From: an uncultured bacterium | GTDB lineage: Bacteria; Verrucomicrobiota; Lentisphaeria; Victivallales; UBA1829 | Assembly (NCBI GenBank): GCA_949297765.1 | Contig: CASFTV010000034.1 | Coordinates: 1 to 35,889, forward strand | Direction of reading: 5' to 3' | Length of the DNA: 35,889 nt | Shown: positions 1-35,889 of the stretch, one piece after another | How the letters are laid out: each line of letters starts with the position of its first letter | Position numbering within the stretch: the stretch's first letter is position 1 | Position numbers and translations under genes: made by a program | Notes under the pieces: generated by a model | Database searches by the model: none | Told to the model about the DNA's origin: nothing | The model's input: the letters and a program-made list of their open reading frames with translations, nothing else

Positions 1-867
1 TCCGAAAATGTCGCAGTTTTCCGCAAGAGAAAAATCGTCCACGCAGTTCACGGAGTTGAAACAGTGAATCGTGTGCGGAACCACATGAAGATGCGGAAAG
101 GTTTCCGGAGAAATTTCGCGAACCATGGAAAGCCGCCATGCCGCTTCCCCGTTCAGGACCTCCAGCTGGAATTCCCTCCAGTCGATGAAATCCGTGATGG
201 TCGAAGGATTGCGCGGAAGTTCCAGTTCATCAAACGAGGAGTAACAGCGTCCCCAGCGGCGGTTCAGCGCATCAATCGAACCGTACCGGAGACGCATCGC
301 CGCTTTGAATTCACGTTCACAGCTGGAACAGTAACAGAGAAGATGGTCGTCGTTGTCCGCGCTCCGCCTCGCGAGATGCCGTTCCGGTTCGTTCCAGACA
401 TCCCAGGCGAGCAGAGCGGGAAACTTCTTGAAATGTTCCAGGGCGGCGCGGAAGAAATTCTGACGTAACTCCTTCATTTCCCGATGGTTGTAACACGGTC
501 CCGGATATCCGCCAAGCTGGCGGCAGAGAAGCGCTTCCGTCCGGACCGGGACCCCGTTCCGGTCCACCATGCGGCAGTCCGGATACCTCTTCTCCGCCCA
601 GACCGGCATGCCGTCGCAGATCAGGTTCAGAATGGCTCGAAGGCCGTTCTTTTCCGCAAGGCGCATCAGCGCATCCAGATCCTCCCAGAAGTAAACGCCG
701 GGCCGGCGCTCGCTCCATCGCCACTGGACCCAGTATTTGACCGTGTTGAAGCCGAGACGCCTCATGTGCTCCAGATCTTGATCCCAAACCTCCGGTTCAG
801 GCGTCGGCGCACGGTAATACTGAGCGCCATATACGAATGGAAAAGAATGTTCGTTTTTCAGCAGCAT
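1..867 (-). CDS. GH42 beta-galactosidase, C-terminus beyond window
   Basis: The reading frame opens at 867 and runs off the window start after 289 residues without a stop, so only the N-terminal TIM-barrel portion is visible. The fold starts with a YGAQYYRAPTPEPEVW stretch typical of glycoside hydrolase family 42, and residues 155-161 read AWDVWNEP, making Glu160 the likely acid/base. A CYCSSC cluster at residues 178-183 matches the structural zinc site of many GH42 enzymes. The nucleophile region lies outside the window. There is no signal peptide, so it probably acts in the cytoplasm on imported galactosides. It is the last visible gene of a leftward operon: an AGGA sequence overlapping the end of the oxidoreductase gene serves as ribosome site and only 7 bases separate the two genes. 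Family assignment is firm; substrate is unknown. Confidence 0.88.
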   Translation of the reverse strand, partial: MLLKNEHSFPFVYGAQYYRAPTPEPEVWDQDLEHMRRLGFNTVKYWVQWRWSERRPGVYFWEDLDALMRLAEKNGLRAILNLICDGMPVWAEKRYPDCRMVDRNGVPVRTEALLCRQLGGYPGPCYNHREMKELRQNFFRAALEHFKKFPALLAWDVWNEPERHLARRSADNDDHLLCYCSSCEREFKAAMRLRYGSIDALNRRWGRCYSSFDELELPRNPSTITDFIDWREFQLEVLNGEAAWRLSMVREISPETFPHLHVVPHTIHCFNSVNCVDDFSLAENCDIFG

Positions 868-874
868 GATGAAA

Positions 875-2176
875 TTATCCTAATTTTGCACCTTGACGAA
901 TCAAATTTTTCCGGATTTGAATCCCATCAAGTTTCATTGGAGAGCAATTCCGACGGACCGCTTCTGCGGCCCCCATTCCCGCCGCCTGCCCGATGGAACA
1001 AACGACCGGCATAATACGGGAACTGGAATGCAGCTGATGATCCAGAGAAATCGCTCTGCACCCGATCAGAAGATTCCGGCATTTCAGAGGAATCAGGGTT
1101 CGAAAACTCAATTCATAAAATTCATTTTCCGGCAAATGAACTTCCTTTACACTTTTTCCCGCGGCGCTGTGTATATCAATCTGATAATGTACTCTTGCAA
1201 TGGCATCTTCGTATTTCTTTCTGTTGTAAAAATCCTCAACCGTCTGATAGAGCATTCCCCGGACTCTCCGGCTTTCCCGCACGCCGATTTGCTGAGCCAT
1301 TGAATGCAACCTGGCATTGGCACAGCCTGGAACATGTTTCCTGAAAAAGGTCAGATATTCGCGAATCTGGGAGTGACATTGCAGAGTTGCTTCAGAAAGT
1401 TCTCGTCCATTCAACGGATTTTTCCTGCCAACCCGGGTCGTATTAAAATGCAGAACGGTTGGATCCTCCGTCAGGAAAAACTGGATGTCCGAACGAAGAC
1501 AATGAATTTCTCCAGACTCCTGCGCCTGATGAAACAGTGCCGTCAGTTTCTCATGGGATGGAAACAGAATTGGAAGAATTCCGGAAAGTTTAAATCCGCA
1601 GCTCATAGGCTGGACATCTCCGTTCTCATCTCCGAACTCGCAAATACAGCCGGCCGACGCTGCAACATCCGCATCTCCGGTTGAATCAATATAACACTGG
1701 GCGGAAATCTCTGTAAAACCTGATTTCGTCAGGAAACGGCAGCTTTTGACAGATTCGTTTTCTGTACACGCTTCTGCAAAAGTATATCCGTAAAGGATTT
1801 CCACTCCGGCTTCAAGACAAAGGTCTTCCAATGCCAAAGCGGAAATATCTTTGCTGATAATGCAGGTATTGTAATCCCGCATGTCTTCGTCAAATTCCGG
1901 AAGCCGGGAATGCTCCGGCAGAAGACTCCACATCTTTCGCGACCAATCCACATACAGCGGCGCATCCAGCGCAGTATGATTTTGAGCATTGGCCATGAAA
2001 GGCGAAACTTCCCCTACACTTGACATTCCACCAAGGACGCCATAGCGTTCCGCAAGAATCACGGAGGCTCCGCATCTGGCCGCCATGACCGCGGCAGAGA
2101 CTCCGCCCGGACCTCCGCCAATGACAAGAACATCACATTTCAAAGAGTCTTCTGTTGTGCTGTTTGCAAAACTCAT
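875..2176 (-). CDS. FAD-dependent oxidoreductase (FAD_oxidored family)
   Basis: A 433-residue protein with an N-terminal dinucleotide-binding beta-alpha-beta unit: residues 14-25 read CDVLVIGGGPGG, followed about 20 residues later by an acidic residue (LAER) and by GVLGGMSS, as in the FAD_oxidored family. The C-terminal part contains GCRAISLDHQLHSSSRIMP and CSIGQAAG, the second FAD-contacting segment of this family. No signal peptide is visible. Its start ATG overlaps the stop of the upstream GH28-like gene by four bases (ATGA), so the two are translationally coupled, and it precedes a GH42 gene. Family members are common in polysaccharide-degradation clusters of Lentisphaerota, Planctomycetes and Bacteroidetes, where a role in oxidising sugars or sugar acids is usually presumed. 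The substrate here cannot be read from the sequence. Confidence 0.85.
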   Translation of the reverse strand: MSFANSTTEDSLKCDVLVIGGGPGGVSAAVMAARCGASVILAERYGVLGGMSSVGEVSPFMANAQNHTALDAPLYVDWSRKMWSLLPEHSRLPEFDEDMRDYNTCIISKDISALALEDLCLEAGVEILYGYTFAEACTENESVKSCRFLTKSGFTEISAQCYIDSTGDADVAASAGCICEFGDENGDVQPMSCGFKLSGILPILFPSHEKLTALFHQAQESGEIHCLRSDIQFFLTEDPTVLHFNTTRVGRKNPLNGRELSEATLQCHSQIREYLTFFRKHVPGCANARLHSMAQQIGVRESRRVRGMLYQTVEDFYNRKKYEDAIARVHYQIDIHSAAGKSVKEVHLPENEFYELSFRTLIPLKCRNLLIGCRAISLDHQLHSSSRIMPVVCSIGQAAGMGAAEAVRRNCSPMKLDGIQIRKNLIRQGAKLG

Positions 2177-3462
2177 TGCTCACTCTCCCGTTTTTCATGT
2201 TCAAGGCGAAAAACTCTGGAATTTCCATTTCTGCAAACCGCCATTATATCGCGGCAGAAAACCTCCGGTTCTCCATCCAGCCATAACCATGGGATTCCAT
2301 TCTCCGGAGCGAGTTTCGGCGGATTGGGCGCAAGATCAATTTTTCTGCTGCACCATGCTCTTCTGTCCCCTTCTGAAAGCTGCATGTAAATCGTTTCCAG
2401 TTTTACCGAAGATACCGATTGTTTCACGCAGGAAACAATGATTCCGTTTTCCGAACGGATCACAGCATTCCGAAGTGTAATATTCCGGATCGGGGAAGTT
2501 TCCGCAGAGGAACAAATCACAAGCGGTTCTCCTTTTCCCCACCAGAATCCGATATGCAGACGAGTTTCTATTGTTAATCCGTCAAGGGAAATATTCTCGA
2601 TAAACCCGTCTTGTCCTGCAAAGATTGCAATTCCCCGGTTGGATTCCTGGATGATGCAATTCCGAACATGGACATCACGCACTTTTCCCGCTTCAAATCC
2701 AAACCGTAGAGCCGCAGATCTTGACTGAAAGATGCAGTCCGAAATCAAAAACCGTTCACAAACGGCATTGGCATCGGAAATGGACGTGAGAGCAATGCAG
2801 TCGTCCCCGCATTCAAAAAGACAGCCGCGGATAAGAACATCCCGGCAGCCGCAGCAGTGAATGCCGTCATTGTTCGGAATCCGGAGATTGTTTTTCACCC
2901 GGAAATCGTGCAGGCGCAGCGTCGAACAGCGGTCAAACACCAGAGTCCAGGTCGGCGAATCGGCAAATGTGACACCGCGGATCTCCACATTTTCACAGGC
3001 CTGAAAGAAAACCAGCCGGTTCGGACGCAGATCCCGCAGCGCCATTTCATAGTGCGCATCGGAATGCAGCGCCTCGGGGATCCCCTCGCCGATGCAGAGC
3101 TTCCCCGTATCGGCAAACGCGATTCCATTGAAATCAATGCACCCCTCTCCGCAGATGCGGATGTCATGCTCCCCGACCGCATAGATCAGCGGAACCGTAT
3201 GGGAATACAGTTCCCATGCGAACGGATATCTGACATAGTCGCCGATGGAATCCGGTCCGCGGAGAAGAGCGCCGTTCTCCAGTCGGAGCGTGACATGGGA
3301 ACGCAGACGGATGCTCCCGGTCCGGAACACTCCCGGCGGCACAAGAACCGTTCCGCCTCCCGCAGAAGCGCACGCATCAATTGCCGATTGCAGAGCGGAA
3401 GTCTGCAATCGGGGAGAATCCGTCTCCGCGCCATAGTCCAGAATGGAATAAACAGGATTCAT
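2173..3462 (-). CDS. GH28-like right-handed beta-helix glycosidase
   Basis: A 429-residue protein. The chosen start at 3462 (MNPVYSILDYGAETDS) has a GGGAGAA ribosome site; an upstream in-frame ATG at 3513 would add an unlikely Gly-rich leader. The N-terminus shows the pectate-lyase/polygalacturonase signature: LDYGA, then LQSAIDACASAGGGTVLVP. Central repeats resemble a parallel beta-helix, with NNDGIH and GDDCIALTS corresponding to the catalytic NTD and DD motifs of GH28. The GHG motif of classical polygalacturonases is not evident; LRFGFEAGK occupies that region. No signal peptide is visible, so it probably acts on imported oligosaccharides, perhaps uronic-acid containing. It lies 56 bases after the secreted GH-A-like gene and overlaps the oxidoreductase gene by ATGA. 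The fold call is secure; exact specificity is not. Confidence 0.8.
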   Translation of the reverse strand: MNPVYSILDYGAETDSPRLQTSALQSAIDACASAGGGTVLVPPGVFRTGSIRLRSHVTLRLENGALLRGPDSIGDYVRYPFAWELYSHTVPLIYAVGEHDIRICGEGCIDFNGIAFADTGKLCIGEGIPEALHSDAHYEMALRDLRPNRLVFFQACENVEIRGVTFADSPTWTLVFDRCSTLRLHDFRVKNNLRIPNNDGIHCCGCRDVLIRGCLFECGDDCIALTSISDANAVCERFLISDCIFQSRSAALRFGFEAGKVRDVHVRNCIIQESNRGIAIFAGQDGFIENISLDGLTIETRLHIGFWWGKGEPLVICSSAETSPIRNITLRNAVIRSENGIIVSCVKQSVSSVKLETIYMQLSEGDRRAWCSRKIDLAPNPPKLAPENGIPWLWLDGEPEVFCRDIMAVCRNGNSRVFRLEHEKRESEQ

Positions 3463-3518
3463 TGTTCTCTTCTCCCGCAGGCAAGATTCCTCATCCGGGC
3501 CCCCCCCGACCACGAATC

Positions 3519-6500
3519 TTACTTTCTTTTTGTTTCCCGGATCAGGAGGCCATAAAGATCCGCGAACTGCCCTTCGCCGATCCCCTCCGACCAGTGAATA
3601 TATTTGCGTCCGTTTCCATCGTTGTCGTTGACCAGCCAGGAAAAGCCGATCTGCTCCGTTTTCCCGTTCAGCGGATACAGCTGCGTCAGCGGGATGCGGA
3701 CCTCATACACACATCCTCCTTCGATTCTGCGGAAAACCCCTTCGGCATCCTTCAGCTCCCCCAGACGAGTCAGATTCAGCGGAATCTCCGGCGTGAAGAA
3801 ATTGCGGTGCTTCCAGACCTTCAGAACTCCCTTCTGGTCCCGCGCCAGAATCAGCTGATGCATCTCCCGGCCTTCACAGTACGGATCAATGCCGACTTGC
3901 ACGGAATCGGTTTTCCAGGAATCCTCCAGAGAAATTCCCGGAGGCGCAATCACGTCATCCTTCACGATAACGGCAAGATAGAGATTCCCGGAATCCATCA
4001 TCACCTGCATTTTTGCGCTCAGATCCGCCGGTCCGTTCCACGTTCTGCACTCTTTGCGGACGACCTGCGCCTCCTCCTTCAGAATCATGGGCGGAACGTG
4101 CTTCCATTCCCGGAGATCGCCGTCCATTGTCACCGGGCCTTCCGGAGCTGAGAATTTTCCGCGGTACAGGGCTTTGTTCGGCGTGATCTTGTCCGTCAGA
4201 CGGATGATGCTGATGTTGTCCACTCGGATCGTTTTTTCCCGTTCCGTCTTCCGGTGATTCGCGAGCAGGAAAATTTTCATCCGGGCGGCGTCCGGCTCCC
4301 GGACTTCAATGATTTCGGAATAGCGTTTCCAGGAGGAACTCCCGTTCACGAGCAGGGCATTGATGCCTTCGGTCTTCGGGAAGAGTTTTTTCTTTTTCCC
4401 GTCGAAAATCGAAACGACCATCCCGAGGGAACCGCCCTCCCCCGTCAAATCATACGAAAGAAGATAACGGTCTCCGGGACGGACCGCAAAATCTTCCGTC
4501 TGCCCGAACAGAAGAAATCCTTTGATTTTCAGACAAACGGAATCGTCGACACTCCCCGTTTCCAGCGCAGAATTGTCTTTCCGGTTGGTCCACCAGCCGG
4601 AGAGTTGCCGTTCAAAATCGCCGTTCCGGACAAGATTCATCCCCCGTCCCCCGTCGGACAGTTCATACAGGAACGGAAGCTCGAACCGGTATCCGTTTCC
4701 ACTTGCCTTCCAGAAACAGGAATAGATCCCGTCCGGACTCCCGGGAGCCGGAGTCAGCGTTACAAGGCCGGAGGATTGTCTGCACAGCCACCCCTCGGGA
4801 AGCTCCGCGCCCTCCAGACGGAATCCCGCCGGAAGAGAAAAGGATTTGACGACCGGCTGCCGTCTCCCTCCGGAAATTGTATCCGGAAGAGCGTTCCGGA
4901 CAAGCGCCATGCTTTTCAGAAACCGCAGATCTCCTCCAATCAGAAAAACCGGAGAATCCGTCAGCGGGATCTCGCAGGAGCCGTCGGCCAGCTTCATCCG
5001 CCGTCCCCGGTCCATAACATCGAACATTTCCACAGAATCCGTTCCGAGCTTGAATCTGATCCGGATCCGGGAATCGCTCCAGAGAACCAGAACAGGCGTA
5101 CCCTTCCGGTCAAAAAGATATGCCTCATACCCGGCTCCGGAAAGATTTCCCGCATATTCCGCGTGCTCCAGATGATGCGTCATCGTCCGGTAAGCCGCAT
5201 ACTCCGGATTCGGGAATCCCTTCAAAGTGAAAAACGGCCAGTATCCATCGGGCTGACCGCTGTTTTCAAACATGGAGAACCCGAACGTTTTCTCAATTCC
5301 TGCCGCGGCATCGCGGACATAAAGTTTCGGAAGGACTTTGGCACGTTCCATCCGGGGAAAATAATTCCATCCCATGTCTTCGGAATTGATCGTTCGGACG
5401 GAGTGTCCCAGCGTCCGCTTCACCGCCGCGTCAAATCCGGCGAAGGCCTTGCTGCCCCGTTTATGATTCATCTGATAGTGTACGGAAAGACGGTCGAAAT
5501 ACGCCTTTCCTCCGTTTTTCCGGATCACCTCTTCCAGGAATTGAGCCGTCAGCGGCGCCCCGGGAAGAACAACCGCATCCGGGTTTCCCTCTTTGATTCC
5601 GGCATAGCCGGATTTCAAAAACTCCGCATATTTCTCCACCGAGCCGATGTGCCAGTACACCGAAGAATATCCCGGCTCATTCCCCAGCTCGTACCATTGA
5701 ACGGAAGGACCGCAGAATTTCACCAGAGCCGTCAGAAAACGCTTCCAGTCATTCCAGTCCCGCGGCGGAACCATATTTCTCCGACGGCAGCCGCTCCTCA
5801 GCATGGCCGGATCGTCCGGTGTGGACGAAGCCCAGTCCGGCGTCATGAAAACATTCAGCATCGGATAAATCCGGTATTTTTCCGCGATTGCGAGCTGTTC
5901 CTTCAGGAAATCCCAGCAGAACCGCCCTTTCTGCGGCTCCCGCAGAGACCAGGAAACCCAGTGCCAGCGCGCCCATTTTGCTCCGGCAAGAAACGCGCGG
6001 CGCATCTTTTTCTCGGCAAGCGCCGTCCGATCCACGATCCGTGCGGCAAAATCCCCGGCGAACGCATGGCATCCAAATCGGGAATTCTTCACATATTCCT
6101 TTTTCACCGGTTCAATGACAACATAGGAGCATTCCAGTTTTTTCTGTCCGCAGACGAGCGTAACCCGATACCATCCCCGTTGATCCGTCGGAAGCGGAAT
6201 CGACACCGCTCCATCCGTCATTTCCACGCTCTTCTCCAGAACATTTTTTCCGAAGTAATCCCGGATCCGGCACAGGATCGTCCCGCGTTTCATGTTAACT
6301 CCGCGCACACGAAGAGCGATCGGTTCTCCGGGATGGGCAATGGAGCTGAAACGATCACTCTCCGCCTCAAGAAACGAAGGAAGCGCATCCGCCTGATCCG
6401 CGACGAAAAGTCGAATATAGTCGAATTTCAGACGGTAGTGCTTTGCCTCCGTTACGATCCGGATCTCCAGAGAATTCTCCCCTTTGACTACCGGGAAACG

Positions 6501-7010
6501 GACGGTAAACGTCTGATTGCCCTGCTTGGCCATCCGATCGTTTTTCAGCCCGGCGACGAAACAGCCGCCGTCCGGCAGAAGGATCCGGATCCCGTCTTTT
6601 TCATTGAACCAGTTATCCCAGTCCGCCGTCCGGAACTCCAGTTTCCGGAATCCGCCCGCCTCCTCTTTCCAGCGGATTTTCAGATTCGAACAAGTCTCAT
6701 CTCTTCCCATGTTATTGACATGGCCCGGCGTGGAAATCCCGCAGGGCATCTCCGGACTGTCTATCTGTCGATTTTCCTTCAGGTCAACCGTGAACGTCAA
6801 GGTCCGGTGATCCATGCAGGGATGATGAATCAGCCTCTTTGCTGAACCGTACTCCCAGGGATGATAATAAATTGGGAACTCCCGATACGATCCGTCCGCC
6901 TTTCCCAGCTGCCATATCACGTTTTGTTCCGCGGCTGCCGAACCGGCTTCCGCCGCCAGAAGAACGGTCAGCAGCATGTTCCGCAGAAATGATGATCCCG
7001 CCATTTTCAT
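3519..7010 (-). CDS. Secreted multidomain GH39/clan GH-A-like glycoside hydrolase with CBMs
   Basis: A 1163-residue protein. Residues 1-28 are a Sec signal peptide (hydrophobic core NMLLTVLLAA, AAA before the likely cleavage site). Residues about 30-205 form a beta-sandwich beginning VIWQLGKADGSYREF that resembles the C-terminal domain of PL4 rhamnogalacturonan lyases. A TIM barrel follows at about 310-640, with WYELGNEP making Glu445 the likely acid/base and TINSED making Glu544 the candidate nucleophile. A CBM4/9-like module (MNLVRNGDFERQLSGW) spans about 790-940 and a CBM9-like module (TMDGDLREWK, DSVQVGIDP) about 955-1163. The ribosome site is GGAAGAAGAGA just before ATG. It follows the pseudopilin gene in the same operon. 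Pectic or arabinogalactan-type substrates would fit the GH28 and GH42 neighbours, but this is inference. Confidence 0.82.
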   Translation of the reverse strand: MKMAGSSFLRNMLLTVLLAAEAGSAAAEQNVIWQLGKADGSYREFPIYYHPWEYGSAKRLIHHPCMDHRTLTFTVDLKENRQIDSPEMPCGISTPGHVNNMGRDETCSNLKIRWKEEAGGFRKLEFRTADWDNWFNEKDGIRILLPDGGCFVAGLKNDRMAKQGNQTFTVRFPVVKGENSLEIRIVTEAKHYRLKFDYIRLFVADQADALPSFLEAESDRFSSIAHPGEPIALRVRGVNMKRGTILCRIRDYFGKNVLEKSVEMTDGAVSIPLPTDQRGWYRVTLVCGQKKLECSYVVIEPVKKEYVKNSRFGCHAFAGDFAARIVDRTALAEKKMRRAFLAGAKWARWHWVSWSLREPQKGRFCWDFLKEQLAIAEKYRIYPMLNVFMTPDWASSTPDDPAMLRSGCRRRNMVPPRDWNDWKRFLTALVKFCGPSVQWYELGNEPGYSSVYWHIGSVEKYAEFLKSGYAGIKEGNPDAVVLPGAPLTAQFLEEVIRKNGGKAYFDRLSVHYQMNHKRGSKAFAGFDAAVKRTLGHSVRTINSEDMGWNYFPRMERAKVLPKLYVRDAAAGIEKTFGFSMFENSGQPDGYWPFFTLKGFPNPEYAAYRTMTHHLEHAEYAGNLSGAGYEAYLFDRKGTPVLVLWSDSRIRIRFKLGTDSVEMFDVMDRGRRMKLADGSCEIPLTDSPVFLIGGDLRFLKSMALVRNALPDTISGGRRQPVVKSFSLPAGFRLEGAELPEGWLCRQSSGLVTLTPAPGSPDGIYSCFWKASGNGYRFELPFLYELSDGGRGMNLVRNGDFERQLSGWWTNRKDNSALETGSVDDSVCLKIKGFLLFGQTEDFAVRPGDRYLLSYDLTGEGGSLGMVVSIFDGKKKKLFPKTEGINALLVNGSSSWKRYSEIIEVREPDAARMKIFLLANHRKTEREKTIRVDNISIIRLTDKITPNKALYRGKFSAPEGPVTMDGDLREWKHVPPMILKEEAQVVRKECRTWNGPADLSAKMQVMMDSGNLYLAVIVKDDVIAPPGISLEDSWKTDSVQVGIDPYCEGREMHQLILARDQKGVLKVWKHRNFFTPEIPLNLTRLGELKDAEGVFRRIEGGCVYEVRIPLTQLYPLNGKTEQIGFSWLVNDNDGNGRKYIHWSEGIGEGQFADLYGLLIRETKRK

Positions 7011-7052
7011 TCTCTTCTTCCGTATTTTTATGAAGTTTTCCCTGCCGGGATT

Positions 7053-7772
7053 TTAATTTCCCACACCCGCGTAAAAGATTTTCCAGCGAACGAGATCTCC
7101 GGTGGAAAATTTGTATCGGCACTGTGCGTGATTCAGATAGGCCCCATGCCCATCCATATAAATCAGATTGATTCCTCCGGAATGGCGGAACCAGTACGGA
7201 CGTTCGGCAGCCGTACACTCCTCATACAGACGCGGACCATATCCCCAGGCGGCGCTGTCCCATGTCGGACGGGAAAGATAATCAAGCGCCATTGCGGTCT
7301 CCGTCGGATACTTTGCCTTTCCCTTGCGGACCAGCGACTGCTGATTCCAGGCGAACTCCGGATTCCCGACGCAAATATTCAGTCCATACCCTCCGTATGT
7401 GGAAAAATCCGTATATGCGCCGACTCCCGCCTGCAGCCGTCCGACAATCGGACAATGTCGAATCACATTATAGTTTTTTATATACGGATAAATTGTATTC
7501 AACTCCTGTTTTCCATTCCAGTTTCCCTTGTACGCCTCCGATGCGCCGTCGGCAGCCCAGCTCTGACGCCATTTCGGATAATAGTCCCCATTGTCGCCGG
7601 CATAGAAATCCAGTCCGAGCGCAATCTGCTTGAAATTTCCCAGACAAGTGATACTTCTGGCTTTCTCCCGGGCCGCGTTCAGCGCCGGCAGAAGAAGACC
7701 CGCCAGAATCGCGATGATCGCAATTACAACGAGGAGTTCTATAAGGGTGAACTCTGCAATCCGTTTTCTCAT
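7053..7772 (-). CDS. Type II secretion pseudopilin-like protein (prepilin N-methylation, H-X9-DG)
   Basis: A 239-residue protein with a short basic leader (MRKRIAE) followed by [18 protein letters not shown], the class III signal peptide and hydrophobic helix of type IV pilins and type II pseudopilins. The conserved Glu at position +5 after the cleavage site is present. The following [13 protein letters not shown] and [12 protein letters not shown] are typical of the DUF1559-like expansion of Lentisphaerota and Planctomycetes. Near the C-terminus, [15 protein letters not shown] fits H-X9-DG exactly. After processing by a prepilin peptidase (not encoded here) it should sit in the inner membrane or join a pseudopilus. 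It is the first gene of the leftward operon, 42 bases before the giant secreted hydrolase. The cellular role of such solitary pseudopilins is unknown. Confidence 0.9.
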
Positions 7773-7820
7773 GACCTCTTCCCTTTCATTTTGTTCCGAT
7801 AATTGTTCCGCCGCAATATT

Positions 7821-7849
7821 ATTATAATTGAAAAATATCCTCCCGCCAA
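7821..7849 (-). promoter_or_regulatory. Sigma70-type promoter of the leftward GH operon
   Basis: On the minus strand, TTGGCG (7844-7849) and TATAAT (7821-7826) are separated by exactly 17 bases. Initiation would fall near 7814, giving a leader of about 40 bases before the pseudopilin start; an AGGGAAGAGG ribosome site precedes the ATG. The perfect -10 and good spacing make this the best promoter in the window. Confidence 0.65.
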
Positions 7850-7883
7850 GAGGAAAAATATAGAAAAAATGGAATTTTTCTTC

Positions 7884-7954
7884 TTGATTTTTATGATTAT
7901 TATACTATTTTAGTTATAACAAAGAACATATTTAACATCAATCATAACAATCAA
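7884..7954. promoter_or_regulatory. Long inverted repeat, candidate operator in divergent intergenic region
   Basis: TTGATTTTTATGATT (7884-7898) and AATCATAACAATCAA (7940-7954) are inverted copies matching at 14 of 15 positions, separated by 41 bases. Between them lies an 8-base perfect palindrome, GTTATAAC (7913-7920). The element sits between the leftward operon promoter and the regulator start at 7964, a natural place for binding and autoregulation by the GntR/LacI-type protein. That protein is the binder only by inference. Confidence 0.45.
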
Positions 7955-7963
7955 AAAAGATTT

Positions 7964-9064
7964 ATGGATCTCCAATCTCTTCCGCAGATTTCACGGACCT
8001 CGGCCGAACCGCTGCACCGTCAACTCAGCCAGATTCTTCTGGAACAGATCCTCACGGGGAAGTGCGTGCCGGAGGAAAAACTGCCGGGCATGAACGAACT
8101 GGCGGAACATTTCCGGGTCAGCACCATTACGGTCGCTCAGGCGCTCGACACTCTCATCCGGGAAGGATACTGCTTCCGGAGACCGAAAAAAGGAACGTTT
8201 GTCGCCCGGACCGCTCTTTCCGATTTCTCTTCCGGAACCGGGACGATCATTCTGTTCTCCTCCCACTATGATTCGGAAATCAACCTGGTCGACACGCCGT
8301 ATTACACCGGTCTGCGGCAGAGTGCGGAACAGGCGTCGGGAATCAATCTTCTGATCATTTCCGGGAAGCAGGCGCCGGAACAGCTGACCAGTCAGCTCAG
8401 AGAACGGGAAAATCTTCTCGGCGTGGTGCTGGTTGCGGTTGAGGACCTCTCGTTTGCGCTGAAACTGGCGCGGACGCATCCGGCCTTGCAGTTCGTTCTG
8501 CTGAATTATCAGTTTGCAGGATTCGAACGGCTCGCCCCGGCCAATCTGCGCGGCGTCTTCAACGATGAATTCGGCGGCGGCTACATGGCGGCATCCGAAC
8601 TCTTCGCCCGGGGCGCCCGATGCGTCGGAATTCTTCAGTACGAGGTCGGCGACGAAAACTACCATCTGCGCATCCAGGGAATCCGGCAGGCGCACGCGGA
8701 TCACGGAGTTCCGCTCAACGAATCGCAGATTCTCAACGTCAACACCCGAATTCCTCCGGATGAACGCGGATACAACGGAATCGCCGAGCTGATCGTCCGG
8801 AATCCGCGTCTGGACGCCGTATTCTGCGTCAACGACATTCTTGCGGCCGGCGCCATGCGCTATCTGACGCTGACCCGGAACACACGGAACATCCGGATCA
8901 TCGGATACGACAACCACATTCCGGAACTTCACATTGCCAATCGTTTTCCGACGGTCGCCATCAACTCCGCGGCGATGTCCTCCGCCGCGATCCGCATGAT
9001 TCAGAATCCGATGGATTATCCCTGCCGCCAGATCCTGATCTCGCCCCGGATCGTTTACGTCTGA
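7964..9064 (+). CDS. GntR-LacI hybrid transcriptional regulator
   Basis: A 366-residue regulator. Residues about 15-80 form a GntR winged helix: PLHRQLSQILLEQIL, then LPGMNELAEHFRVSTITVAQAL and REGYCFRRPKKGTFVA. Residues about 90-360 form a periplasmic-binding-like sugar sensor of LacI/GalR type (GLRQSAEQASGINLLII, VFNDEFGGGYMAASEL, DAVFCVNDILAAGAMR, IRIIGYDN). This architecture is that of AraR-like regulators that respond to sugars. It diverges from the pseudopilin/GH operon and likely controls it, with the inverted repeat at 7884-7954 as a possible operator. The ATG at 7964 has no clear Shine-Dalgarno sequence, only an A-rich stretch. It converges on an AraC gene with 27 bases between stop codons. 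Confidence 0.9.
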   Translation: MDLQSLPQISRTSAEPLHRQLSQILLEQILTGKCVPEEKLPGMNELAEHFRVSTITVAQALDTLIREGYCFRRPKKGTFVARTALSDFSSGTGTIILFSSHYDSEINLVDTPYYTGLRQSAEQASGINLLIISGKQAPEQLTSQLRERENLLGVVLVAVEDLSFALKLARTHPALQFVLLNYQFAGFERLAPANLRGVFNDEFGGGYMAASELFARGARCVGILQYEVGDENYHLRIQGIRQAHADHGVPLNESQILNVNTRIPPDERGYNGIAELIVRNPRLDAVFCVNDILAAGAMRYLTLTRNTRNIRIIGYDNHIPELHIANRFPTVAINSAAMSSAAIRMIQNPMDYPCRQILISPRIVYV

Positions 9065-9091
9065 AGCGGAAAGGCGGAAGAACGGAAGAGC

Positions 9092-9862
9092 TCAGGAGGG
9101 ATGCTGTGTCGGCGCTCTTCCCCTCATTCTCTTGTAGAAATGGCTCAGGGAGTAGATGTCGGGGAAGCGGGTCGCCTTTGCGATTTCTCCGATGGTCAGA
9201 GCGGAATATTTCAGGTAATCCTCAATCAGTTCCGCAAGCAGTCCGTCGATGTAGCGTTTGACCGATGTTCCGGCCTTCCGTTCCGGCGCATTCCGCGATT
9301 CACAGAGAAAGCGGTATTTCAACTGCGAAACCGTCAGATTCAGCTCTTCCGCGGCAAGAGAAACATTCACCTCGCGTCCGCGGGAGTGAACCAGATCGTA
9401 AAGACGGGAGAACAGCGGCGATTCCCCGCCTGCGGCGGGAGTCCCCTGAAATACAAAATGCAGAAGATCCATCAGAAGATACTCCAGAAGAAGATTGCGC
9501 TGCAGAACGGAACAGGACCCCGCAAACAGATGTTCCACCTGTCCCGCCACCCACTCGAAGAACGGCTGCGACGCGGAATAGAGGCGGATCTCCCGGGAGA
9601 ACACGGATTCCGCTTCGAATGTAAATTTGAAGGAACAGGTTTCCGTTCCCTCCCCCGAACGGATGAACCGGTGCGGCGTGAGCGGAGGAATCAGGACAAA
9701 CGTCCGGGGCGGAAGCTCCCGACGTTTTCCGCTCCCGTCGCAGATTGCAACCGGCGCTCCGCCCGCCACATATTCCAGCTGCCAGTAGGGATGCGAATGC
9801 TCCCGGTCCGACAGCGACAGATTCACATCGTGCGACAAAAATTTCAACTGCGGCTTTTTCAT
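9092..9862 (-). CDS. AraC family transcriptional regulator
   Basis: A 256-residue protein starting MKKPQLKFLSHDVN at 9862. The N-terminal cupin-like sensor domain has SHPYWQLEYVAGG and PPRTFVLIPPLTPHRF, the typical AraC_binding strands. The C-terminal part carries two helix-turn-helix units, VNVSLAAEELNLTVSQLKYRF and LTIGEIAKATRFPDIYSLSHFYKR. An insertion (about RNAPERKAGTS) lies between them, and the end APTQHPS departs from the usual P-x-x-YR finish. An in-frame ATG 11 codons upstream exists, but its GGAG lies only one base away. The gene diverges from the SGNH/DUF2264/GH42 operon across a 279-base gap with candidate promoters in both directions, and is its most likely regulator. Confidence 0.87.
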   Translation of the reverse strand: MKKPQLKFLSHDVNLSLSDREHSHPYWQLEYVAGGAPVAICDGSGKRRELPPRTFVLIPPLTPHRFIRSGEGTETCSFKFTFEAESVFSREIRLYSASQPFFEWVAGQVEHLFAGSCSVLQRNLLLEYLLMDLLHFVFQGTPAAGGESPLFSRLYDLVHSRGREVNVSLAAEELNLTVSQLKYRFLCESRNAPERKAGTSVKRYIDGLLAELIEDYLKYSALTIGEIAKATRFPDIYSLSHFYKRMRGRAPTQHPS

Positions 9863-9991
9863 GGAAATCCCAAATCTTCCCCATCCTTCCGATAGCATAC
9901 TCCTTTCCGGGGAAAAATCAACCCGTTTCCTCCTTTTGAATCGGAAATCTTTTTCCGTTTCTCCAAAATTCTCCTTTTCCGCAACGAAACA

Positions 9992-10020
9992 GCGATACAT
10001 TATTTTCGCCAAAATGACAA
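9992..10020 (-). promoter_or_regulatory. Candidate promoter of the divergent AraC gene
   Basis: Minus-strand TTGTCA (10015-10020) and TATCGC (9992-9997) are 17 bases apart. The -35 matches consensus at five of six positions, the -10 only weakly. The leader to the start at 9862 would be about 125 bases. Confidence 0.3.
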
Positions 10021-10040
10021 AAAGATTCTCCATTTCATCA

Positions 10041-10068
10041 TTGTATTTTTTCTCTTTTGCAGTATACA
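10041..10068 (+). promoter_or_regulatory. Candidate promoter of the SGNH-to-nitrilase operon
   Basis: TTGTAT (10041-10046) and TATACA (10063-10068) are 16 bases apart, within the AT-rich part of the gap between the divergent AraC gene and the esterase gene. Initiation near 10075 leaves about 67 bases of leader before ATG 10142. Both boxes are imperfect, compatible with activation by the neighbouring AraC protein. Apart from these promoters nothing recognisable lies in the 279-base gap. Confidence 0.35.
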
Positions 10069-10141
10069 GTATCAGAAAACCGGGATTTTGACGGAGAATC
10101 GCACCTTCTCCCGTCCCGCAGCAGAGGAGTGTTCCGGAAAA

Positions 10142-11170
10142 ATGACAAAATACGATCCATTCATGGCTGTCGAAGCCGAACGCGAAGGCAGCGAAACCTG
10201 GCTCACGGCGGACGATCCGCGCTTCCGCCTGGAAGGATTCGCCTTCCGGAATCCGGGAGAACCGTTTTACCGGATGAAAATTTCTGACGCCCTCCCGCCC
10301 GGCGTTCAGGCCCACGCCCGTCTCACCAGCGGAGGCACACTCTGCTTCCGGACCGACACAGCCCGGATCCGGATCCGGGCGCGCGTCCGGGTTCTCAACA
10401 ACGCGGCGGACATCATGACCTACGGACGCATCGGATTCGATCTCTACCGCGACGGCCGCTTCTCCGCCCTCTCCCGGCTCAATTTTGACGAGGTGGAATT
10501 TCCCGTCCACACCTACACCGCAACCCTCCAGACGGAAAGTGACGGCGCTATGCACAGCTACCGTCTCCATTTCCCGCTCTACGCCGAAGTCGAGGCGTTC
10601 GGCATCGCCCTCTCCGACGGAGCCGCATGCGAACCGGAACCGCTCTCCGCCGATCCGCGGCCCATCGTGCTTTACGGGACCTCGATCGAACAGGGGTGCT
10701 GTGCGTCGCGGCCCGGGTGCGCGGTCGGAAATCTTCTCTCCCGCCGCCTGGGACTTCCGCTGCTGAATTTCGGATTCGCCGGAAGCGGAAGAGGAGAACC
10801 AGTTGTCGCGCAAAGACTTGCAGAAATTCCATCTCCACGCATCTATGTTCTTGCCTACGATGCGAATGTGGATCCGGAGCGTCTGGAGCAGACTCTTCCG
10901 GAATTCTGCCGGATTCTCCGCGACGCCCATCCGGAAACACCGATTCTGACCGTGTCGCATCTCCGGATCCCCAATGAGAATCCCGCCTCCGAATGGCGCA
11001 CCCGCCGGACGGCGGCGCACCGGAAAACCGGATGCTGTTTCCTCGACGGACTTTCCATCCTCGGAGAAAACTGGGGAGACTGTTATACGGATCTGGTCCA
11101 TCCGAACGATTTCGGCATGATGCTTTACGCAGACGCTCTTGTCCAGAAAATCGGGGAAATCCTGAAATGA
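10142..11170 (+). CDS. SGNH/GDSL hydrolase with N-terminal GxDLY domain (carbohydrate esterase-like)
   Basis: A 342-residue protein from ATG 10142; a TTG at 10088 would extend it by 18 residues but lacks a ribosome site, whereas GAGGAG precedes the ATG. The N-terminal beta-sandwich contains GRIGFDLYRDGRF (residues 96-107), the GxDLY signature. The C-terminal SGNH domain shows YGTSIEQG with nucleophile Ser181, GFAGSG with block II Gly, YDANVD with Asn242, and DLVHPND with the Asp317/His320 pair. Proteins with these two domains are usually annotated as cytoplasmic or secreted acyl/acetyl esterases; here no signal peptide is visible. It opens a five-gene operon and overlaps the next gene by ATGA. 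A role in removing acetyl groups from imported oligosaccharides fits, but is inference. Confidence 0.87.
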   Translation: MTKYDPFMAVEAEREGSETWLTADDPRFRLEGFAFRNPGEPFYRMKISDALPPGVQAHARLTSGGTLCFRTDTARIRIRARVRVLNNAADIMTYGRIGFDLYRDGRFSALSRLNFDEVEFPVHTYTATLQTESDGAMHSYRLHFPLYAEVEAFGIALSDGAACEPEPLSADPRPIVLYGTSIEQGCCASRPGCAVGNLLSRRLGLPLLNFGFAGSGRGEPVVAQRLAEIPSPRIYVLAYDANVDPERLEQTLPEFCRILRDAHPETPILTVSHLRIPNENPASEWRTRRTAAHRKTGCCFLDGLSILGENWGDCYTDLVHPNDFGMMLYADALVQKIGEILK

Positions 11171-12810
11171 ACCGGAAAACGTATCTTGCAGAACTGGACC
11201 GTGCGCTTCTGTTCGCGGCATCCCGCACCGATTCCGCGGGACGCATGGTCGTGGAAGGGGAAATCGACACAAAGGACTCCGGATGGCTCGTTCTCGGAGG
11301 GACCATCCGGGGAATGGAAGAGGGGTGGAAAATCGGCTCCGCGGATCTGCGCGGCCTCTGTCGCCGATGGACTCTTGCAAGTGTCCGCGTGGACGATGTC
11401 AAAAGCGCATGGACGACCTTTGCCCTCCTTCTCTGCTTCGAATTCGGAAAAGAGGAGTTCCGCGCTCTTTTTCCGCCGGAGGAGATGGAGGAAATCGCCG
11501 CGTTTTTCCGTCAGATTGACATGAAATACCTTCTTGAGGCGTCGCGCAACTACCGGGTGGCCGCCGCCGTCATCGACCTTCTCCGGATCCGCCACGGGTT
11601 CTGCGACACCGCCAGCGTCAATGCCTCGGAGTGCATTCAGTACATGCTCGACGGCTACCTCGGCTGCGGCTTCTTCAACGACGATGACGGACGGGGCGAC
11701 TCCCGCGACAAACGCATCGACGCCTACAGCGCGGAAATCATCGGCCTTCTCCTCCATTACGATGAAATCCACCAGTGGAATTCGCCGTTTCATGACCGGA
11801 TCTTCGCGATTCTCCGGGAATTCTGCAACTTCAATCTCCCGCTCATCGACGCGGATGGCGAGTTCGCCAAATGGGGCCGCTCCCTGCGCGGGGAAGCGGA
11901 AGTCAAAAAACTCTTTCTCTGGGAATTTGCGCAGTCCCGGAATCTGACAGATTCCGGCGATGCGGCCGCGAAACGTCAGTTCGAGTTCTTCCTCAAAACC
12001 GGAATCCGCGCGGACGGCAAAATCGGACGCGACAAAGCCTTCGACTCCGGAATCTGGGATGAATACACCACCCATGTCCAGGCACAGGGATATGGAATCT
12101 ACGGTCTTGCCATGGCGCTTCGTTTCGCCTCCGGCGATCATCCGCCCCGTCCCCTCCCCTCGGAAACGGAAGATTACGTCCGCCATCTTCCCGGTCCCGC
12201 GATCCTCTGCGCGAACGACCATCGCACCGGGGTTCATTACATTCTTCCCGCCGGGAACCGTCTTACGAAAAACATGTTCTTCTGGCACAACCGCATCACG
12301 GGAGAAAACGATGTGGAGGTGGATGTCAGCGCAAAATTCATGCCGATTCCCTACTTCGGACACAAGCTGCCCGCTCCGTATGCCGGATCGGTCATTCCGT
12401 TTCTTCCTATGCTGTACCTGAGCGATTCCTCGCGTCTTGTTCCGCGCAATCTTGATCCGGACTTCTCGGTGGAGGGAAACGCCGTCCTCCGCCGGTTCGA
12501 CTACTGCAGACCGAAGGAATACACGGCGGTGGGAACGCTCCACTTCGACTGCCGGATTCTCTGCCGCCCGGGAGGTGTGGATTTCTCGTTCATATTTGAA
12601 GGCGCTGCGCCGGAAGGAGCGGAACTGCGGATCTGCTTCTGCACGCCCGCCCGGGGACTGAAGCGGCGGATAAAATTCAGCAGAACGCCTCTCCGGGAAT
12701 TTGATGCGGCACTCTCCCCGTCTATTTACGGAAAGGAAACCCGCGGGCATATCTGCTGCTTTTCCCCCTGCAATGATCTGCACTACACATTCGGACTGGA
12801 GAAAATATGA
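11167..12810 (+). CDS. DUF2264-like alpha/alpha-toroid protein
   Basis: A 547-residue protein starting at the ATGA overlap with the esterase stop. The first about 370 residues are helix-rich with evenly spaced aromatic and acidic segments, as in alpha/alpha toroids. YMLDGYLGCGFFNDDDGRGD (about 159-178) and FAKWGRSLRGEAEVKK (about 233-248) resemble the conserved YxxDGxYxDG and GRSLxYR regions of the DUF2264 family. The C-terminal about 170 residues look like a beta-rich domain (GVHYILPAGNRLTKNMFFW, ENDVEVDVSAKFMP). No signal peptide is present. DUF2264 proteins are often found in glycan-utilisation clusters and are suspected glycosidases or lyases, but no activity can be assigned from sequence. 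It is followed by a coupled GH42 gene, again through ATGA. Confidence 0.68.
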   Translation: MNRKTYLAELDRALLFAASRTDSAGRMVVEGEIDTKDSGWLVLGGTIRGMEEGWKIGSADLRGLCRRWTLASVRVDDVKSAWTTFALLLCFEFGKEEFRALFPPEEMEEIAAFFRQIDMKYLLEASRNYRVAAAVIDLLRIRHGFCDTASVNASECIQYMLDGYLGCGFFNDDDGRGDSRDKRIDAYSAEIIGLLLHYDEIHQWNSPFHDRIFAILREFCNFNLPLIDADGEFAKWGRSLRGEAEVKKLFLWEFAQSRNLTDSGDAAAKRQFEFFLKTGIRADGKIGRDKAFDSGIWDEYTTHVQAQGYGIYGLAMALRFASGDHPPRPLPSETEDYVRHLPGPAILCANDHRTGVHYILPAGNRLTKNMFFWHNRITGENDVEVDVSAKFMPIPYFGHKLPAPYAGSVIPFLPMLYLSDSSRLVPRNLDPDFSVEGNAVLRRFDYCRPKEYTAVGTLHFDCRILCRPGGVDFSFIFEGAAPEGAELRICFCTPARGLKRRIKFSRTPLREFDAALSPSIYGKETRGHICCFSPCNDLHYTFGLEKI

Positions 12811-14810
12811 AAAAGGAATTCCTGCACGGAGCAGTCCTTCTGCTCGAAGAGGACGAGACCCGGAAAGGGGTTGAACGGAAATGCGACGGGATGCGCCGTC
12901 TCGGAATGAATACCGCCGTTCTCTGGCCCCCCTGTTTCTACAAAAATGGAAAACGCGACTACTCCGTCCAGAAGATGGTTCTGGACTGCGCGGAAAAAGC
13001 CGGGCTCAAGGTCATTGTCGAACTGACGGGTCAGGTCTCCAATCTGGAGTACCTCCCCGACTGCGACTGGAAGGACGAATACGCCGTTCTCAATCCCGAC
13101 GGCACGCCAGCCCGGATGCAGAACGGCCTCGGCGAAACCAACTACAATCATCCCGAAGTAAAGCGCATTCTGCACCGCTTCCTGACGGAGACACTTGAAA
13201 CCTTCCGGAATCATCCCGCCCTGCTGGCCTGGGATGTCTGGAACGAAACGCATTTCAAATCCTACGACTCCTTCACAATGAAGGAGTTCCGTCAATGGCT
13301 GGAACGGAAATACGGCACGATTGAACGTCTCAACACCGTATGGAAAAAGAGTTACACGGCGTTTGACCAGATCCGGATGGACCCGATCACCTGGGCCTCC
13401 ATCGGCCCCGACTGCGACTGGGAGGAGTTCCGGACCGACAACCTCGCCGCAATCGCGGCGGAATGGACCCGGATCGTCCGGGAAACCGATCCGGATCACC
13501 CTGTCATCGCCGACAATGTCATGAGCAACGCGGTCTGGAGTGAATTCGACCGCGGAACCGATGACTGGAAGCTCGCGGAACAGATTGATCTTCTCGGCCT
13601 CTCCTTCTATCCGAAAACCGGCGGACGCCTCCTCAAGGTCAACGAATCCTGGCTGAGACGCCTCACCTTCGCCGGAGCGTTCTCCGCCGGAAACGGGAAG
13701 TTTCTGATCTCGGAAATGCAGAGTCACTGCTACTCCGAAATCTTTACGGCGGAACGGGTTGCGCCCGATGAACTGCTCGACTGGAATCTGGAAGCTCTCT
13801 TTGAAGGTTCCCAGGGAACCGTCTACTGGAAGTGGGAACCGTTCAAAGCGGGATTCCAGCTTGGAGGACGCGGTCTTGTCCTCGCGGACGGGAGCTTCAG
13901 CAAACGGGCGGCAGCCGTCGCCGAATTCAGCCGGCTGCTGGCGGATTATCCGGATCTTGCGTCGCTCACCCCCGCGAAACGCGCCGCGCTTCTCTACGAC
14001 CGCACCTCCAACTTCACGGTCAAGGCGATCAACAACCGGATCCGCGGAATCATCGGCGACGACCAGTGTGCACAGGCCCGCTTCGGAGTCGCCATGAGCG
14101 CGGCGGAACGGAATCTCCCGCTCGCAGTCCGGACTCCGGACCAGATCCGCCGCGGCGGCCTCGACGGAATCTCCCTTCTCTTTCTGCCCTGTCAGCTGGT
14201 GATGGATCCCCCCCTTGCGGAGGAGCTGATCCGCTTCCTCGAAGCCGGCGGAACGATTGCCGCGAACTGGCCCTGCGGCGACATTTCGTCCGACGGACGC
14301 CTTGCCGAAGATCTGCCCGGCGGTCCCCTCGCCTCCCTCTTCCACGCGCGCCAGACGGACAATCTTCAGGACACCTTCCATGGGGAACCCGTTGAAATTC
14401 AGAAACTTGAACTTCTTTCCAGCGAAACGGAAGTTCTTCTCCGAAGCGATTCCGGCCTTCCGCTCGTCTTGAAGACACGGAGGGGGAAAGGCGTTTTCCT
14501 CTATTTTGCTTCGGCTCTGTGGATCGACCGCTTTCTCCACAACCGCCGGGCGTGTGCCGATGCGTTCTGGTCTCTTCTGCCCGCCGATTCCGCGCCAGTG
14601 AAGGCGGACGTCCCCATTCTCTGCGCATCGGGTGAAGAATATGACTATGTTCTCGTGAACAACATTGAACAACGGCCGGAGTGCGTTCTGGAAACGGACC
14701 GGGAAACGGAACAGATCTTCGGCGCGGGAACCCTTCTAACCAAAAACGGACAACGGATTCTTGCGGGAGCGCGTCACGCGATCCTGCGAATGAGAAAGGA
14801 AAGCAAATAA
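12807..14810 (+). CDS. GH42 family beta-galactosidase-like enzyme
   Basis: A 667-residue cytoplasmic protein. The TIM barrel (about 1-390) contains LLAWDVWNETHF, placing the acid/base at Glu147, and KFLISEMQSH with a probable nucleophile at Glu303. Residues about 393-590 form the class I glutamine-amidotransferase-like trimerisation domain of GH42 (AALLYDRTSN, LFLPCQLVMD, FLEAGGTIAANWPCGD), and a short beta domain finishes the chain. The motif reads NET where most relatives have NEP, as does the GH42 protein at the window start, so the two are divergent paralogues. The CxCxxC zinc cluster of the other copy is absent. The start overlaps the DUF2264 stop and its TAA abuts the isomerase ATG directly. 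A galactoside or galactomannan-derived substrate is plausible. Confidence 0.88.
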   Translation: MKKEFLHGAVLLLEEDETRKGVERKCDGMRRLGMNTAVLWPPCFYKNGKRDYSVQKMVLDCAEKAGLKVIVELTGQVSNLEYLPDCDWKDEYAVLNPDGTPARMQNGLGETNYNHPEVKRILHRFLTETLETFRNHPALLAWDVWNETHFKSYDSFTMKEFRQWLERKYGTIERLNTVWKKSYTAFDQIRMDPITWASIGPDCDWEEFRTDNLAAIAAEWTRIVRETDPDHPVIADNVMSNAVWSEFDRGTDDWKLAEQIDLLGLSFYPKTGGRLLKVNESWLRRLTFAGAFSAGNGKFLISEMQSHCYSEIFTAERVAPDELLDWNLEALFEGSQGTVYWKWEPFKAGFQLGGRGLVLADGSFSKRAAAVAEFSRLLADYPDLASLTPAKRAALLYDRTSNFTVKAINNRIRGIIGDDQCAQARFGVAMSAAERNLPLAVRTPDQIRRGGLDGISLLFLPCQLVMDPPLAEELIRFLEAGGTIAANWPCGDISSDGRLAEDLPGGPLASLFHARQTDNLQDTFHGEPVEIQKLELLSSETEVLLRSDSGLPLVLKTRRGKGVFLYFASALWIDRFLHNRRACADAFWSLLPADSAPVKADVPILCASGEEYDYVLVNNIEQRPECVLETDRETEQIFGAGTLLTKNGQRILAGARHAILRMRKESK

Positions 14811-15884
14811 ATGAACGCGGAAGTTTTTTACCGTCTTGCGCCGAACCGGGTCTGGCGCACCTATCTTGGCGGCGGAACGCTTGATGCGATTTCCGGAGCC
14901 GCCGCACCCGAAGATACCCATTTCCCCGAAGACTGGATTCTTTCCACCACCCGGGCGGTAAATGCCGGACGTGAAACAATCGAGGAAGGTGTCTCTTCCG
15001 TTCTTTCCGACTCCGGCAGAATTCCCCTCACGGAACTGCTGGACCGCTTTCCGGAACAGATCCTCGGAGCGGAACATCTCAAAAAATATGGAAAGCAGAC
15101 CGGATTTCTGCTGAAATATCTGGATTCCTCCATCCGTCTGCATCTTCAGTGCCATCCGACCATTCCGTTCGCGCGGAAATACCTGAATTCCAACTCCGGC
15201 AAAAGCGAAGGATATTACATTCTCGGCATACGGCCGGGATGTGAGGGATACATCTATCTCGGATTCCAGAATCCGCCGACTCCGGAAGAGTTCCGCCGGA
15301 TGATCGCCGAACAGGATATTCCCGCACTGCTCGGCTGTTTTGAGAAAATCCCGGTCCGTCCCGGCGACGCGTTCTACGTCCCAGGCGGCTTCCCCCATGC
15401 CATCGGAGAAGGGGTGTTCATGATCGAAATGATGGAACCGACCGATTTCGCCGTCCGCATCGAATTTGAACGCGGCGGATACCTCCTGCCGGAAAGCGCG
15501 CGTTTCATGAACCGCGGCATCGAGTTTGCCGTTTCCATGTTCGATTTCCAACGCAGATCCGTTGAAACAATCCGCAAAGAACTGTTTCTTGTTCCGGAAG
15601 CCCTGCCGATCGACGGTGCGGGAGAGCGGGTCTCCCTCTTCGACCGCCGGTATACAAACTGCTTCCGCGCGGAAAAGATCACCGTCCGCGGCGAGGCCGG
15701 AGTCCGTCAGAAGGGCTTCCGCGTCCTGATCGTCACGCAGGGAAGCGGATCCCTGCTGGCCGGCGGAAAAACCTGCGAACTGAAACAATATGACCGCATT
15801 CTGATCCCCGCGGCAACAGAGGAGATCCGTTTCCGCACGGAAGAAAAACTGGAAATGGTGGCGGCTCTGCCGCCGGAGGTGTGA
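14811..15884 (+). CDS. Type I mannose-6-phosphate isomerase
   Basis: A 357-residue cupin-fold metalloenzyme. Zinc ligands characteristic of type I phosphomannose isomerases are visible: LHLQCHP gives Gln113/His115, KSEGYYILG gives Glu133, and YVPGGFPHAIG gives His196. GDAFYVPGG and MEPTDFAVRIEF are further family markers. The enzyme interconverts mannose-6-phosphate and fructose-6-phosphate in the cytoplasm. Its ATG follows the GH42 stop with no gap, so the genes are probably coupled. Its place in a hydrolase operon suggests that mannose or a related aldose is released by the neighbouring enzymes. Relatives acting on unphosphorylated aldoses occur in such clusters, so the phosphorylated substrate is not certain. 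I leave the symbol blank because it may be a second, specialised copy. Confidence 0.85.
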   Translation: MNAEVFYRLAPNRVWRTYLGGGTLDAISGAAAPEDTHFPEDWILSTTRAVNAGRETIEEGVSSVLSDSGRIPLTELLDRFPEQILGAEHLKKYGKQTGFLLKYLDSSIRLHLQCHPTIPFARKYLNSNSGKSEGYYILGIRPGCEGYIYLGFQNPPTPEEFRRMIAEQDIPALLGCFEKIPVRPGDAFYVPGGFPHAIGEGVFMIEMMEPTDFAVRIEFERGGYLLPESARFMNRGIEFAVSMFDFQRRSVETIRKELFLVPEALPIDGAGERVSLFDRRYTNCFRAEKITVRGEAGVRQKGFRVLIVTQGSGSLLAGGKTCELKQYDRILIPAATEEIRFRTEEKLEMVAALPPEV

Positions 15885-15886
15885 AG

Positions 15887-16801
15887 ATGTCGAAAATCGT
15901 TGATGTGGCGGCCGTTCATTTCAATGTCAGTGAACGGGGAGATCAGGGACGTGCGGAGGCGATCCGCCAGTTCCGGGAAGCGGAAAACCGTCTCGACGGA
16001 ACCGGAGTCGATCTGGTCGTCACCTGCGAGGGAATGAGCAGTCTCGCCCAGAAGGTCTCGGAAGCCGAATCCCTCGACGCGCCCGGCGAACTGCTCACGA
16101 TGTACCGCGAATTCGCCCTACGAAATGCCTGCACGGTAGCGGGTTCCGTCAAACTTTCCGATGCGGGATCGGTCTTCAACGCACTGGTCTTCATCGCGCC
16201 GGACGGGAGCTTCCCGGGATGGTATGCGAAGAGCTATCCGACTCCGCGGGAGATGGAACGGGGAATCGTTCCGGGGGCGGGAGCGGCCGTCACGGAAACA
16301 CCGGCGGGAAGACTCGGCGGCGTGATCTGCTACGATCTGAATTTCGACACCCTCGCGGAGGAGTACCGCTCTCTCCAGCCGGATATTCTCTGCTTTTCCA
16401 GCATGTTCCACGGCGGACATCTTCAGAACAGCTGGGCGTACCGCGCCCGCTCGTTTTTCGTCGGAGCGGTGAAGGATGCGTGCAGCTCTGTGATCGACCC
16501 GCTCGGCCGGGAAATCGCGGAGAGCTGCTACTACAACCGGATCGCCCGTGCAAGAATCAATCTGGACCGGTTCATCCTGCATCAGGACAGGAACATCGAA
16601 AAGTTTCCGCTGATCCGCCGGAAATACAGAAAGGAGATTCTGATCGACACCAATTCGCGCCTCGGAGTCTCCCTTCTTTACAGCTGCACACCGGAACGGA
16701 CGGCTCGGGAAATCGCAGACGAGTTCGAACTGGTCGGACTGGATTCCCTCCTGAACAGCTCCGCCGAGGAAGCGGACAGAAAACGGATCTCCGGGAACTG
16801 A
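15887..16801 (+). CDS. Nitrilase-superfamily carbon-nitrogen hydrolase
   Basis: A 304-residue protein. ATG 15887 is chosen because GGAGGT lies six bases upstream; a GTG at 15881 is in frame but inside the ribosome site. The Glu-Lys-Cys catalytic triad is clear: VVTCEGMS (Glu48), GWYAKSYPT (Lys115) and GGVICYDLNFD (Cys148). Members of this superfamily cleave amides, carbamoyl amines or nitriles in the cytoplasm. The position at the end of a glycan operon suggests an amide-bearing sugar derivative, though the substrate is not evident. After the catalytic core there is a tail of about 60 residues (about 245-304) that I do not recognise. It converges on an AraC gene, with 20 bases between the two stops and no evident terminator. 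Confidence 0.87.
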   Translation: MSKIVDVAAVHFNVSERGDQGRAEAIRQFREAENRLDGTGVDLVVTCEGMSSLAQKVSEAESLDAPGELLTMYREFALRNACTVAGSVKLSDAGSVFNALVFIAPDGSFPGWYAKSYPTPREMERGIVPGAGAAVTETPAGRLGGVICYDLNFDTLAEEYRSLQPDILCFSSMFHGGHLQNSWAYRARSFFVGAVKDACSSVIDPLGREIAESCYYNRIARARINLDRFILHQDRNIEKFPLIRRKYRKEILIDTNSRLGVSLLYSCTPERTAREIADEFELVGLDSLLNSSAEEADRKRISGN

Positions 16802-16821
16802 CGGGAAAAAGTCTTTGCGCT

Positions 16822-17709
16822 TCAGGGAGTTCCGGGGGATCCTGGACGTTCCATCCGGCATTCCTTCCGGAAAAGAAACGGCGTGGTCCCGGTGATGGAG
16901 CGGAAGACCTTGGTCAGATGATTGCCGTCGCAGAACCCGCATTGCAGGGCGATCTCTCCGATTCCGGATGGAGTCTGCTTCAGCAGTTCGCATGCCTTCT
17001 GCACCCGGATCGTCCAGAGATAGCGGTTCGGCGACATTTTCAGAGTCCTCTGGAAATGCCGGTACAGACTGCGTTCCGACATTCCGGAAATCTGACTCAA
17101 GTTCTTCATATCCAAATGCTTTTTATAATTGGCATTCAGATATTCCACCGCCGGCTGGACCAGCCAGAGCTGTTCCTTTTCCTCTTCGGTGGAATCTCCC
17201 CGTGCCAGATAGACCACCAGTTCCGTGAACATCAGCGGTATCATGATGTTTCTCCCGAGCCGTTTCCGATGGGTTTCATAACTCAGGCGCCGGACGAGAT
17301 TCTCACAAAGCGCCCGGTCATTGACGGGAATTCTCAGAACCGGTTTCAGCGGATCACCTCCGTTCCCTTCTCGCGGATATACCTGTTCGATCAGCGGAAG
17401 ATTCGCCCCTTCCAGGAGCGGCAGAGGAGCAGAGGCATCGTAAATCACTACAAGAACTTCAAAATCAACAAGATTCGAAAACGAATCCACTGTTCCGGGA
17501 TGGACAATCAGCACATCCCCTTCCTCCACGGGGAAATAACGCATTCCGACCCGGTGTTCTGCTTTGCCGCGGACAACCAGAATCAGTTCTGAAAATTCAT
17601 GATGCCGGAGTTCGTCCTCCACGACCGGGTCCTGCCCCGGTTCGCGGACCAGAAGTTTTACGGCAAGCGGAAATTTCTCCGGCTGGGGATAGTTCCTGTA
17701 GCGAGCCAT
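16822..17709 (-). CDS. AraC family transcriptional regulator
   Basis: A 295-residue protein. The start at 17709 (MARYRNYPQPEK) has an excellent AAGGAGG site seven bases upstream. The N-terminal cupin sensor contains HHEFSELILVVRGKAEHRVG and YFPVEEGDVLIVHPGT, typical AraC_binding strands that sense a small molecule, usually a sugar. The C-terminal DNA-binding domain (about 190-290) shows HLDMKNLSQISGMSERSLYR as the first helix-turn-helix, and GIGEIALQCGFCDGNHLTKV plus FRSITGTTPFLFRK as the second with its family signature. It diverges from the pseudopilin/isomerase/GH-A-like operon at 17821 and is the likely activator of that locus. It converges with the nitrilase gene of the preceding operon. 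Confidence 0.92.
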   Translation of the reverse strand: MARYRNYPQPEKFPLAVKLLVREPGQDPVVEDELRHHEFSELILVVRGKAEHRVGMRYFPVEEGDVLIVHPGTVDSFSNLVDFEVLVVIYDASAPLPLLEGANLPLIEQVYPREGNGGDPLKPVLRIPVNDRALCENLVRRLSYETHRKRLGRNIMIPLMFTELVVYLARGDSTEEEKEQLWLVQPAVEYLNANYKKHLDMKNLSQISGMSERSLYRHFQRTLKMSPNRYLWTIRVQKACELLKQTPSGIGEIALQCGFCDGNHLTKVFRSITGTTPFLFRKECRMERPGSPGTP

Positions 17710-17734
17710 GCGGATTCCTCCTTCTTTTGGCAGT

Positions 17735-17763
17735 AATGTAATGTTATTTGGCGGAATTATCAA
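17735..17763 (-). promoter_or_regulatory. Promoter of the AraC gene at 17709
   Basis: Minus-strand TTGATA (17758-17763) and TACATT (17735-17740) are 17 bases apart. Transcription would start near 17728, leaving a short leader that just includes the AAGGAGG ribosome site. Confidence 0.5.
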
Positions 17764-17764
17764 G

Positions 17765-17789
17765 GATTTTTCCAAAAATCGAGTATAAT
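17765..17789 (+). promoter_or_regulatory. Activator-type promoter of the second pseudopilin operon with palindrome
   Basis: A perfect -10, TATAAT (17784-17789), has no acceptable -35 at 16 to 18 bases. The -35 region is instead occupied by the palindrome GATTTTTCCAAAAATC (17765-17780: seven-base arms, two-base centre). This arrangement suits a promoter that needs an activator, and the divergent AraC protein is the obvious candidate. The binding is inferred. Confidence 0.5.
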
Positions 17790-17820
17790 ATGAAGGAAAA
17801 ACAAGATCGGGGAGTTGAGA

Positions 17821-18573
17821 ATGAATCTGAAAAAACGACAGAACCAATTTACGATCATAGAACTTCTTGTAGTAATCTCCATTCTGGCGATTCTCTGTGC
17901 GCTTCTTCTGCCTGCGCTGAACAGTGCGCGGGAGAAGGCGCGGGAAATCGGGTGCATCGGGAATCTGAAACAGCTTGGAGTCGTCTTAAGTTCTTATGCC
18001 GGAGACAATAATGACTGCTACCCGTATGAACAGGACCGACTGGATATTGCAAGAAGAATTTTCCCAATAGTCCTCAATCCGTATTACGGGAAAAAAGCGG
18101 AAGACTGGAATCCGGGCAGAAAAACAACCGGCGCGACCTTCTGTCCTTCCGTTCCGGTGCGGGAAACGGGAACTACTGAAGGATGTGTTGCCAATTACGG
18201 CTTTTCCACCAATCTGTTCCGGGGTAGTTCCATGGATGCACAGCAGGAAACGGTCGGCATCGGGACCATGACCGGAAGCGGAACAGAACGAAAAGCCAAC
18301 CGTCTTTCCAAAGTATATCCGCAGGGGGCGGTCGCGTTCTGTCTCGAAATGACCGAATCCGGAGAGGCGGTTCCCAAAGGAGAAGTGATGATCTATCCGA
18401 ACCGGACCGCAGACAACTGCTGGGTCTCAAGAACCAAAAGCGGCGGCGAGTACATCTCCGTCTATCACCGGAACAATGATCCGATCCTTCAAAGCGGCGG
18501 TTCGGCAAGGCTCCTGCGCAAAAACATCACCCGGATTCTGCTGGACAAGGATACCGCCTGTCCGCTCCCGTAA
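17821..18573 (+). CDS. Type II secretion pseudopilin-like protein
   Basis: A 250-residue protein from ATG 17821, with GGGGAG placed correctly upstream; a TTG at 17815 lies in frame but is less likely. A basic leader (MNLKKRQNQ) precedes [18 protein letters not shown], the class III prepilin cleavage site and helix with Glu at +5. [13 protein letters not shown] and [12 protein letters not shown] follow as in the other two pseudopilins here. At the C-terminus the expected H-X9-DG appears as [15 protein letters not shown], that is H-X9-GG, so the conserved Asp is lost. The protein is first in an operon with an isomerase, a small secreted protein, a giant secreted glycosidase and a HAD phosphatase. 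Membrane or pseudopilus location follows from the helix; function is unknown. Confidence 0.88.
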
Positions 18574-18593
18574 AACAGTTCGAGGATTTTTCA

Positions 18594-19574
18594 ATGACCG
18601 TTACTCCGAAACATTTCAATCTGGCATACGGCATGGAAGGTGTCGTATGGGATGGCAGACAACTCACCAAAAGATCCGATGCGGAGATCCGCTACGACAT
18701 CGACTGCATGAGAGAGGCCGGCTTGACGGAAATCATGATTTCCAGCTACCATCTCGAAGAACCCGGCAATTTCAACCTCGACGCGGAAACCCGGCGCATC
18801 GGCAGGGAACTGGAAAAACGGGGAATGAAAGCCAATCAGCACCACGGATACGCCGCCTGTCTCGCTCTGCCGGGGACCTCGCAGAAACAGGTTGTGGAAA
18901 ACCTGAAGCGGTGCATTGATTTCAGTGCCAATCTCCATGCGGACAATCTTGTCCTGCATCTCGGAAAGCTCGCCGGACACGAACCGGATATGGACAGGGA
19001 AAAAAAAGCCTTTCAGAGACTTCTGGATCGCTTCGGTGCGGACTGCGTCATGGATCAAGTCGCGGAAAACATGCGGGAAGCCGGAGACTATGCACAGAAA
19101 AACGGCGTGCGCATCGCGCTGGAGAATCTCGATGCATTCTACCATCTGAGCGACATATGTCATCTTCCGGAAATTCTCCGCAGAACGAATCATCCCGCCG
19201 TCGGCGCCTGTCTGGATTTCGGACATGCGCATTGTGCGGGAGTCTCTCCCGTCCGCTGGATCCGCATTCTCGGGCCGAAACTCTTCACGACTCATATCCA
19301 CGACAATCACGGCAATACACGGAATGTCCGCCCCGGAGAACTCGTCGATGCGACAAAGGAGTTCGACGAACACCTCTCCCCCGGACTCGGCACCATCTCC
19401 TGGACCGACTGCATCACAGCCTTATGGGAAATCAATTATCCGTACACGCTCAGCTTCGAAAGCTGCTGGCCCGGCGTCACCGGTCCGGAACGCTATCTCT
19501 ATTCCGAACGTTTCTGGCGGGCGGCGGAACAGACCGCCATGCGCCGTTTGAATTACAAAAAGAAAGGAGCATAA
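18594..19574 (+). CDS. Sugar phosphate isomerase/epimerase (xylose isomerase-like TIM barrel)
   Basis: A 326-residue protein of the AP-endonuclease-2/xylose isomerase-like superfamily. Metal ligands can be followed along the barrel: ALENLD (Glu177), ACLDFGHAH (Asp208, His211), THIHDNHG (His234 to Asp237) and LSFES (Glu289). The N-terminal MREAGLTEIMISSYH and RELEKRGMKANQHHGY are typical first strands. Such enzymes isomerise or epimerise free or phosphorylated sugars, or act as dehydratases of keto-inositols, in the cytoplasm. GAGGA lies upstream of the ATG. It sits 20 bases after the pseudopilin gene and one base before the next gene, so it clearly belongs to the operon. It presumably processes the monosaccharide released by the secreted enzyme downstream; the exact sugar is unknown. 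Confidence 0.85.
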   Translation: MTVTPKHFNLAYGMEGVVWDGRQLTKRSDAEIRYDIDCMREAGLTEIMISSYHLEEPGNFNLDAETRRIGRELEKRGMKANQHHGYAACLALPGTSQKQVVENLKRCIDFSANLHADNLVLHLGKLAGHEPDMDREKKAFQRLLDRFGADCVMDQVAENMREAGDYAQKNGVRIALENLDAFYHLSDICHLPEILRRTNHPAVGACLDFGHAHCAGVSPVRWIRILGPKLFTTHIHDNHGNTRNVRPGELVDATKEFDEHLSPGLGTISWTDCITALWEINYPYTLSFESCWPGVTGPERYLYSERFWRAAEQTAMRRLNYKKKGA

Positions 19575-19575
19575 G

Positions 19576-20463
19576 ATGAAGTTCAAACATTTTGCAGCCG
19601 TTCTTGCCGGAACGGTCCTGACACCGGCCCTCTTCGCTGTGGAAACCGTCTTTCAGGGATTCGGAAAGCCCTGGGAGTTCTATTCGGGAACTGTCGTTTC
19701 AAAAGAAAACGACTCCGCTTCGATGCCGCTCAAATCCGGAGGAATGTATATCGGCATCCGTCAGAACCTCAGGCAGGGGCTTTATGCGTGCTCCTTCGAA
19801 TACAAATTTGCGGAACAGCCTGCCCCGAACACCGAGTTCCAGTTCAGTTATACAGGAAAACCGGCTCTTTATCTGAATCTGCTCCCGGGAAAAGAGTGGT
19901 CCTCCGTCCGCTTCCGCGTCGCAAACCAGGAGGATGGAGCGGTTAAATTCGGACTCGGAATCAGGAACGCGCCGGGCAACCGTCTGGAGCTCAGGAACTT
20001 CAAGATCGAACGTCTTGCCGAAGAGGATTTCCGGACCGTCCTCTATCCGCACCGGACCGATTACTGGTTCAACCGCAGCAGCGACCGGAAAAACTCCACT
20101 CTTTCCGTCGAACGGGCGGAAGATCACGTCCTCGCAGGAGAAATGATCTCCCTCAAGGCGGGGCCGCAGTTCAAAACGGATGGCACGCTTTTGCTGATGA
20201 CCCTCAGTGAACCGCTTCCGCAGGGGAAACAATACCGCCTCACCTGCGATCTGAAGAGCGATAAAACCGGAGCGGTCCGGATCGCCGTCTCCGACAATTA
20301 CCGGACCGAGCATATCGGACCGGAATGGAAAAAGATCTCCTTCGAGTTTCCGCGCAAGGTGACGGCAAAGCTGACGGCGAATGTCTCGTTTCAAACGCTG
20401 AGCCGGGAGATCCGAAACATCTCCGTCAAAGATCTGAAACTGGAAATGGTGGATTTGAAATGA
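19576..20463 (+). CDS. Small secreted beta-sandwich protein of unknown function
   Basis: A 295-residue protein with a Sec signal peptide (MKFKHFAAVLAGTVLTPALFA). The mature part is rich in predicted beta strands and appears to contain two successive jelly-roll-like segments, each with a carbohydrate-binding-module flavour: FEYKFAEQPAPNTEFQFSY and LRNFKIERL in the first, EPLPQGKQYRLTCDLKSD and ISVKDLKLEMVDLK in the second. The L-x-L-x-x-F-x-I/L-x-x-L ending of each segment is common in CBM4/9-type folds. No catalytic motif is visible. GGAG precedes the ATG, and the stop overlaps the next ATG by ATGA, coupling it to the giant secreted enzyme. It may be a binding partner that holds the polysaccharide; this is inference. 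Confidence 0.7.
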   Translation: MKFKHFAAVLAGTVLTPALFAVETVFQGFGKPWEFYSGTVVSKENDSASMPLKSGGMYIGIRQNLRQGLYACSFEYKFAEQPAPNTEFQFSYTGKPALYLNLLPGKEWSSVRFRVANQEDGAVKFGLGIRNAPGNRLELRNFKIERLAEEDFRTVLYPHRTDYWFNRSSDRKNSTLSVERAEDHVLAGEMISLKAGPQFKTDGTLLLMTLSEPLPQGKQYRLTCDLKSDKTGAVRIAVSDNYRTEHIGPEWKKISFEFPRKVTAKLTANVSFQTLSREIRNISVKDLKLEMVDLK

Positions 20464-23390
20464 AGCGTCTTCTCCTTCTGAGCGCCGGAATCACGGGGAT
20501 TTTCTGTTCCGCCGCCAATCTCCTGCCGAACTCCAGTTTTGAACTGGGAACTGCCGGATGGGGAGTCCGGACCACTATTCCGAAAAAAGACGGCAGCTAC
20601 CGGGTTATCCGGGAAAAAATTGCCACCGGAACCGCCGTGCATGGAAACGCCCTGCTGGAACTTCCAAATCCCAAAGGATATGCGGTTCAACTCTGTTCCG
20701 TCGGAATTCCGGTCCAATCGGGGAAATACACGTTTTCCGTCTGGGCGAAAGGGTCCTCCTCCTTTCCGTTTGAACTGCAGGTCTTCTCGACCAGAAAGGG
20801 CAACTGGTTCTCTCCCGGGAAAAAATTCACTGCTGCGACGGAATGGAAACGCTATGCCATGACCGTGAAGATCCCCAAAGAGTTTACAGAAACCGTCGTC
20901 CGGATTCAATTTAATTCACCGGGAACCCTCTTCCTGGATGCCGCGCAGTTTGAACAGGGGGAAACCGTTTCCACCTATACGCCGGCATCTCCGGTGGAGG
21001 CCGCGCTCAGCATGGAGAAAACATGGACGGCCGCGGAAAAGGAGAACGTTCTTTTCCTTGCCGTTCTTTATGAGGGGAAAAAAGAAAACGTGGACTTCTG
21101 TCTGCGTGCGGAAAACCGGATCACCGGCTGGAAGAGGGAGATTCGCAGAACGGTTTCTCTCCTGCCGGGAAAGACCTTCCAGACCGAACTGCCGTTCTAC
21201 CTGAACAACCGGGGATTCCTTGAATTCACGGGCCGCTGGAAAAACGGCAGGGTTCTCCCGTTCTATCTTGCGGTCCTGAATCCGCTTCCCCCGGGCAGAT
21301 TTTCTCCGGAACAGGGATTCTGCACTGGAGTCAATGAAACGGGGGTGTTCCGCAATACCGGGGAAAAGCACAATCCGTATCAGGGACTCGGCATCGACTT
21401 TGCCGATCATTTGAACATGCTTCACGCAACCGGAGTCTCTCTGGTGAGAGTGTTTGAATATGAACTTTCCCGTCCATGGCATCTGAATCCGGAACGGAAA
21501 AAATTTGATTTTTCCTATCTCAATCCATATCTGGACGCATTGGCCGGGAGCGAGCTGGTTCCATATATCTGTCTCGACAGCGATGCGTTTTCCTGGAATC
21601 CTGCCAGCAAAGCCCCTCTTCAGATTCAGAAGAACCGCTGGTTCATGATCCGGGATGGAGAGAAAAAGCAGAAAAATCCGCTGAAAAGCATTACGGTTTA
21701 TCCGCAGATGAGCGACTGGCGAGACTATGTCGACGCCTATGTCCGGAACTGCAGAGGCCGCATCCGCTATTACGAGATCATGAACGAACCCAATCTGAGA
21801 CTGACAGATCCCGCCCGTTATGCCGCGTATCTGAAAGAAGCCTTTCGAACCGCAAAGAATGCCGATCCCGACTGCAGGATCATCGGAATCTGCGCCACGG
21901 AAGATTACGGTGCCGCCGGTGGAAACTATACGGAAAAATGCGCAGAAGCCGGAGCATTCCAGAATCTGGATGCCGTTTCCTTTCATCCGTATCAGACCGC
22001 GCTGGACACCTCCGAACTTCCCGCGGAGCAGCTGCTTGCGGAATTGAACAGACTCCGGCGGAAATACCGTCCCGGTGTTCCGCTCTGGAATTCGGAGCTG
22101 TTTTACATTCATTCGATCCGCGATGCGCAGAAATACCGCAGGACGAATCCGCAGTTTCTGCGTCCGGAAAACCTTGCACGGCGGTATCTGATTGATCTCG
22201 GAGAAGGGGTGCAGGTCTCGACCCCGCTTCATATCTGGCAGCTGTTTGAACGGGTTTATGTTCATCAGGATGCCGACCAGACCTGGTTCGGATTCAAAGC
22301 GGTTCCGAATGCGGCGGCAGTCGTCCAGAACGCCTTTGTCCATTTTCTCCGCGGCGCAGTTCCGCTCGGACGGGCCAGAGTCCCGGAGGGAATCAACGGC
22401 TACCGCTACCGCAGCGCAGACGGAAAAGAAATCGCCGCGCTCTGGGCTCTTGACAATCAGTATAAATTCTTCTCCGTGCCGGAGGGAATCCGGACATTTG
22501 ACATGTTCGCCAATCCTGTCGACGGCTCAAAGGCAACGCTTCTGACCGAACAGCCGATCTATCTGGAGGGAAAAAATCTGGAAGAGGTCCTGAAACGGAT
22601 CGAATTTCATCCGCAGGTGGATCTTGAAATCACCGGCGCCCGCTTCCGGGATTCCGACCGTCTGGCGGTGGAATTTCAAAACAGGAAGAACGCTCCGCTC
22701 GCACTGACGGCGCGTCTTCTCGGAGAATCGGAGATCCACCGTTTCACAATTCCGGCAAACGCCAGACTCACCCGGATCTTCCGGACAAAGAATCCGCATC
22801 CGGAACTTTTGTACTCGGCCGGAGAGACGCAGAAACGCCGGAAACTCCATCCTCAGGTTCTCCGCAAAGTCATTCGGAGCGGAGAAACGGTTTCCGTCGA
22901 CGGCGTTCTGACCTTTTCCGTGGAGGCGCATAAAGAAGAGCTGATTGTCTCCGCCTCGGTCCGGGACCGCCGGCGCGGAAAACGTCTTCCCGGGCAGCCC
23001 TGGACCGGAGACTGCATTGAACTGTTTCTGGACGCAAAACCGGAAAGCGGACTGGGAAAAGCTCTTCCGGACGAAAATGTCTATCGTCTCTTTCTGGTTC
23101 CGCCCTCCTCCAACGGACTTCCCGCCGCGCTGACGGGATCGCCCCATCTGGATCTGAAACAAATCAAGTGGTCCCTTCGCGAAGACGGAAGCAATTACTC
23201 CTGCCGGATTGAAATTCCATGGCGCGCAATCGGATGCGCCGGAGCGGACGAAATCGGATTCGACATCATCGCAGATGATACGGAAGGAGAGAAACGGATC
23301 GGCTGTCACGCATGGGCCGGCAACGATAGAAATTATCAGAACCGCTTTCAATTCGGACGTCTCCTCCTGGACGGAATCAAGAGGAAGTAA
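20460..23390 (+). CDS. Secreted multidomain GH39/clan GH-A-like glycoside hydrolase
   Basis: A 976-residue protein beginning at the ATGA overlap. Residues 1-18 are a signal peptide (MKRLLLLSAGITGIFCSA). A CBM4/9-like module starts at NLLPNSSFELGTAGWG and ends near residue 175 (FLDAAQFEQG). The TIM barrel at about 285-660 has RYYEIMNEPNL with Glu443 as acid/base and PLWNSELFY with Glu546 as nucleophile, a spacing of about 100 residues as in clan GH-A. The C-terminal about 180 residues resemble a CBM9/DOMON-type sandwich (DCIELFLDAKP, CRIEIPWRAIG, EIGFDIIADD). It is paralogous to the proteins at 3519-7010 and 29145-32252, sharing barrel and C-terminal module but differing at the N-terminus. Family 39 is the closest match I can name; substrate unknown. 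Confidence 0.82.
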   Translation: MKRLLLLSAGITGIFCSAANLLPNSSFELGTAGWGVRTTIPKKDGSYRVIREKIATGTAVHGNALLELPNPKGYAVQLCSVGIPVQSGKYTFSVWAKGSSSFPFELQVFSTRKGNWFSPGKKFTAATEWKRYAMTVKIPKEFTETVVRIQFNSPGTLFLDAAQFEQGETVSTYTPASPVEAALSMEKTWTAAEKENVLFLAVLYEGKKENVDFCLRAENRITGWKREIRRTVSLLPGKTFQTELPFYLNNRGFLEFTGRWKNGRVLPFYLAVLNPLPPGRFSPEQGFCTGVNETGVFRNTGEKHNPYQGLGIDFADHLNMLHATGVSLVRVFEYELSRPWHLNPERKKFDFSYLNPYLDALAGSELVPYICLDSDAFSWNPASKAPLQIQKNRWFMIRDGEKKQKNPLKSITVYPQMSDWRDYVDAYVRNCRGRIRYYEIMNEPNLRLTDPARYAAYLKEAFRTAKNADPDCRIIGICATEDYGAAGGNYTEKCAEAGAFQNLDAVSFHPYQTALDTSELPAEQLLAELNRLRRKYRPGVPLWNSELFYIHSIRDAQKYRRTNPQFLRPENLARRYLIDLGEGVQVSTPLHIWQLFERVYVHQDADQTWFGFKAVPNAAAVVQNAFVHFLRGAVPLGRARVPEGINGYRYRSADGKEIAALWALDNQYKFFSVPEGIRTFDMFANPVDGSKATLLTEQPIYLEGKNLEEVLKRIEFHPQVDLEITGARFRDSDRLAVEFQNRKNAPLALTARLLGESEIHRFTIPANARLTRIFRTKNPHPELLYSAGETQKRRKLHPQVLRKVIRSGETVSVDGVLTFSVEAHKEELIVSASVRDRRRGKRLPGQPWTGDCIELFLDAKPESGLGKALPDENVYRLFLVPPSSNGLPAALTGSPHLDLKQIKWSLREDGSNYSCRIEIPWRAIGCAGADEIGFDIIADDTEGEKRIGCHAWAGNDRNYQNRFQFGRLLLDGIKRK

Positions 23391-23391
23391 T

Positions 23392-24102
23392 ATGGCCGCA
23401 TCCGGAATCGCTCACGTCCTGTTCGATATTGACAATACGCTGACCCGTTACAGACCTCATGCTCTGGATCGGACCTTCGAAGGGAATTTTCTTTTTCCCC
23501 TGATTGCGGATCTTGCCGAAGATGCCGGAATTCAAAGAGAAAAAGCGGAAACGATCATTTCGGAGACCGCAAAGGAAAAAATCTTCTGGGATTATACCGA
23601 TTTCCTCCCGCCGCTGGGACTCTCTCTCTCCGGAGCGCTTCCCGCTTTCCGGAAATGGCATGCGGAAAATCTGGATGTGCTTTCCGATGCGGTCGGGCTT
23701 GTCGGAAAACTGAAAGACTATGGGATCCCCGTCTCCATCATCAGCAACAATCCACATCTCGGCTGTCTGCTGAAGCTGGAGCGCTGCGGTCTCGCCGACG
23801 CGGCTTCCGGGAAATCCTGCTTCACCCGGATTCTTTCCACCGATCTCATTCTGGGCTGCAAAGGGGATGCCGATGTCTGGAAGCGGGCGCTGAAAGAACT
23901 CGCCCTTCCCCCCGATCGGATCGTCACCGTCGGAGATAATTTCGAAGAAGACGCGCGTCTCCCTTTGCGGGAAGGGGTCGGTTGCTGTTTCCTGCTGGAG
24001 CGGGATCTTCCTCCGCCCTTCCCTCTTCCGCCCCGGATCCGTCGGATCCGGGATGCCGGAGATATCGCCGATGACGGGATTTTCCGGGTATTTTCATCCT
24101 GA
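23392..24102 (+). CDS. HAD-superfamily hydrolase
   Basis: A 236-residue protein from ATG 23392, one base after the previous stop, with GAGGAAG as ribosome site. HAD motifs are complete: motif I FDIDNTLTRY (Asp nucleophile), motif II VSIISNNPH, the motif III lysine in GCKGDADVWKRAL, and motif IV VGDNFEEDARL. The helical cap between motifs I and II spans about 75 residues, giving a C1-type phosphatase such as a phosphoglycolate phosphatase-like or sugar phosphatase. It acts in the cytoplasm. As the last gene of the operon it may dephosphorylate a sugar phosphate intermediate made by the isomerase step, but the substrate cannot be deduced. The chain ends with an Arg/Pro-rich stretch (PPPFPLPPRIRRIR) before the last strand. 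Confidence 0.86.
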   Translation: MAASGIAHVLFDIDNTLTRYRPHALDRTFEGNFLFPLIADLAEDAGIQREKAETIISETAKEKIFWDYTDFLPPLGLSLSGALPAFRKWHAENLDVLSDAVGLVGKLKDYGIPVSIISNNPHLGCLLKLERCGLADAASGKSCFTRILSTDLILGCKGDADVWKRALKELALPPDRIVTVGDNFEEDARLPLREGVGCCFLLERDLPPPFPLPPRIRRIRDAGDIADDGIFRVFSS

Positions 24103-24150
24103 TTCGGGAAAGAGGACGTTCGATTCTGCTGGCGTGTGGGACTGGGAATA

Positions 24151-24177
24151 AATTGCTCGTATGCGATTGATTTTTTT
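24151..24177 (+). terminator. Possible intrinsic terminator after the HAD gene
   Basis: AATTGC (24151-24156) pairs with GCGATT (24163-24168), one G-U pair included, around a six-base loop; GA and seven T follow (24171-24177). The stem is short, so termination efficiency is uncertain. Confidence 0.4.
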
Positions 24178-24200
24178 AGTAGGAGTGAGAGCGGGAGATT

Positions 24201-24287
24201 TCGTGCTCCGCACGACCGGCGTCTCGCCGCTGGACCGCGACAAGGGCACTCTGCCCTTGACCAGGAAAAATGCGGACGCATTTTTCC
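24201..24287. repeat. Tandem array of four perfect stem-loops (REP-like or structured RNA)
   Basis: Four perfect hairpins follow one another: TCGTGC/GCACGA (24201-24215), CGGCG/CGCCG (24217-24229), CAAGGGC/GCCCTTG (24241-24259), and GGAAAAATGCG/CGCATTTTTCC (24264-24287) with 11-base arms around a two-base centre. The array lies between the HAD gene and the promoter of the marR-like gene and contains no coding frame I can support. It may be a repetitive extragenic palindrome, a bidirectional terminator, or a binding site for the MarR protein next to its promoter. Confidence 0.6.
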
Positions 24288-24294
24288 GATTCGC

Positions 24295-24322
24295 TTGAAA
24301 AATGTCTGGATTGTGGTATATT
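24295..24322 (+). promoter_or_regulatory. Promoter of the marR-MATE operon
   Basis: TTGAAA (24295-24300) and TATATT (24317-24322) are 16 bases apart; an overlapping TATTAT gives an 18-base alternative. The 11-base-arm palindrome ends eight bases upstream of the -35, a suitable position for an operator. Confidence 0.5.
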
Positions 24323-24355
24323 ATGTCGCTTGCGATGTTTTTTTCGGGAGATTTT

Positions 24356-24847
24356 ATGCTGACCTTCATGAGACCGATGAAGCGGATCGTTCATGCGTTT
24401 GTCCGGGAGCGGAACCGGCGGATGAGCCGCTACAATTTGACCTCCGCGCAGGTGGATGTGCTGATTCTTCTGCTGCGTGCGCCGGAGGGAGGGGAAATGT
24501 ATCAGAGAAGTATACAGGAGAGGCTCGGGCTTTCCTGCCCGACCGTCAACGGACTTCTGGAGCGTCTGAAGCGGAAAGGATTCATTCGTTTTGAAAAAGC
24601 GGAATCCGATCGGCGGAGGAAAAGAATTGTTCTGACGGAAAAGGGGCGGGAGACGGATGGCATTCTTCAGCCGCTCGGTGCGGAATGGGAAAAGCAGGTG
24701 ACGCAGAATTTCTCGGATGCGGAACTCCTCGTTCTCGGGCAGCTGATGCGGAAGCTGGAAGCCAATCTGAAGGAAAACGCGGAGCGGGAGAATTCCGACG
24801 GGGAAAAGCGTTCCGGCGGATTTTCTTTTTCTTTGGAGAGGGATTGA
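24356..24847 (+). CDS. MarR family transcriptional regulator
   Basis: A 163-residue protein from ATG 24356, with GGGAG six bases upstream; an in-frame ATG at 24302 lies inside the promoter region and is unlikely. The winged-helix core is typical of MarR: LTSAQVDVLILLLRAPEGGE, then IQERLGLSCPTVNGLLERLKRKGFIRFEKAESDRRRKRIVLTEKG in outline, with the DxRxxR-like wing motif (SDRRRKRIVLT). It is expected to bind DNA as a dimer and to be released by small aromatic or drug-like ligands. Its TGA shares one base with the ATG of the MATE exporter gene, so the pair forms a classic self-regulated efflux unit. The palindrome at 24264-24287 is a candidate operator. Confidence 0.9.
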   Translation: MLTFMRPMKRIVHAFVRERNRRMSRYNLTSAQVDVLILLLRAPEGGEMYQRSIQERLGLSCPTVNGLLERLKRKGFIRFEKAESDRRRKRIVLTEKGRETDGILQPLGAEWEKQVTQNFSDAELLVLGQLMRKLEANLKENAERENSDGEKRSGGFSFSLERD

Positions 24848-26214
24848 TGAGTTCCACCCGGATTGTTCGCGACCTGACCTCGGGAAATGTCGCGCGCACG
24901 ATGATTTTCTTTGCCGCTCCGCTGTTCTTTTCCAGTCTTCTTCAGACGACCTACAATATGGTGGATATGATTATTATCGGTCATTTTGTCGGGAAAGAGG
25001 GACTGGCCGCGGCGGCGATCGGGGGCGATGTCCTGCTGTTTGCCTCTTTCGTTGCCATGGGATTCGCCAATGCGGGGCAGGTCATCATCTCGCAGTTCAT
25101 CGGGGCGGGACAGCATGACAAGGTGCGCCGTCTCATCGGGACGATGTTCACCGTGCTCGGAGGATGTGCCGTGCTGATCGGAGCGTTCGGACTGTTTTTC
25201 CAGGACACGATTCTGCGATGGATCAACACGCCGCCGGAAGCGCTGGAATACACGCGTTCGTATACCGATGTCTGTCTGACCGGGCTGGTCTTTATTTACG
25301 GATACAATGTGGTCGGAGCCGTTCTGCGCGGAATGGGGGATTCCCGGCATCCGTTTTACTTCATTGCGCTGGCGACGGAGTGCAATGTGTTTCTGGATCT
25401 TCTGTTTGTCGTCGGATTCCGGATGGCGATTTTCGGAGCCGCTTTGGCGACGGTGATCAGTCAGGCGGTCAGTTTCTGCTGGGCGGTTGTGTTTCTGTAT
25501 CGGCGCAGGTTCGAGTTCGGCTTCGATTTCAGGCTCCGGAGTTTCGCGGTCGACCGGGAAGTGCTTCTGCCGTTTCTGAAACTGGGGATTCCGATGATGA
25601 TTCAGGGGGCCTCCATCGACTTTTCCAAGCTGTTTGTCAATTCGTGGATCAACTCCTACGGGGTGCTTGCCACCGCGATGACCGGAATCGGAAACAAGGT
25701 CGGCAGCGTGGTCAACGTGGTCAACGTGGCGCTCTCCACGGCGGGCAGTTCCATGATCGGCCAGTGCATCGGAGCGGAAAAATACGACAGGGTTCCGAAG
25801 GTGCTGAAGGTCTCGTTCAGCATCAATCTTGCGATCTCGGCGGGGATGGGAATTGTCACCGTGCTGTTTCCGTCCGCGGTGTTCGGGATTTTTACCGATG
25901 ATGCCGAAGTGCTGAAACTGGCGCTGACCTACATTCCCGTGGCTCTGCTTCTGTTTGCGGGCAGCGCACTGCGTCCGCCGATGAGTTCGCTGATCAACGG
26001 AAGCGGGAATTTCAAGCTCAATCTTGCGGTGGCGCTTCTGGATGGAGTTTTCATGCGGATCGGTCTTTCGGTCTTGCTGGGTCTGGTCCTCGGATTCGGG
26101 GTCTACGGGTTCTGGTACGGAAACGCGCTGGCGAGTTTCACGCCGTTCGTCATCGGCGGAGTCTATTTCCTGAGCGGACGCTGGCGGACAAGAAAGTACA
26201 TCATCCGCGGATAG
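24847..26214 (+). CDS. MATE family multidrug/metabolite exporter
   Basis: A 455-residue integral membrane protein with about twelve hydrophobic segments. The N-terminal RTMIFFAAPLFFSSLLQTTYNMVDMIIIG matches, in outline, the first helix and MVDxxxVG motif of the MATE family. The repeated half has FLKLGIPMMIQGASIDFSKLF, a mirror of the first. NGSGNFKLNLAVALLDGVFMR-like text matches the conserved GxGxT region before helix 11. It is expected in the cytoplasmic membrane, exporting cationic drugs or metabolites using Na+ or H+. It starts on the last base of the marR stop codon (TGATG). Its presence between glycan loci does not by itself imply a role in sugar transport. No classical terminator is clear after it. 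Confidence 0.92.
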   Translation: MSSTRIVRDLTSGNVARTMIFFAAPLFFSSLLQTTYNMVDMIIIGHFVGKEGLAAAAIGGDVLLFASFVAMGFANAGQVIISQFIGAGQHDKVRRLIGTMFTVLGGCAVLIGAFGLFFQDTILRWINTPPEALEYTRSYTDVCLTGLVFIYGYNVVGAVLRGMGDSRHPFYFIALATECNVFLDLLFVVGFRMAIFGAALATVISQAVSFCWAVVFLYRRRFEFGFDFRLRSFAVDREVLLPFLKLGIPMMIQGASIDFSKLFVNSWINSYGVLATAMTGIGNKVGSVVNVVNVALSTAGSSMIGQCIGAEKYDRVPKVLKVSFSINLAISAGMGIVTVLFPSAVFGIFTDDAEVLKLALTYIPVALLLFAGSALRPPMSSLINGSGNFKLNLAVALLDGVFMRIGLSVLLGLVLGFGVYGFWYGNALASFTPFVIGGVYFLSGRWRTRKYIIRG

Positions 26215-26239
26215 AAGCCGGGGATCATCGGGGAATGAA

Positions 26240-26303
26240 CGGTTTTCCGGATCTATGGAAGATCGGTTTTCCGTCTTGATTTTTTCTGTTCCGGCTGTAT
26301 GTT
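26240..26303 (+). promoter_or_regulatory. Promoter of the iclR-like gene with upstream direct repeat
   Basis: TTGATT (26276-26281) and TATGTT (26298-26303) are 16 bases apart. Immediately upstream, the ten-base sequence CGGTTTTCCG occurs twice in direct orientation (26240-26249 and 26264-26273), the second copy ending two bases before the -35. It may be a regulator site. The leader to 26403 is about 95 bases and otherwise unremarkable. Confidence 0.35.
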
Positions 26304-26402
26304 ACCGGAAATGGCGCCCGGGGTGGGAGCTTCCGTTTTTCCGGAGATGTCCGCGTCATGCTCTCCTCCGCAATGCAACAATCAGAACCGGGTCTTTGAC
26401 GG

Positions 26403-27119
26403 ATGATGAAATCTCTGCAGAAAACATTTGATATTCTGGAGTATGTGACTCTGCAAAACGGAATGGTTGTAACGCCGAGCGCAGCGGCAAAAGCGCTCCG
26501 GATCAACCTTGCCACCTGCACCCGCATCATGGGGGAGCTGGTCGGACGGGGCTATCTGGTGAAAATCTCGCGCAAGGCGGGATACATTCCGGGACCGATG
26601 ATCGCATCGCTGAACACCCGTAGCAATCCGTTCGGGCGGATCGCCGCAGTGGCCGGACAGCCGATCGCGGAACTCTCGAACCGCCTCGGCTGCCAGATCA
26701 ATCTTGCCGTCATGAACGGAGACCGCCGGATCATGCTGACCTTCCATTTCAGCAATCCCGCAAGGAAACCGTGGCCGACCTTCTCGTTCACCGACCACTG
26801 GACATCCGCAACCGGCCGTCTCCTGATCGCATCGCTGAATGACAAGGACGCCAAACGGGTGACGGAACTCTGCGGCATCACCCCCTTCCCCCGCAGAGAA
26901 ATCGAACAGATGCGGAAAGACGGATCCGTTCGTTTTGCCGCGGAAAACCTGATCATCATGGGCCACAGCATCCTGCTGCCGGACTATCCACCGATGGCGT
27001 TCGGGTTCGGAGTCCCGGAAAATCTGGCCGACACCGCCTTCGCCGCATCCGCGGAGACCGCCGGAAAAATCCGTGATGCGCTGATGACCTTCTCCCGGCC
27101 GGTCGACCGGCCGTTCTGA
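26403..27119 (+). CDS. IclR family transcriptional regulator
   Basis: A 238-residue protein. The N-terminal winged helix reads SLQKTFDILEYVTLQNG, TPSAAAKALRINLATCTRIM and GELVGRGYLVKISRKAGYIPG, the standard IclR layout. The C-terminal IclR effector domain covers about 75-235 (INLAVMNGDRRIMLTFHF, SATGRLLIASL, MGHSILLPDYPPMAFGFGVP). The ATG at 26403 is followed by a second ATG and has only a weak GACGG nearby, so either may be used. It lies 131 bases upstream of the GH20-like gene on the same strand and is the closest candidate regulator for that gene. Effectors of the family are often small aromatic acids or sugar acids. The operator is not known. Confidence 0.87.
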   Translation: MMKSLQKTFDILEYVTLQNGMVVTPSAAAKALRINLATCTRIMGELVGRGYLVKISRKAGYIPGPMIASLNTRSNPFGRIAAVAGQPIAELSNRLGCQINLAVMNGDRRIMLTFHFSNPARKPWPTFSFTDHWTSATGRLLIASLNDKDAKRVTELCGITPFPRREIEQMRKDGSVRFAAENLIIMGHSILLPDYPPMAFGFGVPENLADTAFAASAETAGKIRDALMTFSRPVDRPF

Positions 27120-27151
27120 TCTTCGCATCTCTTTCTTTCTCTCCCCTTCCC

Positions 27152-27188
27152 TGAAAAAATCTGCCGGGATTTGCATTTCATTTTTTTT
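27152..27188 (+). terminator. Possible intrinsic terminator after the iclR-like gene
   Basis: An imperfect hairpin can form from TGAAAAAATC (27152-27161) and GATTTGCATTTCA (27168-27180), with a small bulge and the loop TGCCGG. It is followed directly by eight T (27181-27188). The stem is AT-rich, so strength is uncertain. Confidence 0.4.
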
Positions 27189-27214
27189 ATGTTATTTTAA
27201 ATAAAGAAATTATT

Positions 27215-27231
27215 ATTTTATAATGTGAAAT
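27215..27231 (+). promoter_or_regulatory. Candidate operator/-10 region of the GH20-like gene, shared motif
   Basis: ATTTTATAATGTGAAAT contains the perfect -10 TATAAT (27219-27224), with TTTAAA 17 bases upstream (27196-27201) as a weak -35. The same 17 bases, with one mismatch, occur at 34753-34769 upstream of the SIS-domain gene, which suggests binding by a shared regulator overlapping the promoter. Confidence 0.5.
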
Positions 27232-27250
27232 TATAAAAAAGGGAGTCATA

Positions 27251-29125
27251 ATGAACCTTCTGATCTGGAACCCGAATGAGACCGATCCCGCACTGCATGA
27301 GACGCTGCAGACTTTGTCGGAAGAATATCCTCTGCGGGAGGGAGAAAGAGGAGAAACGCTCGTTTTCCGGAAAACGGAAGAGATGGAATGCCTCCGGGTT
27401 TCAAGATACGGCAATGGATGGGAGGTTGAATACGGGCGCGAGGATCTTGCGGCACGCGGCGCGGCGTATGCGCTCTCGGGGCAGGAATGCAGCGAACGCA
27501 TCCCGTTCCGAACTCACGGTATTCTGTTCGACTGTACCCGGGGCAATGTCATCACGGTCGAACATTTCAAGTTCTGGCTGAGGCGCCTCTCCCTGATGGG
27601 GTACAATATGGCGATGATCTATGTCAAAGACGCCTATCAGCTTCCGGGGGAACCCTATTTCGGCTACATGCGCGGAGCCTATTCCATGGAGGAAATCCGG
27701 GAGATCGACGCCTATGCACGGAAGCTCAAAATTGAAATGATCGCCTCCATTCAGGCACTCGGTCACATGGAGCCGATTCTCCGGTGGCCGACCTATAACG
27801 GAATCCGGGATACTGCGGACGTCCTGCTCGTCGACGAGCCGAAGACCTGTGAGCTGATCGAAAAAATCCTGACGTTCTGGAGCAGCGCCCTCACGTCCCG
27901 GCGCATCCATCTCGGCATGGACGAAACAAAATCGCTGGGGCGCGGAAAATATCTGAATCTGCACGGATACCGGAATCCGTTCGAACTCTACAACCGCCAT
28001 CTCCGCCGGGTCTGCGAAATCTGTGAACGCCTGAAGCTCCGGCCGATCATCTGGTCGGATATGTATTTCTGCTTTGCCAACAGGCGGATGGCCTATTACG
28101 ACACTGAAACCGTCGTCCCGGAGGAGGTGCGGCGGGAAATTCCGAAAACCGTTCAACTCTCCTACTGGGATTATTACAGCCGCGACGAAGCGACCTATGA
28201 AACCATGCTGCGCCGCACGCAGGAACTGAACGGAAATCCTCCGTTCATGGCCTCCGGGATCTGGACCTGGGCGCTGCACTGGACCGATTTTGAACAGACC
28301 TTCGCAACCGTGCGGCCCTGTATTGCCGCATGCCGGAAAACGGGGGTCCGGGAGCTGATCTACACGCTCTGGGGCGACGACGGGGGATACTGCGACTTCG
28401 ACTCCGCCCTGGCCGGTCTCGCATGGGCCGCGGACTGCGCATTCAACCGTGCCGAAAATCATGACCGGACCGCCCGTTTCTATCATACCGTCTGCGGGAG
28501 CGATTACGATCTCCAGCTCCTCTGCGGCGGTCTCTCCTACACACACGGAGGACCTGTTACGCGCGAATGGTGGTATTTCAAATTCAAATCAGCGGCTCTG
28601 CTCTGGGACGATCCGATCATGGGAATCGTCTGGAAAGAAATGCCCGCTTATGAAAAGGATCTTCCGGAAAAACTTCTCGCCGTCTATTCGGAAATCCGGA
28701 CACGCACGGAGCCGCACCGCGGTGAACTGGAAGCGGGATCCTTCGATTATGTATGGAACGTGGCCAACGTTCTCATCTTGAAAATCAGGCTGAGAAAAGC
28801 CCTCGAACACGCCTGCGGGAACCGGAATGCGGCAGAACTCCGGAATCTCGTCACCGACAGCATTCCGGAAATTCTGGAAGCGCTTGACGCCCTCCTCAAC
28901 GCCTTCCGCATTCAATGGAACCGCAGTTTCAAACCGTTCGGCATGGAGCTGATGCAGATCCGTCTGGGCGGCCAGAAGGAACGCTACCGCGAACTCGCGC
29001 GGAGGATCTCGGAGCTTCTGGAAGGAAAACGGAACGCCATCGACGAACTGGAACAGAACATCCAGCCCGCCGGCCAGATTCTGACCCGTTACGCAGAAAT
29101 CGCCACCGGAGGATTTTTCCTCTGA
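27251..29125 (+). CDS. GH20-like beta-N-acetylhexosaminidase
   Basis: A 624-residue protein with GGGAG before the ATG and no signal peptide. The TIM barrel begins near residue 85 (IPFRTHGILFDCTRGNVI) and carries the GH20 hallmark RIHLGMDETKSLGRG, where Asp224 and Glu225 are the expected substrate-assisting and acid/base pair. Other barrel segments are IEMIASIQALGHMEP, LRPIIWSDMYF and GIWTWALHW, which supplies active-site aromatics. The C-terminal about 170 residues are helical. The protein resembles the cytoplasmic family 20 members that lack a large N-terminal GH20b domain. It likely releases terminal hexosamine or related sugars from imported glycans. It precedes a giant secreted enzyme by 19 bases and shares a promoter motif with the MurQ/GKRP-like gene. 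Confidence 0.85.
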   Translation: MNLLIWNPNETDPALHETLQTLSEEYPLREGERGETLVFRKTEEMECLRVSRYGNGWEVEYGREDLAARGAAYALSGQECSERIPFRTHGILFDCTRGNVITVEHFKFWLRRLSLMGYNMAMIYVKDAYQLPGEPYFGYMRGAYSMEEIREIDAYARKLKIEMIASIQALGHMEPILRWPTYNGIRDTADVLLVDEPKTCELIEKILTFWSSALTSRRIHLGMDETKSLGRGKYLNLHGYRNPFELYNRHLRRVCEICERLKLRPIIWSDMYFCFANRRMAYYDTETVVPEEVRREIPKTVQLSYWDYYSRDEATYETMLRRTQELNGNPPFMASGIWTWALHWTDFEQTFATVRPCIAACRKTGVRELIYTLWGDDGGYCDFDSALAGLAWAADCAFNRAENHDRTARFYHTVCGSDYDLQLLCGGLSYTHGGPVTREWWYFKFKSAALLWDDPIMGIVWKEMPAYEKDLPEKLLAVYSEIRTRTEPHRGELEAGSFDYVWNVANVLILKIRLRKALEHACGNRNAAELRNLVTDSIPEILEALDALLNAFRIQWNRSFKPFGMELMQIRLGGQKERYRELARRISELLEGKRNAIDELEQNIQPAGQILTRYAEIATGGFFL

Positions 29126-29144
29126 AGCAGAGAAAGGAAAGCTC

Positions 29145-32100
29145 ATGAAAAAAACAGTCCGGAACACCCTTCACCTCCTGACAATTTCCGTGTTCGCTGC
29201 GGAAACGGCCCCCCTGAACATCGGCGGAAGCATGGATCTCGGCGATCCGGGTAAACCGGTCCCGGGGTGGGATCTGTGGATCCGCCGCATCGGCTGCGAG
29301 GAGGTTCGCAGACAACCGGAAAAGCTCTTTGCAACCCGGACCGTTCCGGGAAAGGAGGGATTCGCTCTCGCTACCCCCTGTGGCGACGGACTGAACTTCA
29401 TCAGTCTGGAAAGCAACAGCTTTTACATTCACGAGGACGGGGAACTCGAAATCTCCTTCGATTACCGGACGACGCGGGAGGGAAGCGGGAAACATCTCCT
29501 TGCCCTGTATCTGGAATGCCGGGGAGACCGCGATGCGAAACGGCGGAAAAACCAGGCGCATCCCGTCTATCCCGTGCTTTCCGGTTTTTCCGTCACTCCG
29601 ACAGAGACGTGGCAGCATGCCGTCCGCCGTTTCCGAGTGATCCGCTGGAGAAACAGTTACCTCTGCCGCTTCAATCTGAATGCCCGGAAAGGAAATCTGG
29701 ACGAACCGGTTTTCATCGACAATTTCAGAATCCGGCGCATCGGCACCCCCGACTCCCCCGTCGAGGAAGCCGCGGTGATTCCCGCCCGCGACGGAGCCGC
29801 CTATTTCAAAGGGGAAACCATGGATTTCACGATCAATGCACGGATCCGCAGCCGGAAACAGTCCCTTCGAGCCACGCTTTCCATTTCAGGAGATTACAAC
29901 GGCGCGATTCTGAAACGCATTCCTCTTGTTCTGGAGCGCCGGGGCTTCCGCTACGAAGCCAGAACCTCTCTGCGCGCGGAAACCTACGGATCCTTCCATT
30001 TCTCGCTGGAAACGGAGGAAGGCCCCCTCCCGGTCTGCGGAAACTTCTCCGTTCTCCATCCGCCGGTCCGCCATCCGGAAGGGACGCCCGGATGGGGCAT
30101 CGGATTCAACGCGGAGAATTTCGGAGACATCAAAATCCCGCACGATTTGATGTACCGCCTGATTCAGCTCCGCTGCTGGCCGTCGTTCCGCTGCGCCATG
30201 GGGCGGGCGCGGCTGGCGGGAATGAACCTTGTGCGGATCTGGGGAAAGTGGAACATGATCGAACCGCGCCCGGGAGAGTTCCGCAAAGGACTGGTCGGAG
30301 ACAAGGTGGATCAGGCGCTGGAAAACGGACTGGATGTGCTGTTCTGTCTCGGCGGATCGGGACTCGTCTTCTGCCGCGACACGGAAAAATACGGATATCT
30401 CTCTTATCCGCCTTCGCTCCGGCCGTTTCTGAAACCGGTCGGGGAAAAAGAAGAGGAGATGCTTCTGGACGGACCGGATACTCTCTGGGATGACTATCTG
30501 AACTTCTGTCTCAAAACCTGGGGAGAGAAAATCCGCTACTGGGAGTTTCTCAACGAACCGGGTCTGCGGAATGCGCCGCCGGAACTCTATATCCGGTATC
30601 TGAAACATGTCTACCGCCGGATCAAGGCCTTCCGGGCGGATTTGCAGGTCCTCGGAAACGGAACAACCAGCGACCTCGGATCCGACCGCGGATGGCCCGA
30701 CCGCTTGAACAGGGTGGATCCCGATTATGTCGATTTCATGGATCTCTGTGCATTCCATCCGTACAACAACTCATCGGATTACCTGAATCATGTCACCGGT
30801 GTCTATTCCGACCATCTGGCCGAACTCCGCTCCCATCTGAAAAAAGAGAAGCCGCTCTGGAACACGGAATGCTTTTATATCGTCAACGCCCGCAAACCGC
30901 AGATCCGCTATTATAAGACCTCCCAGATGTGCGAACCGGAGGCGATTCAGCGTCATTATCTGGACGGTATGCTCAACGGTGTCCGGGCGGCATTGTCTCC
31001 GACCGAACGCTTTCTCATCAAGGAAAATCCGCGTGTAACGGCAATTCCCGCGCTCAGTTCGATGGCAACAGCCACGAATGCGCTTTCCGCTCATCTCGCC
31101 GGAATGACCTCTCTGGAGGCGGTCCGGATCAATTTCGGGATGCGAGCGGGAATTTTCCGCGGAAATGGAGATCAGGCCGTCGGATTCGTCTATGATCTGC
31201 GGCCCTCCGGCTCGATTCTGCGCCGTCCCGCTCTGCCGGTCCGAATCACGGATCTCTTCGGAAACGAGCGGAAGGAGACGCGCATCCCCGTCAGTTTTGA
31301 ACCCGTCTACATTTTCGGAAAGAGCGCGGACGTCCGGAAGTTTTTTGAAACGGTCCGCTTTGTTCCCGTGGAAAGTTTCCGTCTTACCGCGAAACCGGCG
31401 GGCGGAAGGCTCCACCTCCACGCACGGAATCAGACCGGGATCTCCGGGATCTTCCGCATCTCCTTCCCCGGAACAGACGCTCTTCCGGAAACGGAGTTCC
31501 GGTTTGCGGAAGGCGACGGAGAATGTTCCGTCGCGCTTCCATTCTCCGCCCCTCCCCTGAAAACGCTGAAATGGAAGGCGGAAGGAAACGGGGAATCCTT
31601 CGGAGAAGGAACTGTGAAACTTCTGCCTCCCGTTCCGGAGTACGAACTCGGAACAAAGGAATCGGACGCCCGGAATCTTCCGGTCGGGGAAAATGGTTCG
31701 ATCCGTTTCTGGGCGGATGGAGAAGCGCTGAAATTCCATGCGGAAATCGTCGATCCGGAAATTATCCCATCGCCCACGAAGGAGCCCTGGAACGGCGACT
31801 GTCTGGAACTGTTTCTGGACCCGGATCCATTTCACCGGCTGGATCAGGAGAAGATTCTCCCGACCATTCCGCTCCACTGTTTTCAGTACTGCTGCGGAGC
31901 CGTTCCGACCCGGAAGGGAAATCTGTATTACGTTGTCTCCCGCGGAAAGTTCGAGCGTCCGCGAAAGCAGATCATGAAGATCCGGCGACGCTATCCCGAC
32001 GGCGCCTACCGCCTGACCGGCGAAATTCCCTGGAGCAATTTCCGGACCCGCCGTTCGAAATGGATCGGACTGGAAGTCGAACTCTGCCGGGCGGGACGCG

Positions 32101-32252
32101 ACCGACTCCCCGTCAAGGAAAGCCTGAGCGGGAAAGAGGGCCGCTCCTCCGCATTCCGGAGTCACTACCCCGTTTTCCGCCTTTCGGACGATCTTCTTCA
32201 CCAACTTGAACAAAACGATCTTCAAACGACCAGCCGGGGAGAATCGAAATGA
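29145..32252 (+). CDS. Secreted multidomain GH39/clan GH-A-like glycoside hydrolase
   Basis: A 1035-residue protein with AAGGA before the ATG. The leader is short (MKKTVRNTLHLLTISVFA), with cleavage likely after Ala18. Residues about 20-200 form a CBM-like sandwich (ELEISFDYRTT, FIDNFRIRRI) and about 205-305 a second beta domain. The TIM barrel at about 315-700 contains RYWEFLNEPGLR with Glu471 as acid/base and PLWNTECFY with Glu575 as nucleophile, matching the spacing in the other two paralogues. DLCAFHPYNN is another conserved barrel strand. The C-terminal about 190 residues are CBM9-like (GDCLELFLDPDP, LTGEIPWSNF). The TGA overlaps the next ATG, so it is translationally coupled to a pseudopilin gene. 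A clan GH-A retaining mechanism is expected; the substrate is unknown, though the GH20 and SIS neighbours hint at amino sugars. Confidence 0.82.
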   Translation: MKKTVRNTLHLLTISVFAAETAPLNIGGSMDLGDPGKPVPGWDLWIRRIGCEEVRRQPEKLFATRTVPGKEGFALATPCGDGLNFISLESNSFYIHEDGELEISFDYRTTREGSGKHLLALYLECRGDRDAKRRKNQAHPVYPVLSGFSVTPTETWQHAVRRFRVIRWRNSYLCRFNLNARKGNLDEPVFIDNFRIRRIGTPDSPVEEAAVIPARDGAAYFKGETMDFTINARIRSRKQSLRATLSISGDYNGAILKRIPLVLERRGFRYEARTSLRAETYGSFHFSLETEEGPLPVCGNFSVLHPPVRHPEGTPGWGIGFNAENFGDIKIPHDLMYRLIQLRCWPSFRCAMGRARLAGMNLVRIWGKWNMIEPRPGEFRKGLVGDKVDQALENGLDVLFCLGGSGLVFCRDTEKYGYLSYPPSLRPFLKPVGEKEEEMLLDGPDTLWDDYLNFCLKTWGEKIRYWEFLNEPGLRNAPPELYIRYLKHVYRRIKAFRADLQVLGNGTTSDLGSDRGWPDRLNRVDPDYVDFMDLCAFHPYNNSSDYLNHVTGVYSDHLAELRSHLKKEKPLWNTECFYIVNARKPQIRYYKTSQMCEPEAIQRHYLDGMLNGVRAALSPTERFLIKENPRVTAIPALSSMATATNALSAHLAGMTSLEAVRINFGMRAGIFRGNGDQAVGFVYDLRPSGSILRRPALPVRITDLFGNERKETRIPVSFEPVYIFGKSADVRKFFETVRFVPVESFRLTAKPAGGRLHLHARNQTGISGIFRISFPGTDALPETEFRFAEGDGECSVALPFSAPPLKTLKWKAEGNGESFGEGTVKLLPPVPEYELGTKESDARNLPVGENGSIRFWADGEALKFHAEIVDPEIIPSPTKEPWNGDCLELFLDPDPFHRLDQEKILPTIPLHCFQYCCGAVPTRKGNLYYVVSRGKFERPRKQIMKIRRRYPDGAYRLTGEIPWSNFRTRRSKWIGLEVELCRAGRDRLPVKESLSGKEGRSSAFRSHYPVFRLSDDLLHQLEQNDLQTTSRGESK

Positions 32253-32974
32253 GCATTCTGCATTTTTTGAATCGAAACCATCGGAAACGTCCCGTCTTCA
32301 CCCTCGTGGAACTCCTGATCGTCATTGCCGTGATCGCGATCCTTGCCGGACTTCTGCTTCCGGCGCTGAACAAGGCCCGCGAAAAGGGACGTTCCGTCAC
32401 CTGCCTCAACAACCACAAACAGAACGGCATGACATTTCAGATCTACGCGGATGCAAATGACGCCTGGATTCCGGTCAGCTATGCCGCCAACGGTTCCAAG
32501 ACGCACTGGGGCGCCCAGTTTTATTCCAGCGTCCAGAAACAGAAAACCCTCTTCTGTCCCTCGCAGAAAAACAAAATGGAATTCGGATACACCTACGGAA
32601 TCAAAACCGGAAAATGGTACGGGTATGATGAAAAATACACTCTGGACAACTGCTATGTCTCATGCGATGTAAATGGAAACACGGGAACGGCAATCACCCT
32701 GCGGCGGATCAGAAGCGCGTCCGGACTGCTGATTCTGACGGACTCCGTCCGCTTCGGGACAAGCAGTCCCGGACTCGGCGGATATTGTCTTTCTCCGGAA
32801 GGCAGCATCGGAATCTGGCTCCATCATCTGGGCCGCGCTCCGGCACTCTTTCTCGACGGACACGCCTCCGCCCTTTCCGGAGGAGCCCTCGGCACTCTCC
32901 TGAGCGGTGTGAAGTCCAGCTGGCACGCTTCCCTGCTGCGAAAGGAAAACTATTACGAACCGTTCCTTTTCTGA
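32249..32974 (+). CDS. Type II secretion pseudopilin-like protein (H-X9-DG)
   Basis: A 241-residue protein starting at the ATGA overlap with the giant hydrolase. A longer basic leader (MSILHFLNRNHRKRPV) precedes FTLVELLIVIAVIAILAG, the class III cleavage site and helix with Glu at +5, then LLPALNKAREKGR and CLNNHKQNG. The C-terminal HLGRAPALFLDGHA matches H-X9-DG exactly. As with the two other copies it should be processed by a prepilin peptidase encoded elsewhere and become membrane- or pseudopilus-located. The order is reversed relative to the other loci, where the pseudopilin gene comes first, which argues that the pairing is functional and not an accident of one ancestral duplication. Confidence 0.9.
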   Translation: MSILHFLNRNHRKRPVFTLVELLIVIAVIAILAGLLLPALNKAREKGRSVTCLNNHKQNGMTFQIYADANDAWIPVSYAANGSKTHWGAQFYSSVQKQKTLFCPSQKNKMEFGYTYGIKTGKWYGYDEKYTLDNCYVSCDVNGNTGTAITLRRIRSASGLLILTDSVRFGTSSPGLGGYCLSPEGSIGIWLHHLGRAPALFLDGHASALSGGALGTLLSGVKSSWHASLLRKENYYEPFLF

Positions 32975-32978
32975 TTTC

Positions 32979-32998
32979 TTTTTCCCGTGCAGGAAAAG
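32979..32998. other. Stem-loop between convergent genes
   Basis: TTTTTCC (32979-32985) pairs with GGAAAAG (32992-32998) around CGTGCA, one G-U pair included. It lies in the 48-base gap between the pseudopilin and SIS-domain stops. It lacks a downstream T tract on either strand, so it is a weak candidate for bidirectional termination. Confidence 0.3.
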
Positions 32999-33022
32999 AA
33001 AAACGGAGAGGATCGGCGGAAA

Positions 33023-34723
33023 TCAGCGCCTGTTCTTTTCTTCCTGCAGCTTCCGGAGGACATACTGGACCGCGGGAGTTCTCTCCTCTCCCGGCTTCGC
33101 GGAATTTTCCAGCTCCTCCTCCGCCAGAAAAAGACGGATGCACGCGGAACGGTAATCCATGCCGCCGATCCCGGCAATCAGACGGATTGCACGGTCCACC
33201 AGCTTCTTGTTGGAAATATCCACCCAGCTCATCCAGTTGCCAGTGATTCTTCCGAGAACGGCCATGATTCCCGTGGAAACCGTATTCAGGACCAGCTTGA
33301 CCGCCAGATGTTCCATCAGGTGAAGCGGCGTTCCGCGGAAGACACAGCGGATGCTGAAGTCGCCCGTCCCCTCCCCTCCGCCGATGGAGAGATGTTTCGA
33401 TTCGGCGAACATGGAACGCACCTCTGCAAACGCCCGGAGCAGAGGATCCTTTCCGGAACAGGGGCCGACCGTAATCAAAACAGCGGCATCCCTTCCCGTA
33501 AGAGCCCGTTTCTCCGGGAACACCCTCCCGACCTCGAATTTCAGGAGATCCTCTTTCCCGATCCGGGGAGGATTCGCACAGATCCGCTCCGGCGCATTCA
33601 TTTCCGCATAATCCGCCGGGGTCCAGTTCAGACAGCGCAGTGGGCGGCGCAGCTCGCGGTTCCAGAACTCCTCCGAGGAACAGAGCGGATTTTTCACGAA
33701 CACCCACGACGGCGGAGAAACCGTGTCGTCCTTCTTCCGGAACGGCGGAAGCATGAAGGTCGGGGAACGCTCCGTCGTATCTGTGAAAATATCCAGCATG
33801 CAGGCATCCGCAAAATAGGTAACGAGTCCTTTTTCTTTGTAGACCCCCGCTTCAAAATCAATATACGCTCCCAGAGCTTCTCCGGACTCCGCAGACTCCA
33901 GGGAATCCAGCAGGTGTTCAAACTGGAGAGCCGGATCCATCTCTTCACAGCCCATCAGACGGGCGGCGGCAGATTCCAGAGCGGCTCCGGCGACCAGCTG
34001 TTCCGAGGTTGTCGCCTGCATCCGCGTGGATCCGGCAAGCGCCATCGGTCCGCATGAAAGATCCAGTACGCAGACCCGCGGATCGCGAATGGCGTTCCGC
34101 GAACGCTCCAGATGCTCCGCAAGAAGATCGGCCGGATTGTTGAACATCAGAAAGACCTCCGATCCGCGCTCCAGCGCTTCAGACACCGTGCCGAGAACCG
34201 ATGAAGTCTCCCCCCCCTCCGTAATCGCAAGGAGAAGATCCCCTTTCCCCATTCCCATTTCCTGAATCTGACGGCGGCCGAAAACCGGATAATCCTCAAA
34301 CGACTCCACCGATTTCACCAGCGCATAGTCGCCGCCGGTCATGATGCTGAAGACCTGATTGGAAAACGCTCCCAGCTCCGGATTTTCTGCACAGCAGGCA
34401 CGCCACATACTTTCCAGAAGAATGCTCAGACGGCCGGTCGCACCGCATCCGGAAAAGACGATCCGTCCACCGCTCCGGAGAACGCGGACACAGGAATCTG
34501 TCAGCTTCCGGTATTCTCCGGACTGAAAAACCTTCCGGGCCATTTCCAGGACATTCCGATCCACCGACTGAAGCGTCCGGACGCCCTCAACGGAGGATCG
34601 GGCGAAATCCCGGTCCAGATTCCGGGTCAGCGGACTCGACTGTTCCGTCGGAAGAAAACCAAGATGAAACTGCGTTTCGTTGTTCAGAAAAAATTCCGCC
34701 CTCTTCAACGCCTTGTCGCTCAT
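33023..34723 (-). CDS. MurQ/glucokinase-regulatory-protein-like double SIS domain protein
   Basis: A 566-residue protein; ATG 34723 is preceded by AAAGGA. The N-terminal SIS domain contains RIVFSGCGATGRLSILLES (about 88-106), MTGGDYALVKSVESFEDY (about 128-145) and LLLAITEGGETSSVLG, aligning with the phosphosugar-binding region of MurQ. The C-terminal part reads HLAVKLVLNTVSTGIMAVLG and GNWMSWVDISNKKLVDRAIRL, close to the MurQ and GKRP C-terminal signature. Its length is that of two-SIS GKRP proteins, about twice bacterial MurQ. The Glu140 region matches one of the two MurQ catalytic Glu; the other seems shifted by two residues. It may be an etherase for N-acetylmuramate-6-phosphate or a sugar-phosphate-sensing regulator. 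The promoter shares a motif with the GH20-like gene. Confidence 0.83.
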   Translation of the reverse strand: MSDKALKRAEFFLNNETQFHLGFLPTEQSSPLTRNLDRDFARSSVEGVRTLQSVDRNVLEMARKVFQSGEYRKLTDSCVRVLRSGGRIVFSGCGATGRLSILLESMWRACCAENPELGAFSNQVFSIMTGGDYALVKSVESFEDYPVFGRRQIQEMGMGKGDLLLAITEGGETSSVLGTVSEALERGSEVFLMFNNPADLLAEHLERSRNAIRDPRVCVLDLSCGPMALAGSTRMQATTSEQLVAGAALESAAARLMGCEEMDPALQFEHLLDSLESAESGEALGAYIDFEAGVYKEKGLVTYFADACMLDIFTDTTERSPTFMLPPFRKKDDTVSPPSWVFVKNPLCSSEEFWNRELRRPLRCLNWTPADYAEMNAPERICANPPRIGKEDLLKFEVGRVFPEKRALTGRDAAVLITVGPCSGKDPLLRAFAEVRSMFAESKHLSIGGGEGTGDFSIRCVFRGTPLHLMEHLAVKLVLNTVSTGIMAVLGRITGNWMSWVDISNKKLVDRAIRLIAGIGGMDYRSACIRLFLAEEELENSAKPGEERTPAVQYVLRKLQEEKNRR

Positions 34724-34752
34724 TGCAGATCCTTTCTCCAAGAGAAGTTTAT

Positions 34753-34787
34753 ATTTTATAATATGAAATATTAATATCACATTTCAT
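34753..34787. promoter_or_regulatory. Candidate operator upstream of the SIS-domain gene
   Basis: ATTTTATAATATGAAAT (34753-34769) matches 27215-27231 at 16 of 17 positions. It overlaps an inverted repeat, ATGAAAT (34763-34769) and ATTTCAT (34781-34787), separated by 11 bases. The element lies 30 to 64 bases upstream of the minus-strand start codon. A shared repressor or activator, perhaps the IclR protein, is inferred. Confidence 0.55.
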
Positions 34788-35173
34788 TTAATAATGTAGC
34801 ATGATGAAAGAAAAAAATCAAATGGGAAATCAAATCTTCTTCCGAAACGCTCATGCCGTTGGGAGAGACCCGTTGTTCCATCTCCGGAACGACCCGGCCG
34901 GCTGGAAACGGGCAGCATTCCATGCGGGCCGGAAAACTTCCGTTCCGAGCTCACATCCAAGCCGCCGGGAAATCCGGATTTGCCGGGCTCCGGAGATGGA
35001 TCATACCGGAACTCAACGGAGTTGGAAAATCCGTTTTTCATCCGCAGCGGTAATCTATTTTTCAACAGCAAAGATTACTTCTCCGCGCTGAAAACATATT
35101 ACCACTCCCGGGAACCTCTCATTGATACTGCCGCAATGCATTCCGGGACAAAAGAAAAATCAGACAAAAACGC
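34788..35173. other. Gap without a convincing gene, possible degenerate coding remnant
   Basis: This 386-base stretch has coding-like base composition but no frame that resembles a known protein. A plus-strand frame opens at 34801 (MMKEKNQMGNQIFFRN) and stops at 35091 without a ribosome site. A second plus frame ending at 35177 gives ENPFFIRSGNLFFNSKDYF, which looks protein-like but has no plausible start. The two together could be a frameshifted relic lying between the SIS gene and the interrupted AraC gene. I do not assign a function. Confidence 0.3.
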
Positions 35174-35797
35174 TTAAGGATCCATATCGCTCTCTGCGGC
35201 GATCTGCCTTCCCTGCTTTTCCCAGTATTCCGCACGGTATTCCGTTGCGGTCCTGCCATAATGCCGGGCAAACGCCGCGCAGAAATACTGAGGAGAGAAA
35301 AAACCGGATGAGAGAGCGATTTCCTTGATCCCGCAATTCGACTCTATCAATAGTTTTGCCGCATGTTCAAGACGAAGATCTTTCAGATAATGGAAGGGAG
35401 ACTGGCCAAAATGCTGAAAGAATATCTTTTTCAAGGTCGGCGGACTCATCCGGAACCGGGCCGCCAGCTCACGGATCGTGATATCCTCTCTGAAATGCTC
35501 CTGAAGGTAACGGCGAATCTCCCCGGGAAACGCTTTTTCCGGCGAATGAGAGTGTTCCATGGAGAGACATTGCAGGAATTCATACAGACAGGCGGAAGCC
35601 GCAAGCCTGCCGCTCAAAGTTTTGTATTCCCCTACCGCTTCCAGGAGGCGCCGGCAGCACTCCCGCAGCATCCGGTTCCGATTGCGGACCGACAGGCAGC
35701 AGGTCTGTTCCAGCCCCAGAACCCGAAACAGTTCCGGAAGAAGTTTTCCCTGAAAACAGAATCCGTACGACTCAACCGGAGTAGTCCCGGGTGCGGT
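35174..35797 (-). pseudogene. AraC family regulator interrupted by an IS3-type insertion
   Basis: The C-terminal AraC DNA-binding domain is intact: DITIRELAARFRMSPPTLKK as the first helix-turn-helix, then GIKEIALSSGFFSPQYFCAA and FARHYGRTATEYR as the second with its signature. Upstream the frame continues through MLRECCRRLLEAVGEYKTL and LLPELFRVLGLEQTCCLSV to about 35797, where it meets the insertion sequence end; about 207 residues remain. The N-terminal sensing strands expected of a 270-300 residue AraC protein are therefore separated or lost. An internal ATG at 35671 could still produce a 165-residue DNA-binding fragment. It would originally have controlled a locus now outside the window or the degenerate stretch downstream. 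Confidence 0.72.
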
Positions 35798-35889
35798 TGT
35801 CCCCGAAAACTGGACAACTTGACTTGGTGTAAAATGCCCGTAAAGTAACTTGGAAAAGGAGGGCGTTTTATGAAAAAGTCGTATGACTC
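35798..35889 (+). mobile_element. Left end of an IS3-family insertion sequence
   Basis: From 35798 the sequence reads TGTCCCCGAAAACTGGACAA, which resembles IS3-family terminal repeats (a TG start and a CCCxAAAACTGGACA core). A 51-base leader with a strong AAAAGGAGGG ribosome site follows, then a transposase start. The element truncates an AraC gene. The right end and any target duplication lie outside the window, so the boundary is approximate. Confidence 0.65.
35870..35889 (+). CDS. IS3-type transposase OrfA, first residues only
   Basis: An ATG at 35870 follows AAAAGGAGGG with suitable spacing and encodes MKKSYD before the window ends. This beginning is typical of the small helix-turn-helix OrfA of IS3-family elements (MKKSYDxxFKAKVALEA in relatives). 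Only six full codons are visible, so the call depends on the adjoining IS end. Confidence 0.55.

Follow-up and report, generated by a model that had tools for sequence, protein, structure and literature searches.

Positions 10142 to 16801 of the window, by which we mean the entire 35,889-nucleotide stretch of DNA analysed, hold five genes on one strand that read as an operon, bordered on either side by a gene for an AraC-type regulator on the opposite strand. The features are as follows:

9092..9862, minus strand: AraC-type regulator, divergent from the operon, with a C-terminal HTH region and weak AraC-family matches
9863..10141, plus strand: intergenic region, expected from its position only to hold the operon promoter
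10142..11170, plus strand: GxDLY + SGNH (Lipase_GDSL_3) esterase, cytoplasmic, probable O-acyl esterase
11167..12810, plus strand: divergent DUF2264/GH154-like protein, probable uronate elimination-type enzyme
12807..14810, plus strand: GH42 beta-galactosidase-family hydrolase (Pfam E-value 9.2e-26)
14811..15884, plus strand: class I mannose-6-phosphate-isomerase-like (MPI-like) sugar isomerase (TIGR00218, 62.8 bits)
15887..16801, plus strand: nitrilase-superfamily amidase (CN_hydrolase; Pfam, 54.5 bits), with an alternative GTG start at 15881
16822..17706, minus strand: RhaS/RhaR-like AraC regulator, convergent with the operon end, with NCBIfam matches below cut-off

All five open reading frames were present where an earlier note on this DNA had placed them, and neighbouring frames either overlap or stand no more than 2 bases apart; the successive junctions along the operon are ATGA, ATGA, a stop codon followed at once by ATG, and either GTGA or a 2-base gap. 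As that note had also stated, no signal peptide was seen at the N-termini of the five proteins, either by eye or with a simple hydrophobicity window, and the PL8 lyase of a relative, which served as a positive contrast in this check, does carry one.

Of the family names proposed earlier, those of the GxDLY/SGNH, GH42 and CN_hydrolase proteins are borne out by scores above the Pfam cut-offs. The DUF2264-like protein reaches 16.4 bits against a cut-off of 25 for Pfam DUF2264 (PF10022), and the MPI-like protein 62.8 bits against 116.2 for TIGR00218, the NCBIfam manA equivalog. The esterase matches PF14606 and PF14607 with 107.3 and 58.6 bits (cut-off 27 each; E-values 1.5e-30 and 7.7e-16). The GH42 protein (91.5 bits, cut-off 21) matches solved GH42 structures, and its residues E147 and E303, which we take to be the two catalytic glutamates, are invariant in 7/7 loci. 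The cupin domain of the MPI-like protein lies just above its Pfam cut-off (27.3 against 27). Q113, H115, E133 and H196 of this protein are invariant in 6/6 sequences, the H, E and H aligning with those of 1qwr, and are presumably the Gln/His/Glu/His metal ligands of class I mannose-6-phosphate isomerases. The amidase, finally, belongs to the nitrilase superfamily by fold and catalytic triad: its predicted model (pLDDT 90.5) superimposes on the amidase 6ypa with a VIA Z of 28.3, and E48-K115-C148 is invariant in 7/7 sequences. Its scores against NCBIfam equivalogs fall far below the cut-offs.

The relatives of the window locus are gut MAGs of the Victivallales, in which synteny was read from tblastn matches and stop-to-stop open reading frames. 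The divergent clade to which the DUF2264-like protein belongs is rare: of the 197 genomes of the class six carry it, as do two other records. One of its members, from locus L066, passes the PF10022 cut-off with 28.6 bits, and another, from L065, has no match. Five loci of the phylum with sub-cut-off PF10022 scores (L114-L118) were considered as further members and rejected upon finding no match to the clade or nitrilase profile; they lie outside the 42 canonical DUF2264 regions used for comparison. GH42 adjoins the clade DUF gene in 7/7 informative loci, window included, and an MPI gene is present in six of the seven (L077 is without one). In L065 and L066 the same genes are followed downstream by orthologues of the SGNH esterase (45-47% identical); L080 and L077 carry GDSL-type proteins of other subfamilies. 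The nitrilase is found near the clade DUF gene in 6/7 informative loci, as two dissimilar types (24-25% identical in the nitrilase alignment, E-K-C kept in both) and in three arrangements. In L083 it is divergently transcribed from the opposite strand, and none was found nearby in L080. In contrast, no nitrilase occurs at any of the 42 canonical loci (Fisher p 5e-7; 2.6e-4 with genus collapsed), and CN_hydrolase genes are rare in the seven genomes with the clade (31 in 28.7 Mb). Thus, the link between amidase and DUF2264 that had caught the eye in the window holds for the rare divergent clade and not for DUF2264 at large. The neighbourhood is conserved elsewhere, so that the lack of one, named in the note as a ground for refutation, does not apply; this supports a conserved cytoplasmic sugar module.

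The nitrilase may instead stand outside the sugar pathway, serve nitrogen salvage from a free amide, or metabolite repair, and owe its place in the operon to shared conditions, a reading that would fit the small amides on which its nearest solved relatives act (PH0642, with glutaramide, Nit2 and carbamoylputrescine amidase), and its absence from the vicinity of the DUF gene in L080. PH0642, Nit2 and N-carbamoylputrescine amidase share its fold and E-K-C triad, but it is only ~18-24% identical to them and sits in a glycan operon. Its recurrence as two dissimilar types in 6/7 loci speaks against a role outside the pathway, as does the most similar homologue beyond the DUF loci (53% identical): it comes after a heparinase II/III-like gene, in L071, and so again lies in a polysaccharide-lyase locus. 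We consider such a role rather unlikely. Keyword literature searches found no glycan-linked nitrilase in print.

DUF2264 is no longer a domain without function: one of its canonical proteins was matched to 9o4u and 9nwf, both solved structures of uronate dehydratases, and canonical DUF2264 corresponds to the CAZy family 'GH154', which had counted as a glycosidase family until its reclassification as uronate dehydratase in 2025 (PMC12269599). Alignment of the clade to canonical DUF2264 with hhalign gave a local match that covers the motif region (E 6e-5, probability 65%), and a PDB sequence search with the clade profiles returned no credible match. The predicted model of the window protein (pLDDT 83.9) combines an alpha/alpha toroid with a beta-sandwich and has the GH154/uronate dehydratase fold, GH154 structures ranking first (VIA Z 21.2 to 8oi4, 19.9 to 9o4u and 19.4 to 9nwf; 326 residues aligned, rmsd 4.1-4.4). 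Other toroid families are close in Z (cellobiose 2-epimerase 19.2, GH105 18.8). The best Foldseek matches were 3afl, 6hzn, 8khw and 8r71, and 477 residues could be aligned to 6hzn with a Z of 17.1. The toroid and beta-sandwich architecture is also that of PL8, PL15 and PL33 lyases and of dermatan sulfate epimerase 1, but identity to these is 9-12%, and no lyase family is among the Pfam matches of the window protein.

Equivalents of N177, Y229, R285 and Y354 of the beta-D-glucuronate dehydratase BcGDH are kept in the clade. By the hhalign correspondence, the proposed base Tyr (Y229) and the Arg (R285) are Y187 and R238 in 8/8 clade proteins, in all of which N128 and Y300 are likewise retained. 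The proposed acid Tyr (Y289), in contrast, is replaced by glycine (G242) in 8/8 clade proteins and is tyrosine in 18/18 canonical ones. Further differences from BcGDH are Arg or Lys for N176, Ala for F181 and Tyr for W178, and the clade has an invariant WHNR loop in the second (beta) domain. Its GFFNDDD loop is rich in invariant Asp. In BcGDH, the alanine mutant of the proposed acid Tyr was inactive (PMC12269599), and the known dehydratase mechanism requires the very Tyr that the clade has lost. In the reading that we prefer, the DUF2264-like protein is divergently related to the 'GH154' uronate dehydratases and most likely acts on a uronic acid by abstraction of the C5 proton.

It could still be an ordinary GH154-type dehydratase of saturated non-reducing-end uronate, with a neighbouring residue standing in for the lost Tyr as acid, the rest being a routine glycan operon whose nitrilase acts on a side group. 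The fold, the four retained residues and two GH88 genes elsewhere in the window's genome would agree with this. The substitution of Gly for Tyr throughout the clade and the inactive alanine mutant argue the other way, as does the lack of a GH88 partner: no GH88/GH105 match was found in the clade loci, and PF07470 is absent from 4/7 genomes with the clade. We dropped this absence as a decisive argument, since in the genome G002 a match to PF07470 is missing too, although a canonical DUF2264 is present, so that it does not discriminate. On balance, an ordinary dehydratase appears unlikely. Equally improbable, in our view, is a sugar epimerase/isomerase or unsaturated-uronyl-hydrolase-like enzyme on the same toroid with chemistry unrelated to GH154, which would suit the Z scores of cellobiose 2-epimerase and GH105, the Asp-rich GFFNDDD loop and a need for a substitute where PF07470 is missing, but sits poorly with the top rank of the GH154 structures and with a profile match that spans the motif region and preserves N, Y and R.

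In the reading that we favour, albeit tentatively (a probability of about 40%), the operon would serve, as one module, the cytoplasmic catabolism of an acidic oligosaccharide after its import. This substrate would be acylated, uronate-bearing and furnished with an amide, and the DUF2264-like protein would perform elimination-type chemistry on it. Loci of the clade provide some acidic-glycan context, with a sulfatase in L080 and, in L065, the PL8 lyase with its signal peptide between nitrilase and esterase; PL8, present in that one locus only, was rejected as the defining substrate enzyme. The heparinase II/III-like gene of L071, next to a nitrilase outside the DUF loci, adds to this context. 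Whereas the genes, their conserved neighbourhood, the predicted fold and the residue pattern are results of the analysis, the substrate, the amide, the reaction and the order of steps are inferred, along the following lines. The SGNH enzyme would take off O-acyl groups, GH42 a beta-galactoside-type sugar, and the MPI-like enzyme would isomerise a released sugar; the nitrilase may remove the substrate's amide, be it a uronic acid carboxamide or an N-acyl or N-carbamoyl group. In the DUF2264-like protein, Tyr187 would act as base with Arg238 kept, and Gly242 would lie where the general acid has been proposed. The role of acid could fall to the same Tyr, single-Tyr elimination having been proposed for PL5/PL15/PL17 lyases (PMC11921355), or the WHNR loop of the second domain may help. 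The space freed at Gly242 could admit an O4-linked sugar, in which case a glycosyl group rather than water would be eliminated, and the protein may therefore be a lyase and not a dehydratase. Its chemistry could also differ, because the remote match is modest (65%) and cellobiose 2-epimerase and GH105 are close in Z. Points against the reading as a whole are the loss of the Tyr on which the known dehydratase mechanism depends, clade loci free of GH88/GH105 matches, L080 with no nitrilase, L077 with no MPI and the opposite strand of the nitrilase in L083.

Taken further, the clade would be a new family in which Gly in place of the acid Tyr makes room on the O4 side of a dehydratase scaffold, yielding an exo-acting oligouronate lyase for uronamide-containing or otherwise amidated oligosaccharides, with the carboxamide freed by the linked nitrilase as part of a glycan-directed branch of its superfamily; this is a long shot. 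This clade, which has the proposed base but not the proposed acid and is accompanied by GH42 and an amidase, offers a natural test of the dehydratase mechanism and is likely to be a source of new activity. Should the tie between nitrilase and glycan loci hold, it would suggest that amidated acidic sugars serve as substrates in the gut. The chondroitin pathway of Bacteroides caccae PUL25 likewise pairs a lyase with a DUF2264-type enzyme for uronate-bearing glycans, but is built of PL35-GH88-GH109-GDH, and the sections of its description that were consulted mention no amidase (PMC12269599), whereas the window has GH42, MPI-like, SGNH and nitrilase enzymes, all cytoplasmic.

As to regulation, the operon promoter would lie within 9863..10141. 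Scans of positions 9800-17000 gave 2 promoter sites against 1.7 in shuffles and 9 terminator sites against 10.2, and lend no support to the operon boundaries. The RhaS/RhaR-like regulator at 16822..17706 shows only weak homology to the AraC genes of the relatives' loci, and its belonging to the module is uncertain. The AraC-type gene at 9092..9862 is probably the local regulator of the operon; in L065 and L066, too, AraC genes adjoin the clade DUF gene, while in L083 one lies two genes off, beside the nitrilase.

The earlier note had described a module of five packed genes, and this arrangement was borne out at 10142-16801: neighbouring genes overlap or are separated by at most 2 bases (junctions, in order, ATGA, ATGA, TAA-ATG, then GTGA or a 2-base gap), and no signal peptide was apparent at the N-termini of the five operon proteins. 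The GxDLY/SGNH, GH42 and CN_hydrolase proteins passed their Pfam cut-offs. The operon and two AraC-type genes are laid out as follows.

9092-9862, divergent from the operon: AraC-type gene
10142-11170, operon strand, the same for all five genes: ORF, SGNH esterase
11167-12810, operon strand: ORF, DUF2264-like protein, 16.4 bits against Pfam DUF2264 (cut-off 25, not reached)
12807-14810, operon strand: ORF, GH42
14811-15884, operon strand: ORF, mannose-6-phosphate-isomerase-like (MPI-like) protein, under the manA equivalog score, metal ligands intact
15887-16801, or from GTG 15881, operon strand: nitrilase-type amidase (CN_hydrolase)
16822-17706, convergent with the operon: second AraC-type gene

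The DUF2264-like protein belongs to a rare and divergent clade. A whole-genome family search at E 0.001 returned no DUF2264 match in the window genome. Among 61 genomes, the 3/3 congeneric ones searched encode relatives ~56% identical to the window protein, and the other 57 encode none. Within the class, a profile built from eight clade members had matches in 6/197 genomes, that of the window being one of the six. A scan of 84,980 species genomes, the window's own record not among the hits, revealed seven clade loci: in a goat jejunum Victivallales (L077), three congeners (L078, L079 and L081), a roe deer colon Lentisphaeria (L083), bacterium SZUA-421 (L080) and a Spirochaetia (L082, a 3.2-kb contig). 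L067, L065 and L066 are the same places as L078, L079 and L081, respectively, fetched twice. As its contig ends inside the DUF gene, L082 was left out of the neighbourhood counts, so that seven informative loci remain, window included.

GH42 adjoins the DUF gene in all seven. Six of them also have an MPI orthologue (54-63% identical), which is missing from L077 and lies ~3 kb beyond GH42 in L083; a nitrilase is likewise present in six, L080 being the one without. The nitrilases fall into two types with 24-25% identity between them, one in the window and L077 (45% identical to each other) and a longer one of ~400 residues with an N-terminal extension in congeners G001, G002 and G003 and in L083, the G003 copy being truncated by the end of its contig after 243 residues. 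The gene lies downstream of MPI in the window and congeners, comes first in L077, with an overlapping junction, and is divergently transcribed in L083. GxDLY-SGNH orthologues occur in L065 and L066, and other GDSL-type proteins in L080 and in L077, there fused to a fucosidase domain. A melibiase-like protein (~670 residues where complete) is common to L070, L071, L076 and L080, with MPI, GH42, nitrilase or DUF-clade genes.

Forty-two regions around canonical DUF2264 genes from a phylum sample served as control (727 kb in total, mostly reaching ~8 kb to either side, in some cases less where a contig ended, several from one genome, G158); 39 contain the GRSxxYR motif. A nitrilase profile that recovers 23/23 known loci found no nitrilase in any of the 42, and GH42 and SGNH were each absent from all 42 as well. 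The difference (6/7 vs 0/42) corresponds to a Fisher p of 5e-7, which becomes 2.6e-4 when the genus is collapsed to a single count; as the loci are related, both values serve only as a guide. With 31 CN_hydrolase genes across the 28.7 Mb of the seven clade genomes, the expected number in a 16-kb stretch is 0.017. Thus, the nitrilase link is real but tied to the clade, not to DUF2264 at large; the conserved co-occurrence envisaged in the earlier note stands for the divergent clade and fails for canonical DUF2264. MPI-like genes were found in 4/42 canonical regions (L132, L150, L151 and L161; three strong, one weak), so that the association with the isomerase extends beyond the clade. In G158 (L139, L162-L165), one genome of the phylum, the uronate dehydratase family has expanded to nine DUF2264 matches, of which one scores below cut-off.

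Matches of a canonical DUF2264 protein from G002 include 8oi4 (E 5e-89) and two solved beta-D-glucuronate dehydratases, 9o4u (E 4e-87) and 9nwf (E 3e-86). As shown in a 2025 report (PMC12269599), the dehydratase BcGDH dehydrates terminal glucuronate for GH88, the GH154 founder BT3677 is likewise a dehydratase, and Y229, R285 and Y289 are proposed as base, helper and acid; ten alanine mutants, these three positions among them, were inactive on a substrate that the authors consider poor. Aligned with 18 canonical proteins by hhalign (E 6e-5, probability 65%, 281 columns; E74 and R78, beyond the confident part, left out), all eight clade members keep the equivalents of N177, Y229, R285 and Y354 (N128, Y187, R238 and Y300). 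In contrast, Y289, Tyr in 18/18 canonical proteins, is Gly in 8/8 clade members, in gap-free alignment with the GRS motif just ahead of it. W178 is replaced by Tyr and F181 by Ala in all eight, and N176 by Arg in seven and Lys in one. Retention of the base and loss of the acid suggest elimination at C5-C4, in which the leaving group would be other than water or another residue would act as acid. Elimination by a single Tyr has been proposed for PL5, PL15 and PL17 lyases (PMC11921355).

The AlphaFold model of the window protein (pLDDT 83.9, pTM 0.87) predicts an alpha/alpha toroid followed by a beta-sandwich. Its first domain is closest to GH154/dehydratase structures (8oi4, Z 21.2; 9o4u, 19.9; 9nwf, 19.4), followed by cellobiose 2-epimerase (19.2) and GH105 (18.8). 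With human dermatan sulfate epimerase 1, the alignment spans 477 residues (Z 17.1), and the top Foldseek matches are PL15 Atu3025, dermatan sulfate epimerase and GAG lyases. Judged by predicted fold alone, epimerases would fit nearly as well. The highly conserved GFFNDDD (near 170-176) and TKNMFFWHNRITGEND (367-387), the sole segments with pLDDT <50, might be mobile active-site loops.

Neighbouring genes support an acidic glycan as substrate: in L065, a PL8 lyase that has a signal peptide is located between the nitrilase and the esterase; in L071, a nitrilase homologue of 53% identity has a heparinase II/III-like gene next to it; and L080 includes a sulfatase. Against the overall reading count the confinement of PL8 to one locus and the distribution of PF07470 (GH88/GH105), matched in 3/7 clade-carrying genomes and nowhere inside the clade loci; congeners lacking it are 89-92% complete, and G002 has a canonical DUF2264 yet no PF07470 match. 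The nitrilase triad is intact in 7/7 and the nearest structures are amidases; we infer an amide in the substrate from the nitrilase only. The annotated window genes include no sugar importer and one MatE-family exporter-type protein (24685-26214), and the only hint of import is the gene directly before the DUF gene in L082, which by eye resembles an ABC sugar-binding lipoprotein. The clade protein can now be called a probable uronate-directed elimination enzyme. The enzyme family was revised only recently, and the clade, with an amidase as recurring partner, offers a clean test case for it.

A second packed sugar operon of three ORFs occupies 1-3513 of the window.

1-867, minus strand: cut-off GH42-like ORF, 29.8% identical to the operon GH42
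875-2176, minus strand: FAD_oxidored protein
2173-3513, minus strand: GH28

In L068, a FAD_oxidored homologue lies beside an MPI orthologue, together with a PFL-like glycyl radical enzyme and a radical SAM protein. A 1035-residue protein with a hydrophobic N-terminus and without Pfam family (29145-32252) adjoins a GH20-like gene (27251-29125). Prepilin-like proteins of the N_methyl/DUF1559 type are found among the sugar genes of the window (7053-7772, 17815-18573 and 32249-32974) and likewise in L065, L069, L071, L075 and L083.
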